Origin: Thiohalobacter thiocyanaticus
Lineage (GTDB): Bacteria > Pseudomonadota > Gammaproteobacteria > Thiohalobacterales > Thiohalobacteraceae
NCBI RefSeq assembly: GCF_002356355.1
Contig: NZ_AP018052.1
Span: forward strand, 1,922,001-1,986,000
Reading direction: 5' to 3'
Length of the DNA stretch: 64,000 nucleotides
Shown: piece after piece, positions 1 through 64,000 of the stretch
How positions within the stretch are numbered: the stretch's first letter is position 1
How the letters are laid out: each line of letters begins with the position of its first letter
The notes under the pieces: generated by a model
Databases searched by the model: none
What the model was told of the DNA's origin: nothing
The model's input: the letters and a program-made list of their open reading frames with translations, nothing else
Position numbers and translations under genes: made by a program

Positions 1-674
1 CAGGTGCAGCCATTGCGCAATCATCAGCCGTGGCATCAACTTTTTTTGCACCAAGCTGGTTTCTTTCTGCTTTAGGGGTTGGAGCGGCGGCGACTCCCAT
101 CGGATGGGTTGTTGCGGCAGGATTGTTTACAGGCGGCGCCTGGGTGGGAATTAGTCGGTATGTAAAGAACAATACCAGCAGTCGCGTCACAGTCATTCCT
201 CAATTCATTAATACACCGATGGACGTTCTGGCACTTGCCTTATTTGACCTTATCGCGCCTTTGGCCCTGAGGGTGGCAATCATTGATGGTGAAATTGACG
301 AGTCAGAGAAAATATCGATAACCAACAGTTTTATTAATGATTGGGGGTATAACGAAGAGTTTGTCAATGAGGGGCTTTTATTCATTGAATCCAATATATC
401 TGAATTTTCTATAGCAGAGCTCGCGAGCAGTCTGGCGGAATACAAGAAGGAAAACCCTGATTGCAGTTACGATGATATGTCAAAAGAAATTTTGCATCTT
501 CTCAGGGAGGTGATCGAGGCAGATGGGAGGCTTGATGAAAGGGAGGATATGGCGATTGAGCGTATTGACCGAGTCTTCAAGGAAGTTAATAAACTAAAAT
601 TTAAATCGAGGATAAAATCAATCCTCGAAAAGCTTAGCACCAAAAGGTTCCATCGAGCACGTCCGGATCATTAA
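1..674 (+). CDS. TerB-like helical domain protein, 5' end outside window
   Basis: The frame is open to the left edge of the window, so the true start may lie outside; an internal GTG at position 30 would give 214 aa. A Gly/Ala-rich hydrophobic stretch (about residues 10-35 from that GTG) looks like a membrane segment. The rest carries two acidic helical motifs, IIDGEIDESEK and IEADGRLDEREDM, in the pattern of TerB / DjlA-N-terminal domains, which bind metal and are found in tellurite-resistance and stress-linked proteins. Base composition is more AT-rich than downstream genes. Exact function is not known; the TerB assignment rests on motif pattern only. Confidence 0.6.
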   Translation, partial: GAAIAQSSAVASTFFAPSWFLSALGVGAAATPIGWVVAAGLFTGGAWVGISRYVKNNTSSRVTVIPQFINTPMDVLALALFDLIAPLALRVAIIDGEIDESEKISITNSFINDWGYNEEFVNEGLLFIESNISEFSIAELASSLAEYKKENPDCSYDDMSKEILHLLREVIEADGRLDEREDMAIERIDRVFKEVNKLKFKSRIKSILEKLSTKRFHRARPDH

Positions 675-697
675 ATATTAACGGGTACATCAGTGGC

Positions 698-751
698 GGG
701 GTCAGGTCTTGCATTGCAACACGCGAATGCTTGATTGCAAGACCTCACCCC
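698..751. repeat. Imperfect palindrome of the GGGGTCAGGTCTTGCA type
   Basis: A left arm GGGGTCAGGTCTTGCA and a right arm TGCAAGACCTCACCCC pair with one mismatch around a spacer of about 22 nt. Palindromes of this style commonly flank IS200-like REP-associated transposase (RAYT) genes; no such gene is present here, so this is probably a lone remnant or dispersed copy. It lies between the TerB-like gene and the next small gene and could also act as a 3' hairpin. Confidence 0.6.
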
Positions 752-850
752 GTTGTTAATGGGTAATCCATATTTTATGCTGAAGATGGTGAACACCCAT
801 TAAAACCCAACCCCTCTTCAAGGTCTGTATATTTACACAACAGGAAACAG

Positions 851-1243
851 ATGATGCCGAAGCAGATTAGAAGGGAGGGCGGTAGCGTCAATTATCTTTT
901 GCTATTTGTGATCATCCTGATGGCAGTAGTCATTGGCAACCTGGCATCGGACTGGATCGAGCTGAAGTGGGTTGAACATCAGACGGCGCAGGCAATATCT
1001 GCGTTCAATGATGAAATTAATGATGCAGCACAGGAGCAGCGCCAGCGCAACCTCCGTCTTCAACACCAGACGCAGGAAGAAAGAAAACGGAGTCCTACAG
1101 GGGTGAAGTTGGAAAGGGTATGCACCGATTGGATGCGGGCGGACGAGGAATACGATTCATATACCACGCAGACTGGTCGCGAGAAGCACTGCACAAACTA
1201 TCGCAAGTTTATTCAATCGGGCATAATCCCGCGATCTAAGTGA
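851..1243 (+). CDS. Small single-pass membrane protein, unknown
   Basis: 130 aa. AGGAAAC lies just upstream of the paired ATGATG start. After a short basic N-terminus, residues about 14-32 (YLLLFVIILMAVVIGNLA) form a transmembrane segment, followed by a Gln/Glu/Arg-rich stretch (about 45-80) likely to be an amphipathic helix or coiled coil, and a C-terminal part with two cysteines (VCTDWM and HCTNY). I do not recognise a family. It precedes the diguanylate cyclase by 22 bp and could be co-transcribed with it. Confidence 0.6.
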   Translation: MMPKQIRREGGSVNYLLLFVIILMAVVIGNLASDWIELKWVEHQTAQAISAFNDEINDAAQEQRQRNLRLQHQTQEERKRSPTGVKLERVCTDWMRADEEYDSYTTQTGREKHCTNYRKFIQSGIIPRSK

Positions 1244-1265
1244 ATAATGGGGCAGCGCCCTTCAT

Positions 1266-2264
1266 ATGCCGGAATTCCTGCAAAAAGATATTTTGATGAC
1301 CATGAACGGAAATGATCCTGACAGCCTGTACAAGACCTTATTGGAGTCGACCAAGGCCATCCCCTGGAAGATCAACTGGCAAAGCAAGGAGTTCGAGTAC
1401 ATCGGGCCCCAGATCGAGAAGTTGCTGGGCTGGACTCAGGACAGTTGGGCGACCGCCCAGGACTGGATCGACCGGATTCATCCGGAAGACCGTGAGGAGA
1501 CGGCGAACCTGTGCGTCTCTCAATCCGAGCACGGCATTGATCACGAGGCCGATTACCGCGCTCTGACGGCCGACGGCGGCTATGTGTGGGTACGCGACGT
1601 GGTGCATGTCATCCGCGAGAATGGTGTTACCACCGCCCTGGTCGGCTTCATCTTTGACATCTCCGAGCGCAAACGCATGGAAGACGTGCTGGTCAAGCTG
1701 AACAAGCAGCTGGAGTCGTTTTCCTTCAATGATGCGCTGACCGGCGTCGCCAACCGGCGGATGTACGATCAGACCGTGGCAGCGGAATGGGCCCGTGCAC
1801 AGCGGCATCAGGAGCCCCTGTCGCTGATCGTCCTGGATATCGACCATTTCAAGGCATACAACGACTGCCACGGTCATGTCACGGGCGATGACTGCCTGAA
1901 GACCGTCGCAAGCCTTCTGGAGGGGGTATCGTCACGCTCCACGGACCTGCTGGCCCGTTACGGCGGTGAGGAGTTCGTGCTGTTATTGCCCGATACCGAT
2001 GCGCACGCGGCCCGGGCGATCGCGGAACGCTGCCGGCAGGCCGTTGAGGACAAGCAGATCCCGGTCGAGAACGGCATTGTGACGATCAGTGCGGGCGTGA
2101 GCACCCTGGTGCCGGCGGCCGACACGGATCCGTCGATGATTCTGGAGGCGGCGGACAGGATGCTCTATCTTGCCAAACAGCGCGGGCGTAACCGGGTCGA
2201 ATGCAGCGCTCCGCCCGGCGATGAGGCCGCCGCCAGGCTTGGTGTAATTGACGGCGCCAAATGA
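1266..2264 (+). CDS. PAS-GGDEF diguanylate cyclase
   Basis: 332 aa, predicted soluble. An N-terminal PAS fold (about residues 20-135; EYIGPQIEKLLGW, a WIDRIHPEDR motif and the PAC-like VGFIFDISERK) is joined by a short helix to a GGDEF domain (about 155-315). The active-site motif is GGEEF (residues 233-237), preceded by RSTD at 224-227, exactly the five-residue spacing of the product-inhibition I-site. It should therefore make cyclic di-GMP from two GTP in response to a signal sensed by the PAS domain, with feedback inhibition. No EAL domain is present. Two PilZ-fold proteins lie further along the window. The start is not certain: ATGs at 1296 and 1302 are alternatives and none has a strong ribosome site. 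Confidence 0.92.
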   Translation: MPEFLQKDILMTMNGNDPDSLYKTLLESTKAIPWKINWQSKEFEYIGPQIEKLLGWTQDSWATAQDWIDRIHPEDREETANLCVSQSEHGIDHEADYRALTADGGYVWVRDVVHVIRENGVTTALVGFIFDISERKRMEDVLVKLNKQLESFSFNDALTGVANRRMYDQTVAAEWARAQRHQEPLSLIVLDIDHFKAYNDCHGHVTGDDCLKTVASLLEGVSSRSTDLLARYGGEEFVLLLPDTDAHAARAIAERCRQAVEDKQIPVENGIVTISAGVSTLVPAADTDPSMILEAADRMLYLAKQRGRNRVECSAPPGDEAAARLGVIDGAK

Positions 2265-2291
2265 AACGATTAACGCGACCGGATGTGAAAT

Positions 2292-2729
2292 TTGCTTAGC
2301 AAATACTTCCAACTGCAGCTGTCCACTTCCGCCGGCATCTCCCTGCACGATGTCACGCCGCAGATCCGCGACTGCCTGGCTGACAGCGGCATTGACAACG
2401 GCTTTGTCACCATCACTTCCCGGCATACCACCACGGCCCTGACCATCAACGAGAACGAGGCGCGGCTGCTGGGGGATGTGAAGGCCTTCTTCACCCGCCT
2501 GGTCTCGCCGGGGGATGAATACCTGCATAACGATATCCATCTGCGGGACTGTCCGCCGGATGAGCCGGAGAATGCGCATTCGCACCTGGTGGCGATGCTG
2601 CTGGGCAGTTCGGAGGTGGTGCCGGTGAGTGAGGGGCGGCTGGTGCTGGGGCAGTATCAGTCTGTGCTGCTGGTAGAGCTGGATGGGCCGCGGGAGCGGA
2701 CGGTGGCGGTGCAGGTGGTGGGGGAGTGA
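2292..2729 (+). CDS. yjbQ: YjbQ/UPF0047 family protein (secondary thiamine-phosphate synthase)
   Basis: 145 aa, the normal size for the UPF0047 family, which is known for a weak thiamine-phosphate synthase activity. Family signatures include the N-terminal FQLQLSTSAGISLHDVT, the SRHTTTALTINE segment with its conserved His, and the C-terminal HSHLVAMLLGSS followed by GRLVLGQYQSVLLVELDGPR. The start is a TTG: the only nearby in-frame ATG (2283) is followed at once by a stop codon. It follows the cyclase by 27 bp. Confidence 0.9.
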   Translation: MLSKYFQLQLSTSAGISLHDVTPQIRDCLADSGIDNGFVTITSRHTTTALTINENEARLLGDVKAFFTRLVSPGDEYLHNDIHLRDCPPDEPENAHSHLVAMLLGSSEVVPVSEGRLVLGQYQSVLLVELDGPRERTVAVQVVGE

Positions 2730-2762
2730 GGTACACGGTGCCGACTTCAGGTCAAATTCCAC

Positions 2763-2864
2763 CGTCATTGCGAGTACCCAGAGGGCATAAACGAAGCGCG
2801 GCAATCTCACACGGCAGACTCAGCTGTTTGGAGATTGCCGCGTCACTTCGTTCCTCGCAATGAC
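2763..2864. repeat. Empty MITE-like element with CGTCATTGCGAG ends
   Basis: The left end reads CGTCATTGCGAG and continues to CGGCAATCTC; the right end starts GAGATTGCCGCG and finishes CTCGCAATGAC. The two ends are inverted copies around a core of about 20-30 bp with no coding capacity. The same ends bound the GIY-YIG gene element at 50245-50650 and the element at 32420-32567. Confidence 0.75.
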
Positions 2865-2903
2865 AAGGATATAAGGACGCAATGACGGGGTAGGCGGGGT
2901 GTC

Positions 2904-3209
2904 TTACTTCTCCTGCAGCGCCTCGAACAGCAACTCGATGTCCGGGTTCGGTCTGTGCTCGCGGTCGTAGAGGGGGATGGTGCGGGTCTGGGCGACACGG
3001 CGGGTGGCGTCGCCGAACTGGTTGGCCTGGATGGTCTTGTCCATGCCCAGGCATTCAACCACGACACAGGCTTCATCCTCCAGCACCTCCATGATGCGGC
3101 AGGCGCGGTCCTGCACCTGCACCACCTGGCCAATGGCGTTGCGCAGGCGCTGCAGGTCGTCGTTCGATTCGTGCTCGGATTCACTGTTCATTCCCGGATA
3201 TTCAGCCAT
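2904..3209 (-). CDS. Conserved-looking hypothetical protein
   Basis: 101 aa, hydrophilic, no signal peptide or membrane segment. A heptad-like helix (NDDLQRLRNAIGQVVQVQDRA) is followed by a compact beta-rich part (RIMEVLEDEACVVVECLG) and a C-terminal acidic tail. GGAAAG lies upstream of the ATG; a second ATG six codons in is an alternative start. It is transcribed against yjbQ and is divergent from the phosphatase gene. I do not recognise the family. Coding reality is supported by codon use and a plausible start rather than by homology. Confidence 0.6.
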   Translation of the reverse strand: MAEYPGMNSESEHESNDDLQRLRNAIGQVVQVQDRACRIMEVLEDEACVVVECLGMDKTIQANQFGDATRRVAQTRTIPLYDREHRPNPDIELLFEALQEK

Positions 3210-3318
3210 TCTTTCCGCCGTTGCAACTGCCCGGTGCGGCCTGCCTTCCCGAGGGTAAGTTATTGTTTTAGAATATGCGAATCTGGATTTACAGCAGTAA
3301 CGGAATGAGACGACAGGT

Positions 3319-3810
3319 ATGATTGATCAGAACAAGGTGCGGGTGTTGTTCGTCTGCATGGGCAACATCTGCCGCTCGCCCACGGCCCAGGGCGTATTCG
3401 AGAAGGTGGTCGATGAGGCCGGTCTGGGGCACCGGATCGAGATCCATTCCGCCGGGACCCATGCCTATCATGTGGGTGAACCGCCGGATACACGCGCCCA
3501 GGAGGCCGCCAGCAAACGCGGTTATGACCTGTCCGCGCAGCGTGCGCGCAAGGTGCAGGTCGAGGACTTCATCGAATTCGACTATGTGCTGGCCATGGAT
3601 CGCAGCAACTATGCCGATCTGCAGGAACTGGTGCTGCCGGATTACGAACAGCGCCTGAAGCTGTTTCTGGAATTTGCCCGGGAACTGCAGGACACGGATG
3701 TGCCGGATCCCTACTATGGCGGCAGGCAGGGCTTCGAGCGGGTATTGGACCTGATCGAGGCGGCCTCGCAGGGGCTGCTCGAACACATCCGCATCGAGCA
3801 CAAGCTCTAG
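3319..3810 (+). CDS. Low-molecular-weight protein-tyrosine phosphatase
   Basis: 163 aa, typical of the family. The P-loop CX5R is VCMGNICRSPTAQG with nucleophile Cys13 and Arg19, close to the N-terminus as in all LMW-PTPs. The general acid Asp is in VPDPYYGG. It should hydrolyse phosphotyrosine (or arginine-phosphate) with a phosphocysteine intermediate in the cytoplasm. The last 29 bp before its stop codon are present a second time downstream of the gene (3905-3933), separated from it by a palindromic repeat. Confidence 0.95.
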   Translation: MIDQNKVRVLFVCMGNICRSPTAQGVFEKVVDEAGLGHRIEIHSAGTHAYHVGEPPDTRAQEAASKRGYDLSAQRARKVQVEDFIEFDYVLAMDRSNYADLQELVLPDYEQRLKLFLEFARELQDTDVPDPYYGGRQGFERVLDLIEAASQGLLEHIRIEHKL

Positions 3811-3817
3811 CAATCAG

Positions 3818-3900
3818 GTAGGTCGGGTTAGCCCGTCAGGGCGTAACCCGATATGAGCCGTGCCAGGCCTGTCGGGTTACGCTTCGCTAACCCGACCTAC
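3818..3900. repeat. Palindromic repeat, GTAGGTCGGGTTAG family
   Basis: The left end GTAGGTCGGGTTAGCCCG and right end GCTAACCCGACCTAC are inverted copies, with nested inner arms GGGCGTAACCCGA and TCGGGTTACGC. Other copies in this window: 19414-19502, 20549-20627 and 29555-29639, plus a half copy at 19508-19541. It lies 8 bp after the phosphatase stop codon. Confidence 0.85.
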
Positions 3901-3904
3901 AGTA

Positions 3905-3933
3905 CTCGAACACATCCGCATCGAGCACAAGCT
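3905..3933 (+). repeat. Duplicate of the phosphatase gene's last 29 bp
   Basis: These 29 bp, beginning CTCGAACACATCC and ending GAGCACAAGCT, are identical to 3778-3806 inside the phosphatase gene. The copy is 127 bp downstream and is again followed by a TAG and by a repeat element. It suggests that the repeat insertion involved a tandem duplication of the gene tail. Confidence 0.85.
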
Positions 3934-4021
3934 GTAGGATGGGTGAAGGCGCGTGGCGCCGTAACCCATCATCGTGTCATACCGGGCGATGATGGGTTGC
4001 GCTTCGCTCCACCCATCCTAC
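3934..4021. repeat. Palindromic repeat, GTAGGATGGGTG family
   Basis: The ends GTAGGATGGGTG and CACCCATCCTAC (the right one with one intervening change) are inverted, with an inner GTAACCCATCATCG / CGATGATGGGTTGCG pair. A second copy lies at 62611-62691. It is a sister family of the GTAGGTCGGGTTAG repeats and sits between the phosphatase and the 3' end of rne; it could act as an RNA hairpin for both converging transcripts. Confidence 0.85.
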
Positions 4022-4034
4022 GACTCTGCAACTG

Positions 4035-6635
4035 CTATTCCTTGTTGCCCACCACCTTGGCCGGGTCGTTCGACGCCGGGGCATCGCCCGCGGGCCTGTC
4101 GGCCTTCGGAGCCTGGGCCGGCTGCTCCGGCTTGGGCGCGGACTGCTGCTCCGGCTTCGGAGCCGGCGGCTCCGGCTTGGCTGCGGGCTGTTCCGGTTTC
4201 GGGGCCGCTTGTTCCGGCTTCGGTGCAGCAGGCTGCTCCGCCTTCGGGGCGGGCTTGTCCTGGGCGGCGGGCGGGGCTGCGGTGCCACTGCCGGAGCCTT
4301 CACCCCGGGCGGGCTTGTCGGCCTTTTCCGCCGGCGGCCGCTCCTGGGATGACTTCATCTCCACGACCTGACCGCCGCCGCTCTGACCCTGATTCTGGCC
4401 GCCGGCATCCTGCCTGGACTGATCGTCGCCGCCCTTGCCGCCAGCAGCCGGGGCTGATGCGCGGTTGTCCTTGTCCTCGGACTGGCCGTCGCCCTGGGCC
4501 TGCTGCTGGCCGCTCTCACCACGCTGGCGGTTGCCGCTCGAACGGCGTCGACCGCTGCCGCCGCGCCGGCCGCGCCGGCCGCCACGACTGCCGCGGGACT
4601 CCCGGGCCTGGCCCGACTCGGCACCGCCCTCGGCCTGGGGTTTGGCCTCGCTTTTGGCTTCGGGCTTCGCTTCCGGCTTGGCTTCGGCCCGCGGTTCTTC
4701 GCTCCTGGGCTTGCCCTTGCTCTTGTCCTGGGCCGGCTTCTCGCCGCCGGCTTCCTGCGGCTGGCGTTTGGGCTTGTTACGTCCACCGCCACTGCGGCCG
4801 CCGGCGCTTCGGCTGCGACCGCCGCCGTTGCGGCCGCCGCGGCTGTCCTGACGTCCCTTGCCGCCGTCACCGGCGCCCTTGCGCGGTTTCTCCTGCGCCT
4901 CGGTCTCCTCGGCGGGTTCCGGGGTGCCGAACAGGTTCGACCACAACCGCTTGAGCAGACCGGGCTGACCACCGCCGGCCGCCGGGCGGGCCGGGGCCGG
5001 GGCCTCGGCAGCGGGCGGCGGCACCGGGGAGGAGGGCACCAGCATCTTCACGGCCGGCTCTTCCGCCCGGCGGGTCACGGTCTCGCCGCCGGTCTCGGCC
5101 ACTTCCACGCTTTCTTCCGGGATCAGTTCGAAGCTGGACACGGCCTGCTCGCCCTTGACCTCGTCGGTGCGCACGCGTCGGACCTCGTAGTTCGGCGTCT
5201 CCAGCGACGGGGTGGGGATGAGCATGACGTTGACCTTGTAGCGCTGCTCGATCTCGTACAGCGACTTGCGCTTCTCGTTGAGCAGGAAGGTCGCCACCTC
5301 GACCGGCACCAGCGCCACCACGCGCGCGGTCTTCTCCTTCATGGCGTTTTCCTCGACGATGCGCAGCACCGACAGGGCCAGGGATTCCACCCCGCGCACC
5401 GTGCCGTGGCCGTTGCAGCGCGGGCAGACGATCTGGCTGGACTCGCCCAGCGAGGGCCGCAGGCGCTGTCGCGACATCTCCAGCAGGCCGAAGCGCGAGA
5501 TGCGTCCGACCTGGACCCGGGCGCGGTCCATCTTCAGCGCTTCCTTGAGGCGGTTCTCCACCTCGCGCTGATGCTTGGCCGCGGACATGTCGATGAAGTC
5601 GATGACGATCAGCCCGCCCAGGTCGCGGATGCGCAGCTGGCGGGCGACCTCGTCGGCCGCCTCCAGGTTGGTGTTGAGCGCGGTCTCCTCGATGTCGCTG
5701 CCCTTGGTGGCGCGCGCCGAGTTGATGTCGATGGACAGCAGCGCCTCGGTGTGGTCGATGACGATGGAGCCGCCCGAGGGCAGGGTGACGTCACGCTGGA
5801 AGGCCGACTCGATCTGGCTCTCGATCTGGTAGCGCGAGAACAGCGGCACCGGATCGTCGTAGCGCTTGAGCTTGTGCAGGTTGTGCGGCATGACGAGTTC
5901 CATGAACTCGCGCGCCCGCTGAAACACCTGGGCGTCGTCGATCATGATCTCGCCGATGTCCGAGCGCAGGTAGTCGCGCAGGGCCCGGATGATGACGTTG
6001 CTCTCCTGATAGATCAGGAACGGGGCCTGGCCCTCGTTGGCGGCGCCCTCGATCGCACTCCAGAGCTGGAGCAGGTAGTCCAGGTCCCACTGCAACTCCT
6101 CGGTGGAGCGGCCCACGCCGGCGGTGCGCACGATCAGGCCCATGCCGTCGGGGATGTTCAGCTCGGACATGATGTCGCGCACCTGGCTGCGGTCGTCGCC
6201 CTCGATGCGGCGCGACACGCCCCCGGCGCGCGGGTTGTTCGGCATCAGTACCAGGTAGCGCCCGGCCAGGCTGATGAAGGTGGTCAGCGCCGCACCCTTC
6301 TGGCCGCGCTCCTCCTTCTCCACCTGCACCACCAACTCCTGACCTTCCCTGACCGCATCCTTGATGCTGGGGCGGCCGTCGCCGGACAGGGCCTGTTCGG
6401 AGAAGTAGCTGCGGGCGATTTCCTTGAGCGGCAGAAAGCCGTGGCGGTCGGCGCCGTAATCGACGAAGGCCGCTTCCAGACTGGGCTCTACACGGGTGAT
6501 CTTACCCTTGTAGATATTGGATTTTTTCTGCTCGCGGGAGGGGACCTCGATGTCGAGATCGTAGAGTTTCTGGCCATCGACCATGGCCACGCGCAACTCT
6601 TCGGGCTGAGTTGCATTGACTAGCATTCTTTTCAT
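4035..6635 (-). CDS. rne: Ribonuclease E
   Basis: 866 aa endoribonuclease, the core of the RNA degradosome. The catalytic half is closely E. coli-like: the N-terminal [17 protein letters not shown], an S1 RNA-binding domain (about residues 37-119), and magnesium ligands Asp303 ([11 protein letters not shown]) and Asp346 (VIDFIDM), which fall on the same residue numbers as in E. coli. The Zn-link cysteines are Cys404 and Cys407 ([12 protein letters not shown]). The C-terminal third is disordered: Arg/Gly-rich patches suited to RNA binding, then Pro/Ala/Lys/Glu repeats such as [12 protein letters not shown]. It is preceded by a long leader (6636 to about 7038), as expected for an autoregulated rne. 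Confidence 0.98.
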
Positions 6636-7038
6636 AGGTCTGTTCTCGCCGTTGCTCGACCCGTTTCAGGTCCGACCGCGCGGCGCGGCGCACAGGTGCC
6701 GCCGTCCAGGTGCGGTCCAGCAGCGGCTGCAGCCAGGGAGTCAGGCCCAGCAGCACCAGCAGTGCTGCCCGGGTCCGGTCCGTGAGGCCGGTCGTGCTTG
6801 ACATGAAACAGGGAACAATCAAATTCATTGTGAAATAAAACCGTATTGCTCGTATCAACGACCGGGAGATACAACGGCGGGCGGCCAGACTTGACCGCAG
6901 GGGCTGTATCGCCCGGGGTGGCGTTGCGGCATGCGTGCGACCTGTTTGCTGTTGACAACTTGTCGGCGCGTGCTGCGCAGTCGCCTGCAAATCCGGTCCG
7001 CCGTGACGTGATGTCGCCGGCCAACCGGGCAAATCGAC
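6636..7038 (-). promoter_or_regulatory. Long 5' leader of rne
   Basis: From the predicted start site near 7038 to the rne ATG there are about 400 nt without a convincing gene. E. coli rne has a 361-nt leader that RNase E itself recognises to control its own message, so a similar autoregulatory leader is inferred here. Apparent reading frames in this stretch, on both strands, lack ribosome sites and family resemblance. Confidence 0.55.
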
Positions 7039-7044
7039 CTCCCA

Positions 7045-7073
7045 ACTATATCAACGGCTTCCCCTCAAATCAA
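7045..7073 (-). promoter_or_regulatory. Predicted sigma-70 promoter for rne
   Basis: On the minus strand TTGATT (7068-7073), a 17-bp spacer and TATAGT (7045-7050) make a good sigma-70 promoter. The start site would fall near 7038. It is the only strong match found by eye upstream of rne. Confidence 0.6.
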
Positions 7074-7096
7074 TTGGTTAGCGTAAATATTTCCAT

Positions 7097-7125
7097 TCTG
7101 CACGGGTGCCCGCGGCTGCTATGAT
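7097..7125 (+). promoter_or_regulatory. Putative rluC promoter close to the start codon
   Basis: A TATGAT -10 hexamer (7120-7125) lies only 8 bp before the rluC ATG (7134). The -35 at 17-bp spacing, TCTGCA, is weak. If used, transcription would begin about at the start codon and give a nearly leaderless mRNA. Confidence 0.4.
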
Positions 7126-7133
7126 AGCCGCCC

Positions 7134-8114
7134 ATGAATACCGGCAAATCACAGGTTCAGGTGCGGGAAATCGGCCCCGAGGAGGCCGGTCAGCGCATCG
7201 ATAACTATCTGCTGCGCATACTGAAAGGCGTGCCGAAGAGTCGCATCTACCGGCTGCTGCGCAAGGGCGAGGTCCGGGTCAACAAAGGCCGGATCCGCGC
7301 GGATTACCGGCTGGCGGCGGGGGACCGGGTCCGGATTCCGCCCGTGAGCACGGCGGCGGAGAAGCCCGGTCCCGGACCCGCCCCCGGCCGGCTGCTGACC
7401 GACCGCATCCTCTATGAGGATGATCGCCTGCTGGTCGTGGACAAGCCCGCCGGCATGGCGGTGCACGGCGGCAGCGGTCTGAGCTTCGGCGTGATCGAGG
7501 CCCTGCGCGGCAGCCGGCCGGAGGCGAAGTTCCTGGAACTGGTGCACCGGCTGGACCGCGAGACCTCCGGCTGCCTGATCCTGGCCAAGCGCCGCAGCGC
7601 TCTGCGGGCCCTGCACGAACAGCTGCGCGAGAACCGCATGGACAAGCGCTACTTCGCCCTGCTCCGGGGGCGGCTGGCGGCAGGACGCCAGCGGGTGGAG
7701 GCGCCGCTGCGCCGCAACCAGCTGCGCGGCGGCGAGCGCATGGTCCAGGTCGCGGAGGACGGCAAGCCGGCACGCACCGATTTCACTCTGGTGGAGGCCT
7801 GGCCCGGCGCCAGCCTGGTCGAGGCGGTACTGCACACCGGCCGCACCCATCAGATCCGGGTGCATGCCGCCCACCTCGGCCATCCCCTGGCCGGCGACGA
7901 CAAGTACGGAGATCCGGACTTCAACCGGGTACTGAAGGCGCGCGGCCTGAACCGGCTGTTCCTGCACGCCCACTTCATCGCCTTCGACCACCCGGCCACG
8001 GGCGAGCGGGTTCAGGTCAGTGCGCCGCTGGACGCTGACCTGCGCGGGGTATTGGAAAGGCTGCACAGCGACCCCATTGAACAGAGCCCCGACGGGAACC
8101 GCGGGACAGCCTGA
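7134..8114 (+). CDS. rluC: 23S rRNA pseudouridine synthase RluC
   Basis: 326 aa. An N-terminal S4 RNA-binding domain (about residues 18-75, GQRIDNYLLRILKGVPKSRIYRLLRKGEVRVN) is followed by the RluA-type synthase domain with its catalytic motif HRLDRETSGCLIL (the Asp is the nucleophile) and the HTGRTHQIRVHAAHLGHPL segment. RluC makes pseudouridines 955, 2504 and 2580 in E. coli 23S rRNA. The position, divergent from rne, is the same as in E. coli and supports RluC over RluD. Confidence 0.95.
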   Translation: MNTGKSQVQVREIGPEEAGQRIDNYLLRILKGVPKSRIYRLLRKGEVRVNKGRIRADYRLAAGDRVRIPPVSTAAEKPGPGPAPGRLLTDRILYEDDRLLVVDKPAGMAVHGGSGLSFGVIEALRGSRPEAKFLELVHRLDRETSGCLILAKRRSALRALHEQLRENRMDKRYFALLRGRLAAGRQRVEAPLRRNQLRGGERMVQVAEDGKPARTDFTLVEAWPGASLVEAVLHTGRTHQIRVHAAHLGHPLAGDDKYGDPDFNRVLKARGLNRLFLHAHFIAFDHPATGERVQVSAPLDADLRGVLERLHSDPIEQSPDGNRGTA

Positions 8115-8231
8115 CGCGCATTTGTCATGCGATCCGGGTAGAATGCGCGCCCCGGGAAGGAATCAGATATCTGATCCGCATTTTCATAATTAATAATCTG
8201 CTTTATAAAAACATTGCAAGCACAGGGAATC

Positions 8232-8933
8232 ATGGATAATTGTCTTAATGAGCTGAAGCTCCTGGTATTCGACTGGGACGGAACCCTGATGGATTCCGAG
8301 GCCCAGATCGTCAGCTGCATGCAGGCTGCCGCCGCCGACCTCGCGCTGCCGGAACGCCGTCCGGAGGAAATCCGCGACATCATCGGTCTGGGCCTGAAGG
8401 AGGCCGTGACCCGCCTCTACCCCGATGATGGCGAGACCCTGGTGGAGGCGCTGTCCGACCGCTATCGCCAGCACTGGCTGGGCCAACTCGAGACCAGTAC
8501 CCTGTTCCCGGGCGTGGTCGAGACCCTGCAGCTGCTCAAGGAGGAGGGCTTCCTGCTGGCGGTGGCCACCGGCAAGGGCCGCGCCGGGCTGGACCGGTCC
8601 CTGGCCATGACCGGCCTGGACACGGTTTTTCACACCACCCGCTGTGCCGACGAGACCCGCTCCAAACCGCATCCGCAGATGCTGCATGAAATCATGCAGG
8701 AACTCGGGGCCACCAGCGTACAGACCGCCATGATCGGCGACACCGAGTACGACCTGGCCATGGCCCGCAATGCCAAAGCCCATCCGGTTGCGGTATCGTA
8801 CGGGGTACATGAATGGGAACGGCTGCAGCGCCATGCCCCGGTGGTGTGCCTGGAACAGTTCACCGATATCAACGACTGGCTGGCCGAACTGCGGCAGCAA
8901 CCGCCGCCCCTGACCGCCAACCAGACGGCATAG
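8232..8933 (+). CDS. HAD-family phosphatase, phosphoglycolate-phosphatase-like
   Basis: 233 aa. Motif I is VFDWDGTLMDSE (Asp14 nucleophile, Asp16), motif II lies in LAVATGKGRAG, and motif III/IV is KPHPQML with MIGDTEYDLAMARN. The cap is helical and inserted after motif I, as in the Gph/phosphoglycolate phosphatase group. The substrate is not settled; homologues next to rluC are annotated as HAD-IA hydrolases. I chose the ATG at 8232, preceded by AGGGA, rather than a TTG six codons upstream. sppA follows after 10 bp. Confidence 0.85.
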   Translation: MDNCLNELKLLVFDWDGTLMDSEAQIVSCMQAAAADLALPERRPEEIRDIIGLGLKEAVTRLYPDDGETLVEALSDRYRQHWLGQLETSTLFPGVVETLQLLKEEGFLLAVATGKGRAGLDRSLAMTGLDTVFHTTRCADETRSKPHPQMLHEIMQELGATSVQTAMIGDTEYDLAMARNAKAHPVAVSYGVHEWERLQRHAPVVCLEQFTDINDWLAELRQQPPPLTANQTA

Positions 8934-8943
8934 GACAGGGCAG

Positions 8944-9957
8944 ATGAGCGACGACAACTGGGTGGAACCGCCGGGCGGCGATAAGTCTGAACGGAATCAG
9001 CCGTCACGGGAGCGCGGCCCGGATGCGAACTGGGAGCGCGACCTGCTCAACCGTCTGGCCTTCGCCTCGCTCACCGAGCAGCGCCGCGCCCGACGCTGGG
9101 GCATCCTGTTCAAGATCCTGATCTTCGTCTATCTGTTCGGCCTGCTGTTCCTGGCCCGCACCGATCAGTGGGATGCCACCAGCGTCACCCAGCACCAGCA
9201 CACAGCCCTGGTGGATCTGAGCGGCGTGATCGCCGCCGGCAGCCCGGCCAATGCCGACACCCTGGCCCGGGGGCTGCGCCGGGCCTTCGAGGCCAGGAAG
9301 TCGGCCGGCGTGATCCTGCGCATCAACAGCCCCGGCGGCAGCCCGGTGCAGGCGGCCTACATCAACAACGAGATCGCCCGGCTGCGCGAGCAGTACCCGG
9401 ACAAGCCCATCTATGCCGTGGTGAGCGACATCTGCGCCTCCGGCGGCTATTACGTCGCCGCCGCCACCGACAAGATCTTCGTCAACGAATCCAGCATCAT
9501 CGGCTCCATCGGCGTGCGCATGGACAGCTTCGGCTTCGTCGATGCCATCGATAAGCTGGGCATCGAACGCCGCCTGCTCACCGCCGGCGAGAACAAGGCC
9601 TTCCTCGATCCCTTCCTGCCCGCGCGCGAGGCGGACGTCGAGCACGTCGAGGCCCTGCTCGACGAGGTCCATCAGCAGTTCATCGATACCGTCAGGAAAG
9701 GCCGCGGTGATCGCCTGGTGAATGATCCGGCCATCTTCTCCGGCCTGATCTGGACCGGCGCCCGCGGCGTCGAACTCGGACTGGCCGACGGCTTCGGCAG
9801 CGCCGGCCAGGTGGCGCGCGACGTGATCGGCGCCGAGGAGATCATCGACTACACCCCGCGCCCGGACTTCTTCGAGCGCTTCGCCCGCCAGATCGGCGCC
9901 TCCCTCGGCCAGTCCCTGGGCACCACACTCGGGCTGGACGGGGCACGGCTGGAATAG
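8944..9957 (+). CDS. sppA: Signal peptide peptidase SppA, S49 family, short form
   Basis: 337 aa. A cytoplasmic N-terminus of about 50 residues is followed by one transmembrane segment (ILFKILIFVYLFGLLFLA, about 57-74) and a ClpP-like S49 domain. The catalytic serine is Ser166 in DICASGGYYVAAA and the general base is Lys218 in GENKAFLDPF, which matches the Ser/Lys dyad of single-domain SppA enzymes. It should degrade leftover signal peptides in the membrane. The gene is probably co-transcribed with rluC and the HAD gene. Confidence 0.92.
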   Translation: MSDDNWVEPPGGDKSERNQPSRERGPDANWERDLLNRLAFASLTEQRRARRWGILFKILIFVYLFGLLFLARTDQWDATSVTQHQHTALVDLSGVIAAGSPANADTLARGLRRAFEARKSAGVILRINSPGGSPVQAAYINNEIARLREQYPDKPIYAVVSDICASGGYYVAAATDKIFVNESSIIGSIGVRMDSFGFVDAIDKLGIERRLLTAGENKAFLDPFLPAREADVEHVEALLDEVHQQFIDTVRKGRGDRLVNDPAIFSGLIWTGARGVELGLADGFGSAGQVARDVIGAEEIIDYTPRPDFFERFARQIGASLGQSLGTTLGLDGARLE

Positions 9958-10005
9958 CAACGCCGTCCCGACCCATCCCCGAACCGCGCTTACCCAGACC
10001 CTCCA

Positions 10006-10083
10006 CGTCGTTCCCGCGCAGGCGGGAACCCGGTGTCAGGCGAAATCGCCGAACACTGGATCCCCGCCTGCGCGGGGATGACG
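10006..10083. repeat. Palindromic repeat, CGTCATTCCCGCGCAGGCGGGAA family
   Basis: The left arm runs from CGTCGTTCCCGCGCAGG and the right arm ends CTGCGCGGGGATGACG; the arms are inverted around a variable centre. Other full copies are at 34054-34123 and 58744-58814, with half copies at 30955-30981 and 53857-53883. The repeat occupies the untranslated stretch after sppA. Confidence 0.85.
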
Positions 10084-10149
10084 CAACAATATTTGCGGCT
10101 GGCCGAAGCATCAAACCGCAAAGGCGCCGAAGGCTGGGAATTTCCCTTT

Positions 10150-10240
10150 CGTCATCCCGGCGCAGGCCGGACAAAAGCGCGCAGCGCGTTGAACGCCCGG
10201 AGGGCGGCCCGAAGGGCGAGCGCAGCGAGTAATCCAGAAA
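10150..10240. repeat. Degenerate repeat of the CGTCATCCCGGCGCAGGCCGG type
   Basis: Starts CGTCATCCCGGCGCAGGCCGG and ends with GAGCGCAGCGAGTAATCCAGAAA, a recognisable but diverged relative of the adjacent palindrome, with an insert containing nested palindromes (GCGCGCAGCGCG, CGCCCGGAGGGCG). Together with 10006-10083 it fills the 313-bp gap between sppA and the DUF3096 gene, in which I see no gene. Confidence 0.55.
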
Positions 10241-10249
10241 CCACTGCAG

Positions 10250-10487
10250 TAACGCAGGTCGGGTTGCGTTTCAGAGCGGATGCCCCAGCAGGCCGAGCAC
10301 GCCGACCGCGATCAGATAGATCGCCACGACTATGTTCAGCAGGCGCGGCTGGACCAGAATCAGGATGCCCGCCACCAGGGCGATGAGCGGCGCGAGTTCG
10401 ATATGCAGGGTCATGCGTACCTCCTTGGCTCGAATATTCGGTGAAGCAGGCCGGGGCAACCTGAAAGGCCTAACCCGACCTGCGTTA
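10250..10487. repeat. 16-bp perfect inverted repeats enclosing the DUF3096 gene
   Basis: TAACGCAGGTCGGGTT (10250-10265) and its exact reverse complement (10472-10487) bracket the small gene at 10271-10414. The inner part AGGTCGGGTT is the same as the end of the GTAGGTCGGGTTAG repeats found elsewhere in the window, so the gene sits inside what looks like a member of that repeat family. Confidence 0.7.
10271..10414 (-). CDS. DUF3096 small membrane protein
   Basis: 47 aa, starting at the ATG preceded by an excellent AAGGAGGT ribosome site. The sequence is almost all membrane-spanning: MTLHIELAPLIALVAGIL, then PRLLNIVVAIYLIAVGVLG, giving two hydrophobic segments with a short loop containing LVQPRLLN. 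This is the length and pattern of DUF3096 proteins, whose function is unknown. It is enclosed by 16-bp inverted repeats, so it may be carried on a repeat-bounded cassette. Confidence 0.75.
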   Translation of the reverse strand: MTLHIELAPLIALVAGILILVQPRLLNIVVAIYLIAVGVLGLLGHPL

Positions 10488-10498
10488 CAGATTAACCC

Positions 10499-10528
10499 CG
10501 TCATTGCCACGCTTCGCTCGCAATGACG
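10499..10528. repeat. Minimal CGTCATTGC palindrome
   Basis: A 30-bp element: CGTCATTGC at the left, GCAATGACG at the right, around CACGCTTCGCTC. It is the shortest form of the element family whose full-length copy carries the GIY-YIG gene. It lies just downstream of yceF. Confidence 0.7.
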
Positions 10529-10538
10529 GATATCTTTA

Positions 10539-11138
10539 TCAAGGCAACCCCACTCCTTCCTCCGCCAGCATATCCACCAGCCGGATCAACGGCAGCCCGA
10601 CCAGGGCATTGGGATCATCGCCCTGCATGCGCCGGAACAGGGTGACGCCAAGCGCCTCGGAACGAAAACTGCCGGCGCAGTTGTAGGGCTGCTCCTGTTC
10701 CAGATAACGCTCGATCTGTTCAGCGCTGAGATCGCGGAATTCGACGGAGTAGGGCACGACGTCGAGCTGAACGCGGTCCGATTCACTGTTATACAGACAC
10801 AGCCCGGTAAGAAAGGTCACCTCGCGGCCGGACAGACGCGACAGCTGTTCGCGGGCGCGTTCATGGCTGCCCGGCTTGCCGAGGATTTCCTCGTCGACCA
10901 CGGCGACCTGGTCCGAGCCGATGATCAGCGCCTGCGTCCAGACTGCGGCCACGGCGCGGGCCTTGGCCTCGGACAGCCGGGCGACCAGGTCGCGCGGCGA
11001 CTCGCCGGGACGGGCGGATTCATCGATGTCCGGGCTGTGACACTCGAAGGGCAGGCCCAGCCTGGCCAGCAGTTCGCGGCGAAACGGCGAGCTGGAGCCG
11101 AGCACCAGCGTGTGTTCAGGGGATGCAGGGTTCGACAT
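10539..11138 (-). CDS. yceF: Maf-family nucleotide pyrophosphatase (YceF type)
   Basis: 199 aa. It begins with the Maf signature LVLGSSSPFRRELLARLGLPF and has the SEAKARAVA and GSDQVAVVDEEILGKPG motifs, plus the GSFRSEALGVTLF and DDPNALVGLPLIRL segments typical of the YceF branch, which hydrolyses m7GTP. In E. coli yceF neighbours yceD-rpmF; here it is 5 kb away, after the pyruvate carboxylase genes. Its ATG overlaps the pycB stop codon by one base (TGATG), so translation is probably coupled. Confidence 0.92.
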   Translation of the reverse strand: MSNPASPEHTLVLGSSSPFRRELLARLGLPFECHSPDIDESARPGESPRDLVARLSEAKARAVAAVWTQALIIGSDQVAVVDEEILGKPGSHERAREQLSRLSGREVTFLTGLCLYNSESDRVQLDVVPYSVEFRDLSAEQIERYLEQEQPYNCAGSFRSEALGVTLFRRMQGDDPNALVGLPLIRLVDMLAEEGVGLP

Positions 11139-12958
11139 CAGGCAGGCTCGATTTCCAGCAGGGTTTCATCGGGATTGACGCGGTCGCCCTTGGCGATGTG
11201 GATAGCGCTCACCTTACCGGCGATGGGGGCCTGGATCTCGGTTTCCATCTTCATGGCCTCGGCCACCAGCAGGGGATCGCCGGCATTGACGGCGGCACCG
11301 ACCTCGACCAGCACGTCGATCACGGTGCCCGGCATGGAAGTGGTGACATGGCCGTGCTGGGTGGCGCGGGGCCGGTTGCTGCCCCTGGGCTGTTTCGGCC
11401 GCGGGGCACCGCCCTCGTCGTATTCCAGTTCCTCCAGCGATTCCAGCAGGATCTCCTCGGGCACGCCGTCCACGCTGAGATAGAAGGGGCGCTTCTCCTG
11501 GCTCTTGTGGCCGGCGCCGGTCACCCAGATATGGTAGGTCTCGCCGTGCAGGGTGACGTTGAATTCGGTTGGCCGGCCCATATCACCGTTGCCCGGGGGC
11601 GGCTCCAGCGGTTCGGGGACAAGGGTTCCGTTGTTGCGATGCTCCAGGAACTCGCGGCCGATCTCGGGGAACATGGCATAGGTCAGGACGTCCTCTTCCG
11701 ACTGCGCCAGTTCGCCGATCTCCCCGCGCAGGTTGTCCATCTCGGGAGTCAGCAGGTCGGCCGGACGCACATCGATCACGTCCTCATTGCCGATGGCCTG
11801 CTGACGCAGCATGGCGTTTACCTCGCCGGGCGCGCGGCCGTAGCGCCCCTGCAGATACAGCTTCACCTCGTTGGTGATGCTCTTGTAGCGCGCGCCGGTG
11901 AGCACGTTCATCACCGCCTGGGTGCCCACGATCTGCGAAGTCGGGGTGACCAGCGGCGGGTAGCCCAGGTCCTCGCGCACCCGCGGGATCTCGGCAAGGA
12001 CCTCGTTCATCCGCCCCAGTTCGCCCTGTTCGCGCAGCTGGCTGTAGAGGTTGGAGATCATGCCGCCCGGCACCTGGTAGATCTGCACCCGGGTGTCCAG
12101 ACCGGTGAAATCGCTCTCGAACTGGTGGTACTTCTTTCTCACCTCACGAAAATAGAAGCCGATTTCCTGCAGGGCATTAAGATCCAGCCCGGTGTCGTAC
12201 TCGGTGCCGGCGAACGCGGCAACCATGCTCTCGGTGGGCGGATGGCTGGCCCCGCCGGCGAACGCGGAGATGGCGGTGTCGATGTGCTCGCAGCCGTTCT
12301 CCACCGCCTTGAGTTGGCACATCTCGGCCACGCCGGCAGTTGCGTGCATGTGCAGGTGCAGCGGGATATCCACGGCCTGTTCGAGACGGCGCACCAGTTC
12401 GCCGGCGACCATCGGGGTGAGCAGGCCGGCCATGTCCTTGATGGCGATGCTGTCGCAGCCCAGCTGTTCGAGCTCGCGCGCCATCGCCGTGAAGGTCTCG
12501 ATGCCGTGCACCGGGCTGGTGGTGTAGGAGATCGTTCCCTGGGCATGCTTGCCGGTGGCCTTCACCGCGCGGATGGCGGTTTCCAGGTTACGGGTGTCGT
12601 TGAGTGCGTCGAAGATGCGGAACACGTCGATGCCGCCCGCGGCGGCGCGCTCGACGAAGGCGCTGACCACGTCGTCCGAATAGTGGCGGTAGCCGAGCAG
12701 GTTCTGCCCGCGCAGCAGCATCTGCAACCGCGCCTTGGGCAGGGCCTCGCGCAGCTGGCGCAGGCGCGCCCAGGGATCCTCCTTGAGATAGCGCAGACAG
12801 GCATCGAAGGTGGCTCCGCCCCAGACCTCCAGCGACCAGTAGCCGGCCGCATCCAGCTGTGGGCAGATGGGCAGCATGTCCGCGGTACGCATGCGCGTGG
12901 CGATCAGCGACTGGTGGCCGTCGCGCAGCACGAGTTCGGTGATGTGGGTCCTGGGCAT
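11138..12958 (-). CDS. pycB: Pyruvate carboxylase subunit B (carboxyltransferase plus biotin carrier)
   Basis: 606 aa. The N-terminal carboxyltransferase TIM barrel begins with TELVLRDGHQSLIATRMRT (metal-binding RDGHQS) and contains KDMAGLL and HLHMHATAG. A long linker leads to a C-terminal biotinyl domain with the biotinylated lysine in VAEAMKMETEIQAP. The same architecture occurs in oxaloacetate decarboxylase alpha subunits, but no beta or gamma subunit gene is nearby while a biotin carboxylase is, so two-subunit pyruvate carboxylase is the better reading. I start at the ATG at 12958; a TTG further upstream is possible but unlikely. Confidence 0.88.
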   Translation of the reverse strand: MPRTHITELVLRDGHQSLIATRMRTADMLPICPQLDAAGYWSLEVWGGATFDACLRYLKEDPWARLRQLREALPKARLQMLLRGQNLLGYRHYSDDVVSAFVERAAAGGIDVFRIFDALNDTRNLETAIRAVKATGKHAQGTISYTTSPVHGIETFTAMARELEQLGCDSIAIKDMAGLLTPMVAGELVRRLEQAVDIPLHLHMHATAGVAEMCQLKAVENGCEHIDTAISAFAGGASHPPTESMVAAFAGTEYDTGLDLNALQEIGFYFREVRKKYHQFESDFTGLDTRVQIYQVPGGMISNLYSQLREQGELGRMNEVLAEIPRVREDLGYPPLVTPTSQIVGTQAVMNVLTGARYKSITNEVKLYLQGRYGRAPGEVNAMLRQQAIGNEDVIDVRPADLLTPEMDNLRGEIGELAQSEEDVLTYAMFPEIGREFLEHRNNGTLVPEPLEPPPGNGDMGRPTEFNVTLHGETYHIWVTGAGHKSQEKRPFYLSVDGVPEEILLESLEELEYDEGGAPRPKQPRGSNRPRATQHGHVTTSMPGTVIDVLVEVGAAVNAGDPLLVAEAMKMETEIQAPIAGKVSAIHIAKGDRVNPDETLLEIEPA

Positions 12959-13210
12959 ATTCTGCGTGGTCCTGTTGCTCGTGCCGGGGAATGGGTGCAA
13001 GCGCCCGCAGGGCTGTTTCCCGGAACCCGGGGCATGCCTGTTCCCGGGCCGGTCGTCCGAGCGGACGGTCGTCTGTGATATTTGTTTCCCGGAATCTTAC
13101 TGAAACGGCTACGGCTTCTCCACCGCCGAATGCTCGAGGCGCTGGTTCAGCCCCCGACGCCCGGGATATCCGGAATCGGAGCGGTTGTAGGCAGGGACGC
13201 AGGGATGCGG

Positions 13211-13243
13211 GCGATGGCAGAGGTATCTGGCCCCTGCCATCGC
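13211..13243. repeat. Hairpin in the gap between cytochrome and pycB
   Basis: GCGATGGCA (13211-13219) pairs exactly with TGCCATCGC (13235-13243), extended by further G-C pairs, about 17 nt after the cytochrome gene's stop codon. There is no T-run, so it is not a clear terminator; it may stabilise the cytochrome mRNA end. The rest of the 301-bp gap (12959-13259) shows no gene. Confidence 0.55.
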
Positions 13244-13259
13244 CAGTTCACGCGGTGGT

Positions 13260-14693
13260 TCACAAAGTCCGCAGGAAGGCGGTGAGCGCCTTCTTCTCAT
13301 CACCGGTGAGCTGCACACCCGTGACCAGATTGAAGAATTCCACCGTATCCTCCAGGGTCATCAGTCTCCCGTCATGCAGATAAGGGGGGGAATCCTTGAT
13401 GCCGCGCAGGGTGAAGCTCTTGATCGGCCCTTCGGCAGTGATCCACTGACCATTGATCAGCTTCGCGTCATAAAAGCGCTCGACCTTCAGGTCATGCATT
13501 TTGTTGTCGAGATAGAAGGGCGGTTGGTGGCATTCCACACAGCGCGCCTTGCCATGGAACAACTGTTCGCCCTTGATCTCGAGATCCGTCGCCTTGGACT
13601 TATCCAGTCGCCCGAAGACGTCGAGCTTCGGAGCCGGCGGGAAGTCGAACAGGTTCTGCATCTGCGCCATCAACGCCACCTGGCTGCTGCGATCGGGCAG
13701 ATTCACGCCCTTCTTGGCCCCGATCACATGATCGCCGTCAAAATAGGCGGTGCGCTGCTCGAATTCGGTGAAGTCCTCTATCGAACGCAGGGAGCGTTTC
13801 GATCCATGGATCTGCTGGTTGAACATGCCGCGCAGACTGACGGTGTCGATGCGGAAGCGGGCGGTCTGCGGGCGGGTATCCGGATTCAGGTGAAAGGTGG
13901 CATTGGTGTGGCCGTTGGCATGGCAGTCCAGGCAGGACACGCCCAGACTGGGACGCTTGACCTTGCGGTCCTCGGTCTGGTTGAACTGCTGCTGGGGAAA
14001 GGGGGTCAGCAGCAGCCGCAGGCCTTCCATCTGCACCGGAGTGAGGATACCGTGCATGATCTCGTAATAGTTGTCGATGGACAGCAGCTTGCCCTGCGAC
14101 ACATCACCCAATTCCGGCCGCGTGGTGAGAAAGATCGGCGGCGGGAACTCGGGGGTGAGATGATCGGGCAGATCGAAGCGGGTGTCGAAGCGCTCCAGGT
14201 TGCGATCTTCCAGTTCGCGGATGCGTTCGATCTGGGCATCGGGAAACACCATGCCGCCGGTTTCGTGCTTGGAATGCGGCAAAGGCAGGAAACCCTTGGG
14301 GAACAGCCCCTTCTCGCGGATCTCCGCCGGCGACATGGCGGCGAGATCCTCCCAACTCACCCCCTCGGGGAGCTTGACCCGCGCCCCCTCCTGGACCGGC
14401 TTGCGCCCGCCCGACATCATCACATCGGAGGGACGGTCGCTCAAATCATAACGGCGCTCCAGAAGCTTGTTATGCCGCTCTTCATACTTCGGGCGCGCGT
14501 CGACGTCGGCTTTCATCATCGCCTCGAAACCTTTGTCGGGAACGACCGGCATATAGGTCTCGGCGATCGGGTCCACGCCCTCGGCAAGCCCCATTTTCTC
14601 ATGTGGTTCATACCCGGCCCATGCCGGGGCGAGGGTCAGGCTCGCCAGCGCCGCAGCGGAGCCGAACCGACCCATGAATCGCTCCAGTCTCAT
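13260..14693 (-). CDS. Periplasmic di-haem cytochrome c, CCP/MauG-like
   Basis: 477 aa with a Sec signal peptide (RFGSAAALASLTLAPAWA). Two c-type haem sites are visible: CLDCH (residues 254-258) and CVECH (385-389). The second domain ends with the FTLRGIKDSPPYLHDGRLMTLE segment characteristic of bacterial cytochrome c peroxidase/MauG proteins. The long N-terminal half before the first haem is not typical of CcpA. It probably transfers electrons or reduces peroxide in the periplasm. It lies between pycA and pycB on the same strand with roughly 300-bp gaps on each side, so it may be a separate transcription unit. Confidence 0.8.
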   Translation of the reverse strand: MRLERFMGRFGSAAALASLTLAPAWAGYEPHEKMGLAEGVDPIAETYMPVVPDKGFEAMMKADVDARPKYEERHNKLLERRYDLSDRPSDVMMSGGRKPVQEGARVKLPEGVSWEDLAAMSPAEIREKGLFPKGFLPLPHSKHETGGMVFPDAQIERIRELEDRNLERFDTRFDLPDHLTPEFPPPIFLTTRPELGDVSQGKLLSIDNYYEIMHGILTPVQMEGLRLLLTPFPQQQFNQTEDRKVKRPSLGVSCLDCHANGHTNATFHLNPDTRPQTARFRIDTVSLRGMFNQQIHGSKRSLRSIEDFTEFEQRTAYFDGDHVIGAKKGVNLPDRSSQVALMAQMQNLFDFPPAPKLDVFGRLDKSKATDLEIKGEQLFHGKARCVECHQPPFYLDNKMHDLKVERFYDAKLINGQWITAEGPIKSFTLRGIKDSPPYLHDGRLMTLEDTVEFFNLVTGVQLTGDEKKALTAFLRTL

Positions 14694-14978
14694 GATGCAC
14701 CTCCCTTTGATGGTTGGATGGAACCGCCAATGGTTCCCCGCATCTTAATCCGTTCCAGCGGAATAAAACTGCATGGGTAAGAATAGATAGTGGAGGGGGA
14801 GGTGCAAGCTCAGGAGGGAGAAACCGGACAGATGCCTTCGGGTTTCAGCAACCAGGACGGATGCTGTATCACTTCTGTTACAGGACAGTGGCCACAGGCG
14901 CGGCGGCAGGATACCGCCTGGTCGGATTCCCTGGCTTGGCAGCAGGCCGCCAACTCGTTGCAGTGACGTTGCCTGAAT

Positions 14979-16397
14979 TCAGAAACCGGCGTGCGCGGCC
15001 ACGGCCGCGGCGATCACGGCCGCCATTTCGCGGGTGGGACGGTGGACGCTGTAGCGGGTCAGTTCGGGGTGGGCCTCGACGAAGCCGGTGTCGAAGCGTC
15101 CGGCGCGGAATTCGGGGGTGCGCAGGATCTCGAGGAAATAGGGGATGGTGGTCTTGACCCCGTAGACCCCGATGTCGTGCAGCGCGCGTTCGGCCCGGTT
15201 CAGCAGCCCCTCCCAGTCCCTGGCCCAGACTGTCAGCTTGGCGCACATGGAATCGTAATAGGGCGGGATGTGGTAGCCGGTGTAGATGGCGGCATCCGTA
15301 CGCACCCCCGGGCCGCCCGGGGCGAAGTAACGGGTGATGCGGCCGAAGCTGGGCAGGAAGTCGTTCTGCGGGTCCTCGGCGTTGATACGGAATTCCATGG
15401 CATAGCCGCGGCGCTGGATATCGGCCTGGCCATAGCGCAGCGGCAGACCGGCGGCAACGCGGATCTGCTCCTGCACGATGTCCACCCCGGTGATCTCCTC
15501 GGTTACCGTGTGTTCGACCTGCAGCCGGGTGTTCATTTCCATGAAGTAGAAGTTGTCCTCACCCTCGAGCAGGAACTCCACCGTGCCGGCGTTCTGGTAG
15601 CCCACCGCGCGGGCCGCCTTCACGGCATACTCGCCGATGCGCTCGCGCTGGGACGGGGTGAGTTGGGGCGAAGGGGCGATCTCGATCAGTTTCTGGTGCC
15701 GGCGCTGGATGGAGCAGTCGCGCTCGAACAGGTGGATGACGTTGCCCTGGCCGTCGGCCAGGATCTGCACCTCGATGTGGCGCGGATTCACCACGCACTT
15801 CTCCAGAAACACGTCGGCGCTGCCGAAGGCCTTCTGCGCCTCGGACAGCACCCGGTCGTAGTTGCGCCTGAGGGCTTCGGGGCTGTCGCAGCGGCGGATG
15901 CCGCGGCCGCCGCCGCCGGAGGTGGCCTTGAGCATCACCGGGTAACCGATCTCGCCGGCCAGTTCCAGGGCGGCCTCCAGACTGTCCAGATTGCCCTCGC
16001 TGCCGGGGACCACCGGCACCCCGGCGGCCTGCATGCTGCGCCGCGCCTCGGTCTTGTCGCCCATGCGCCGGATCACGCCGGCGTCCGGGCCGATGAAGCG
16101 GATGCCGCGCCGGGCGCAGATCTCGGCCAGTTCGGCGTTTTCCGACAGGAAGCCGTAACCGGGATGCAGGGCGTCGCAGCCGCTGGCGTGGGCAAGGTTC
16201 ACGATCCGGTGGGCGTTCAGATAGCCGGCCACGGAGTCGGGGCCGATGTTGTAGGCCTCGTCGGCCTTCTTTACATGCAGGGCATGGCGGTCGGCGTCGG
16301 TGAAGATGGCGGCCGAGCGGATGCCCAGTTCCCGGCAGGCGCGCACGATGCGCACCGCGATCTCTCCCCGGTTGGCGATGAGTACCTTTTTTATCAC
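14979..16397 (-). CDS. pycA: Pyruvate carboxylase subunit A (biotin carboxylase)
   Basis: 472 aa. The biotin carboxylase fold starts IKKVLIANRGEIAVRIVRAC, with the ATP-grasp glycine loop KATSGGGGRGIRRC, and the HIEVQILADGQGN, ERDCSIQRRHQK and MNTRLQVEHTVTE motifs. The C-terminal tail beyond the AccC length resembles PycA of two-subunit pyruvate carboxylases. It carboxylates the biotin on PycB using bicarbonate and ATP. I start at a GTG (16397), which gives the family-standard N-terminus; no strong ribosome site is seen. The AccC of acetyl-CoA carboxylase is the main alternative. Confidence 0.85.
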   Translation of the reverse strand: MIKKVLIANRGEIAVRIVRACRELGIRSAAIFTDADRHALHVKKADEAYNIGPDSVAGYLNAHRIVNLAHASGCDALHPGYGFLSENAELAEICARRGIRFIGPDAGVIRRMGDKTEARRSMQAAGVPVVPGSEGNLDSLEAALELAGEIGYPVMLKATSGGGGRGIRRCDSPEALRRNYDRVLSEAQKAFGSADVFLEKCVVNPRHIEVQILADGQGNVIHLFERDCSIQRRHQKLIEIAPSPQLTPSQRERIGEYAVKAARAVGYQNAGTVEFLLEGEDNFYFMEMNTRLQVEHTVTEEITGVDIVQEQIRVAAGLPLRYGQADIQRRGYAMEFRINAEDPQNDFLPSFGRITRYFAPGGPGVRTDAAIYTGYHIPPYYDSMCAKLTVWARDWEGLLNRAERALHDIGVYGVKTTIPYFLEILRTPEFRAGRFDTGFVEAHPELTRYSVHRPTREMAAVIAAAVAAHAGF

Positions 16398-16540
16398 GTT
16401 GATTTCGCGGGGTCTGTCCTGTGAGTGGAGCTGAACCCGGCATCGGCCGGGCACTGTGTCAGCGACTTCTACGGAAAAGCCCCGGGGCTGTCAATGCCAG
16501 AGGCCGCTGCGAAACCGTGTTTCAGTTCGCCTTTTTTGTT

Positions 16541-16569
16541 TTGACACAGGCGCTTGGAGCCATTATGAT
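16541..16569 (+). promoter_or_regulatory. Strong sigma-70 promoter of the yceD-rpmF-fab cluster
   Basis: TTGACA (16541-16546), a 17-bp spacer and TATGAT (16564-16569) form a near-consensus promoter. The expected start site is near 16576-16577, two or three bases before the yceD ATG at 16579, so the transcript would be leaderless for yceD. Confidence 0.8.
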
Positions 16570-16578
16570 GCGCCGCTT

Positions 16579-17100
16579 ATGCAACCGCGCCTGCCGGACT
16601 GGATCGACCCGGCGGCCCTGATTCGCCAGGGTCGTATTCTCGAAGGGACGCTGCCCGTAGCGCGTTTCGCGCGGCTGGCCGATCAGTTGCATGACAGCGA
16701 CGGCGAGATCAGGGTGGAATTGCACTTCGGCCGCTTCGATGCCGGTGTCGAGGGCATCAAGGGGCGTATCACGGGTGAGTTGCACCTGACCTGTCAGCGC
16801 TGCCTGGGGCGGATGGACTTTCCGGTGGAGCAGGAGATCAGGCTCGGCCTGGTCGAATCGGAGGCCATGATCGAGCGTCTGCCCGAGGGCTTCGAGCCCC
16901 TGCTGGCGACGGAAGACAGGCTGGCCCTGACCGAACTCATCGAGGATGAACTGCTGCTGGCGGTGGCCGATTTTCCCAAGCATGCGGAATCGGAATGCCG
17001 GACGCAGGCGACTGATCAGGATTCCGCGGAGCGGGAGATCGCTGACACGGAACATGGCGACAACCCCTTCGCCGCATTGACGGATTTGAAGAAACACTAG
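16579..17100 (+). CDS. yceD: YceD/DUF177, 23S rRNA accumulation protein
   Basis: 173 aa. The DUF177 core with the cysteine pair of the YceD family is seen in [20 protein letters not shown], followed by an acidic segment and the C-terminal [13 protein letters not shown], which matches the E. coli ending NPFAVLASLKRK. YceD is needed for normal 23S rRNA levels. The ATG at 16579 gives [18 protein letters not shown], like the E. coli start; an upstream in-frame start would lie before the promoter. rpmF follows after 23 bp, as in most bacteria. Confidence 0.92.
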
Positions 17101-17123
17101 GCACTTATTGCAGGAGCGACACC

Positions 17124-17303
17124 ATGGCTGTCCAACAGAATCGCAAGACCCCCTCCAAGCGCGGCATGCGCCGTTCCCATGACGCCCTGAAGGGCAAGGC
17201 CCTGTCGATCGAGCCGACCACGGGCGAGACGCATCTGCGTCATCACATCAGCCCCGACGGCTACTATCGCGGCCGCAAGGTCATCGATCGCGACCTCGAC
17301 TGA
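17124..17303 (+). CDS. rpmF: 50S ribosomal protein L32
   Basis: 59 aa: starts [20 protein letters not shown], the standard L32 N-terminus, and continues through [14 protein letters not shown] and [15 protein letters not shown]. It lacks the four zinc-binding cysteines found in C+ forms. CAGGAG lies upstream of the ATG. It forms part of the large subunit and is co-transcribed with yceD and the fatty-acid genes. Confidence 0.98.
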
Positions 17304-17404
17304 AACCGATCGGCCCGACCCCGCGGCGCGCGGCAGCCGGTCGGCTCGCGCGCCGCGCGCGTTTCTGCACCCGGGCCGGGACCCAGCAACGGACAACGAC
17401 ACGC

Positions 17405-18436
17405 GTGACGGATAGGGTAGTCATCTCGCTGGATGCCATGGGAGGCGACATCGGCCCCGGGGCCGTGGTGCCTGCAGCAGTCCAGGCGCTGTCGTCCAGT
17501 CCCGCGCTGGAACTCATCCTGGTCGGCGATCAGACCGTCCTCGAGACCCATCTCCAGGCCCATCGCCAGTTGCTGGAATCCGGCCGGCTGCGCCTCCACC
17601 ACGCCAGCGAGGTGGTGGGCATGGACGAGTTGCCCTCGCGGGCGCTGCGTTTCAAGAAGGATTCGTCCATGCGCGTGGCCATCAACCTGGTCAAGGACGG
17701 CACCGCCCAGGCCGCGGTCAGCGCCGGCAACACCGGCGCGCTCATGGCCACGGCGCGTTACCTGCTCAAGACCCTGCCGGGCATCGACCGGCCCGCCATC
17801 CTCACTGCCATTCCCTCGATCCAGGGCCGCACCCTGATGCTGGACCTGGGCGCCAATGTCGACTGCACCGCCGAACACCTGTTCCAGTTCGCCGTCATGG
17901 GTTCGGTGCTCGCCCATGCCGTGGAGGGCATCGAGGCGCCGCGCGTCGGCCTGCTCAATATCGGCGAGGAGGAGATCAAGGGCAACGACCAGGTCAAGGA
18001 AGCCGCGCGCCTGCTGCATGACAGCTCGCTCAACTACATCGGCTTCGTCGAGGGCGATGCCGTCTATACCGGCGATGTGGATGTAGTGGTCTGCGACGGC
18101 TTCATCGGCAATGTGGCGCTCAAGACCAGCGAGGGCGTGGCGAAGATGATCGCCCAGTTCATGCGCGAGGAGTTCAAACGCAATCCGCTGACCCGGCTGG
18201 CCGGGCTGGTCGCGCTGCCGGTGCTGCGCGCCTTCCGGCGCCGGGTCGATCCGCGCAACTACAACGGCGCCAGCCTGCTGGGCCTGCGCGGCATTGTGAT
18301 CAAGAGCCATGGCAGCGCCGATGCCCAGGCCTTTGCCCACGCCATCGAGGTGGCGGTCAAGGAGGTCGACAAGGCGGTCCCCGACCGCATCGACCATCAA
18401 CTGGAAGCCCAATTGACTGAAAGGCAGGCGGTGTGA
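17405..18436 (+). CDS. plsX: Phosphate acyltransferase PlsX
   Basis: 343 aa. Family motifs: [20 protein letters not shown] at the N-terminus, [12 protein letters not shown], and [13 protein letters not shown]. PlsX converts acyl-ACP to acyl-phosphate for phospholipid synthesis. It starts at a GTG. Its last four bases overlap the fabH GTG start (GTGA), which implies translational coupling. Confidence 0.97.
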
Positions 18437-19401
18437 CCTACGCACGCATCACAGGCACCGGCAGCTATCTGCCCGAGAAGGTGCTGACCAATCACGACCT
18501 GGAGCAGATGGTCGAGACCAACGACCAGTGGATCCGGGAACGCACCGGCATCGAGAAGCGTCACATCGCCGCCGACAACCAGACCACCTGCGATCTGGCC
18601 GAGCAGGCCGCCCGCCGGGCACTGGAAGCCGCCGGACGCAGCACCGACGACATCGATCTCATCATCGTCGCCACCACCACGCCGGACCGGGTCTTTCCCA
18701 GCACCGCCTGCCTGGTGCAGCAGCGCCTGGACATCCACGGCTGCGCGGCCTTCGACGTCCAGGCCGTTTGCACCGGCTTCGTCTACGCCCTGGGCGTGGC
18801 CGACAAGTTCATCCGCACCGGGGCGGCGAAATGCGCCCTGGTGATCGGTGCCGAGACGCTGTCACGCATCATCGACTGGACCGACCGCAGCACCTGCGTG
18901 CTGTTCGGCGACGGCGCCGGGGCGGTGATCCTCGAGGCGAGCGAAGCGCCGGGGATCCTGTCCACGCATCTGCACGCCGACGGCAACTATGAGAGCCTGC
19001 TGACGGTCAACGTGGGCGTCTCCACCCACTTCGATGCCGTGGCAAAGGGCGAGGCCTACATCCATATGAAGGGCAACGAGGTGTTCCGCATGGCCGTGAA
19101 CACCCTCGGTCGCATCGTCGACGAGACGCTGGAAGCGAATCGGATGACCCAGGCCGACGTCGACTGGCTGATCCCGCACCAGGCCAACATCCGCATCATC
19201 AACGCCACCGCGCGCAAACTGAACATGCCGCCGGAACGCGTGGTGGTGACGGTCGACCAGCACGGCAACACCTCGGCCGCCTCGGTGCCGATGGCGCTGG
19301 ACGTGGCCGTGCGCGACGGCCGCATCCAGCGCGGCGAAACGCTGCTGATGGAGGCCTTCGGCGGCGGCTTCACCTGGGGTTCGGCGCTGCTGAAATTTTG
19401 A
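18433..19401 (+). CDS. fabH: 3-oxoacyl-ACP synthase III
   Basis: 322 aa. The catalytic triad is Cys113 ([10 protein letters not shown]), His249 (IPHQANIRI) and Asn279 (GNTSAAS). It condenses acetyl-CoA with malonyl-ACP to start fatty-acid synthesis. The GTG start overlaps the end of plsX. A pair of palindromic repeats separates it from fabD. Confidence 0.97.
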
Positions 19402-19413
19402 ATTGTGAACCAC

Positions 19414-19541
19414 GTAGGTCGGGTTAGCCCGTAAGGGCGTAACCCGACGACACTCCGGCCGTATTCGTTGGGTTACGGGCTATCGCGCCTGACCCAACCT
19501 ACAGCTTGTAGGTCGGGTTGGCCCGAAGGGCGTAACCCGAC
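19414..19541. repeat. One and a half copies of the GTAGGTCGGGTTAG repeat
   Basis: A full palindromic copy (19414-19502) is followed after 5 bp by a left half copy (19508-19541, GTAGGTCGGGTTGGCCCG...). It lies inside the fab gene cluster, between fabH and fabD, where it could form RNA hairpins that lower downstream expression or protect mRNA ends. Confidence 0.85.
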
Positions 19542-19573
19542 AGACACCAGGCATTGAAGTAAATGGATAACGC

Positions 19574-20518
19574 ATGACTGACTTCGATTACACACTGGCC
19601 TACGTCTTCCCCGGCCAGGGCTCGCAGAGCGTGGGCATGCTGGCCGAACTGGCCGCCGCCCATCCCGTGGTGGGAGAGACCTTCGCCGAGGCCTCCGATG
19701 TGCTCGGCTATGACCTGTGGCAGCTCAGCCAGGACGGCCCGGCGGAGCAGCTCAACCAGACCGACCGGACCCAGCCGGCCATGCTCGCCGCCGGGGTGGC
19801 GGTGTGGCGGGTGCTGGCGCAGGCCACCGACAAGCGCCCGGCCATGCTCGCCGGCCACAGCCTGGGCGAATACAGCGCCCTGGTGTGCGCCGGGGTGCTG
19901 GAATTTGCCGCCGCGGTGAAACTGGTCGAGAGCCGTGCCCGGTTCATGCAGGAGGCCGTGCCGGCCGGAGCGGGCGCCATGGCGGCCATCCTCGGCCTGG
20001 ATGACGATGCCGTGCGCGAGGTCTGCCGGCAGGCCGCCGAGGGTGAGGTGGTCGAACCGGTCAATTTCAACGCCCCCGGCCAGGTGGTCATTGCCGGTGG
20101 CGCGGCCGCCGTCGAGCGGGCCGTGACCCAGGCCAAGGCGGCCGGGGCCAGGCGCGCCGTGCCGCTGCCGGTCAGCGTGCCCTCGCACTGCAGCCTGATG
20201 CAGCCGGCGGCCGAGGCCCTGTCCGCCGAACTGGCCCGCACCGACCTGCGCCCGCCCAGCATCGACGTCATCCATAACGTCGATGTGCGCGCCCACAGCG
20301 ATGCCAACGAGATCCGCGAACTGCTCGCCCGCCAGCTGCACAATCCGGTGCGCTGGGTCGAGACCGTCCAGTACATGCAGGCCGAAGGCGTGACCCGGCT
20401 GATCGAATGCGGGCCCGGCAAGGTACTGGCCGGACTGAACAAGCGCATCGCGAAGGAAATGACGGCGCTGCCGGTGTACGATCCGACCAGCCTGGAAGCG
20501 GCGCTGGAACAGATCTGA
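19574..20518 (+). CDS. fabD: Malonyl-CoA:ACP transacylase
   Basis: 314 aa. It contains AYVFPGQGSQSVGM at the N-terminus, the nucleophile Ser96 in AGHSLGEYSALVCAG, and VPSHCSLMQPAA with the catalytic His. It transfers malonyl from CoA to ACP for chain extension. It is bracketed by repeat elements on both sides. Confidence 0.97.
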   Translation: MTDFDYTLAYVFPGQGSQSVGMLAELAAAHPVVGETFAEASDVLGYDLWQLSQDGPAEQLNQTDRTQPAMLAAGVAVWRVLAQATDKRPAMLAGHSLGEYSALVCAGVLEFAAAVKLVESRARFMQEAVPAGAGAMAAILGLDDDAVREVCRQAAEGEVVEPVNFNAPGQVVIAGGAAAVERAVTQAKAAGARRAVPLPVSVPSHCSLMQPAAEALSAELARTDLRPPSIDVIHNVDVRAHSDANEIRELLARQLHNPVRWVETVQYMQAEGVTRLIECGPGKVLAGLNKRIAKEMTALPVYDPTSLEAALEQI

Positions 20519-20548
20519 GGTATGGCCACGCAAGCATGCAATCCTGTT

Positions 20549-20627
20549 GTAGGTCGGGTTAGCCCGAAGGGCGTAACCCGACGTATCCGCCGTGAGTGTC
20601 GGGTTACGCTGCGCTAACCCGACCTAC
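20549..20627. repeat. Palindromic repeat, GTAGGTCGGGTTAG family
   Basis: Complete copy with near-perfect arms (left GTAGGTCGGGTTAGCCCG, right GCTAACCCGACCTAC) between fabD and fabG. Confidence 0.88.
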
Positions 20628-20683
20628 GGCTTGGGGTGGTCATCACAGCTTTTGAATGCAATGCAGGAACAAGGTGATTTGAC

Positions 20684-21427
20684 ATGAGTCTGGACAAACA
20701 CATCGCCCTGGTCACCGGCGCCAGCCGCGGTATCGGCCAGGCCATCGCCCTGACCCTGGGCCGGCGCGGCGCCACCGTGATCGGCACCGCCACCAGCGAC
20801 AACGGTGCGGATGCCATCAGCAACACCTTCTCGAGCGAAGGGATCGAAGGCGCCGGCCGGGTGCTGGACGTCACCGACGCCGGCGGCGTCGATGCCCTGG
20901 TCAAGTCCATCGCAGACGAGTTCGGCACTCCCACCATTCTGGTCAACAATGCCGGCATCACCCGCGACAACCTGCTCATGCGCATGAAGCCGGAGGAGTG
21001 GGACGCGGTGATCGACGCCAATCTCAATTCCGTCTTCCGCCTGTCCCGGGCCTGTCTGCGCGGCATGATGAAGGCCAGACACGGCCGGATCATCAATATC
21101 GCCTCGGTGGTCGGTGTGAGCGGCAACCCGGGCCAGGCCAACTATGCCGCGGCCAAGGCCGGCATGATCGGTTTTGCCAAGTCCCTGGCCCGCGAGGTCG
21201 GCTCACGCGGCATCACCGTCAATACAGTGGCGCCCGGCTTCATCGACACCGACATGACCCGGGCCCTGCCCGAGGACCAGCGCCAGGCACTGCTGAGCAA
21301 CATCCCGCTGGCCCGGCTCGGCGCGGTGGAAGACATTGCCAATGCCGTCGCATTTCTCGCCTCCGACGAAGCCGGCTACATCACGGGCGAGACACTGCAT
21401 GTCAACGGCGGCATGTACATGGCCTGA
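20684..21427 (+). CDS. fabG: 3-oxoacyl-ACP reductase
   Basis: 247 aa SDR enzyme. The NADPH-binding motif is VTGASRGIGQAIALTLG, followed by LVNNAGITRDNLLMRM. The catalytic Tyr154 and Lys158 are in NYAAAKAG. The C-terminus ends GETLHVNGGMYMA, diagnostic of FabG. It reduces 3-oxoacyl-ACP in each elongation cycle. Confidence 0.97.
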   Translation: MSLDKHIALVTGASRGIGQAIALTLGRRGATVIGTATSDNGADAISNTFSSEGIEGAGRVLDVTDAGGVDALVKSIADEFGTPTILVNNAGITRDNLLMRMKPEEWDAVIDANLNSVFRLSRACLRGMMKARHGRIINIASVVGVSGNPGQANYAAAKAGMIGFAKSLAREVGSRGITVNTVAPGFIDTDMTRALPEDQRQALLSNIPLARLGAVEDIANAVAFLASDEAGYITGETLHVNGGMYMA

Positions 21428-21535
21428 CCGTTTTTATAGAAAGTTTTTGTATTACGCTGTTATCTGGAAAGTTGTATCTTGAACCGGCAGGGCGCTGCGG
21501 CGAGGGTCCGCGGGCTGTTCAGACGGGATTTCCGC

Positions 21536-21564
21536 TGGATTAGCCCCAGGCTTTTCACTACAAT
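21536..21564 (+). promoter_or_regulatory. Possible acpP promoter
   Basis: TACAAT (21559-21564) with TGGATT at 17-bp spacing. The -10 is good, the -35 weak. A separate promoter for acpP is expected because ACP is made in great excess over the other fab enzymes. Confidence 0.45.
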
Positions 21565-21608
21565 ACCGCCCGCAGTTTGCTGCCTGAAGTCTCGGAGGAA
21601 AGATTCAC

Positions 21609-21845
21609 ATGAGCAATATTGAAGAACGGGTTAAGAAGATTGTTGTCGAACAGCTGGGTGTGAAGGAAGATGAAGTCACCACGGGTGCTTCCTTCGTAGA
21701 CGATCTGGGCGCAGATTCCCTGGATACCGTCGAACTGGTGATGGCCCTGGAAGAGGAATTCGAATGCGAAATCCCCGACGAGGAAGCCGAGAAGATCACC
21801 ACCGTGCAGCAGGCGATCGACTACATCAACGCCAACCTGGGCTGA
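21609..21845 (+). CDS. acpP: Acyl carrier protein
   Basis: 78 aa, strongly acidic, with phosphopantetheine attachment at Ser37 in [28 protein letters not shown] precedes the ATG. It carries the growing acyl chain for FabD, FabH, FabG and FabF encoded around it. Confidence 0.98.
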
Positions 21846-21997
21846 GCGCTCAGGCTGCAATTCAGCGCCGCTGCCACCCTGGTGGCTGCGGCCTTTTAGT
21901 ATTTGCGAATCCCGAAACCCCGCAGGGAATACCCGGAGGCTGAATCCGGCCGAAGGACCATCGGGGTAGACCGATCCCATCTCCAAGAGGCGCTATC

Positions 21998-23242
<1,245 letters not shown>

Positions 23243-23267
23243 GAGTCGGGTCCGCGGGCCGGACGCC

Positions 23268-24644
23268 ATGACGGTTGCGCAATCGCTTTCTTCCGCCACG
23301 CTGCCCGCCGGCTTCGACCTGCTGGCGCTGCACGAGGCCTTTCCCGAGCGTTATCCCTTCCTGCTGGAAAGCGCCCTCAGCGGCACGCAGGGGCGCTATG
23401 ACATCCTGTTCGCCTTTCCGGGCGAGACCCTGACGCTGCAGGCCCCGGGGCAATTGCAGGGCCCGGCCGCCGAATCCGCCAGCGGCTTTCTCCCGGCACT
23501 GGATGCCTGGTGGCGGGAAGCGGGCGGCCGCGACGACACGGCCGGTCTGCCCTTCAACGGCGGCTGGTTCCTGTTGCTGGGCTACGAACTGGCCCAGGAG
23601 GTCGAGCCGGTACTGCAACTCAGCCGAGCGCCGCACATGCCCTTCATCGCCACCGCCGTGCGCTGCCCGGCGGCGGTGATCGCCGACCGGCGCGACGGCA
23701 GCCTCCAGCTGGTAAGCGAATCCGATCCCGGCCTGGTACGGGTGATGCGCGAGGATATCGAACAGGCCGCCGCCCGCCCGCCGCCGGCCGCCGTGCCGCT
23801 GACGCTGTCGGGACAGACCGAGGAGGCCCCGCAGCATTATCTCGATGCGGTGGAACGCACTCTCGGCTACATTCGTGACGGCGATGTATTCCAGGTCAAC
23901 CTGTCGCGTCTGTGGACCGCGGAGCTCGGCCAGCCGGTCACCCCCGCCGCACTCTACCGACGTCTGCGCGACCGCAATCCCGGCCCCTTCAACGGCCTGG
24001 CGGTATTCCCCGACTACGCCGTGATCAGCTCCTCGCCGGAACGTCTGGTGGAGGTGCGCGGCCGCCGGGTGAGCACGCGGCCCATCGCCGGCACCCGGCC
24101 GCGCGGACAGGGGGAGCAGGACCGTGAACTGTCGGACGAGTTGCTCGGCCACCCCAAGGAACGTGCCGAGCACATCATGCTCATCGATCTGGAACGCAAT
24201 GACCTGGGGCGGGTCTGCCGGCCCGGCAGCATCGAGGTCGACGAGTTGATGCAGCTGGAGTCCTATGCCCATGTGCATCATATCGTCTCCAACATCCAGG
24301 GCGAGCTGCGCCCGGAGATCACGCCGGGCGAGGTGATCCGGGCGGTCTATCCCGGCGGCACCATCACCGGCTGTCCCAAGGTGCGCTGCATGCAGATCAT
24401 CGCCGAACTCGAGGCCGGGGGGCGCGGCGCCTATACCGGCGCCATGGGTTATCTGAACCGCAATGGCGACATGGACCTGAACATCCTCATCCGTACCATC
24501 GAGCAGCGGGACCGCAGGCTGTATTGGCGCGCCGGCGCCGGCATCGTCTCGGATTCCAGGCCACAGCAGGAACTGGAGGAAACCCGCGCCAAGGCCCGCG
24601 GCCTGGTGCTGGCGCTGGAAAACACGCCCGAGGACGCGGCATGA
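23268..24644 (+). CDS. pabB: Aminodeoxychorismate synthase component I
   Basis: 458 aa. The chorismate-binding domain has YLDAVERTLGYIRDGDVFQVN, RPIAGTRPRG, KERAEHIMLIDLERNDLGRV, and the C-terminal YPGGTITGCPKVRCMQIIAELE. The PIAG motif argues for PabB rather than anthranilate synthase TrpE (PIAGT also occurs in TrpE, but the gene order decides). The enzyme makes 4-amino-4-deoxychorismate for folate synthesis. Its stop overlaps the pabC start (ATGA). Confidence 0.9.
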   Translation: MTVAQSLSSATLPAGFDLLALHEAFPERYPFLLESALSGTQGRYDILFAFPGETLTLQAPGQLQGPAAESASGFLPALDAWWREAGGRDDTAGLPFNGGWFLLLGYELAQEVEPVLQLSRAPHMPFIATAVRCPAAVIADRRDGSLQLVSESDPGLVRVMREDIEQAAARPPPAAVPLTLSGQTEEAPQHYLDAVERTLGYIRDGDVFQVNLSRLWTAELGQPVTPAALYRRLRDRNPGPFNGLAVFPDYAVISSSPERLVEVRGRRVSTRPIAGTRPRGQGEQDRELSDELLGHPKERAEHIMLIDLERNDLGRVCRPGSIEVDELMQLESYAHVHHIVSNIQGELRPEITPGEVIRAVYPGGTITGCPKVRCMQIIAELEAGGRGAYTGAMGYLNRNGDMDLNILIRTIEQRDRRLYWRAGAGIVSDSRPQQELEETRAKARGLVLALENTPEDAA

Positions 24645-25468
24645 GCGGAATCGAGTCGGCCTGGATCAACGGCGAGGCGCAGACGCGGATCGATGTACAT
24701 GACCGCGGACTGCAGTTCGGCGACGGCCTGTTCGAAACCCTGGCCGTCATCGATGGCCGCATCATGCACTGGGAACGCCACCGGGCACGGCTCATGCGCG
24801 GCTGCCAGCGTCTGGGACTGCCCGAACCGCCCCGGGAACAACTCGAGCGGGAGCTGCAGACGGCCGCCGCCGACCAGCCGCGGGCGGTGCTGAAACTGCT
24901 GTACACCTGCGGTTGTTCGCTGCGCGGCTATGCCCGCCCGGACGACATCCGAGCGCAGCGTGTCCTGCTGCGCTCGGCCTGGCCGGCGGGGCTGGAAAGG
25001 CACAGTCCCGCCGGCCTGCGTATAATCTGGTGCCGGCACCGGCTGGCCAGCCAGCCGCGGCTCGCCGGCATCAAGCATCTCAACCGGCTGGACCAGGTCC
25101 TCGCCCGCGCCGAGTGGCAGGACCCGGAGATCAACGAGGGCCTGTTGCGTGACCAGGACGGTCACGTCATCGAGGGTGTTGCCAGCAATCTGTTCCTGGT
25201 ACGCAACGGCGTGCTCCACACCCCACGGCTGGACAACTGCGGCGTGGCGGGCGTGATGCGCGAGCATCTGATGGCAAGCGCGCGCGCGGCAGGCATCGAA
25301 GTAATGGAAAGCTGTATGGACGAGAATGACGTGACCGGCGCGGATGAACTGTTCCTGTGCAACAGCCTGATGGGAATGCGCCCGGTCGCCCGGCTTGCCG
25401 GGCAGCGTTATGAAACCGGCCCCGTAACCCGGCGCCTGCTGTCGCTGATGAATCCGGAATCTGCATAA
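24641..25468 (+). CDS. pabC: Aminodeoxychorismate lyase
   Basis: 275 aa class IV PLP enzyme. It starts at the ATG overlapping the pabB stop. Signatures are DVHDRGLQFGDGLFETLAV near the N-terminus, the PLP lysine in LAGIKHLNRLDQVLAR, and the C-terminal ADELFLCNSLMGMRPVA. It releases pyruvate from aminodeoxychorismate to give 4-aminobenzoate, the step after PabB. The adjacency to mltG is the same as in E. coli. Confidence 0.95.
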   Translation: MSGIESAWINGEAQTRIDVHDRGLQFGDGLFETLAVIDGRIMHWERHRARLMRGCQRLGLPEPPREQLERELQTAAADQPRAVLKLLYTCGCSLRGYARPDDIRAQRVLLRSAWPAGLERHSPAGLRIIWCRHRLASQPRLAGIKHLNRLDQVLARAEWQDPEINEGLLRDQDGHVIEGVASNLFLVRNGVLHTPRLDNCGVAGVMREHLMASARAAGIEVMESCMDENDVTGADELFLCNSLMGMRPVARLAGQRYETGPVTRRLLSLMNPESA

Positions 25469-25473
25469 CACGC

Positions 25474-26511
25474 ATGGCTGTCAACGCGGGAAAATCCGTT
25501 CTCCATCGGCCGCTGGTGCTGATGCTGCTGACGCTCGCGATCGCCGTCGCCGGGGCAATCGGCTGGCTGTATCTGGACTACCAGCGGTTCCTGCGCACGC
25601 CGCTGGCACTGGACAGCGAGGGCCGGAACCTGGAGGTCAGGCCGGGCCAGAGCCTGTCCGGCCTGGCCTGGCAGCTGCACGAGGAGGGCCTGCTGGCGCA
25701 TCCGCGTTATCTCGCCCTGCTGGGACGGATCAGCGGCGAGGCCGGGCGCATCCAGGCCGGGGAGTTCCATATCCCCGCCGGGGCCACACCGGGCCAGCTG
25801 CTGCACATACTCACCAGCGGGCGGGTGGTGCAGTATCCGGTTACCCTGATCGCGGGCTGGACCATCCAGCAGCTGCGTGCCCACCTGGCCGAGCAGCCGT
25901 TTCTCGACCACACCCTGGATGGCGTTGATGATGCCGAACTGATGCAGCGCCTGGAGCGGCCTGGACAGCACCCCGAGGGCTGGTTTCTGCCCGACACCTA
26001 CCATTTCCCGCGCGGTACCCGTGATATTGTAGTCCTGCGCCGCGCCCTCCAGGCCATGGAGCGGCACCTGGAGCAGAATTGGGAGCGCCGTCGTCCGGAC
26101 CTGCCGCTGGATTCGCCCTACGAGGCATTGATTCTGGCCTCGATCGTGGAAAAGGAAACCGGTATCCCCGAGGAACGGGCCCGCATCGCCGGCGTTTTCG
26201 TCCGGCGGCTGGAGCGGGGCATGCGGCTGCAGACCGACCCCACGGTGATCTACGGCATGGGCGATGCCTTCGACGGCAACATCCGGCGCCGTGATCTGCG
26301 CACCGACACCCCGTACAATACCTATACCCGCGGGGGGCTGCCGCCCACACCCATCGCCCTGCCCAGTGCCGAGGCGGTCACGGCCGTGATGCACCCGGCC
26401 GCAGGCGAGGCCTTGTATTTTGTTTCCCGCGGCGATGGCAGTCATGTCTTTTCCGCCACGTTGCAAGAACACAACCGGGCGGTACGCCGCTATCAGCTGA
26501 ACCGTCCCTGA
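25474..26511 (+). CDS. mltG: Endolytic murein transglycosylase MltG
   Basis: 345 aa, formerly YceG. One N-terminal membrane anchor (VLMLLTLAIAVAGAIGWLYL), a LysM-like region, then the catalytic domain with the conserved glutamate in LASIVEKETGIPEERARIAGVF, and QTDPTVIYG, YNTYTRGGLPPTPIALPS and EALYFVSRGDGSHVF. It cuts glycan strands to set their length. It follows pabC after 5 bp. Confidence 0.96.
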   Translation: MAVNAGKSVLHRPLVLMLLTLAIAVAGAIGWLYLDYQRFLRTPLALDSEGRNLEVRPGQSLSGLAWQLHEEGLLAHPRYLALLGRISGEAGRIQAGEFHIPAGATPGQLLHILTSGRVVQYPVTLIAGWTIQQLRAHLAEQPFLDHTLDGVDDAELMQRLERPGQHPEGWFLPDTYHFPRGTRDIVVLRRALQAMERHLEQNWERRRPDLPLDSPYEALILASIVEKETGIPEERARIAGVFVRRLERGMRLQTDPTVIYGMGDAFDGNIRRRDLRTDTPYNTYTRGGLPPTPIALPSAEAVTAVMHPAAGEALYFVSRGDGSHVFSATLQEHNRAVRRYQLNRP

Positions 26512-26543
26512 GCGCCGCCCGAGCTTCAGAGTTGATTGAGAGC

Positions 26544-27302
26544 ATGCAGACCATACTGATCAAGTTGTGCCTGATGTTGTGCCTGGCGACTCCCGCCGGC
26601 GTGCTGCGCGCCGAATCCGCTGCAACCGGAGGTGAGGCGGCAACCGAAGCGGCCCCGGTCGACGAGACGAGCGGCTTCGAACAGGAGCTGCTCGACCCCT
26701 ACGTCATCACGCCGCAACAGAAGGCGCGCCTGGATGCCGAGCGCGAATCCGGCCGCCGTCACGCCGACCCCGATGCCGCGGCGGCACGGGATGCGGCACC
26801 CGCGCAGACGGACACGGCGCCGGCCGCGGAATCCAGGGGTGAATCGGCACAGCCCGCTGTCCGCCCCGAACTGCACCCGCTGATCCGTTCCTTCCTCGAA
26901 TCGCGCTACGGCCAGGAGCACTGCAGCGCGCCCAGCTACTGCGAGAACCTGGTCGAACTGCAATGCGTGAAGGACGGTGATGGTCCCATCTACTACTACA
27001 ACAACGACAACGGCAGGCTGCTGATGACCTGCGGGCGTGCCTGCCTCGATCCCGACCCCTACGACGAGCGTGACTGCAAGAAGTGTCCTTATATCCCCTG
27101 GGTGGATTGCCAGGAACGGGCCTGGCGCGAGGAGCAGGAGCGGTTGCGCCGCGCCCGGGAGGAGGAAATCGCGCAGCTCGAAGCCGAGGCGAGCGAACGA
27201 CAGGCGCGCGAGACGGAAATCCTCAAACAGATCGATGCCATCGAACAGGACTGCAATGCGCGCATTCGGGAACTGCAGCGCGAACTCGACTCACTGCAAT
27301 GA
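26544..27302 (+). CDS. Secreted Cys-rich protein with C-terminal coiled coil, unknown
   Basis: 252 aa from the ATG at 26544. A signal peptide (LIKLCLMLCLATPAGVLRAES) leads to a low-complexity Ala/Glu linker, then a compact region with eight or nine cysteines (HCSAPSYCENLVELQC, MTCGRACLDPDPYDERDCKKC, WVDC), and finally a long Glu/Arg/Gln helix (about 190-252) likely to be a coiled coil. It is presumably exported to the periplasm with disulfides. I do not recognise the family. It lies 17 bp upstream of gltA. Confidence 0.7.
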   Translation: MQTILIKLCLMLCLATPAGVLRAESAATGGEAATEAAPVDETSGFEQELLDPYVITPQQKARLDAERESGRRHADPDAAAARDAAPAQTDTAPAAESRGESAQPAVRPELHPLIRSFLESRYGQEHCSAPSYCENLVELQCVKDGDGPIYYYNNDNGRLLMTCGRACLDPDPYDERDCKKCPYIPWVDCQERAWREEQERLRRAREEEIAQLEAEASERQARETEILKQIDAIEQDCNARIRELQRELDSLQ

Positions 27303-27319
27303 GCGCCAGGGGATAAACC

Positions 27320-28627
<1,308 letters not shown>

Positions 28628-28645
28628 ATCGACCGGGCGGGGAAC

Positions 28646-28659
28646 TTGATGCGAATCAA
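28646..28659 (+). promoter_or_regulatory. FNR/ANR box
   Basis: TTGATGCGAATCAA matches the FNR consensus TTGATNNNNATCAA at all ten specified positions. Its centre (28652.5) is about 42 bp before the start site predicted from TAATCT at 28683-28688, the position of class II FNR-activated promoters. Confidence 0.85.
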
Positions 28660-28682
28660 GGTGACAGGACGGTAGGCGGGGC

Positions 28683-28688
28683 TAATCT
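28683..28688 (+). promoter_or_regulatory. -10 element of the FNR-type promoter
   Basis: TAATCT, with start site near 28695, correctly placed relative to the FNR box. There is no good -35, as expected of an activator-dependent promoter. The leader contains the palindrome CGGAGATCTCCG (28711-28722), which includes the ribosome site of the next gene. Confidence 0.65.
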
Positions 28689-28723
28689 CTGGCTCACACT
28701 CAGAGACTACCGGAGATCTCCGC

Positions 28724-28948
28724 ATGAACCTGCGTCGCTGGCTGCGGCCCTTTCTGCACCTCAACATCCTGGCCGGGCTGCTGGCCTTCGCCGGGCTGGC
28801 CCTGTACCAGGCCCTCGGCGGCATGGCCGGCGCCACTCCCCTGAACCTGGCGGTAGCGGCCCTGTTCTACAGCTACCTGTTCTGGCTGGCCGAGATCTTC
28901 AGCCGTCCCGCGACGGCAACCGACGGGCGCCGTTCAGGTTCTGTTTAA
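28724..28948 (+). CDS. Small two-span membrane protein, FNR-type promoter
   Basis: 74 aa. A basic start (MNLRRWLRPFLHLN) is followed by two hydrophobic segments (ILAGLLAFAGLALYQALGG and NLAVAALFYSYLFWLAEIF) and a short polar tail. The GGAG ribosome site sits 8 bp before the ATG. Family not recognised. The upstream FNR box suggests it is made when oxygen is low, perhaps as a small subunit or helper for a respiratory complex; this is inference. Cytochrome c5 is encoded next. Confidence 0.7.
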   Translation: MNLRRWLRPFLHLNILAGLLAFAGLALYQALGGMAGATPLNLAVAALFYSYLFWLAEIFSRPATATDGRRSGSV

Positions 28949-29108
28949 CCTGGCCCTGCTAGGCTCACTGGAACTCGGGCAGAAATTAATTTCATCCATG
29001 GATAAAATCGTTGTATCAATAAGTTATCTTTGAAACCCGACCTATTCGGAGTATATTTGACGGATTCGCATCCGGTGTGTTGACCCCAAACTACAGGAGA
29101 ATACCGAA

Positions 29109-29417
29109 ATGAAGAAGCTGATCATCACAGCCCTGGCGGGCGCAATGGCAGCAAGCAGCGGACTGGCGCTGGCCGAGCGCGGCGGCAAGGAAATCTATGA
29201 CAGCAAGTGCTTTGCCTGCCACAGCACCGGTGCCGCCGGTGCCCCCAAGGTCGGCGACGCCGCCGCCTGGGCCCCGCGCATCGAGCAGGGCATGGACACC
29301 CTGATGAAGCACGCAAAGGAAGGCCTGAATGCCATGCCGCCCATGGGCACCTGCATGGACTGCAGCGACGCCGAAATGCAAGCGGCTGTGGAGTACATCA
29401 TCGAGCAGTCCCAGTAA
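29109..29417 (+). CDS. Cytochrome c5-like monohaem protein
   Basis: 102 aa with a clean Sec signal peptide (LIITALAGAMAASSGLALA). The haem site is CFACH, the methionine ligand is probably in NAMPPMGTC, and the two extra cysteines in GTCMDCSD form the disulfide typical of cytochromes c5. It is a soluble periplasmic electron carrier. AGGAG lies before the ATG. A rho-independent terminator follows 27 bp after the stop codon. Confidence 0.93.
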   Translation: MKKLIITALAGAMAASSGLALAERGGKEIYDSKCFACHSTGAAGAPKVGDAAAWAPRIEQGMDTLMKHAKEGLNAMPPMGTCMDCSDAEMQAAVEYIIEQSQ

Positions 29418-29444
29418 GACCGATCCACAGTCTGACGGATCCGG

Positions 29445-29476
29445 AACCGGGCATCGTGCCCGGTTTTGTATTTTTT
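29445..29476 (+). terminator. Rho-independent terminator after cytochrome c5
   Basis: The stem AACCGGGCA / TGCCCGGTT with loop TCG is followed by TTGTATTTTTT. Confidence 0.9.
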
Positions 29477-29483
29477 AACCCCC

Positions 29484-29680
29484 TTTCAACGCAGAGGCAC
29501 GGAGGCGCAGGGGACGCAAAGATATAGCAATTTTTGCAAGACGCCATCTACGTCGTAGGTCGGGTTAGCCCGAAGGGCGTAACCCGACATCCAGGCCGTA
29601 TTCGTTGGGTTACGGCGCATCGCGCCTAACCCAACCTACAGAACTCTGCGTTCTCTGCGGCTTTGCGCCTCTGCGTTGAG
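29484..29680. repeat. Nested repeats: CAACGCAGAGGC pair around a GTAGGTCGGGTTAG copy
   Basis: CAACGCAGAGGCACGGAGGC (from 29487) and the inverted CTTTGCGCCTCTGCGTTG (ending about 29678) flank a full GTAGGTCGGGTTAG palindrome at 29555-29639. A further copy of the outer family lies at 58689-58729. It looks like one repeat inserted into another. Confidence 0.8.
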
Positions 29681-29714
29681 ATTTTTTCACGCTGCAACCC
29701 GCCCACGGATTCCA

Positions 29715-29720
29715 TACAAT
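29715..29720 (+). promoter_or_regulatory. Possible -10 element just before rluE
   Basis: TACAAT lies six bases before the rluE ATG (29727). No good -35 is seen. If used, the mRNA would be leaderless. No ribosome site precedes the ATG. Confidence 0.4.
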
Positions 29721-29726
29721 AGGCGC

Positions 29727-30949
<1,223 letters not shown>

Positions 30950-30954
30950 GGCAA

Positions 30955-30981
30955 TGGATTCCGGCCTGCGCCGGAATGACG
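30955..30981. repeat. Half-site of the GGCGGGAATCC / GGAATGACGG repeat family
   Basis: ATGGATTCCGGCCTGCGCCGGAATGAC-type sequence between tmk and holB, containing a short palindrome CCGGCCTGCGCCGG. It is a partial copy of the family at 10006-10083. Confidence 0.55.
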
Positions 30982-31048
30982 GAAACAGGCAATCGCCGCT
31001 GAGCGTATTGTATAAAATACTTCACAATATATCTTTAACACTTTATTA

Positions 31049-32044
31049 ATGAAAGAAATACACCCCTGGAATCTGTCCGCGTGGCAACAACTGCAGGCCC
31101 AACGCCAGGCCAACCGGCTGGCCCACGCCTACCTGTTCCACGGGCCGGCGGGAGTCGGCAAGCAGGATCTGGCCGAGGCCTTCGCCGCCAGCCTGCTGTG
31201 CCAGCAACCGGCCGCCGACGGGAGCGCCTGCGGTCACTGCAGCGCCTGCCAGCAGTTCGAGGCCGGCACGCATCCGGACAACCTGATCCTCGTCCCGGAG
31301 CCGGGCAAGACCCAGATCCAGATCGACCCGGTGCGTGAGCTCTGCGCCCGGCTCGGGCTGAAAAGCCACCAGGGCGGCTTCAAGGTGGCACGCATCGAGG
31401 GTGCCCACCGGCTCAACCGATCCGCGGCCAACAGCCTGCTCAAGACCCTGGAGGAACCGACCGATAACACGGTACTGGTGCTGATCACGGATCAGCCCTC
31501 GCGGCTGCTGGCCACCATCCGCAGTCGCTGTCAGGGACTGCGGCTGGCTGCGCCTCCGGCGGCCGGGGCCCGCGGCTGGCTGGCAACCCGCGTCGGCGAC
31601 CATGATGCGGATCTGCTGCTGGCCCTGGCCGACGGCGCCCCGCTGACCGCGCTGGCCCTGACCGAGGGCGAGCATCTGACCCGGCGCCGGGTCTGGTTCG
31701 ATCAGTGGCAGGCGCTGATCGACGGCCGCGAGGATGCGGTCGCGGTGGCCGCCGACTGGTCCGGTGCGGAGAACAACGCACCGCTGGAATGGATGAGTCA
31801 GTGGCTGATGGATCTGATACGCCTGCAGCAGGGCGAGCACGCGATACGCAATCTCGACCTGCTTGAACCCATGCAGGATATGGCCGAGGATATGGACCCG
31901 GTCACCCTGCACAATCTACTGGAGCAGGTCTGGCAGGCCCTGCAGATGACGGCGACCCCGGTCAACCGGCAGTCGCTGTTCGAGGACCTGCTGATCGCCT
32001 GGACGGCAGCGGGCAGACCCCGCAGGAGACGCAAACACGCATGA
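31049..32044 (+). CDS. holB: DNA polymerase III delta' subunit
   Basis: 331 aa. The AAA+ clamp-loader fold has LAHAYLFHGPAGVGKQDLAEAFA, in which the Walker A loop ends GKQD rather than GKT/S, as expected of the non-hydrolysing delta' subunit. The zinc cysteines are in CQQPAADGSACGHCSACQQF, and NRSAANSLLKTLEEPTDNTV is the SRC-adjacent segment. The tmk-holB-pilZ-tatD order is conserved in Gammaproteobacteria. The stop overlaps the pilZ ATG. Confidence 0.95.
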   Translation: MKEIHPWNLSAWQQLQAQRQANRLAHAYLFHGPAGVGKQDLAEAFAASLLCQQPAADGSACGHCSACQQFEAGTHPDNLILVPEPGKTQIQIDPVRELCARLGLKSHQGGFKVARIEGAHRLNRSAANSLLKTLEEPTDNTVLVLITDQPSRLLATIRSRCQGLRLAAPPAAGARGWLATRVGDHDADLLLALADGAPLTALALTEGEHLTRRRVWFDQWQALIDGREDAVAVAADWSGAENNAPLEWMSQWLMDLIRLQQGEHAIRNLDLLEPMQDMAEDMDPVTLHNLLEQVWQALQMTATPVNRQSLFEDLLIAWTAAGRPRRRRKHA

Positions 32045-32385
32045 AACCCGGACGGCAAGGCATACTTTCACTGAGCATCAAGGACAAGGGCGCGCTGTAC
32101 GCAGCCTACATGCCGTTCGTCAGGAACGGCGGCCTGTTCATCCCCACCAACAAAAGCTACCAGCTCGGCGACGAGGTGTTCATGCTGCTCACCCTGATGG
32201 ACGAGGGCGAAAAGCTGCCGGTGGCGGGACGCATCATCTGGATCACCCCCAAGGGCGCCCAGGGCAGCCGGGCGGCCGGCATCGGCGTGCAGTTCAGCGA
32301 CCAGGACGGCGGCAGCTGCCGCAACAAGATCGAGACCTATCTCGCCGGCGCGCTCAAGGCCGAACGCCCGACCCACACCATGTAG
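32041..32385 (+). CDS. pilZ: Type IV pilus protein PilZ
   Basis: 114 aa PilZ-fold protein of the pilus-biogenesis class, with ILSLSIKDKGALYAAYMPFVRNGG and LFIPTNKSYQLGDEVFMLLTL. It lacks the RxxxR c-di-GMP motif, which is normal for true PilZ orthologues that act by contacting FimX/PilB. The ATGA overlap with holB and its position before tatD are conserved. Confidence 0.92.
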   Translation: MKPGRQGILSLSIKDKGALYAAYMPFVRNGGLFIPTNKSYQLGDEVFMLLTLMDEGEKLPVAGRIIWITPKGAQGSRAAGIGVQFSDQDGGSCRNKIETYLAGALKAERPTHTM

Positions 32386-32419
32386 CCCGAGCCAAGCAGC
32401 AACGGGCCGACCGAATCCC

Positions 32420-32567
32420 CGTCATTGCGAGCGTAGCGTGGCAATCTCATACGGCGGGATTAGCCGGGTGGAGATTATTCGCTGTGCTCACCCCTTCGGG
32501 GCCGCCCTGCGGGCGTTCTGCGCTCACAAGCTCGCTTGTGCCGCGACACTTCGTTCCTCGCAATGAC
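32420..32567. repeat. Empty MITE-like element with CGTCATTGCGAG ends
   Basis: The left end CGTCATTGCGAGCG...GGCAATCTC and the right end CGACACTTCGTTCCTCGCAATGAC are inverted. The internal part holds only small palindromes (CCTTCGGGG, CACAAGCTCGCTTGTG). It fills most of the 312-bp gap between pilZ and tatD; no gene is seen. Confidence 0.75.
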
Positions 32568-32697
32568 AGCCAGTTTTCGGCCTCCATCCTGCACCCTCAC
32601 TACGATTGCGGTTTTGCCGCATCTCGGACTTAGCAACCACCCCCAAAATCCGTAGACTACACGGCCAGTCATACACCGCCGGACGGATACTGGAACC

Positions 32698-33501
32698 ATG
32701 CTGATCGACTCCCACTGCCATCTCGACCGCCTCGACCTGAGCCGCTATCCCGGGGGCCTGCACCAGGCCCTGGACGAGGCCCGCGCCCACCAGGTCGGGC
32801 GCTTCCTGTGCATCTCCATCAGTCTCGAGGCCTATCCGGCCATGCGCGAGCTGATCGAGCCCGAGCCGGACGTGAGCGTCTCGGTCGGCGTGCACCCGAC
32901 CGACGAGGTGCCGCAGGAGCCGACCGTGGAGGCTATCCTGGCCCATACCGACGACCCGCGCGTGGTTGCCATCGGCGAGACCGGGCTGGACTATTACTAT
33001 GTAAAGGAGACGGCCGAACAGGAGATCCAGCGCAGCCGCTTCGCCACCCACATCGAGGCCGCGCGCGCCTGCCACAAGCCGCTGATCGTGCACACCCGGG
33101 ATGCCCGCGAGGACACCCTCGCCCTGCTGCGCGAAGGCCATGCCGAGGAGCCCGGCGGCATCCTGCACTGCTTCACTGAAACCTGGGAAATGGCCCGTGC
33201 CGCGCTGGACCTGGGCTTCTACATCTCCTTTTCCGGCATCGTCACCTTCCGCAACGCCGAGGCCCTGCGCGAGGTGGCGCGCAAGGTGCCGTCCGACCGC
33301 ATCCTGATCGAGACCGATTCCCCCTACCTGGCCCCGGTGCCCAAGCGCGGCAAGCCCAACGAGCCGGCCTATGTGCGCTTCGTGGCCGAATCCCTGGCCG
33401 AGACGCGCGGTGAACCGGTCGAGGAACTGATCGCGGCCTCCACCGAGAACTTCTTCCGGCTGTTTCCCTCCACCCGGGAGTCGTACCGGATCACCGCCTG
33501 A
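32698..33501 (+). CDS. TatD-family metal-dependent hydrolase (YcfH)
   Basis: 267 aa. Metal ligands include DSHCHLD (His6 and His8), IGETGLDYYY, HTRDARED, HCFTE and ETDSPYLAPVPKRGK near the C-terminus. This is the YcfH branch, which follows holB/pilZ in many Gammaproteobacteria. A DNase or hydrolase activity is known for family members; the cellular role is not settled. Confidence 0.93.
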   Translation: MLIDSHCHLDRLDLSRYPGGLHQALDEARAHQVGRFLCISISLEAYPAMRELIEPEPDVSVSVGVHPTDEVPQEPTVEAILAHTDDPRVVAIGETGLDYYYVKETAEQEIQRSRFATHIEAARACHKPLIVHTRDAREDTLALLREGHAEEPGGILHCFTETWEMARAALDLGFYISFSGIVTFRNAEALREVARKVPSDRILIETDSPYLAPVPKRGKPNEPAYVRFVAESLAETRGEPVEELIAASTENFFRLFPSTRESYRITA

Positions 33502-33640
33502 TCCCACAGCTTCCCGCGGCTCACATCCCGTTAAAGTTTCCCCCGCCGTTTCCGCTAACGCCTTTACCGCCTGCGCATGAGCGCGGGTACCTGCTTGCAC
33601 GGACGCCCTGAACGCAGAACAACACCAAGAGAGGGCGGAA

Positions 33641-34000
33641 ATGGAACGACGCAGTCACGACCGTACCGCAACCTGCATCGACGTGGAAATCCGGCATCTG
33701 CACGGCTGCTGCCGCGGCCATATCCGCGACCTCGGCGGCTGCAGCATGTTCGTGGAGATCGAGGGCGGCAACTATCCCGCCACCGGCTCGCTGGTACAGC
33801 TCAATTTCGGCATCGATACCGGTTGGTGCCGGATCTCGCGCCAGGCCGGCGGCGAGGTAGCCCGCTGGGACGAACTGGGCGTGGCCATCCGCTTCGACAC
33901 CGGTGACGGTATCAGCTGCGCCGTGATCGAGGAGATCCTCTACTACCAGCAGACGGCGCAGCGGCAGGATCGCCCGCTGACGGCGACCGACGCGGCCTGA
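33641..34000 (+). CDS. PilZ-domain protein, possible c-di-GMP receptor
   Basis: 119 aa, essentially one PilZ domain. The N-terminus ERRSHDRTAT supplies an RxxxR motif (Arg4, Arg8). The second motif, expected as [D/N]xSxxG, reads DLGGCSM and is not canonical, so binding is uncertain. It has unusually many cysteines near the N-terminus (CIDVEIRHLHGCCRG, GGCS). A ligand could come from the GGDEF protein of this window. Confidence 0.8.
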   Translation: MERRSHDRTATCIDVEIRHLHGCCRGHIRDLGGCSMFVEIEGGNYPATGSLVQLNFGIDTGWCRISRQAGGEVARWDELGVAIRFDTGDGISCAVIEEILYYQQTAQRQDRPLTATDAA

Positions 34001-34053
34001 GAAATGGCAGACCGGGGCAGAGGTCAAGCCCGCTGATAACGCGCGCCGCTCAC

Positions 34054-34123
34054 CGTCATTCCCTCGCAGGCGGGAATCCATAACCGCCGAGGTGCCTGGA
34101 TCCCCGCCTGCGCGGGGATGACG
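34054..34123. repeat. Palindromic repeat, CGTCATTCCC...GGGGATGACG family
   Basis: Full copy with arms CGTCATTCCCTCGCAGGCGG and CCGCCTGCGCGGGGATGACG, lying between converging genes. Confidence 0.85.
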
Positions 34124-34142
34124 GGATGAACTGCAACCAGGC

Positions 34143-34526
34143 TCACACCGGCCGCGGCTTTCCATCATTGTCCAGCGCCACATAGACCAGATTGGCCTCG
34201 GTAACCTTGAGCCGGGCAATGCCTGCCCGGGAATCCCGTTCCACGACCACCTCCACGTGCACCGTAATGGAAGTGGTACCCACCTTCATCACCTCGGCAT
34301 AACAGCTGACCAGATCGCCGACCAGCACCGGCTGATGGAACTGCAGCGAGTCCACCGCCACCGTGGCCACGCGGCCGCCGGCCCGGCGGTAGGCCGCGAT
34401 GCTGCCGGCCACGTCCACCTGGGCCATGATCCAGCCGCCGAAGATGTCGCCGGCGGCATTGGTGTCCTGGGGAGAGGCCACCAGCCGCAGGGCTGGCTGG
34501 CGGTCATCGGCATCAGAATCGTTCAT
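34143..34526 (-). CDS. Acyl-CoA thioesterase, YciA-like hotdog fold
   Basis: 127 aa single hotdog domain. The catalytic region is SPQDTNAAGDIFGGWIMAQVDVAGSIAA, with the Asn/Asp pair typical of YciA/BACH enzymes, followed by VDSLQFHQPVLVGDLV. It hydrolyses acyl-CoA to free CoA. It is the last gene of the fad operon, six bases after fadD, and may release CoA when acyl-CoA accumulates. Confidence 0.88.
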   Translation of the reverse strand: MNDSDADDRQPALRLVASPQDTNAAGDIFGGWIMAQVDVAGSIAAYRRAGGRVATVAVDSLQFHQPVLVGDLVSCYAEVMKVGTTSITVHVEVVVERDSRAGIARLKVTEANLVYVALDNDGKPRPV

Positions 34527-34532
34527 ACAAGC

Positions 34533-36350
34533 TCAATGTCCTGCGTACATGCGGTCGATGTCCCCGGCCGCCTCTGCCGCCACCTTGTCGCGGCGCAGCT
34601 TCAGCGTCGGTGTCAGCAGGCCGGACTCGATGGTCCAGGCCTCCCGGTAGCAGGTGATGCCATGGATCTGGGCATAACCGGGGAAGGTCTTGATCTGTTC
34701 CCTGACGCGGGCCTCGGCGAGGGATTTGAACGGCTCGGTATTCAGCACGCCGGGCGTATCCGGGTCCACGTTCAGGCGTTTGAGTTCCAGCTGAGCCTGA
34801 TCCGGGTTGACCACGATCAGCGCCGTCAGGAAGGGATGGCCATCGCCCAGGACCATGACCTGATCGAACAACGGATCCATGGAGATGGCCATCTCCATGT
34901 CCCCGGGCGGCACCTTCTCGCCGTTGGACAGGACGATGATCTCCTTGCAGCGGCCGGTAATCCAGACCCGGTCGCGCGCGTCCATGCGCACCTTGTCGCC
35001 GGTGTGCAGCCAGCCGTCGTCATCGATCATGGCCGCGGTCGCCTCCGGGTTGTCCCAGTAGCCCAACATCACGCCGGGACTGCGCACCAGCAGTTCGTCG
35101 CCTGCACCCAGCCGCACCTCGACATCGGGCAGCGGCAGGCCGGCGCTGTCGGGCACGTTGTCCTCCAGGGTGCTGGCACACAGCACCGGGCTGGTCTCGG
35201 TCAACCCGTAGCCCTGCAGCAGATTCAGCCCCAGCCCGACGAACAGCCGTGAGACCCGCGGCGGCAGGGCCGCGCCGCCGCTGATGGCAAGGCGCATGCG
35301 CCCGCCCAGTTTCTGCATCACCTTGCGCGCCACCAGCGCATCGAGCAGCGGCCAGGCCAGCAGGGCGGGGGACCAGCCGGTCCGGCCCTGGCGGTATTCG
35401 AACCGGCGCCAGCCCACCGTGACCGCGCTGTTGAACAGCGCCCGCGCGACCGGCGACTTCTCCTCCAGCTGGGCCTGGATCCTGTTGTACACGCGCTCGA
35501 AGATGCGCGGCACCGAGATCAGCACCGTGGGCCGGATCGCCAGCAGGTCCTCGGCCAGTTCGGGAATGGAGCGGTTGTAGGCCACCGCCGCGCCGCACAT
35601 CATGCTCAAATAATAACCCACGGTGCGTTCGAAGGTATGCGACAGCGGCAGGAAGGACAGGAACAGATCGTCGGGGTAGACCGCTGCCATGCGCTGCGAG
35701 GCATGGGCGTTCCACAGGATGTTGACATGGCTGAGCATCACGCCCTTGGGCCGGCCGGTGGTACCCGAGGTGTAGACGATGGTGGCAAGCGTATCGGGAT
35801 CGAGCGGCGCGACCTGCACCGCCTCGGCCGGGTCGGCATCGGTTTCCGGTCCGAGCCAGTCCTCCAGGCACCGCAGCCGCGGTTCATGGCCCGGGTCGCG
35901 GCAGCGCCGCACGCTGAGGATACGCAGCAGAAAGCCCAGCTCACCGCGCACCGGCTTGAGCAGATCCCAGTGCTCGTCGTCGCCGATCAGCAGCAGCTTC
36001 ACCCCGGCGTTCTGCAGGATATAGGCGATGTTCTCGGCCCGGTCCTGGGTATAGAGGGGCACCATCACCAGCCCCAGCCCCGAGGCGGCGATATCGAACT
36101 GCACCCACTCGGGGGCGTTGCGCAGCATCAGGGCGACACGGTCCCCGGCCTCCAGATCCTCGCGGCGCAGTGCGGCCTGCCAGCGTGCGATGCGCAGGGC
36201 CATCTGATTCCAGCTCAGACTTTCCCAGCTGCCACTGTCGGGATTGTGATAACGGTAGGCCTCGGCGTCGCCGGAACGCCGCACCCGCTCCCGGAACAGG
36301 CCGGCCAGGGTGCCGGCTTCCTCCGGCGTGATGACATCGCGTTCTTTCAT
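34533..36350 (-). CDS. Long-chain acyl-CoA synthetase (FadD-type)
   Basis: 605 aa AMP-forming ligase. The ATP-binding loop is YTSGTTGRPKGVMLSH; other motifs are GYGLTETSPVLC, LHTGDKVRMDARDRVWITGR and the C-terminal lysine segment. The layout resembles the FAA1/FadD15-type synthetases. It activates fatty acids as CoA thioesters, feeding the enzymes encoded upstream. I start at the ATG at 36350, five bases after the fadB/J stop codon. Confidence 0.92.
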   Translation of the reverse strand: MKERDVITPEEAGTLAGLFRERVRRSGDAEAYRYHNPDSGSWESLSWNQMALRIARWQAALRREDLEAGDRVALMLRNAPEWVQFDIAASGLGLVMVPLYTQDRAENIAYILQNAGVKLLLIGDDEHWDLLKPVRGELGFLLRILSVRRCRDPGHEPRLRCLEDWLGPETDADPAEAVQVAPLDPDTLATIVYTSGTTGRPKGVMLSHVNILWNAHASQRMAAVYPDDLFLSFLPLSHTFERTVGYYLSMMCGAAVAYNRSIPELAEDLLAIRPTVLISVPRIFERVYNRIQAQLEEKSPVARALFNSAVTVGWRRFEYRQGRTGWSPALLAWPLLDALVARKVMQKLGGRMRLAISGGAALPPRVSRLFVGLGLNLLQGYGLTETSPVLCASTLEDNVPDSAGLPLPDVEVRLGAGDELLVRSPGVMLGYWDNPEATAAMIDDDGWLHTGDKVRMDARDRVWITGRCKEIIVLSNGEKVPPGDMEMAISMDPLFDQVMVLGDGHPFLTALIVVNPDQAQLELKRLNVDPDTPGVLNTEPFKSLAEARVREQIKTFPGYAQIHGITCYREAWTIESGLLTPTLKLRRDKVAAEAAGDIDRMYAGH

Positions 36351-36355
36351 CTGAG

Positions 36356-38386
36356 TCAATCCGTCTCCTGTCGCTGCTCCCACCAGGGATCGGGGGCGAA
36401 GCGCCCGCCGTGGCGGGCCTCCAGATCGTGCAACTCTACCAGAATGGCCCCGGCGCTCCGATCGTCGGCATAGTGCATGGGGCCGCCGCGGAAGGGGGCG
36501 AAGCCGGTGCCGAAGATCATGCCGGCATCGAGCAGATCGCCGTCCTCGACCACACCCTCGCGCAGACAGGCGGCGGCCTCGTTGAGCAGCCGCAGCACCA
36601 GACGCGATTCGATATCCGTTGGTGCAGCACTGCCGCTGTCCCGGGTCTTGATCTGTTTGTCCTTGTGATAACGGTAGAAGCCGCGGCCCGACTTCTTCCC
36701 CAGATGGCCGTCCGCGACCAGTTGCTCCAGCCGCGCCGGCATGGCCAGGCCGAAGGCCTCGCCCAGAATGCGCGCCACGTGCAGGCAGATATCCAGGCCC
36801 ACCGTGTCGGCCAGGGTGATGGGCCCCATGGGCATGCCGAAGGCCTCGGCGGCGGCATCGATGCGCGCCGGCGGCACGCCTTCCTCCACCAGTTCCACCG
36901 CCTCCAGCAGATAGGGCATGAGGATGCGGTTGACCAGGAAGCCCGGTTTGCTTGCCACCGGCAGCGGCAGGCGGTCGATGGCGCGGGTGAAGGCCAGGGC
37001 GCGGTCGACCACCTCCGGCGCGGTCTTCTCGCCGCGCACCACCTCGACCAGCTGCATGCGCGCCACCGGGTTGAAGAAGTGCAGACCAACCAGCCGCTGC
37101 GGCCGCGCCATCACTGACGCCAGTTCCTCCAACGGGATGCTGGAGGTATTGGTGGCGAGCAGCGCATCCGACTTCATCCGCGGCTCGATCGCCTGATAGA
37201 GCTGCTGCTTGGCCTCGCGGTCCTCGAAGATGGCCTCGATCACCACATCGGCATGCTCGACATGCTGCCCCCGATGGTCAGGGATCAACCGGTCCAGGGC
37301 GGCGGTGATCTCGCGCTGTATCTTCAGGCGCTTGCGGAACAGTTTCCCGGCGCGGCCGATGGCCGGGGCGATGCGCGCGGGGGACTGGTCCTGCAGGGTC
37401 ACGCGCCAGCCCTGCAGGGCGCACCAGGCGGCGATGTCGCCGCCCATCACCCCGGCGCCGATGACATGCACGTGGGTGGGATCCGATTTATTCCCCTTGG
37501 CCAGTCCCTTGAGCCGGTCCTGCAGGAAGAAGACCCGCACCAGGTTCTGCGCCGTGTCGCCCCGGATCAGGTCGGCGACCGACTCGGCCTCGGCGTCCAG
37601 CATGGCACGGCGGTCGTCGCCGTGCTTCACCCACAGGTCGAGCAGGGCATAGGGGGCCGGGTAATGCTCGGGCCGGGCCTTCGCCGCCACCTTGCGCCGC
37701 ATGAAGGCCGCCAGCAGCGGGCGCGCCAATCGGTGGTTGGCGGCGCGCTTCCACCAGGCCAGGCGGGGCAGGGCACGGGCCTCCTGCAGCAGGGTGCGCG
37801 CCGCGGTCTGCGCATGGCGCTCGGGCACGGCATGCTGCACCAGCCCCAGCCGCCGCGCCTGACGGGCCGAGACACTGCGCCCGGTCAGCATCAGGTCCAG
37901 TGCGGCCGGTGCGCCGATGGCGGCGATGGAACGCACACTGCCGCCGAAGCCGGGATGGATGCCGAGACGTACCTCGGGCAGACCGAGCCGGGTATTGGGC
38001 ACATCCACCGCAATGCGGTAACGGCACGCCAGCGCCAGCTCCAGCCCGCCGCCCAGGCAGAAGCCCCGGATCAATGCCAGCGTGGGGCAGGGCAGGGCCT
38101 CCAGCCGGTCGCAGGCGGCCTGGCCACGGCGGATCAGTTCCAGCGCCTGGTCGCGGGATTCCAGATCGGTGAAGGCGCGCACATCGGCGCCGGCGATGAA
38201 GCCGTTGGGTTTGGCCGAGCGGATGACCAGACCGGCGGGCGGCGACTGTTCCAGCTGTTCCAGGGCCTGATTGAATTCCTCCAGCACCTGTTCAGTGAGT
38301 ACATTGGTGCCGGCGTCGTGCCGATCCAGCGTCAGCCAGGCAATGCCGGCGGCATCGGTATCGAGCCTCCAGTCCTGCCAGCTCAT
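36356..38386 (-). CDS. Fused enoyl-CoA hydratase / 3-hydroxyacyl-CoA dehydrogenase (FadB/FadJ-like)
   Basis: 676 aa. The N-terminal crotonase domain (about 1-190) has KPNGFIAGADVRAF and GLPEVRLGIHPGFGG with the catalytic glutamates. The dehydrogenase part (from about residue 300) opens with the NAD motif VIGAGVMGGDIAAWCALQG, continues with TNTSSIPLEELA and GLHFFNPVARMQLVEVV, and closes with GFGMPMGPITLADTVG-like sequence. It carries out steps two and three of beta-oxidation. The start overlaps the thiolase stop (ATGA). Confidence 0.94.
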   Translation of the reverse strand: MSWQDWRLDTDAAGIAWLTLDRHDAGTNVLTEQVLEEFNQALEQLEQSPPAGLVIRSAKPNGFIAGADVRAFTDLESRDQALELIRRGQAACDRLEALPCPTLALIRGFCLGGGLELALACRYRIAVDVPNTRLGLPEVRLGIHPGFGGSVRSIAAIGAPAALDLMLTGRSVSARQARRLGLVQHAVPERHAQTAARTLLQEARALPRLAWWKRAANHRLARPLLAAFMRRKVAAKARPEHYPAPYALLDLWVKHGDDRRAMLDAEAESVADLIRGDTAQNLVRVFFLQDRLKGLAKGNKSDPTHVHVIGAGVMGGDIAAWCALQGWRVTLQDQSPARIAPAIGRAGKLFRKRLKIQREITAALDRLIPDHRGQHVEHADVVIEAIFEDREAKQQLYQAIEPRMKSDALLATNTSSIPLEELASVMARPQRLVGLHFFNPVARMQLVEVVRGEKTAPEVVDRALAFTRAIDRLPLPVASKPGFLVNRILMPYLLEAVELVEEGVPPARIDAAAEAFGMPMGPITLADTVGLDICLHVARILGEAFGLAMPARLEQLVADGHLGKKSGRGFYRYHKDKQIKTRDSGSAAPTDIESRLVLRLLNEAAACLREGVVEDGDLLDAGMIFGTGFAPFRGGPMHYADDRSAGAILVELHDLEARHGGRFAPDPWWEQRQETD

Positions 38387-39672
38387 GCCTGCACCTCCGG
38401 ACGTTCCAGCAGCAGGGCGCCGCCCTGGCCGCCGCCGATGCACAGCGAGGCCACGCCACGCCGGACCTGCTCACGTTCCAGCACCTGCAGCAGGTGCAGC
38501 ACGATGCGCGTCCCGCTGGCGCCGACCGGATGGCCGAGACTGACACCGCCGCCGTCGATGTTGAGCCGCTCGCGCGGGATGGGGTCGAAGGCGTTGTCGA
38601 GGCCGAGTTCCTCCCGGCAGTAGCCCGCATCCTGCCAGGCCGCCAGACAGGCCAGCACCTGGGCGGCGAAGGCCTCGTTGATCTCCCAGTAGTCGATATC
38701 CTGCGTTGTCAGTTCATGGCGCTGCAGCAGCGGGGCCATGGCATGCACCGGGCCCAGGCCCATCTGCCCCGGGTCCAGGCCGGCCCAGTGGCTGTCGACG
38801 ATGCGGGCGCGCGGAGTGAGGCCGTGGCGCTCCACCGCGGCTTCCGAGGCCAGGATCAGCCAGGCCGCGCCATCGGTGACCTGGGCGCTGTTGCCGGCGG
38901 TGACACTGCCGAAGGGGCGGTCGAACACCGGCCGCAATGCTGCGAGTTGTTCCAGTGTGGTGTCGCGGCGCAGGCCGTCGTCCTCACACCAGTAGCGACC
39001 GTCGGGCGCATACAGCGGCTCGACCTCGTCCATATGCCCGGCATCATAAGCCGCGCCCAGGCGTTGATGACTGTGCAGGGCGTACTCGTCCATCGCCTCG
39101 CGGCTGATACCGAAGCGGTGCGCCAGCACCTCCGCGGTCTGGCCCATGGAAAGGCCCACCACCGGATCGGTCAGTCCGCGCAGCAGACCGATCACCGGTT
39201 TCAGGTGACCGGGGCGCAGCCGTGTCAGCTGTTTTGCGCGCGCGCCCAGGGAACGCGCCCGCATCCAGCCGCCCAGCCAGGCCACCATGGCGTGGCTCCA
39301 GAGCACCGGCGCGTGGCTCATGGCCTCGATGCCGCCGGCCAGCACCAGTTCGGAGCGGCCCAGGGCGATGTTGCGCAGGCCGGTGTCCAGCGCCTGCAGG
39401 CCCGAGGCGCAGTTGCGCTGCACGGTGAAGGCCGGCACCCGTTCGCCGCAGCCAAGCCGGAGCGCAACCACGCGGGCGATGTTGGCCTCGTCCGGGCCGG
39501 GCATGACGCAGCCGGCGATGACTTCATCGAGCCTATCCGGGGCAAACGGCTGCCGCAGCAGCAGGGAGCGCCCCGAATGCACGGCCAGATCGGCGGCCGC
39601 GAAGGGGCCGGGTGCGTTGCGGGCCTTGAGAAAGGGGGTGCGCAGTCCGTCGACAATATAGACCGGTGTCAT
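38383..39672 (-). CDS. Acetyl-CoA C-acyltransferase (thiolase, FadI/FadA-like)
   Basis: 429 aa. The nucleophile is Cys88 in VQRNCASGLQALDTG; other motifs are NGNS-equivalent AGNSAQVTDGAAW, the GHPVGASGTRIVL His loop and the proton-donor cysteine in LCIGGGQGGALLLE. The length and sequence suggest the FadI branch. It cleaves 3-ketoacyl-CoA. The start overlaps the fadE stop by four bases. Confidence 0.94.
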   Translation of the reverse strand: MTPVYIVDGLRTPFLKARNAPGPFAAADLAVHSGRSLLLRQPFAPDRLDEVIAGCVMPGPDEANIARVVALRLGCGERVPAFTVQRNCASGLQALDTGLRNIALGRSELVLAGGIEAMSHAPVLWSHAMVAWLGGWMRARSLGARAKQLTRLRPGHLKPVIGLLRGLTDPVVGLSMGQTAEVLAHRFGISREAMDEYALHSHQRLGAAYDAGHMDEVEPLYAPDGRYWCEDDGLRRDTTLEQLAALRPVFDRPFGSVTAGNSAQVTDGAAWLILASEAAVERHGLTPRARIVDSHWAGLDPGQMGLGPVHAMAPLLQRHELTTQDIDYWEINEAFAAQVLACLAAWQDAGYCREELGLDNAFDPIPRERLNIDGGGVSLGHPVGASGTRIVLHLLQVLEREQVRRGVASLCIGGGQGGALLLERPEVQA

Positions 39673-42026
39673 CCTGCCTCCGCCTGGGTTGTGGGTATTG
39701 GTGTCCGGATACGGTCAGGGTTGTGGCCCAAGTCTGCCGGGTCGAAGGCATCGACCGCAATGACCTCGTGCCGCGCGGCGACGGCCGCGCGCACCCTGTC
39801 CGCGTCCGCTGCAGTGATCACACCCGCAGCGAGCGCGGCCTCCAGCCGCTGCTCCGGATCGCCGCTGTCCACCCGGCCCGCCTGCATCGCCGCGCGGATG
39901 CGCCGCAGCACCGGCTCGGCCTGCACACTCAGGGTCAGGGCAGTTTCCAACCGGTTCAGGGTCGCGTCAGGAGACTCGGGCAGAAACAGCCCGGCGGTCA
40001 GCCGATCGCGTGCTTCGCCGGGACGCAGCAGCAACTCCACCACCTGATCACACAGGGCATCGGAAGGCGGAGCGTAACTGCGGCCCAGCGGGAACAGCCA
40101 CAGCCTCAGCAATCGGCCCAACCAGCGGTTGGGAAGGTTGTCGCACAATGCCAGCAACGCCTCCTGGGCGCGATGGGCGCATTCGCGCCAGGCCCATTCC
40201 ACCAGCGGCCGGTCGGCCTCCGGACAGCCCTGGTCGTGGAACTGCTTGAGCGCAGCACTGCCGAGATAAAGGTTGCTCAGCACGTCGCCCAGCCGGGCCG
40301 AGAGGCGTTCGCGGCGCTTGAGGCTGCCGCCGAGGGTGAACATGGCCAGATCGGCACTGAGGGCGAAGGCCGTGCTCAGGCGGGTGAGTTGGCGATAGGC
40401 GACCACGGGCTCACCCCGCGGGCGGAAACCCAGCCGCTGCAATCGGGCGCCGGTCAGACCGTACCAGAGACAGCGCACGGCATTGCCCAGGCCCCAGCGC
40501 AGATGCGCGGTCAGGGCGCGGTCGAAGGCGAGCAGACCGGCCTCGGCGTCCGGATCCTGCACCGCCTCAAGTTCGCGCAGCACATAGGGATGGCTGCGCA
40601 ACGCGCCCTGACCGAAGATGATCATGCTGCGGGTGAGGATGTTGGCGCCCTCGACCGTGATGCTGATGGGCACGGCCTGATACACCCGGCCGAGGAGATT
40701 GCGCGGTCCGAGGCAGATGCCGCTGCCGCCATGGATGTCCATGGCATGGTTGACCGTCTCGCGCATGCGTTCGGTCAGGTGATACTTGACGATGGCGGAG
40801 ACCACCGCGGGCTGCTCGCCATTGTCCAGTGTGCTGCAGGTGAAGTCGCGCGCCGCCTCCATCAGATAGGTATTGCCGCCGATGCGCGCCAGCGCCTCGG
40901 CCACGCCCTCGAAGCGGCCGATGGGCTGACGGAACTGCCTGCGCACCGCGGCATAGGCGCCGGTGGCGCGCGAACAGAGCTTGCCCGCACCGGTGGCCAG
41001 CGCCGGCAGCGAGATGGAACGGCCGTCGGCCAGGCATTCCATCAGCATGCGCCAGCCCTGGCCCAGGCCGTCGCGGCCGCCGATGACCTGGTCGATCGGA
41101 ATGAAGACATCATGGCCACGGTTGGGACCGTTCTGGAACGCCGAATTGAGCGGATAGTGGCGCCGGCCGATCTCCACCCCGGGCGCGTCGGTGGGAATCA
41201 GGGCCAGGGTGATGCCGAGATCCGGCTCACTGCCCAGATGGCCATCGGGATCGTAGAGATGAAAGGCCAGGCCCAGCAGGGTCGCCACCGGCCCCAGGGT
41301 GATGTAGCGCTTGTCCCAGTTCAGCCGGATGCCGAGCACCCGTTCGCCATCGAGCTCACCGAAGCACACCACCCCGGTATCCGGAAGGGAGGCGGCATCC
41401 GAACCGGCCTCGGGACCGGTCAGGGCGAAGCAGGGCACCTCCTCGCCGCGGGCCAGGCGCGGCAGGTAATGGTCCTTCTGTTCAGCAGTACCGTAGTGCA
41501 GCAGCAGCTTGGCCGGGCCCAGCGAGTTGGGCACCATCACTGTGACCGCCGCGGTCAGGCTGCGGCTGGCGATCTTCATCACCACCCGGGAATGGGCCTG
41601 GGCGCTGAATTCCAGGCCGCCGTACTGGCGGGGGATGATCATGCCGAAGAAGCCCTGCTGCTTGATGAAGTCCCAGACCTCGGGGGCGAGATCCGCGTCC
41701 TCGTGGGTGATGCGCCAGTCGTCCAGCTGCCGGCACAGATCCTCGACCGGGCCGTCGAGAAATGCCTGCTCGTGTTCGCTGAGTTCAGAGACGGGATAGC
41801 GGTGCAGGGCGTTCCAGTCGGGGCGGCCACTGAACAGTTCACCGTCCCAGCCCACGGTGCCGGCCTCCAGCGCCTCGCGCTCGGTCTGCGACAGGGGCGG
41901 CAGCACCCGTTTGAAGGTTCGGAACAAGGGCCGCATCAACAGGCGGCGGCGCCAGTCGGGTAGTCCTGTGAGCAGCGCCAGCCCAATCAGTGCCGCTGCC
42001 AGGATCCACAGCATTGTGCCCTGCAT
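39669..42026 (-). CDS. fadE: Acyl-CoA dehydrogenase FadE
   Basis: 785 aa, the long FadE form with an N-terminal membrane helix (MLWILAAALIGLALLTGL). The dehydrogenase core has GFFGMIIPRQYGG, CFALTGPEAGSDAASLPDTG, and MDIHGGSGICLGPRN; a long FadE-specific C-terminal domain follows. It catalyses the first step of beta-oxidation and passes electrons to ETF. GGGAGG lies 6 bp upstream of the ATG. It leads the compact fad operon. Confidence 0.95.
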   Translation of the reverse strand: MQGTMLWILAAALIGLALLTGLPDWRRRLLMRPLFRTFKRVLPPLSQTEREALEAGTVGWDGELFSGRPDWNALHRYPVSELSEHEQAFLDGPVEDLCRQLDDWRITHEDADLAPEVWDFIKQQGFFGMIIPRQYGGLEFSAQAHSRVVMKIASRSLTAAVTVMVPNSLGPAKLLLHYGTAEQKDHYLPRLARGEEVPCFALTGPEAGSDAASLPDTGVVCFGELDGERVLGIRLNWDKRYITLGPVATLLGLAFHLYDPDGHLGSEPDLGITLALIPTDAPGVEIGRRHYPLNSAFQNGPNRGHDVFIPIDQVIGGRDGLGQGWRMLMECLADGRSISLPALATGAGKLCSRATGAYAAVRRQFRQPIGRFEGVAEALARIGGNTYLMEAARDFTCSTLDNGEQPAVVSAIVKYHLTERMRETVNHAMDIHGGSGICLGPRNLLGRVYQAVPISITVEGANILTRSMIIFGQGALRSHPYVLRELEAVQDPDAEAGLLAFDRALTAHLRWGLGNAVRCLWYGLTGARLQRLGFRPRGEPVVAYRQLTRLSTAFALSADLAMFTLGGSLKRRERLSARLGDVLSNLYLGSAALKQFHDQGCPEADRPLVEWAWRECAHRAQEALLALCDNLPNRWLGRLLRLWLFPLGRSYAPPSDALCDQVVELLLRPGEARDRLTAGLFLPESPDATLNRLETALTLSVQAEPVLRRIRAAMQAGRVDSGDPEQRLEAALAAGVITAADADRVRAAVAARHEVIAVDAFDPADLGHNPDRIRTPIPTTQAEAG

Positions 42027-42064
42027 TGAAAACCTCCCGTCACCAGAGCATAGAAGTCTGGCAG

Positions 42065-42985
42065 TCAGCCGCGATCGACCTCCACGGAAACCGCTTCGCC
42101 CTCGTTCACGGAGTTCGGCGGCGGCGGGATGCCCTGCGGATACTGTCTGGCCACGTTCAGATCAAGCAGACGGACCATGCGATCGCGCCGGTCCCGGCAG
42201 ATGTACTCCTCCTCCCAGGGCAGGTCGCGATACAGGGCCCGGTCCTTGAGACCCGGACAGGGATACTTGATGATCTCGAAATAGGGCGAGTAGTCGAAAT
42301 CCCGCGGCGTATACAGGCGCGCATTGCGCTTGTACAGCCGCAACTCACCGTCCTCGCGCCGCTGCATCACGGGCAGCACGGGAAAATGCACGTCATTGAA
42401 GGCCGCCGCCAGCATGGAGGAGCAGACCGTACGGGTGGGGATGCCGGCGTTGTGCTCGAACAGCGACGAGCGCCACTGTCGCGGCAGCACGCCGTAGGGG
42501 AACAGGAAGCGCGCCAGGTCCAGCAGCTGGCGGATGTCGTACTCGCAGCCCAGGTGGCTGACCGCAAAGCGGATCACCCTCTGGGCATCACTCCGGGACA
42601 ACCCCGTGGGCCGGCAGATGCGCAGATGATCGCGGCGATACTTGTGCAGCGGATGGACAACGGTGCCTTCGCCCAGCAGGGCCTCGATCACCAGCGGGTC
42701 GTTGGGATCGCCGTCGTAGAGATAGGAGACGTGCTCGCGCACACTGGGATCGTCGATATCGGCCAGCCGGCCGATGTAGAGCGCGGAATGGGTCCAGGGA
42801 CTCTGGGTGAGGTTCTTGATGACATGGCTGACCCGGGCGCGGCCCTCCACCAGCAGCACATCGGCAGGACGGATCTCGTAGCTGAGGCGTTCGTAGTCAC
42901 ACAGCGGGGTCTGCTCGGCGGACGACTCTTGCGTCAGCCAGCGGGTGATACGGGCGGCGATCCAGGCCTTCAGTCCTCGCGCCAT
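42065..42985 (-). CDS. YiiX/YebB-like permuted papain-fold cysteine hydrolase
   Basis: 306 aa. The permuted NlpC/P60 fold shows its catalytic His first (RPADVLLVEGRARVSHVIKNLTQ, then SPWTHSALYIG) and its Cys later (PTRTVCSSMLAAAF). There is no signal peptide. Homologues of this type are proposed to act on lipids or amides, but the substrate is not known. It lies 38 bp before fadE on the same strand, behind a good promoter, and may belong to the fatty-acid operon. Confidence 0.8.
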   Translation of the reverse strand: MARGLKAWIAARITRWLTQESSAEQTPLCDYERLSYEIRPADVLLVEGRARVSHVIKNLTQSPWTHSALYIGRLADIDDPSVREHVSYLYDGDPNDPLVIEALLGEGTVVHPLHKYRRDHLRICRPTGLSRSDAQRVIRFAVSHLGCEYDIRQLLDLARFLFPYGVLPRQWRSSLFEHNAGIPTRTVCSSMLAAAFNDVHFPVLPVMQRREDGELRLYKRNARLYTPRDFDYSPYFEIIKYPCPGLKDRALYRDLPWEEEYICRDRRDRMVRLLDLNVARQYPQGIPPPPNSVNEGEAVSVEVDRG

Positions 42986-43108
42986 TGCGCTGCTCCCGGC
43001 CGTGCCTTGTGCCTGTAGGATTTGACCCCTTGAACAACCGAAGGTTGCCTTACCTTAAATATAGCGGCCTGGCTGGAGTAGAACTGAATACCCTGAAATC
43101 CGATACAT

Positions 43109-43137
43109 ATTATGTTGTTATGCCGGCCGCAAGTCAA
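43109..43137 (-). promoter_or_regulatory. Predicted promoter for the YiiX-like/fad operon
   Basis: On the minus strand TTGACT (43132-43137), a 17-bp spacer and CATAAT (43109-43114). The start site would be near 43102, giving a leader of about 117 nt. I see no clear FadR or PsrA operator, but could not search for one. Confidence 0.6.
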
Positions 43138-43220
43138 TCAAGCAACAATGACACTTACATTATTCCTCTTCACTGCCGCGCAGGCGGGAATGACGGAAAG
43201 AATGAGTGCGTTGAGAGCCG

Positions 43221-44345
43221 TTACAGCAAGTCGAGAAAGCGCTTGATTACACTCAACGGCATGTAGGCATGCGGCGACACCCGGATGCCGCCGGCGCGCT
43301 GAGCGCACTGCACCCCTGCCGTGCGCAGGCGCTGGAACAGATCGTCCACCGGCTCCTGCAACGGCCGGAAGGTGACAATGCCGGCCAGGCGGTCCGGCTG
43401 GGTGCGGGTGATCAGGGCATAGCGATCGGGCTGCGCCTGCAGCGCCGAGACGATTTGCTGCGAGCGCTGCAGCACCGCCGCGCCGACCCGATCCATGCCG
43501 ATTTCCTCCAGCAGCGACAGGCTGGCCTCCAGCGCATAGATACCCAGCATGTTCGGACTGCCGCATTCGAACCGGCGGGCATCGGAGGCCACCTGCCAGT
43601 CGGGATTGTCGAAGTTGCCGGGCTCGGCCAGCATGTGCCAGCCGTACTCCAGCGGCTGCAATGTCTGCAGCAGTTCGCGACGGCAGTAGAACAGCGCCAG
43701 CCCCTCCGGCGCCAGCATCCACTTGTGCCCGTCGGCGACCACGAAATCCGCCCGCGCCGCGCGCACATCGAAGGGCAGGGCGCCGATCTGCTGAATGGCA
43801 TCGACGCAGAACAGCACCTCGGCCTCCTCGCAGTGGCGGCCGATCCGCCGCAGGTCCAGCCGCAGCCCGGTGCCGTACTGCACCGCGCTGATGGCCACCA
43901 GGCGGGTGCGGTCGTCGACCTGATCGATCACCGCCTGTTCCGGGTCTTCGCCCGAGACATCGGCATAGCGGACCACGACGCCGCGCGGCCGGAGCGACTC
44001 CCAGACCACCCGGTTGGAGGGGAACTCCTGGTTGCTGATGACCACATTGTCGCCGGCCTGCCAGTCCAGCCCGGCAGCGATGAAGGACAGGCCCTCGGAG
44101 GTATTTTTCAGCAACGCGATCTCATCGCTCCCACGTGCCCCGATCAGCCGCTGCAGCCGTTCGCGCAGCCGCTGCTCGGTCTGCTGCCAATGCAGGTAGT
44201 GGCGCGAACCCTCATGCAGGTTCTCATCCGCAAAGGCCTGCACGGCCGCCGCCGTTCGCCGCGGCCAGGGCGAGACCGCGGCATGATTGAGATAGATCAG
44301 ATCGGGCGCGAGTTCAAACTCGGCCTCCAGTTCGGTAATTTGCAT
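43221..44345 (-). CDS. Class V aminotransferase / cysteine desulfurase-like protein
   Basis: 374 aa from the ATG at 44345, preceded by AGGA. PLP features: IYLNHAAVSPWP at the N-terminus, the Schiff-base lysine in FVVADGHKWMLAPEGLALFY, and NQEFPSNRVVWESL. It belongs to the group that includes selenocysteine lyases and cysteine desulfurases, but no catalytic cysteine loop of the SufS/CsdA type is obvious. It is divergent from the Sec-peroxiredoxin and the selenocysteine genes, so a role in selenium or sulfur delivery is possible but unproven. Confidence 0.8.
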   Translation of the reverse strand: MQITELEAEFELAPDLIYLNHAAVSPWPRRTAAAVQAFADENLHEGSRHYLHWQQTEQRLRERLQRLIGARGSDEIALLKNTSEGLSFIAAGLDWQAGDNVVISNQEFPSNRVVWESLRPRGVVVRYADVSGEDPEQAVIDQVDDRTRLVAISAVQYGTGLRLDLRRIGRHCEEAEVLFCVDAIQQIGALPFDVRAARADFVVADGHKWMLAPEGLALFYCRRELLQTLQPLEYGWHMLAEPGNFDNPDWQVASDARRFECGSPNMLGIYALEASLSLLEEIGMDRVGAAVLQRSQQIVSALQAQPDRYALITRTQPDRLAGIVTFRPLQEPVDDLFQRLRTAGVQCAQRAGGIRVSPHAYMPLSVIKRFLDLL

Positions 44346-44450
44346 GCAATTCTTCCTGATCAGGGCCGATTCGGCTCCAGCTTGCCATGGCGCCGGCCGG
44401 ACTGGCAATTGGCTGTCACCAAAGGGTTGGCCGATCCCAGCCGGTGTCGC

Positions 44451-44479
44451 TTGACACAAGCGGGGGCATGAACAATGAT
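44451..44479 (+). promoter_or_regulatory. Promoter of the Sec-peroxiredoxin gene
   Basis: TTGACA (44451-44456), a 17-bp spacer and AATGAT (44474-44479). The start site near 44486 gives a leader of about 30 nt to the ATG at 44516. Confidence 0.7.
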
Positions 44480-44515
44480 CACAGTGTCCCTGGCGCCAAG
44501 CGAGAGGAAATGCCA

Positions 44516-45235
44516 ATGGCTGAAGAGGAATCTGTAAGCTGCGCCCGGGTGACGAGCTCGGTTGCCGGCGAATCGCCGCCGGAATCGTCAGCGTCGCCCG
44601 AATCCACCATCAGAGAAGAGGTACCCAGGATGAGTGTACGTGTCGGACAGAAAGCCCCCGATTTCACCGCACCCGCCTATCACAAGGGCAGCTTCACCAA
44701 TGTGACGCTGTCGGAGTTTGCCGGCAAGTGGGTGATGCTCTGTTTCTACCCCGGTGATTTCACCTTCGTCTGAGCTACTGAAGTGTCGGCGGTCGCCGCG
44801 AATTATCAGAAGCTCCAGGATCTGGGGGTTGAAGTCATCTCGGTCAGCGTGGACAGCCACTTCGTCCACAAGATCTGGAATGATGAGGAACTGAGCAAGA
44901 TGGCCGATGGCGGTGTGCCATTCCACATGGTCGCCGATCAAGCCGGCAATGTCGGCCGGGCCTATGGATGCTGGGACGAGAGCCAGGGAGTCGAACTCCG
45001 CGGTCGTTTCATCATCGATCCCGACGGGGTCATCCAGGCCATGGAGGTGCTCACCCCGCCGGTCGGGCGCAAGCTCGCCGAAACGATACGCCAGATCCAG
45101 GCCTATCAGCACGTGCGCGCCACCCAGGGCAAGGAGGCCTGCCCCGCAGGCTGGGAACCGGGCAAACCCACTCTCAAGCCCGGGCCGGATCTGGTCGGCA
45201 AGGTGTGGGAGGTCTGGAACCCCTCCATGGAATAA
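44516..45235 (+). CDS. Selenocysteine-containing peroxiredoxin (AhpC/Prx1 type), UGA read as Sec86
   Basis: 239 aa if the in-frame UGA at 44771-44773 is read as selenocysteine. The UGA falls exactly at the peroxidatic cysteine: [15 protein letters not shown], where AhpC proteins have FYPxDFTFVCPTE. The frame continues without error through [19 protein letters not shown], the dimer-interface region and the resolving Cys209 ([11 protein letters not shown]). A hairpin with a GGUC loop starts just after the UGA. AGAGGA lies upstream of the ATG at 44516; an ATG at 44630 would give a shorter protein lacking the N-terminal tail with Cys9. It reduces peroxides in the cytoplasm. selA, selB, tRNA-Sec and selD follow downstream. 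Confidence 0.93.
44778..44809 (+). promoter_or_regulatory. Bacterial SECIS-like hairpin
   Basis: CUGA (44778-44781) pairs with UCAG (44806-44809), and CGGC (44787-44790) with GCCG (44795-44798), leaving a GGUC apical loop and a probable bulged U at 44786. E. coli fdhF also has a GGUC loop with a bulged U. The loop begins 17 nt after the UGA here and 18 nt in fdhF. It would bind SelB. Confidence 0.75.
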
Positions 45236-45361
45236 GTCCGGCGCTGCTGCAGGCAACCGGCACCTCGAGACCCCGTCCCCAGTGGCGGTGTTTTTCTTTG
45301 GGTGACTGCAGCATGAGTTGTGCTATTCTGCGGGTGAGGTTTCTGTCCAGTTGGATGAAAC

Positions 45362-46762
45362 ATGCATCAACTCTCCAAACTGCCGTCCGTCAGCCGCATC
45401 CTCTCTGACACGCAAATCGCTGCGCTCGTGGATAGCCACGGGCAGACCGTCGTTACCCGGATCGTGCGTGACACCCTGTCCGCTGCCCGCGCCGCCGCCC
45501 GCACCGGCGAGCCTGTTCCCGATGTAACGAGCCTGGTCTCCAGGGTCGCCGACACCGCCCAGACGTTGGCCATGCCGCGCCTGCGTCCGGTCTACAACCT
45601 CACCGGCACGGTACTGCATACCAATCTCGGTCGAGCCCTGCTGCCGGAAGAGGCCGTCACCGCCCTGGTCACGGCCGCCCGCAGCCCCTGTGCGCTGGAG
45701 TACGACATCGAGGACGGCGGCCGCGGCGACCGCGATGACGTGGTCGCTGAATTGTTGTGCGAACTTACCGGCGCCGAGGCCGCGACCGTGGTCAACAACA
45801 ATGCCGCCGCCGTGTTCCTGCTGCTCAATGCCCTGGTGCGGAAGAAGAAGAAAAAGGTCATCGTCTCGCGCGGAGAACTGATCGAGATCGGTGGCGCCTT
45901 CCGGATACCCGACATCATGCAGCGCGCCGGCGCAGACCTGGTCGAGGTCGGCACGACCAACCGCACCCATCTGACGGACTTCCGCGCCGCGATCACCAGA
46001 CGCACGGCCATGCTGATGAAGATTCACACCAGCAACTACGCGATCCAGGGCTTCACCCATGCCGTTCCCGAACGTGAGTTGGCCGAACTGGCGCATGCGC
46101 ATGAACTGCCCTTTATCGTCGACCTCGGCTCCGGCACCCTGACCGGGCTCGAGCGCTGGGGACTGCCGCACGAGCCCACGCCGGGCGAAAGCATTGCCGC
46201 CGGCGCCGATCTGGTGACCTTTTCCGGGGATAAGCTGCTCGGCGGTCCGCAGGCCGGATTGCTGGTCGGCCGCCGGGATCTGATCAAGCGGATCAAACGC
46301 AACCCGCTCAAGCGGGCACTACGTGTCGGCAAACTCACCCTGGCCGCGCTCGAGGCCGTGCTGCGGCTGTACCGTGATCCCGACCGCCTGGCGGAACGCC
46401 TGACCGCGCTGCAGCAGCTGACCCGCCCCGAAGCCGAGATCCGTGCCGCGACACAGCGCCTGCTGCCGGATGTGCAACGCGCCCTGAATGCACTGCCGGT
46501 AACGGTGGAAATCGTGCCGCTGCAGTCCCAGATCGGCTCCGGCTCGCTGCCCGTGGACCGATTGCCCTCGGCCGGTCTCGCCGTCAGGCCGCAGGGAAGG
46601 AAAAGCGGCGTGCTGCATCGCATCGAGACCGGTCTGCGCGAATTGCCGCGCCCGGTGATCGGCCGCATCGAAGATGGGGCGCTGCTGCTGGATCTGCGCT
46701 GCCTGCAGCGTCAGGAAGAAGACGGATTCCGGGCCAATCTCGCCCGTTTGTCATGCTCATAG
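45362..46762 (+). CDS. selA: L-seryl-tRNA(Sec) selenium transferase
   Basis: 466 aa, standard length. The N-terminal SelA domain is LPSVSRILSDTQIAALVDSHG; the PLP lysine is Lys291 in FSGDKLLGGPQAGLLVGR, close to Lys295 of E. coli SelA. Other signatures are YNLTGTVLHTNLGRALLP and HTSNYAIQGFTH. It converts Ser-tRNA(Sec) to Sec-tRNA(Sec) with selenophosphate. The gap from the peroxiredoxin is 126 bp; the selB ATG overlaps its 3' end. Confidence 0.97.
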   Translation: MHQLSKLPSVSRILSDTQIAALVDSHGQTVVTRIVRDTLSAARAAARTGEPVPDVTSLVSRVADTAQTLAMPRLRPVYNLTGTVLHTNLGRALLPEEAVTALVTAARSPCALEYDIEDGGRGDRDDVVAELLCELTGAEAATVVNNNAAAVFLLLNALVRKKKKKVIVSRGELIEIGGAFRIPDIMQRAGADLVEVGTTNRTHLTDFRAAITRRTAMLMKIHTSNYAIQGFTHAVPERELAELAHAHELPFIVDLGSGTLTGLERWGLPHEPTPGESIAAGADLVTFSGDKLLGGPQAGLLVGRRDLIKRIKRNPLKRALRVGKLTLAALEAVLRLYRDPDRLAERLTALQQLTRPEAEIRAATQRLLPDVQRALNALPVTVEIVPLQSQIGSGSLPVDRLPSAGLAVRPQGRKSGVLHRIETGLRELPRPVIGRIEDGALLLDLRCLQRQEEDGFRANLARLSCS

Positions 46763-48681
46763 GCACCGCCGGCCATATCGATCACGGCAAGACCACGCTG
46801 CTCAAGGCACTCACCGGCGTGGATGCCGACCGACTGCTGCAGGAAAAGGCCCGCGGCATCACCCTGGATCTCGGCTACGCCTACACACCGCTGACCGATG
46901 GCTCGGTACTCGGTTTCGTTGACGTACCCGGGCACGAAAAGCTGATCCGCAACATGCTTGCCGGCACGACCGCGATCGACTTCGCCCTGCTGGTGATCGC
47001 CGCCGACGACGGACCGATGCCGCAGACCCGCGAACACCTGGAACTGCTGGAACTGCTGGATATCGGGCAGGGAGCCGTCGCCCTGACCAAGACGGATACC
47101 GTCACAGCAGAGCGCCTTGAGCAGGTACGACAGGAAGTGGCCGATCTGCTGACCGGCACGGTGCTGGCGGCGAGTCCGGTTTTTCCCGTATCCGGGCGGA
47201 CGGGGGAGGGCGTGGCGGCGCTGCGCAGCCACCTCGAGGCCACAACCGCTGCAATCAGCCGACCGCCGGCCGCAGGGCGTTTCCGTCTCGCCATCGACCG
47301 CTGTTTCGCGCTCTCCGGCGTCGGCACGATCGTGACCGGTACCGCCCATGCCGGCGCCGTTGCCGTGGGCGACAGGCTCAGCCTGGCGCCGGCGGGAGTC
47401 ACGGCCCGGGTACGCGGCCTGCACGTGCAGGATCGGCCGGCCGAACGCGGGCAGGCGGGGGACCGCTGCGCGCTGGCGCTCAAGGGCAACTTCGACCGCC
47501 GCGACATCCGCCGCGGGATGTGGCTGGTCGATCCCGCGCTCGCCGTTTCACTGTCCCGCTTTCAGGCCGAACTGCGCGTGCCTGCCGGCCAGGCGGCGCT
47601 CAGACACATGCAAACCGTGCATGTGCATCTGGGCACCGACGATATCATCGGTCGGGTGGCATTGCTCGACGGCAAACGCGCCGAGCCGGGGCACACCGCG
47701 CTGGCAGAGATTCTGCTGGAGCGGGAAACCCTGTGTCTGCGCGGCGACCGCATCATCCTGCGCGATGCGGGCGCCCGGCGCACCGTCGCGGGGGGCAGGG
47801 TGCTCGACATTCATCCCCCTGCACGCCACAAGCGCAGCCCCGAACGGCTGCGCCTGCTGGACAGCCTGCGCAATGACGACCCGGCCGCCGGTCTGGAACT
47901 GATGGCAGACCAGTCCGCTACCGGCGTCGATCTGCACCGGTTCACTCTGAACTGGAATCTCGATGAGGCGCAGGCCAGAACGCTGTGGCAGCGGGCGGGC
48001 CTGCGCGTGGTCGAGGCGGGCGAATCCGCGATCGGCCTTTCGCAGGCAGCCTGGGACGGGCTCCGGCAGCGGCTGCTGGAGACCCTGGCCCGGGAACACG
48101 AACGCTCACCGGACATGATCGGTGTCGAGGCCGGACGGCTGCGCCGCATGACGGCCGTCAATCTGCAGCGCCCTGTTTTCGACGTCCTGGTGGACGAACT
48201 GCTGACCTGCGGAGCGATTGCGCAGACGCGGGCCTGGCTGCACCTCCCTGAGCATCACGTCAGCGTGAGCGACGACGACCGTGCACTGTTCAGCGAATTG
48301 AAGCCGCTGCTGCAAGCCGCCCCTTACAATCCCCCGCGCGTGCGCGACATCCACAAGGCGACGGGTATCCCCGAACCCGCCGTGCGGCAGCTGTTCAAGC
48401 GCCTCGCCCGTGCCGGTGAACTCTATCCCGTCGGCCACGATCACTATTTCACCGCCGGCGCCGTGGCGGAACTGGCCGCCATCGTCGCGCGACTCAACAC
48501 AGAGCAGGGCGCCGCTCGCGCCGCCCCCTTCCGCGACATTCTCTTCCCCGAGGGCGGGGGAGGCCGTAAGGTGGCCATCCGGATTCTCGAGTTCTTCGAC
48601 CGCATCGGTTACACTCGGCGCGAGCGCGATGACCATGTGCTGCGCGACAGCACGGCTGCGCTGCAATGGAGCGTGCGGTGA
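46753..48681 (+). CDS. selB: Selenocysteine-specific elongation factor SelB
   Basis: 642 aa. The GTPase domain has G1 GTAGHIDHGKTTLLKAL, G3 DVPGHEKLIRNML and G4 LTKTDTV, followed by EF-Tu-like domains II-III and four C-terminal winged-helix domains (about 380-642; for example YNPPRVRDIHKATGIPEPAVRQLFKRL) that bind the SECIS hairpin. It delivers Sec-tRNA to UGA codons. It overlaps selA by ten bases and ends 16 bp before tRNA-Sec. Confidence 0.97.
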   Translation: MLIGTAGHIDHGKTTLLKALTGVDADRLLQEKARGITLDLGYAYTPLTDGSVLGFVDVPGHEKLIRNMLAGTTAIDFALLVIAADDGPMPQTREHLELLELLDIGQGAVALTKTDTVTAERLEQVRQEVADLLTGTVLAASPVFPVSGRTGEGVAALRSHLEATTAAISRPPAAGRFRLAIDRCFALSGVGTIVTGTAHAGAVAVGDRLSLAPAGVTARVRGLHVQDRPAERGQAGDRCALALKGNFDRRDIRRGMWLVDPALAVSLSRFQAELRVPAGQAALRHMQTVHVHLGTDDIIGRVALLDGKRAEPGHTALAEILLERETLCLRGDRIILRDAGARRTVAGGRVLDIHPPARHKRSPERLRLLDSLRNDDPAAGLELMADQSATGVDLHRFTLNWNLDEAQARTLWQRAGLRVVEAGESAIGLSQAAWDGLRQRLLETLAREHERSPDMIGVEAGRLRRMTAVNLQRPVFDVLVDELLTCGAIAQTRAWLHLPEHHVSVSDDDRALFSELKPLLQAAPYNPPRVRDIHKATGIPEPAVRQLFKRLARAGELYPVGHDHYFTAGAVAELAAIVARLNTEQGAARAAPFRDILFPEGGGGRKVAIRILEFFDRIGYTRRERDDHVLRDSTAALQWSVR

Positions 48682-48697
48682 CACGCATCAGATCCCT

Positions 48698-48793
48698 GGA
48701 AGAGATCGTTCCCCGGTGGGGCGCCCGGTCTTCAAAACCGGGAGGGGCTGTCAAGCGGTCCCTGGTAGGTTCGACTCCTGCTCTCTTCCGCCA
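48698..48793 (+). tRNA. selC: tRNA-Sec (anticodon UCA)
   Basis: 96 nt including encoded CCA. The 8-bp acceptor stem GGAAGAGA / TCTCTTCC is the length unique to selenocysteine tRNAs, with G73. The anticodon arm CCGGT-CTTCAAA-ACCGG gives TCA at 48732-48734. The D arm has CCCC/GGGG pairing, the variable arm is long (GGGGCTGTCAAGCGGTCCC region), and the T arm is GTAGG-TTCGACT-CCTGC. It lies directly between selB and selD. Confidence 0.97.
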
Positions 48794-48831
48794 ATTCCCC
48801 GCCTGCCGATACATCTATCAGGACTCCGCCA

Positions 48832-48900
48832 GTGCCCACGTGCGGCGGCTGTTGCTGATGCGGTTTCGGACTGAATGACACCCTGGTCAAGGAGCTGATC
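48832..48900 (+). other. Cys-rich mini-ORF with in-frame UGA leading into selD
   Basis: A GTG at 48832, eight bases after an AGGA, begins VPTCGGCC, then UGA (48856-48858), then [14 protein letters not shown] running without a further stop into the selD ATG at 48901 in the same frame. This may be a Sec-containing N-terminal extension of SelD or a regulatory leader peptide that senses UGA decoding. A CCU-GGUCA-AGG mini-hairpin follows, but 26 nt after the UGA, further than in the peroxiredoxin. It could also be coincidence: selD has its own strong ribosome site. Confidence 0.3.
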
Positions 48901-49968
48901 ATGTTCATGGATAACCCCGCAGAAAAGACCCGACCCACCATCCGTCTGACCGAATACAGCCACGGCGCCGGCTGCGGCTGCAAGATCGCCCCCAAACTGC
49001 TGGAGGAAATCCTCGCCAGCGATGCCACTGTCCCTGTCGATCCGCGGTTGCTGGTGGGCAATGACTCCAGGGATGATGCCGCTGTGTACGACCTCGGCAA
49101 CGGCAGCTCCGTGATTTCCACCACGGACTTCTTCATGCCTATCGTGGACGACCCCTTCGAATTCGGCCAGATCGCGGCCACCAATGCCATCAGCGACATC
49201 TACGCCATGGGCGGCCGCCCCCTGATGGCCATCGCCATCTTCGGCTGGCCGATCGCCAAACTCGGGCCGGAGGTCGCCCGCGCCGTGATCGACGGTGGTC
49301 GCAGGGCCTGTGAACTGGCCGGCATCACTCTCGCAGGCGGGCATTCCATCGATGCGCCCGAGCCCATCTTCGGGCTGGCGGTCACTGGCAGTGTCGAAAA
49401 CGGGTTTCTCACCCGCAACGATACGGCGGAGCCCGGCTGCCGGCTCTATCTGACCAAGCCTCTGGGCATCGGCATCCTGACCACGGCGCAGAAGCAAAAG
49501 AAGCTACAGCCGGAACACATCCGCCTGGCACCCGACACCATGTGCCAGCTCAATGATATCGGCGCCGAACTCGGCCGGCTCGACGGCGTCAGGGCCATGA
49601 CCGATGTCACCGGCTTCGGCCTGCTGGGACACCTGCTGGAGATGTGCGAGGGCAGCGGTGTCTCGGCCCGCATCGATTACGCCGCCGTGCCCAAACTGCC
49701 CGAAGTCGAGCACTACCTGGAACTGGGCTGTTCGCCGGGTGGCGCACAACGCAACTTCGACAGCTACGGCCACAAGGTCGGCGTCCTGTCCGAGAACAGA
49801 CGCAGGATCCTGTGTGATCCCCAGACCTCCGGCGGTCTGCTGGTGGCCGTTGCGCCGCAGGCGGAACCGGAATTTACTGCGCTGGCCCGTTCATTCGGTC
49901 TCAACGATCTCCGTCCCATCGGCAGCCTGCTGGAAAGGGAGCACGGCCCGGTTGTCGAAGTGGAATGA
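48901..49968 (+). CDS. selD: Selenide, water dikinase (selenophosphate synthetase)
   Basis: 355 aa. The active-site loop [13 protein letters not shown] has Cys25, Cys27 and Lys28, equal to Cys17, Cys19 and Lys20 of E. coli SelD, so this enzyme is the Cys form. Further motifs: [50 protein letters not shown] and [13 protein letters not shown]. It makes selenophosphate for SelA. AAGGAG lies 6 bp before the ATG. Confidence 0.97.
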
Positions 49969-50012
49969 CCCCCCGGCTATCGACTACTGATGCTCGTTTC
50001 GGCCTGTTCATA

Positions 50013-50040
50013 ACTTCGCATAATGTATATTATGTTAAAT
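50013..50040 (+). other. Chromosome dimer resolution site dif
   Basis: The 24 bp CGCATAA-TGTATA-TTATGTTAAAT are identical to the core of E. coli dif: XerC arm (50013-50023, ACTTCGCATAA), central region TGTATA (50024-50029) and XerD arm TTATGTTAAAT (50030-50040). Only the outer part of the XerC arm differs. It marks the site where XerCD resolves chromosome dimers and implies that the terminus region lies here. Confidence 0.93.
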
Positions 50041-50080
50041 AACAAGCACGGCTCACTCAATCCAGCTGTTTGTGTTGTTA

Positions 50081-50141
50081 CAACCTAACCTTGGCAAACC
50101 TACAAGCTAAATCTGGCAACTGTTGCAACCTAAATCGGCAA
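50081..50141. repeat. Three imperfect direct repeats beside dif
   Basis: CAACCTAACCTTGGCAA (50081), CAAGCTAAATCTGGCAA (50103) and CAACCTAAATCGGCAA (50126) are spaced 22-23 bp apart, about two helical turns. They begin 41 bp after dif. Such arrays occur as transposase-binding sites at the ends of IS21-, Tn7- or Mu-like elements, or as binding sites for a chromosomal protein. No associated gene is seen. Confidence 0.6.
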
Positions 50142-50244
50142 CGCGGCCTAATGGAAACGCAAGATCAGGCAATATTGCTCCGTGTTTTGAGCCACTCTCG
50201 TTGCGCAAACTTCCGATGCCGACCAGAAGCGGTCTCTGATTACC

Positions 50245-50650
50245 CGTCATTGCGAGGAGCGAAGCGACGTGGCAATCTCCTTCAGCCACAAATTTCCTCG
50301 AAAAGATCCCGCCATACCGGGTTTCCATCCTCTATCAACGCAACTTTCGCTTTTCTCGGCCTGCCCTTCAGCTGCTTCTCTCTTTCAATGGCCAGGTCCA
50401 TTGTTTCAAAAAGCTCAAACCAGATCAGTCGCGTTACATTGTATTTTGCAGTAAATCCTCTGACTGCTTTGCTTTTATGTTCCCAGATGCGCTTTGGAAG
50501 ATTGCTGGTGACGCCAATATACAGCGTGCCATTCGGCCGGTTGCATAGGATATAAACAGCAGGTTGCTTTTCCATTTCGTCATCCTTGACGATGATGGTT
50601 CGGCTGTATCTTTGGGAGATTGCCACGTCGCTGCGCTCCTCGCAATGACG
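50245..50650. mobile_element. 406-bp element with 35-bp inverted ends carrying a GIY-YIG gene
   Basis: The left end (50245-50279) and right end (50616-50650) are inverted copies with one mismatch in 35; both start CGTCATTGCGAGGAGCG and finish GGCAATCTC. The GIY-YIG gene fills the interior and its stop codon is 2 bp inside the left end. The same ends bound gene-less elements at 2763-2864, 32420-32567 and, minimally, 10499-10528. No target duplication is obvious. Confidence 0.7.
50282..50575 (-). CDS. Single-domain GIY-YIG nuclease-like protein
   Basis: 97 aa. The GIY-YIG motif is VYILC...LYIGVTS (Tyr8, Tyr19-Gly21), followed by the catalytic Arg29 in NLPKRIWEH, and a C-terminal glutamate region. 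This is the UPF0213/YhbQ-like class of stand-alone domains, whose role is not established. The ATG at 50575 gives MEKQPAVYIL; a longer frame upstream runs into the inverted repeat and is unlikely. Because it is enclosed by repeat ends shared with empty elements, it may be the nuclease that moves them. Confidence 0.88.
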   Translation of the reverse strand: MEKQPAVYILCNRPNGTLYIGVTSNLPKRIWEHKSKAVRGFTAKYNVTRLIWFELFETMDLAIEREKQLKGRPRKAKVALIEDGNPVWRDLFEEICG

Positions 50651-50689
50651 TGGAACTTTTAACGTCCGCTGTGTGCCCGTTAGCACACT

Positions 50690-51358
50690 TTATTCTGTCT
50701 GTTTAATCACTTTTGGAGAATCCTCACGGGTGTAATAACCAACCGGATAGCCTTCCCAATCCCCCGCCTGCGCCGTTGCTAATACAGTCTTCAATTCCTC
50801 GACCCCTGTTGACGGGTCCAACCACTGCCCCCATGTCGACGGCGACAATATCGCCGGCATCCGCGCATGCACCTCGCCGACAACGGCATTGGCCTCGACC
50901 GTGACTATCGCACAGGAGTCGACTCCCTCCCCTGCTTCGTCATGTGGCTCCCAGCGTCCCCACAGGCCCGCCATGAAGAAGGGCTCACCGTCTTTGCGGT
51001 GGAAGTAATACTGCGGCTTGCGCTTCTCCCCGGTGTCTCTGGGTTCATAGAAGCCGTCCGCCGCAATCAGGCAGCGGAAGTGGCGGAATGGAAACTGCCA
51101 CAGCCGGCTCGTCGCCAGGGTCTCCGCCTTGGCGTTGATGGTGGAGTATTTTGTCCTGGGTTCTTTCTCGAAGGGCGGGATGTAGGGCCAGTGCAGGGAG
51201 GTCAGCTCACGCTCACCAGTCGGATCCAGGTGACAGGCCAGGACGGACTGGCCCGGCAGGATATTGTAGCGAGGCGGGAGCGAGCCGACCTGGCAACGGG
51301 CCCGGGCAAGGGCGGCAAAGCGCTCAGGGGGCGTGATCCTGGCGAAGCGTCCACACAT
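50690..51358 (-). CDS. SRAP/HMCES-type abasic-site DNA-protein crosslinking protein (YedK family)
   Basis: 222 aa. The catalytic Cys2 is exposed after Met removal (MCGRFARITPPE). Other conserved residues are in PRYNILPGQSVLAC, TINAKAETLA, the ADGFYEP glutamate and VHARMPAIL histidine. It covalently traps abasic sites in single-stranded DNA. A LexA box lies about 90 bp upstream, consistent with the name SOS-response-associated peptidase. A likely -10 (TATGAT on the minus strand) lies between the box and the start. Confidence 0.94.
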   Translation of the reverse strand: MCGRFARITPPERFAALARARCQVGSLPPRYNILPGQSVLACHLDPTGERELTSLHWPYIPPFEKEPRTKYSTINAKAETLATSRLWQFPFRHFRCLIAADGFYEPRDTGEKRKPQYYFHRKDGEPFFMAGLWGRWEPHDEAGEGVDSCAIVTVEANAVVGEVHARMPAILSPSTWGQWLDPSTGVEELKTVLATAQAGDWEGYPVGYYTREDSPKVIKQTE

Positions 51359-51445
51359 ACCGTGTCATAACCATTTGATTCTTATATGTGTCCATCATAC
51401 CCAACCCGCGCCCCGCTGCCCAGGGATTTCATGCCCCCTGAATAA

Positions 51446-51461
51446 CTGTATATTCATACAG
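51446..51461 (-). promoter_or_regulatory. LexA (SOS) box
   Basis: CTGTATATTCATACAG fits the LexA consensus CTG-N10-CAG with the preferred TATATxxATA interior. It is upstream of the SRAP gene on the minus strand, and no plus-strand gene starts within 1.8 kb, so SRAP is the likely target. Confidence 0.85.
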
Positions 51462-51536
51462 TGTGTATCGCCATTCTATATTTTCACGAGGGCCGGGCGG
51501 CAGACAGGCGCCCCTGTGTATTAACAAAAGGATTGT

Positions 51537-51779
51537 TCATTCGTTTTCCGTGGGCCTGGAAACCCCGGTGAACTTGAAAATGAGCTTGCTCAGGTAGCGT
51601 TCGGTCGGACGGAACACATACGCTGCGGCGGCGGGCATTATCGCGAAGAAGAACCGCTCTTCAGTATCCTGCGCGACGAACAGCACCAGCAGCACGACAA
51701 TGACGAGCGTAATCAGTGCATATATCACCCAGGCCATCCTGAGATGGGATTGATATCTGTCGTTTTGCATGTTTTTCAC
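51537..51779 (-). CDS. Small two-span membrane protein
   Basis: 80 aa from a GTG overlapping the macro-gene stop (GTGA); an ATG three codons later with AGGTG upstream is an alternative. Hydrophobic segments are WVIYALITLVIVVLLVLFVA and FFFAIMPAAAAYVF. The C-terminus is basic then polar. Family not recognised. Overlap with the macro-domain gene suggests a functional pair. Confidence 0.65.
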   Translation of the reverse strand: MKNMQNDRYQSHLRMAWVIYALITLVIVVLLVLFVAQDTEERFFFAIMPAAAAYVFRPTERYLSKLIFKFTGVSRPTENE

Positions 51780-52318
51780 CTGGTTCCCTTCAACTCATCC
51801 AGCACCTGATTGTATACCGCCAGATCCGAGGGCTGAAACAGCACACATCGAATCTGCTTCAGCTGTGTCAGTTTCTGTGCTGCAGCGGTCATGACGCCCA
51901 GCGCGATCCTGGTCGCCGCTTCCAGCGGGTAGCCGAACACACCGGTGGAGATGGCCGGAAAGGCAATCGATTCGATCCCGTTCTGCTCCGCCAGCTGCAG
52001 TGCCCGGCGATAGCAGCCGGCAAGCAGTTCATCGGCGGGCTCATCCACACCGTAGACCGGTCCCAGGCAGTGGATCACATACTTGTTCGGGAGGTTGTGC
52101 GCACTGGTGATCACGGCCTGACCGGGTTTGATGGGCGCCAGCGACCGGCACTCCTCGTCCAGGCCCGGGCCGGCGGCGCGGTGGATGGCGCCGGCCACGC
52201 CGCCGCCGGGGCGCAGCTGGGCGTTGGCGGCATTGACGACGGCGTCCATGTCGGCCTGGCTGGCGATGTCGCCAAGGGTGCACTCGATGGTGACGTTGTT
52301 GATGGTGCGGTGGGTCAT
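51776..52318 (-). CDS. Macro-domain ADP-ribose hydrolase (YmdB-like)
   Basis: 180 aa, one macro domain. The ADP-ribose pocket is visible: GDIASQADMDAVVNAANAQL, PGGGVAGAIHRAAG, and AFPAISTGVFGYPLEAATRIAL. Enzymes of this type remove ADP-ribose or O-acetyl-ADP-ribose adducts. It is transcribed toward the SOS-regulated SRAP gene but with a separate small gene between. Confidence 0.93.
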   Translation of the reverse strand: MTHRTINNVTIECTLGDIASQADMDAVVNAANAQLRPGGGVAGAIHRAAGPGLDEECRSLAPIKPGQAVITSAHNLPNKYVIHCLGPVYGVDEPADELLAGCYRRALQLAEQNGIESIAFPAISTGVFGYPLEAATRIALGVMTAAAQKLTQLKQIRCVLFQPSDLAVYNQVLDELKGTR

Positions 52319-52367
52319 GGTTTCCTCCTTATGTCCCCCCTCCTTGATCCTCCCCCATCAAGGGAGG

Positions 52368-53111
52368 CTAGCGCTTCTGGCGGGCCTGCATCAGGGCGGC
52401 GTATTCCTCGGGAGCGATGAGCTGGCGGATATCGACGAAGCTGCCGCTGTCGAATGTCTTCAGTCTGCCCACGACCTCCAGCACCCGTTCCGCCGCCGCG
52501 CGCGGGCCGGGCATGGTATCGGTGCCGCGGGCGGCGCGGATCCGACCCAGGGCCGGATATTCCCCGGGATCGGGCTCGACACAGAGATAGTCCATCATGG
52601 CGGTGTCGATCAGGCCGGGGGCGATGGCCGCGAGATGGGTATCCGGAAACTCATGGGAATACAGCCGCAGCAGCATGTTGAGTGCGGCCTTGGAGATGGC
52701 GTAGCCGTTCCAGCCCTTGTTGCCCAGCACGGCCGCCCCCGAGGAAATGCCCACGATCTGGTCGACTGCAATACCGAAATCCAGCAGCCAGTCCAGGATG
52801 ATCTTGTTGGACCAGACATTGATGTCCATGCTGCGGCCCAGTTCCTCCAGCGAGGTGTCGTGCATGGGTTTGATCCGGCCCAGGATGCCGGCATTGAGGA
52901 TGACCAGGTCCAGGCGCTCAACGCCGGCCAGCAGCTGTTCCAGGGCCGCCGGCACCGTCGCGAAATCGCCCAGATCGCAGCGGACGTCATGCACCCCCTC
53001 CAGGTCACAGCCGCGGCGGCTGCAGCCGTAGACCTCCCAGCCCCGGGCCAGGGCCGCTGCGCTGAAACCACGGCCGAGGCCGCTGCTGTTGCCGGTGATG
53101 AACAACCTCAT
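52368..53111 (-). CDS. SDR-family oxidoreductase
   Basis: 247 aa from the ATG at 53111. The cofactor site is MRLFITGNSSGLGRGFSAAALA (TGxxxGxG), with DLVILNAGILG, a catalytic Tyr-Lys in NGYAISKAALNMLLRLY and a C-terminal unknown tail. NAD or NADP use and the substrate cannot be told. Alternative starts upstream lack a ribosome site. Confidence 0.88.
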   Translation of the reverse strand: MRLFITGNSSGLGRGFSAAALARGWEVYGCSRRGCDLEGVHDVRCDLGDFATVPAALEQLLAGVERLDLVILNAGILGRIKPMHDTSLEELGRSMDINVWSNKIILDWLLDFGIAVDQIVGISSGAAVLGNKGWNGYAISKAALNMLLRLYSHEFPDTHLAAIAPGLIDTAMMDYLCVEPDPGEYPALGRIRAARGTDTMPGPRAAAERVLEVVGRLKTFDSGSFVDIRQLIAPEEYAALMQARQKR

Positions 53112-53277
53112 ACAGACTCCTGTTGTGCATGGTGCATACGATGATTCTGTCCTTGTGACAGTGGCGCTCGCAAGCACTCTTTGTTGCAATAATAAGAACA
53201 ATATTTTCATAAACAGGTAATTAATTCATATTTTCACAATAGTTATACTCTCTGTCAGATGAACCGGGAGAAGCGAC

Positions 53278-53835
53278 ATGCTCCGTAACACCTCAACAGG
53301 CTATGGCTGGATCAGCATCCTGCTGCACTGGCTGGTGGCGCTCGTCATCATCGGACTGTTCGCGCTGGGATTGTGGATGACGGATCTGACCTATTACGAT
53401 CCCTGGTACCGCGAGGCGCCGGCCATTCACAAATCCGTCGGGATACTGCTGTTCCTGGCAATTGTGCTGCGCCTGGCCTGGCGCTGGTGCAACCCGCGGC
53501 CTGTCCCGCTGTCGAATCACAAGCCCTGGGAGCGGCAGCTGGCGCACTGGACACATGTGCTGCTCTATGCCCTGCCCCTGCTGGTGATGGTCAGCGGCTA
53601 CCTGATCTCCACCGCCGAGGGCCGGCCGGTGGAGGTGTTCGGCTGGTTCAGCGTTCCGGCCACATTCAGCGGTTACGAGCAGCAGGAGGACATCGCCGGC
53701 GAGATCCACGAGATTCTGGCCTTCATCCTGATCGGCCTGGCCTCTGTGCATGCCCTGGCTGCGCTCAAGCACCATTACATCGACCGCGACCGGACCCTGC
53801 GGCGCATGCTGCGGAGCCGGAATGACATGACCTGA
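53278..53835 (+). CDS. yceJ: Cytochrome b561 (YceJ-like)
   Basis: 185 aa, four transmembrane helices. Haem-ligand histidines appear in ISILLHWLVALVIIG, APAIHKSVGILLFL, and toward the C-terminus in GEIHEILAFILIGLASVHALAALKHHY. It transfers electrons across the inner membrane. It is followed by yceI, as in E. coli. TATACT upstream (about 53244) is a possible -10. Confidence 0.92.
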   Translation: MLRNTSTGYGWISILLHWLVALVIIGLFALGLWMTDLTYYDPWYREAPAIHKSVGILLFLAIVLRLAWRWCNPRPVPLSNHKPWERQLAHWTHVLLYALPLLVMVSGYLISTAEGRPVEVFGWFSVPATFSGYEQQEDIAGEIHEILAFILIGLASVHALAALKHHYIDRDRTLRRMLRSRNDMT

Positions 53836-53856
53836 AAGGTTGAAAACCTGCAATTC

Positions 53857-53883
53857 ACCATCCCGGCGCAGGCCGGAATGACG
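53857..53883. repeat. Half-site of the CGTCATTCCCGCG repeat family
   Basis: CCATCCCGGCGCAGGCCGGAATGACG-like sequence between cytochrome b561 and yceI; partial copy with a small internal palindrome CCGGCGCAGGCCGG. Confidence 0.55.
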
Positions 53884-53921
53884 ATGATCAAACCCTTCTC
53901 ACCAACACAAGGAGATACACC

Positions 53922-54503
53922 ATGAAAACCCGGACCCTGACAGCCGCCCTCCTCGCCAGTGTTCTCAGCCTGCCCGGCCTGGCCGCGGCGGCGGACTATG
54001 TCATCGACACCAAGGATTCGCATGCCTTCATCCAGTTCCGCATCCCGCACCTGGGTTACAGCATGCTGCTCGGCCGCTTCAACGAGTTCGAGGGCCGCTT
54101 CAGCTATGACGAGGACAAGCCCGAGGCCTCCAGTGTCGAGGTGGTGATCCAGACCGCCAGCATCGACTCCAACCATGCCGAGCGCGACAAGCACCTGCGC
54201 GGCGAGGACTTCCTGGAGGTCGGGAAATACCCCGAGGCCCGCTTCGTCAGCACCGGCTTCACCGAGCATGGCGACGATACCGCCACGCTGGAGGGCGAAC
54301 TGACCCTGCACGGCGTCACCCGGCCCATCAGCATCGAGGTCGAGCACATGGGGCACGGCCCGGATCCCTGGGGCGGCTACCGCCGCGGCTTCACCGGCAC
54401 CACCACCCTGAAACTGGCCGATTTCAACATCGACTACGACCTGGGTCCGGCCTCGCGCGAGGTGGAGCTGTTCCTGTCGGTGGAGGGGATTCGCCAGGAC
54501 TGA
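53922..54503 (+). CDS. yceI: YceI-family periplasmic protein
   Basis: 193 aa with signal peptide (LTAALLASVLSLPGLAAAADY). Lipocalin-like YceI beta-barrel: DYVIDTKDSHAFIQFRIPHLG, VVIQTASIDSNHAERDKHLRGEDFL and LTLHGVTRPISIEVEHMG. These proteins bind isoprenoid quinones or other amphiphiles. AGGAG lies upstream, and the partner cytochrome b561 precedes it. A strong terminator follows. Confidence 0.95.
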   Translation: MKTRTLTAALLASVLSLPGLAAAADYVIDTKDSHAFIQFRIPHLGYSMLLGRFNEFEGRFSYDEDKPEASSVEVVIQTASIDSNHAERDKHLRGEDFLEVGKYPEARFVSTGFTEHGDDTATLEGELTLHGVTRPISIEVEHMGHGPDPWGGYRRGFTGTTTLKLADFNIDYDLGPASREVELFLSVEGIRQD

Positions 54504-54580
54504 ATCGAGGCGAACGCCCCTCACCCGGCCCTTTTATGCCCTATGGGGGCTCCCCCTCCGGGGAGAGGGGATTCATTTAC

Positions 54581-54611
54581 GGGCCGGCAGGACTGCCGGC
54601 CCGATTTTTTT
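54581..54611 (+). terminator. Rho-independent terminator after yceI
   Basis: A perfect 10-bp stem, GGGCCGGCAG / CTGCCGGCCC, is followed by GATTTTTTT. It ends the b561-yceI unit and lies just before the rimB start region. Confidence 0.92.
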
Positions 54612-54626
54612 GTCTGCCGTATCAGG

Positions 54627-54632
54627 CATAAT
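54627..54632 (+). promoter_or_regulatory. Possible -10 element just before rimB
   Basis: CATAAT lies six bases before the rimB ATG (54639) with no convincing -35 and no ribosome site. It is another case of a start codon placed at the expected transcription start. Confidence 0.35.
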
Positions 54633-54638
54633 GGCCGC

Positions 54639-55112
54639 ATGACAGGCACCAAGACCACGGTCGGCTGGCGCGAGTGGGTGGCCCTGCCCGAGTTGGGCGT
54701 TCCCTATCTCAAGGCCAAGATCGACACCGGCGCGCGCACCTCGGCCCTGCATACCTTCCTGATCGAGCCCTTTGACGAGGACGGTGTGCGCAAGGTCCGC
54801 ATCGGCCTGCACCCGCATCAGAACCGCAGCGACATCGAGCATTTCACCGTAGCCGAGGTCATCGACGAACGCTGGGTGAGTGACTCCGGCGGGCACCGGG
54901 AAAAACGCTATGTCATTCGCACCGAGTTGCGGCTGGGCGCGACGACCTGGCCGATTGAGGTGACCCTGACCAACCGTGATAACATGCGTTTTCGCATGCT
55001 GCTGGGACGAACCGCCATGGCCGGACGGCTTGTGGTGGATCCACAGTCTTCCTACCTGGCGGGTGAAAAACCCTCCGCCGGCAAACACCGACACGCACAG
55101 GATTCCGGATGA
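54639..55112 (+). CDS. rimB: RimB-like aspartic protease of the RimK system (ATP-dependent zinc protease family)
   Basis: 157 aa. The catalytic DTGA motif is at residues 29-32 ([16 protein letters not shown]), typical of the retropepsin-like RimB/DUF785 family. In Pseudomonas RimB accompanies RimK and modulates or removes glutamate tails of ribosomal protein S6. The ATG at 54639 directly follows a -10-like hexamer. It overlaps rimK by four bases (ATGA). Confidence 0.85.
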
Positions 55113-56014
55113 ACATCGCTATACTCTCCCGCCGCGCCTCGCTCTACTCCACCCGGCGCCTGGTCGAGGCCGCCAAGGAGCGCGGCCACGAAGTGCGGGT
55201 GATCGACACCCTGCGCTGCTATATGAACATCGCCTCGCACAAGCCGGAGGTGCATTACAAGGGCGAGAACCTGAGCGGCTTCGACGCCGTCATTCCGCGC
55301 ATCGGCGCCTCCATTACCTTCTACGGCACCGCCGTGCTGCGTCAGTTCGAGATGATGGGCACCTTCCCGGTCAACGAGTCCGTCGCCATCACCCGCGCCC
55401 GTGACAAGCTGCGCTCGCTGCAGCTGCTCTCGCGCCGCGGCATCGGTCTGCCGATCACCGGCTTCGCCCATTCGCCGGATGACGTCGAAGACCTGATCAA
55501 GATGGTCGGCGGCGCCCCGCTGGTAATCAAACTGCTGGAAGGCACCCAGGGCATCGGCGTGGTGCTGGCCGAGACCCGTCAGGCCGCGGAGAGCGTGATC
55601 GAGGCCTTCATGGGGCTGCGCACCAACATCATGGTGCAGGAATACATCGGCGAAGCCAGAGGCTCCGACATCCGCTGCTTCGTCATCGGCGACAAGGTGG
55701 TCGCGGCCATGAAACGTCAGGCCAAGGAGGGCGAATTCCGCTCCAACCTGCATCGGGGCGGCTCCGCCACCCTGATCAAGATCACCCCCGAGGAGCGTTC
55801 CACCGCGGTGCGCGCGGCCAGGATCATGGGGCTGAACGTGGCCGGTGTGGACATCCTGCGTTCCAATCACGGCCCGGTGGTCATGGAGGTCAACTCCTCG
55901 CCCGGCCTGGAGGGCATCGAAAGCGCCACCGGCAAGGACATCGCCGGGATGATCATCCAGTTCATCGAGAAGAACGCCAAGTTCGGCAAGACGGGCACCA
56001 AGGGCAAGGGCTGA
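55109..56014 (+). CDS. rimK: RimK ATP-grasp glutamate ligase
   Basis: 301 aa. ATP-grasp motifs: [63 protein letters not shown] and [14 protein letters not shown]. RimK adds glutamates to the C-terminus of ribosomal protein S6 and makes poly-glutamate. It is translationally coupled to rimB and followed after 14 bp by a deacylase-like gene. Confidence 0.95.
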
Positions 56015-56028
56015 GGACAGGGCCTGGC

Positions 56029-57105
56029 ATGCAAGCCGATCCACTCCACATCAACGGCCGGAGCATTGCGCCCGGCACCCGCACCACGCTGGAGCTGCCC
56101 ATCACCCGGCTCTACACGCACACGCCCATCACCATGCCGGTGCAGATCGTGCGCGGCAACAAGGCCGGGCCGCACCTGTTCGTCAGTGCCGCCATCCACG
56201 GCGACGAACTCAACGGTGTGGAGATCATCCGCCGGGTACTGCGCTCGGCGGCGCTGAAGCGCCTGCGCGGCACCCTGATCGCCGTGCCCATCGTCAATGT
56301 GCAGGGTTTTCTGCAGCACTCGCGCGAACTGCCCGATCAACGCGATCTCAACCGGGTCTTCCCCGGCTCCGAAAAGGGCTCGCTGGCGGCACGCCTGGCA
56401 CACACCTTCATGGAGGAGATCGTCGGCAATTCCACCCACGGCATCGACCTGCACACGGGTGCGCGCCACCGCTTCAACCTGCCGCACATCCGCGCCAACA
56501 TGCACCTGCCTGATACCGAGGCCATGGCCAAGGCCTTCGGCACGCCGGTGGTGCTCAACGCCGACATCCGCGACGGTTCGCTGCGTCAGGCCGCCACCGA
56601 GGCCGAGATCCCCACCCTGCTCTACGAGGCCGGCGAGGCACTGCGCTTCGACGAGGTATCCATTCGCGCCGGTGTGCGCGGTGTGATCAATGTCATGCAT
56701 TACCTGGGCATGCTGCCGCCGTCGAGTCGGAAAAAGAAGCGTCCCCGGGCCGAACCGGTGATCGCCGAGTCCAGCGCCTGGGTGCGCGCCCCCGGCAGCG
56801 GCATCCTGCGCCCGCTGATCGGCCTGGGTGCGCGGGTGCGCAAGGGCGACGTGCTCGGCATCGTCTCGGACCCCTTCGGCAGCCAGGAACGCGAAATCAA
56901 GTCCACCTACGCCGGGATCGTGATCGGCCGGACCCATCTGCCCATGGCCTATGAGGGCGAAGCGCTGTTTCACATTGCCCGCTTCGAGACGGTCGAGGAC
57001 GTCGCCGCCCAGGTCGAAGCCTTCCAGGCCACTTACCAGATGGAAGAGTCTCATCCCGGCACGGCGACGTTCAATGACGAACCCGAGCCTTCATCCAACG
57101 AGTGA
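56029..57105 (+). CDS. Succinylglutamate desuccinylase/aspartoacylase-family metallohydrolase
   Basis: 358 aa. The zinc ligands are His57 and Glu60 (AAIHGDELNGVEIIRR) and His142 (GIDLHTGARHRFNLPHI), as in AstE/ASPA carboxypeptidase-like enzymes. A C-terminal lipoyl-like beta domain (APGSGILRPLIGLGARVRKGDVLGIV) is also present. Homologues accompany rimK widely. Its substrate may be an N-acyl or poly-glutamate product of RimK; this is inference. Confidence 0.87.
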   Translation: MQADPLHINGRSIAPGTRTTLELPITRLYTHTPITMPVQIVRGNKAGPHLFVSAAIHGDELNGVEIIRRVLRSAALKRLRGTLIAVPIVNVQGFLQHSRELPDQRDLNRVFPGSEKGSLAARLAHTFMEEIVGNSTHGIDLHTGARHRFNLPHIRANMHLPDTEAMAKAFGTPVVLNADIRDGSLRQAATEAEIPTLLYEAGEALRFDEVSIRAGVRGVINVMHYLGMLPPSSRKKKRPRAEPVIAESSAWVRAPGSGILRPLIGLGARVRKGDVLGIVSDPFGSQEREIKSTYAGIVIGRTHLPMAYEGEALFHIARFETVEDVAAQVEAFQATYQMEESHPGTATFNDEPEPSSNE

Positions 57106-57114
57106 CCTGTCGCC

Positions 57115-57846
57115 ATGGCCGTGCGCAAGGTGAAACCGATCCGAAGCTTCAATTTCAAACCCGGCCGCGTACTTGCCGGGAAATATGAAGTGGTCAGTTC
57201 GCTCGGCTCCGGCTGGGAAGGCGAGGTGTATCTGGTGGTGGAGAAGGACACCGGCATCGAACGCGCGGCCAAGTTCTTCTACCCGCAGCGCAACCCGAAC
57301 AACCGCAGCCTGCTCTTCTATGCCAAGAAACTGCACAAGCTGCGCAACTGCCCGATCCTGATCCAGTACCATACCCAGGACAGCGTCACCCTTCAGCGTC
57401 AGCCGGTGAAGTTCATCGTCTCGGATTATGTCGAGGGCGAGCTGTTGTCCAACTTCATCGAGGAACAGCCAGGCCAGCGGCTGGATTATTTTCAGGGCCT
57501 GCATCTTCTCTATACCCTGGCCCAGGGCATCGAGAGCATTCATCACATGGGCGAGTATCACGGCGACCTGCATACCGATAACATCATCGTGCAGCGCGCG
57601 GGACTCGCATTCGAAGTCAAGCTGGTGGACATGTACCACTGGGGACCGCCGACGGCACAGAACATCCGCCAGGACGTATTCGATCTTGTCCGTATTCTCT
57701 ATGATGTCCTCGGCGGTCAGCGTCACTACGCACGCCAGCCGCAGCCGGTAAAATCGGTCATCAACGGCCTGAAACGCACTTTGATATTGAAAAAATTCAA
57801 AACTGCGGGACAATTGAGAGAATATCTTGAAAATCTGTCCTGGTAA
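57115..57846 (+). CDS. Hanks-type protein kinase-like protein
   Basis: 243 aa. Glycine loop LGSGWEGEVYLV, Lys53 (RAAKFFYPQ), catalytic loop YHGDLHTDNIIV with Asp151 and Asn156, and Asp172 in LVDMYHWG in place of DFG. The N-lobe is short, and no APE motif is clear, so activity is probable but not certain. There is no membrane segment. It lies between the deacylase-like gene and a PP2C phosphatase, the usual antagonistic partner. Confidence 0.85.
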   Translation: MAVRKVKPIRSFNFKPGRVLAGKYEVVSSLGSGWEGEVYLVVEKDTGIERAAKFFYPQRNPNNRSLLFYAKKLHKLRNCPILIQYHTQDSVTLQRQPVKFIVSDYVEGELLSNFIEEQPGQRLDYFQGLHLLYTLAQGIESIHHMGEYHGDLHTDNIIVQRAGLAFEVKLVDMYHWGPPTAQNIRQDVFDLVRILYDVLGGQRHYARQPQPVKSVINGLKRTLILKKFKTAGQLREYLENLSW

Positions 57847-57860
57847 CGACAACCAATAAC

Positions 57861-58739
57861 ATGAAAAAAAGGATTGAGCTGGATCAGCCGCTGTTGATTG
57901 AACAGCAGAACGAGGAACGTTTCTTTCACATCACTGCGAACTCGCTGGAAGTCATCGCCTACAGCGCGGTATCACCGGAGAAGGAGACGCCGAACGAAGA
58001 CTGTCTGGCAATCATCCCGCTGGATGGCAGAGAGTGTATCCTCGCTATTGCCGACGGCGCCGGCGGCACCCGCCAGGGCGGTGACGCCTCCCGGCTCGCG
58101 GTCGCCGCTCTCGAGCAGGTGCTGCGCGAGAAATCACCGGAACAGGACGTCCGCGCCTGCGTGCTCAATGCCTACGAGCTGGCCAATACCCGCATCATGG
58201 AGCTCGGTGTCGGCGCCAGCACCACCCTGACCGTGATCGAATATGCCGACGGCCGCATCCGTCCCTATCATGCCGGTGATACCATGATCATGCATGTCGG
58301 GCTGCGCGGCCGCATCAAGTACCAGACCGTCCCCCACTCCCCCACCGGCTACGCCGTCGAGGCCGGGTTGCTGGAAGAGGATGCGGCACTGCATCACGAG
58401 GATCGTCACCTGGTGACCAATATCCTCGGCCATGAGGATCTGCGGGTGGAAATCGGCTCCTTTGTCGACATGGCCCGTCACGATACCATCGTCATCGGCA
58501 GCGACGGGCTCTATGACAACCTGTACAAGGAGGAGATCATCGAGCGCATCCGCAAGGGCCCGCTGAACCGCGCCGCGCGCCGGCTGGCCGCCGACGTGCG
58601 CGAACGCATGCTCACCGAGAGGCGCCGCCAGCCCAGCAAGGCGGATGACTTGAGTTTCATGCTGATCCGGCGGAAACCAGCAACACCTCAACGCAGAGGC
58701 GCAAAGGCGCAGAGTACGCAAGGCAAAGATCATGGTTAA
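57861..58739 (+). CDS. PP2C-family serine/threonine phosphatase
   Basis: 292 aa. Metal-binding motifs: PNEDCLAIIP (Glu46/Asp47), AIADGAGGTRQGGDAS (Asp65), IVIGSDGLYDNLYKEE and KADDLSFML. It probably reverses the partner kinase. The final 18 or so residues (TPQRRGAKAQSTQGKDHG) are encoded by a dispersed repeat (58689-58729) inserted at the 3' end, so the native C-terminus may have been replaced. Confidence 0.9.
   Translation: MKKRIELDQPLLIEQQNEERFFHITANSLEVIAYSAVSPEKETPNEDCLAIIPLDGRECILAIADGAGGTRQGGDASRLAVAALEQVLREKSPEQDVRACVLNAYELANTRIMELGVGASTTLTVIEYADGRIRPYHAGDTMIMHVGLRGRIKYQTVPHSPTGYAVEAGLLEEDAALHHEDRHLVTNILGHEDLRVEIGSFVDMARHDTIVIGSDGLYDNLYKEEIIERIRKGPLNRAARRLAADVRERMLTERRRQPSKADDLSFMLIRRKPATPQRRGAKAQSTQGKDHG
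58689..58729. repeat. CAACGCAGAGGCGCAAAGG repeat within the PP2C 3' end
   Basis: Same family as the outer arms at 29484-29680. It is read in frame as the C-terminal tail of the phosphatase. Confidence 0.8.
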
Positions 58740-58743
58740 ACAG

Positions 58744-58814
58744 CGTCATTCCCGCGTAGGCGGGAATCCATAACCCGCTGTGGCGTCTGGATCCCCGCCT
58801 ACGCGGGGATGACG
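58744..58814. repeat. Palindromic repeat, CGTCATTCCC...GGGGATGACG family
   Basis: Full copy with arms CGTCATTCCCGCGTAGGCGG and CCGCCTACGCGGGGATGACG, five bases after the phosphatase stop codon. Confidence 0.88.
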
Positions 58815-58881
58815 CTACTCTTAGTGTTACAGGCAATATTTCGCAGCTTTGTTTCCGTCACGTCACTTGTGATGCACATAA

Positions 58882-58908
58882 ATAAAAAAGCCGCCCGGAG
58901 GCGGCTTT
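58882..58908 (-). terminator. Rho-independent terminator of sat
   Basis: On the minus strand GCCGCC, a TCCG loop and GGCGGC are followed by TTTTTTATT, 23 bp after the sat stop codon. Confidence 0.88.
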
Positions 58909-58930
58909 CGTCTTTCAGACCGGACAGCCC

Positions 58931-60121
58931 TCAGGCATTCAGGCTCTGATAGTAGTCCATCAGGATCTTGGCCACCTCGGGGCGGGAGAACTCCTTCGGC
59001 GGCGCCTCGCCCTTGCCCAGCATCTCGCGCACCTTGGTGCCGGACAGCAGGACGAAGTCCTCCTTGGAATGGTCCGGCGCCTCGCACATCATCACCACCT
59101 TGTTGAGCTTCTTCGAATAGGCAGTGTGATCGGCCTTGAATATCTCGATCTCCAGCGCGCCTGCAGGCACCTCTTCGTCGAAGATGGTCTGGGCGTCGAA
59201 GGGACCATAGTAGTCGCCCACGCCGGCGTGGTCGCGGCCGATGATGAAGTGGGTCGCGCCCATGTTCTGGCGGAAATAGGCGTGCAGTACCGCCTCGCGC
59301 GGGCCGGCGTAGAGCATGTCGAAGCCGTAGCCGGTGATCATGGCGCTGTTGGGCGGGAAGTACAGTTCCACCATCTTGCGGATGGCGGCGTCGCGCACCG
59401 GTGCCGGGATGTCACCGGGCTTGAGCTTGCCCAGCAGCATGTGGATGACCAGACCGTCGCAGCCCAGGCGGTCCATGGCCATGCGACACAGTTCCTCGTG
59501 TGCGCGGTGCATGGGGTTGCGGGTCTGGAAGGCGACGACCTTCTTCCAGCCGCGTTCCTGGATCTCGTTGCGGATCTCGACCGCGGTACGGAAGGTATCG
59601 GGGAAATCGGTCTGGAAATAGCTGAAATTGAGCACCTGGATGGGACCGGAAATGGCATAGCGGCCCTGGGAATTGAAGGCGGCCACACCGGGGTGTTCCG
59701 TATCGCTGGTGCGGTAGACCTTCTCGGTCATCAGCTTCATCTGCTCGTCGCTGACTTCCTCGATCGCTTCGATGTCCTGCACGGCGATCACGGGCTGGCC
59801 CTCGACGTTGGGATCGCGCAGGGCGATGCGCTTGGCATCCTTGATGGCAGAGATGTCCTCGACCAGGTTGAGGATAGGCACCGGGAAGAACTGGCCCGAG
59901 GTGGTCTTCATGGATTCCGCGCAGCTGACCGCGTCAGCGACGTTCATGTAACCCGTCAGCGGGGTGAAGTAACCGCCGCCCATCATGACCGCGTTGCCGG
60001 CAGCCGCTGAACTGATCACGATGGAAGGCAGGCTTTCGGCCTCATGCATCAGGGCGTCATGCTTGTCCGAATCGTAGACGAACAGCGGCTTGAGGGTGTC
60101 GGATCCTATCGGCTTGATCAT
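58931..60121 (-). CDS. sat: Sulfate adenylyltransferase (dissimilatory-type ATP sulfurylase)
   Basis: 396 aa, monofunctional homo-oligomer type. Active-site motifs: QTRNPMHRAHEELCR (HxxH), GRDHAGVGDYYGP and the C-terminal LSGTKVREMLGKGEAPP. It lacks the APS-kinase domain and differs from CysDN. In sulfur-oxidising Chromatiales it runs toward ATP formation from APS. I start at the ATG at 60121, preceded by GGAGAG. No aprAB or dsr genes lie in the window. Confidence 0.95.
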   Translation of the reverse strand: MIKPIGSDTLKPLFVYDSDKHDALMHEAESLPSIVISSAAAGNAVMMGGGYFTPLTGYMNVADAVSCAESMKTTSGQFFPVPILNLVEDISAIKDAKRIALRDPNVEGQPVIAVQDIEAIEEVSDEQMKLMTEKVYRTSDTEHPGVAAFNSQGRYAISGPIQVLNFSYFQTDFPDTFRTAVEIRNEIQERGWKKVVAFQTRNPMHRAHEELCRMAMDRLGCDGLVIHMLLGKLKPGDIPAPVRDAAIRKMVELYFPPNSAMITGYGFDMLYAGPREAVLHAYFRQNMGATHFIIGRDHAGVGDYYGPFDAQTIFDEEVPAGALEIEIFKADHTAYSKKLNKVVMMCEAPDHSKEDFVLLSGTKVREMLGKGEAPPKEFSRPEVAKILMDYYQSLNA

Positions 60122-60364
60122 TGTCTTCTCTCCTGGTGCTTGCTGCTCCCGCATGCACGGGCAATCAATTTGAAATCAGAGGCTTATGAATTCCCTGCGG
60201 GGGTTTTATCAATTCCGCCAATCATAACATGGATAGGTGCGGCTGCAGGCGGAAGCACGGGGAAATCCCCCGCTTTTGTGCCATCAAATTTTTTCTGTCT
60301 GTATAAATGCTTTGTATGTGCCCTGGCGACGGCCGGACGACACCACAGGTAGCTGAACGGAGGG

Positions 60365-61222
60365 TTATTTTTCCGCTGACAGGAAGGCGATCCAGCCGGG
60401 GTCGGCCTCGCCCTGGGTGGCGGGCTGGAAGTTGCCGTCGCCCTCGTTGGTCTCTTCATCCGTGCCTTCCCAGTACACGGTCACGCGTTTGAAGCCGGCC
60501 TCCTTCAGCAGTTCCTGCAACTCGGGCAGGGTCCACAGACGCCAGTGATAGGTGAAGGCCTTGTCCATGCGGGAACCGTCAGGGAAGCTGAAATGAATGT
60601 GACAGGTCATCGCCCCGGTGATGGGATCATAGAAGTCCTGATCCCAGATGTAGGTGAAGTCGTCGTGCTCGGTCTCTTCCTCCAGTTCCTGGAAGGCCTC
60701 ATAGCCGCCGAAGGCGTCCATGATCAGCACGCCGTCATCTGTCAGGGCCTCGCGCACCCGCTCGAAATAACCGCGCAGTGCCTCCCGGGTCTTGAAGCCC
60801 TGGTAGCTGAAGTTCATGGCGATGATCAGGTCCGGTGCCTGCTCGGTTCGGATTTCCAGCACGTCGGCCTCAACCAGCTGCACCCGTTCCCGCTGCTCGG
60901 CTTCGAGCTGCGACAGGTTATGCTCGCGCGCCCAGTCCAGCACTTCGGTATCGAGGTCCACCCCGACCGCCCGGTTGTGCGGGTCGCGCCTGACCCACTC
61001 GCAGCACATCTGTGCCGTGCCGCAGAAATCCTCGCGCAGCAGATGGGGCTGACGTCCACGCAGACGCTCGAAGGTACCGTTGATGAATTCGAACTCGAAC
61101 TCGGTGTCCTGCACCGAGTCCTGATAGAGGATGTGACGATCGGCCTGGCTGGCAAGCGCAGGCTTGTTCGTCCTGGCGCCCCTGCCCTTCTTGTGTTTCT
61201 TGCTCGATTTGGATGCTTTCAT
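60365..61222 (-). CDS. Class I SAM-dependent methyltransferase, unknown target
   Basis: 285 aa. A basic N-terminus (KASKSSKKHKKGRGAR) precedes the Rossmann methyltransferase fold; motif I is LREDFCGTAQMCCEWVRR, an EDFCGT variant of the usual DLGCGTG, followed by AVGVDLDTEVLDWAREH. Motif for the acceptor is LIIAMNFSYQGFK. The target cannot be inferred; the neighbours give no clue. Confidence 0.82.
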   Translation of the reverse strand: MKASKSSKKHKKGRGARTNKPALASQADRHILYQDSVQDTEFEFEFINGTFERLRGRQPHLLREDFCGTAQMCCEWVRRDPHNRAVGVDLDTEVLDWAREHNLSQLEAEQRERVQLVEADVLEIRTEQAPDLIIAMNFSYQGFKTREALRGYFERVREALTDDGVLIMDAFGGYEAFQELEEETEHDDFTYIWDQDFYDPITGAMTCHIHFSFPDGSRMDKAFTYHWRLWTLPELQELLKEAGFKRVTVYWEGTDEETNEGDGNFQPATQGEADPGWIAFLSAEK

Positions 61223-61347
61223 GGGCGTGCTTTATGCCACAGCGCCGTGACGAGGTAAAGTTTTATCCTGCCCTGCGGGGTTCAGGGAAGTGAATCCTGC
61301 GGCGGCTGATGCGACAATACCCCATCGATGGACGCGGGTGCTGAACG

Positions 61348-62601
61348 ATGGCGGAAATCCATACCCTGTTGAACCTCCTGCTGGCACTTGCCCTGGGCCT
61401 GCTGATCGGCGCCGAGCGCGGCTGGGAGCGGCGCACCGCCGAGGAAGGCACGCGCCTGGCCGGCATTCGCACCTTCGGTCTGATCGGATTGCTGGGGGCG
61501 CTGTGGACGTTGCTGGCGAATGAACTGGGTGAAGTGCTGCTCGGCTTTGCCTTCGTGGCCTTCACCGGCTTGCTCATCATCAGCCACAGCCGCCAGGTCA
61601 GGGCCGACAGAGACTACGGGATTACCACCCTGGTCGCCGCCCTGCTCACCTTCGTCATCGGCGCCCTGGCCATGCGCGGGCAGCAGGCGGCCGCGGCCAG
61701 CGCAGCCGTGATAACGGCCTTTCTGCTCAGCCTCAAACCCCTGCTGCATGCCTGGATCCGCAGGATCGAGGAACCCGAACTGCTGGCCACCCTCAAGCTG
61801 CTGCTGATCTCAGTGGTCCTGCTGCCGGTTCTGCCCAACCGAGGATACGGACCCTGGTCCGCGCTCAACCCCTATGAACTGTGGTGGCTGGTGGTACTTA
61901 TCGCCGGCATTTCCTTTTTCGGCTATATCGCCATGCGCATATTCGGCGCCGGCAAGGGGACATTGCTGACAGGATTTCTGGGCGGGGTAACCTCCTCCAC
62001 TGCAACAACGCTGCATTTCTCCCGTCTGCAGGGAAAGGGCCTGCCGCCGTCCATGCTGGCGGCAGGCATCCTGATTGCTTCGGCGACCATGTTTCCACGG
62101 ATGCTGCTGGAGATCGTCATTCTCAATCCATCCCTGGCCGTTCCCATGCTGGCGCCGCTGCTGGCCATGCTGGCCGTGGCCCTGGTCGGCGTGTTCTGGC
62201 TGTGGCGGCTGGCGGCGAGGAAGCGGGACAATCCGATCGAGGCCCCGCTGAGCAATCCCTTCCAACTCCTTCCGGCATTGAAGTTCGCCCTGCTGCTGGC
62301 ACTGGTCATGCTGGCCACCGAGGCCCTGCATGCCTGGCTGGGTCAGCGCGGGTTGTACATCGCCGCCGGTATCAGCGGAGTGGCCGATGTGGACGCCATC
62401 ACCCTGACCATTGCCCGCATGCCCGGCATAGAGGCCAATTCACAGGCGGCGGTAGGCGCCATGACGCTGGCTGCAATCGTCAACACCCTGTTCAAGGGCA
62501 TCCTGGCTGCGGTGATCGGCGGTGCCGTACTGGCGAAGTATGTGCTGCCGCCGATGCTGGCGGTCGGGCTGGCGGGGGGGATGACTATCCTGCTGCTGTG
62601 A
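61348..62601 (+). CDS. MgtC/SapB plus DUF4010 membrane protein
   Basis: 417 aa, about eleven transmembrane helices. The N-terminal MgtC-like domain has LALALGLLIGAERGWERR and GTRLAGIRTFGLIGLLGAL; the C-terminal half (from about residue 170) is the DUF4010 domain with GGVTSSTATTLHFSRL and GISGVADVDAITLTIARMPG. Function in magnesium or other cation homeostasis is suggested by the MgtC name only. Confidence 0.88.
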   Translation: MAEIHTLLNLLLALALGLLIGAERGWERRTAEEGTRLAGIRTFGLIGLLGALWTLLANELGEVLLGFAFVAFTGLLIISHSRQVRADRDYGITTLVAALLTFVIGALAMRGQQAAAASAAVITAFLLSLKPLLHAWIRRIEEPELLATLKLLLISVVLLPVLPNRGYGPWSALNPYELWWLVVLIAGISFFGYIAMRIFGAGKGTLLTGFLGGVTSSTATTLHFSRLQGKGLPPSMLAAGILIASATMFPRMLLEIVILNPSLAVPMLAPLLAMLAVALVGVFWLWRLAARKRDNPIEAPLSNPFQLLPALKFALLLALVMLATEALHAWLGQRGLYIAAGISGVADVDAITLTIARMPGIEANSQAAVGAMTLAAIVNTLFKGILAAVIGGAVLAKYVLPPMLAVGLAGGMTILLL

Positions 62602-62610
62602 TACCAGCGA

Positions 62611-62691
62611 GTAGGATGGGTGGAGCGCAGCGCAACCCATCGTTTCCCACCTGCAGATGGGTTGCGGCGCAAGCGCCTCCACCCATCCTAC
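62611..62691. repeat. Palindromic repeat, GTAGGATGGGTGGAGCGCAGC family
   Basis: Arms GTAGGATGGGTGGAG and CTCCACCCATCCTAC are exactly complementary, with an inner GCAACCCATCG / GATGGGTTGCG pair. It separates converging genes, and the second copy is at 3934-4021. Confidence 0.9.
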
Positions 62692-62697
62692 ACGCTG

Positions 62698-64000
<1,303 letters not shown>

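Follow-up and report, generated by a model that had tools for sequence, protein, structure and literature searches.

Positions 50013–50040 of the analyzed window, a stretch of 64,000 nucleotides from the chromosome of Thiohalobacter thiocyanaticus, almost certainly represent the chromosomal dimer-resolution site (dif) of the ordinary Xer/dif kind, at which XerC and XerD would recombine. We base this identification on the sequence of the site, on its single copy in the genome, on its location at the polarity switch of the GGGNAGGG motif and near the switch of the GC skew, and on the presence of genes for XerC, XerD and an FtsK with the gamma domain in the same genome. Taken alone, the dif site marks the replication terminus of this genome and nothing more. 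The association of a GIY-YIG nuclease gene with CGTC-tagged repeats, which is seen directly beside dif, provides a specific and testable enzyme candidate for these repeats and may matter more than the dif site.

The dif site and the replication terminus

The site, ACTTCGCATAATGTATATTATGTTAAAT, is located on the forward strand and consists of an XerC-side arm (ACTTCGCATAA, 50013–50023), a 6-bp centre (TGTATA, 50024–50029) and an XerD-side arm (TTATGTTAAAT, 50030–50040), the arms being named by analogy with E. coli. The dif site of E. coli is GGTGCGCATAATGTATATTATGTTAAAT. The two sites are identical at 25 of 28 bp, with all three mismatches among the four outermost bases of the XerC arm, and the match of 24 out of 24 bp from CGCATAA to GTTAAAT, reported by the first-pass annotation, was confirmed. 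When the genome (a single contig of 3,233,441 bp) was scanned with the 24-bp core, exactly one match with at most three mismatches was found, at 1,972,017–1,972,040; a second, better dif elsewhere on the chromosome, considered in that annotation as the sign of an attachment site, is absent from the whole genome at this threshold.

GC skew and motif polarity were calculated for the window and 40 other stretches, 858 kb in all, the terminus part of this sample (1.76–2.18 Mb) being contiguous except for 2 kb. Of the 20-kb blocks sampled, 20 of 22 show a positive skew on the replichore leading from dnaA to dif and 20 of 21 a negative skew on the return from dif to dnaA, and the sign also changes near dnaA; this agrees with the earlier claim that the window spans the replication terminus. 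The sign switch near dif, proposed as a check, was thus observed, but its position is shifted: the cumulative skew reaches its maximum within 1.76–2.18 Mb at 1,939,057, 33 kb to the left of dif, and dif itself is 150 kb (4.6% of the genome) away from the exact antipode of dnaA (~1.822 Mb, derived from the best DnaA match at 205,048).

The polarity of the GGGNAGGG motif switches closer to the site. To the left of dif the window contains 12 rightward motifs on the forward strand (5778, 12737, 22088, 22826, 30353, 37766, 38085, 38090, 43773, 47065, 47203 and 47793; span 5778–47800) and two leftward ones on the reverse strand (21264 and 26357), and to the right of dif one rightward motif on the forward strand (60524) and five leftward motifs on the reverse strand (50925, 53570, 54682, 61180 and 63342; span 50925–63349). 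This full count substantiates the polarity switch that had been noticed by eye: all sites named in that scan, including the three exceptions, exist within a few bases of the stated positions, although those at 22088, 22826, 30353, 37766, 47065, 47203 and 50925 had been missed. Of the 108 motifs in the 200 kb on either side of dif, 82 are aimed at it (p = 3e-8). For the reversed-motif control GGGANGGG the figure is 33 of 57 over the same range (p = 0.14) and 24 of 36 over 100 kb (p = 0.03). Beyond 200 kb the bias of GGGNAGGG is weaker (56 of 86). Since the control is weaker and the bias fades with distance, the polarity is mostly specific for GGGNAGGG and centred on dif; the cumulative strand balance of the motif within 1.76–2.18 Mb peaks at 1,969,793, 2.2 kb to the left of the site.

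A search for xerC, xerD and ftsK had also been recommended, and all three genes are present: XerC is encoded at 313,826 (TIGR02224, 367 bits, cut-off 335), XerD at 2,590,563 (TIGR02225, 383 bits, cut-off 330), and FtsK with the gamma domain at 2,072,635 (PF09397, 100.5 bits). According to the E. coli paradigm, FtsK oriented by KOPS-type motifs would pump DNA toward dif at division, its gamma domain would activate XerD, and XerC and XerD would then resolve a chromosome dimer into monomers by recombination between its two dif copies. A further tyrosine recombinase of the genome (2,686,620–2,687,219; TIGR02249, 445 bits) resembles integron integrases and is extended at its N-terminus.

Conservation and surroundings of dif

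A single dif with at most three mismatches was identified in 35 of 56 genomes, T. thiocyanaticus itself and its sister species included; no match at this threshold was found in the other 21, where the assemblies may be drafts or the site may have diverged. Over most of the window the gene order agrees with that of the same-genus genome G001, and the main break of synteny is a 7.5-kb block around dif (44356–51898). In T. thiocyanaticus this block comprises selA, selB, tRNA-Sec and selD, followed by dif, the GIY-YIG element and SRAP, with one or more Macro-domain genes on the SRAP side of dif, while G001 instead has a citrate-type transporter, a sulfate permease and a two-component system. The dif site of G001 is found at the corresponding place, between the same outer blocks, and the outer-block gene at 43269–44471 is located near dif in other members of the family and of the class, too.

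These data bear on a rival reading, by which the site would mark the attachment of an integrated element exploiting the Xer system, such as an IMEX-type phage, a genetic island or an Xer plasmid, or be a remnant of one. We regard this as very improbable: although the 7.5-kb block is the only one in the window that differs from the same-genus relative, and a small mobile element is situated 200 bp from dif, the second dif-like copy that would bound such an element is absent from the genome at up to three mismatches, the relative has its dif at the corresponding place, none of the neighbours (the selenocysteine genes on one side, the SRAP and Macro-domain genes on the other) is phage-like, and both the skew and the GGGNAGGG polarity switch at dif. 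We consider it just as improbable that the dif-like sequence is a product of chance or decay and has no function. The four outermost bases of the XerC arm are indeed unlike those of E. coli, but the same ACTT variant is present in dif of four relatives (L065, L071, L078 and L080), 100 shuffles of the window yielded no dif match with at most three mismatches, and a perfect core is combined with a conserved position at the polarity switch. The minor points against the interpretation of the site as dif are the three mismatches in the XerC arm, the offsets of 33 kb from the skew turn and 150 kb from the antipode, and the 21 of 56 relatives lacking a match.

GIY-YIG genes bracketed by CGTC-tagged repeats

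The element located about 200 bp to the right of dif, at 50220–50677, is one of three copies in the chromosome and comprises a GIY-YIG nuclease gene with a CGTC-tagged palindrome on each side, both facing outward. The palindrome CGTCATTGCGAGGAGCGAAGCGACGTGGCAATCTCC at 50245–50280 and its inverted counterpart at 50615–50650 flank the gene, which is on the reverse strand (likely ATG at 50575, stop at 50282; PF01541, E = 7e-16). The other copies are found near 2227394–2227790 and 3134993–3135390; the three copies occupy unrelated genomic places, show 95–100% identity at the protein level and share approximately 25 bp outside each palindrome and little beyond. No clean empty site for the dif-side element was found in the sister species, in which the whole surrounding block differs. 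A PDB sequence search with the GIY-YIG protein gave weak matches: an archaeal filament protein scored best (E = 9e-5) but was taken as uninformative, and UPF0213 GIY-YIG proteins were matched at E = 0.02–0.04. The single-sequence fold of the protein is poor (pLDDT 54).

The 29-bp repeat has 49 copies in the genome at up to three mismatches (reversed control, 0), and nearly all of the 30 copies examined form outward-facing pairs, typically about 73 bp apart. CGTC-tagged repeats, which occur mostly as head-to-head dimers, were defined by Di Nocera et al. 2013 (PMC3733652), who described them in several phyla and apparently without a dedicated transposase. The repeats of the element have the CGTC tag and a short palindromic stem starting with AT, and they are multicopy and mostly arranged as outward dimers; none of the four families of that paper was assigned, since the stem of the window's own repeat type is imperfect in an RNA-energy fold. 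Another CGTC repeat dimer (58744–58814) is shared with G001, where it occupies the same place but is inverted; this would fit cutting of a cruciform and resealing.

The genome has a fourth GIY-YIG gene (625,212–625,496; locus L125; 54% identity), and the CGTC repeat that flanks it on both sides is a different one, CGTCATCCCGGCGCAGGCCGGGATCCAG, close to a repeat type with 89 exact copies in the same genome. The T. thiocyanaticus genome therefore seems to hold two nuclease/repeat pairs. Tandem GTGAGGC-type repeats are located directly upstream of this fourth gene.

The score for bracketing in other genomes was that of the best inverted repeat formed by the two 300-bp flanks of the gene. The scored loci were selected as the best matches to the GIY-YIG protein of the window in class, phylum and plasmid records, not at random. 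The threshold of 15 was set once the class loci had been inspected for the first time, and was then applied unchanged to the phylum loci, which were scored later. Scores of at least 15 were obtained for 34 of 44 class and plasmid loci (the four own copies included) and for 15 of 27 phylum loci; without the copies of T. thiocyanaticus itself these are 45 of 67 loci, nearly all of them in Pseudomonadota. Such scores were reached by 0.3% of 3000 random 290-bp segments from the T. thiocyanaticus genome and its relatives and by none of 1500 random segments away from the gene in the phylum loci. Bracketed genes are present in Aeromonas, Neisseria, Azospirillum, Shinella, Rhizobium, Neorhizobium, Novosphingobium and Sphingobium; a matched repeat pair was not found at one Photobacterium, one Rhizobium tumorigenes and one Sphingomonas locus. 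The support for bracketing outside Pseudomonadota is thin and comes from Planktothrix (a cyanobacterium) and Spirosoma (Bacteroidota), where TGTC-tagged hairpins occur on both sides of the gene with inverted-repeat scores of 12 and 11, respectively.

The gene and the repeat also co-occur at the level of genomes. Homologs of the GIY-YIG gene (E ≤ 1e-15) were found in 73 of 369 class genomes and the exact pattern CGTCATTCCNGCGNANGCNGGAATCCA, which represents one CGTC repeat type, in 83 of 369; both are present in 44 genomes, and 39 of the 296 genomes without the gene contain the pattern (odds ratio 10, p = 1.4e-15, relatedness of the genomes being ignored). This calculation uses the tallies as printed and assumes the same 369 genomes for the gene and the pattern, with which the genome handles agree; the pattern table also includes handles above G368.

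In the unrooted tree of the GIY-YIG proteins two groups are separated (support 92/93). The first group has ATTGC-type repeats and includes the window element, L137, L139 and L141, as well as L145, which is cut by a contig end; the second group has repeats of ATTCC, ATCCC or other types. As the tree shows one deep split, it weakly supports a matched specificity of nuclease lineage and repeat type.

GIY-YIG nuclease genes are associated with CGTC-tagged repeats, and we found no published link between the two in open-access papers. The nuclease is a candidate for the enzyme that the CGTC repeats were said to lack. We give an even chance to the proposal that it mobilizes the repeats bracketing its gene, in which case repeat and enzyme would form a second system parallel to that of GTAG-REPs and RAYT, with nuclease lineages matched to repeat types. 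As a rival explanation, the nuclease gene may home into already existing repeats without moving them; the present data fit both.

Comparison with known systems

The dif site of T. thiocyanaticus shares with that of E. coli the complete 24-bp core, the 11-6-11 layout and the occurrence as one copy near the terminus, and the two systems further have in common the polarity switch of KOPS-type motifs and the presence of genes for XerC, XerD and FtsK with the gamma domain. They differ in the outer XerC arm, which is ACTT in T. thiocyanaticus and GGTG in E. coli, and in the bias of GGGNAGGG, which here is strong around the terminus and less marked elsewhere in the sampled DNA.

Like the CGTC-tagged REPs described previously (PMC3733652), the repeats next to dif have the CGTC tag and are arranged as dimers that face outward. 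Neither of the two Y1-transposase matches of the genome lies close to a CGTC repeat of the types searched for. The dif-side element resembles the REPtron (RAYT with GTAG-REPs) in its layout, a gene bracketed by repeats, but encodes no tyrosine transposase: where the REPtron has an IS200/IS605-like enzyme of this kind, the element beside dif has a GIY-YIG nuclease (PF01541) instead.

Follow-up and report, generated by a model that had tools for sequence, protein, structure and literature searches.

The stretch of DNA analysed here (the window: 64,000 nucleotides at full length, with positions counted within the whole stretch unless marked as genomic) carries on its minus strand an intact gene for a 222-residue SRAP protein of the YedK/HMCES type, preceded by a LexA-box-like operator and by the remnant of a gene that points the other way (Table 1). 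YedK/HMCES proteins cap abasic sites in single-stranded DNA by means of a cross-link through Cys2. The window protein matches the SRAP profile (PF02586) above its cut-off and has the four hallmark residues of the family, with the active-site Cys2, Asn, Glu and His aligned to those of the YedK structure 2icu (3.4e-23). Its match to NCBIfam PRK09951 is below cut-off (90.9 of 349 bits). A gene with a GIY-YIG nuclease domain (7.1e-16) lies 3 bp directly downstream of the SRAP gene on the same strand.

Table 1. Features of the SRAP locus and places in the genome that match CTGTATAWATATACAG with at most three mismatches
Feature	Position	Strand	Basis or remark
GIY-YIG nuclease-domain gene	window 50282-50686	-	7.1e-16
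SRAP (YedK/HMCES-type) gene, 222 aa, intact	window 50690-51358	-	PF02586, 1e-57
Predicted sigma-70-type SRAP promoter, TGGGCA-17-TATGAT	window 51394-51422	-	9 of 12 consensus bases; top-scoring in the window
Second divergent promoter candidate, ATTTCA-17-TATATT	window 51426-51454	+	-10 inside the box
LexA-box-like operator, CTGTATATTCATACAG	window 51446-51461	CTGTATGAATATACAG in SRAP orientation (-)	motif match and kin at recA and lexA
Best divergent promoter candidate, TTCATA-18-TATATT	window 51453-51482	+	first hexamer (-35) inside the box
Divergent-gene remnant, GTG TGT ATC..., MCIAILYFHEG (11 codons)	window 51461-51493	+	full length in L005
ORF of 130 aa	window 851-1243	+	
CTGTATAWATATACAG place ahead of the 130-aa ORF	window 825-840		
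CTGTATAWATATACAG places before two further SRAP copies	genome 1413415, 1454238		
CTGTATAWATATACAG place before recA	genome 2566786		
CTGTATAWATATACAG place before lexA	genome 2888265		
CTGTATAWATATACAG place 8 bp before a 114-aa ORF	genome 257141		
CTGTATAWATATACAG places inside ORFs	genome 1846248 and 1846252 (overlapping), 3232292		

The box lies 87 bp from the SRAP ATG at 51358, has the CTG-N10-CAG dyad with an A+T-rich centre that is expected of a LexA operator, and its 6-bp arms (CTGTAT and ATACAG) form a perfect inverted repeat. The first-pass annotation had described a perfect palindrome about 90 bp before the SRAP start; this is accurate for the position and the arms, and not for the whole 16-mer, in which 12 of 16 bases equal their own reverse complement. 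The same genome encodes a cognate LexA whose recognition helix is almost that of E. coli LexA: the canonical LexA (locus L012) aligns with that of E. coli (E 2.8e-80) and differs from it once in the recognition-helix stretch FRSxNAAEEHLKALARKGVIE. The motif was also sought, as the same annotation had proposed, before recA and lexA, and was found at both. Two boxes lie upstream of lexA (CTGTACAAATACTCAG and CTGTATATAATCCCAG, each with one base of ACAG changed) and one upstream of recA (CTGGATAAACATCCAG, which reads CTGG/CCAG). Because the genome encodes an E. coli-type LexA and has boxes of this class at lexA and recA, the window box is very probably a genuine LexA-type operator, as the annotation had called it. 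By eye, the gene adjoining lexA at L012 resembles imuA.

Four SRAP matches are present in the genome, one of which (L047) has an in-frame TAA. Boxes of this kind precede three of the four, at 87 bp from the ATG in both the window and L005/L045, and at 74 bp in L044, where one arm is changed (CCGTAAAAATATACAG). The fourth copy (L047 1501-2220) has a different upstream region, in which a scan requiring CTG and CAG found no box. In a congener (G010) the SRAP gene has the box CTGGATAAATATACAG 83 bp before its ATG. The SRAP proteins of the four boxed loci (window, L005, L044 and G010) differ by 13 to 30%, and AATATACAG is an invariant run of nine columns in their aligned upstream DNA. The paralogues are related and do not count as independent trials. 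Comparison of the window with L005 alone gives no sign of added constraint, since the box (13/16) is as conserved as its surroundings (69/86), though CTGT and ACAG are untouched by the three differences. Since a box stands before three of four copies and before the congener's copy, direct LexA control of SRAP is likely. Within the family, which equals the order in our sample, SRAP is found in 3 of 11 genomes, namely the source genome (G000), the congener and G006, in which the match falls into three pieces and which the box scan left out. The copy at genomic position 1413505 (L044 1-1110) adjoins a repeat array that by eye resembles a CRISPR array.

Promoter candidates around the box were ranked by weight scoring. 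The TATGAT that had been noted between the box and the SRAP gene is present (51399-51394, minus strand), 17 nt downstream of the hexamer TGGGCA (51422-51417). In the window and in G010 (TTGGGC-17-TATATT) the best predicted SRAP promoter is separated from the box by 23 bp on the downstream side, and transcription from it would start about 67 bp from the box centre. The top-scoring SRAP promoter candidate in L005 and L044 instead places its -10 within the box, though its lead is small (6.05 versus 5.89 and 6.46 versus 6.26, respectively), and the equivalent of the window promoter ranks second or lower, with starts about 68 and 55 bp from the box centre. Conservation of TATGAT was rejected as proof of a promoter, the hexamer reading TACCAT in L005 and TATATT in L044 and G010. 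As the predicted window promoter is downstream of the box, simple blocking of it does not fit; occlusion of the SRAP promoter by LexA is possible, yet the window copy does not suggest it.

We consider it reasonably probable that the box is an operator for the canonical LexA and that DNA damage frees it, raising SRAP transcription. In the undamaged cell LexA would occupy the box; on damage, LexA would cleave itself under stimulation by RecA and leave the box, SRAP transcription would rise, and the product would cap abasic sites in single-stranded DNA through its Cys2 cross-link. The box also overlaps predicted divergent promoters; in the sister locus the gene that they face is a compact SRAP-like gene of full length. 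What is inferred is that LexA binds the box, that damage induces the gene, and which of the promoters is repressed. The damage-inducible control for which the first-pass annotation had seen direct sequence support in the box is favoured by the boxed copies in the genome and the congener; against it stand the place of the window promoter downstream of the box and the overlap of the box with the divergent promoters.

This geometry bears on another explanation, in which the box serves the divergent compact gene as its operator and, that gene being broken in the window, has become a relic beside a LexA-independent SRAP gene. The predicted divergent promoters do overlap the box, by the -35 of the best candidate and the -10 of the second candidate in the window, and it is the candidate with this second -10 position (TATATT in the box) that scores highest in L005 and G010. 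A divergent ORF of 138 aa in L005 has the first base of its GTG start on the final base of the box; the window sequence departs from that gene after MCIAILYFHEG. The 23 bp that separate the window SRAP promoter from the box point the same way, as does the E. coli uvrA/ssb region, where, in the portion of PMC9505508 that treats it, one box acts more directly on one of two divergent genes. Yet both arms of the window box are intact despite the reduction of the divergent gene to 11 codons, the box is kept in L044 though the divergent gene matches there as two separate pieces only, and it is kept in G010 though the divergent ORF lacks Cys2. A relic box with LexA-independent SRAP appears unlikely.

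That the box is a chance A+T-rich palindrome without function is highly improbable. It is the sole site within one mismatch of CTGTATAWATATACAG in the genome (3,233,441 bases in one contig), boxes of its kind occupy similar positions ahead of three SRAP copies and of the congener's SRAP, and no site within two mismatches of the motif arose in 6 Mb simulated from the dinucleotide frequencies of the window. At up to three mismatches, CTGTATAWATATACAG gives 7 forward and 9 reverse matches in the genome, compared with 5 and 1 for the reversed pattern; the simulation predicts 2.7 sites per genome against these 16 strand hits, a model that understates chance because intergenic DNA is more A+T-rich. 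The matches fall at 10 distinct places, of which 3 precede SRAP copies, 1 precedes recA and 1 lexA. Within the window, 2 sites are within three mismatches of the 16-mer where 0.12 are expected, and 2 of 100 shuffles reach that number. What favours chance is that the genome shows no excess of CTGT-N8-ACAG alone (11 sites versus 17 for a control pattern) and that 44 of 100 window shuffles contain it at least once; this loose pattern alone is not informative. Searching for it with one mismatch was dropped as uninformative (675 sites versus 629 for the control). The expectation that a LexA regulon could be predicted from the box was weakly borne out. A widened motif with two mismatches allowed, tried for this purpose and rejected, gave 52 strand hits versus 38 for the control, and 18 of the 25 newly fetched sites lie inside ORFs on a rough ORF call.

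The second LexA-like box in the window, CTGTATATTTACACAA, stops 10 bp short of the ATG that opens the ORF at 851-1243. The 130-aa product of this ORF is hydrophobic over a stretch at its N terminus (by eye), lacks a significant match in Pfam (best 0.073), and is a candidate SOS-induced small membrane protein.

A second LexA-like gene adjoins a Y-family polymerase gene (locus L013). Upstream of it (L013 1420-1500) are GTTC-N7-GTTC and GAAC-N7-GAAC, which are unlike the box of the main LexA and have the form of the alphaproteobacterial SOS motif; 43 other loci of this genome, 130,792 bases in all, hold 6 such repeats. The genome perhaps has two LexA systems. The existence of this gene beside a polymerase gene leaves a very slim chance that its product, or another repressor, binds the window box in place of the canonical LexA, given its different upstream motif and the SRAP-type boxes at the canonical lexA and recA.

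Boxes of this type are rare before the SRAP genes sampled beyond this genus. SRAP was found in 110 of 339 sampled Gammaproteobacteria, and among 94 SRAP upstream regions of 250 bp, 4 contain a box matching at least 13 of 16 positions: three of this genus and one from another family (L104), in which the identical 16-mer lies 232 bp upstream of SRAP. At a threshold of at least 11 of 16, the count is 7 of 94. No box of at least 13 matches was found in control regions further upstream (0/92) or in gene bodies (0/94), and single-base shuffles gave 0.3 (at least 11) and 0.0 (at least 13) boxes per set. The scan covers boxes of one type and demands CTG and CAG, which is why it missed the L044 box. 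With strong boxes before 4 of the 94 sampled SRAP genes, LexA-box control of SRAP looks lineage-specific, and the rarity of such boxes hints that direct control by LexA is often absent from SRAP genes of Gammaproteobacteria. SRAP may also lie within an operon controlled from further upstream. A search of named genomes with the SRAP protein found three relatives at 35-36% identity, which were left out of the box scan, and a search of viral contigs found none. One gammaproteobacterial genome (G255; loci L175-L179) has seven SRAP matches, five of them nearly full length.

The gene that the box separates from SRAP belongs to an unnamed family of compact proteins, about 135 residues long, with members in 40 of 369 Gammaproteobacteria (among them G000), 5 plasmid records and 5 distinct viral contigs; no member was found in the phage records searched. 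On one viral contig (L188 5001-5420), the compact gene lies by eye between an ORF resembling a tail protein and one resembling an integrase. Compact proteins begin MCGG and end near VHERWPRI, compared with MCGR and IHDRMP in SRAP. Cys is at position 2 in 23/23 proteins of one alignment (A2), and 3 of 34 compact ORFs lack a Met-Cys start as called (L064, L066 and L088). The SRAP Asn is not kept, and the C-terminal His is absent in L005 and G010.

Profile comparison of the compact family with SRAP (hhalign) scores above 40 column shuffles both locally (26.75 versus at most 21.1, at a probability of only 16%) and globally (25.3 versus at most 5.3, at a probability of only 32%). Without the first 3-5 columns, the local score stays at 26.9 and the global score falls to about 12. 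No PF02586 match was found in four members scanned (one at E up to 1, three at E up to 10), nor any NCBIfam match, and PHROGs returned only a weak family of unknown function (0.0065). Searched against the PDB, the family profile matched four chains at E up to 10, and SRAP was not among them. Three were forms of beta-lactamase inhibitory protein II (best 4e-4) and the fourth was a photosystem chain (0.045); all were set aside as chance matches to a short repeat. A fold model built from four phage-contig proteins was unusable (pLDDT 48.1, pTM 0.40). Considering the lack of a Pfam call and of an SRAP in the PDB search, the failed fold model and the low hhalign probability, the family is described here as SRAP-like in pattern and is not called a member of SRAP.

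In 25 of 30 compact-gene loci, a relative of the L013 Y-family polymerase lies upstream on the same strand; the same 30 loci contain a LexA relative in 10 and SRAP in 2. L075 has the polymerase first, then the compact gene and then SRAP, and leaves space for a gene behind the polymerase; a Methylophaga plasmid carries lexA, DNA polymerase IV and the compact gene. In each of L078, L079 and L083 a box with 14 matches lies at the polymerase gene or immediately ahead of it, and a Pseudomonas plasmid (L065) has a box with 15 matches upstream of its compact gene. The polymerase-linked family is a candidate partner in translesion synthesis. A wider reading, which we put forward tentatively and hold to be somewhat less than an even prospect, is that the box marks a two-part module, in which the compact Met-Cys-Gly family would be a stripped-down SRAP that acts with translesion synthesis at abasic sites, one LexA operator serving both full and compact SRAP in this genus. 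The PDB profile search, which gave no SRAP, lowers our estimate of this reading.

A link between SRAP and the SOS response is already in print, and the window box is ordinary in kind and largely expected wiring. SRAP owes its name to SOS operons, and Cys2, Asn, Glu and His are given as the hallmarks of the family (PMC3765255); the term 'SOS box' is absent from the main text of that paper. In passages of PMC3978071, Acinetobacter A1S_2014 is induced after mitomycin C and listed with recA and umuDAb. Passages there and in PMC7273328 place it upstream of a umuC, and the latter report its activation by DdrR and UmuDAb. For E. coli yedK, a table entry in PMC7567609 names TreR, not LexA. No report of a LexA box at a SRAP gene was found in the open-licence literature searched, and a direct LexA operator before SRAP makes damage-inducible abasic-site protection testable.

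Compared with these SRAP neighbourhoods (PMC3765255) and with A1S_2014 (PMC3978071, PMC7273328), as described in the passages concerned, the window likewise ties SRAP to the damage response; those cases involve operon links or control by UmuDAb/DdrR, whereas here a LexA box lies directly before SRAP, with no polymerase gene beside it. With the E. coli-type boxes of lexA and recA, the window box shares the CTG-N10-CAG dyad, the A+T-rich centre, a damage gene downstream and a matching LexA, but it does not cover the best predicted SRAP promoter, which is downstream of it. A parallel in layout is the E. coli uvrA-ssb box (PMC9505508), likewise a single box between divergent genes, which covers the -35 of one gene and lies a long way from the other's coding region; in the window, by contrast, the divergent gene is a remnant.
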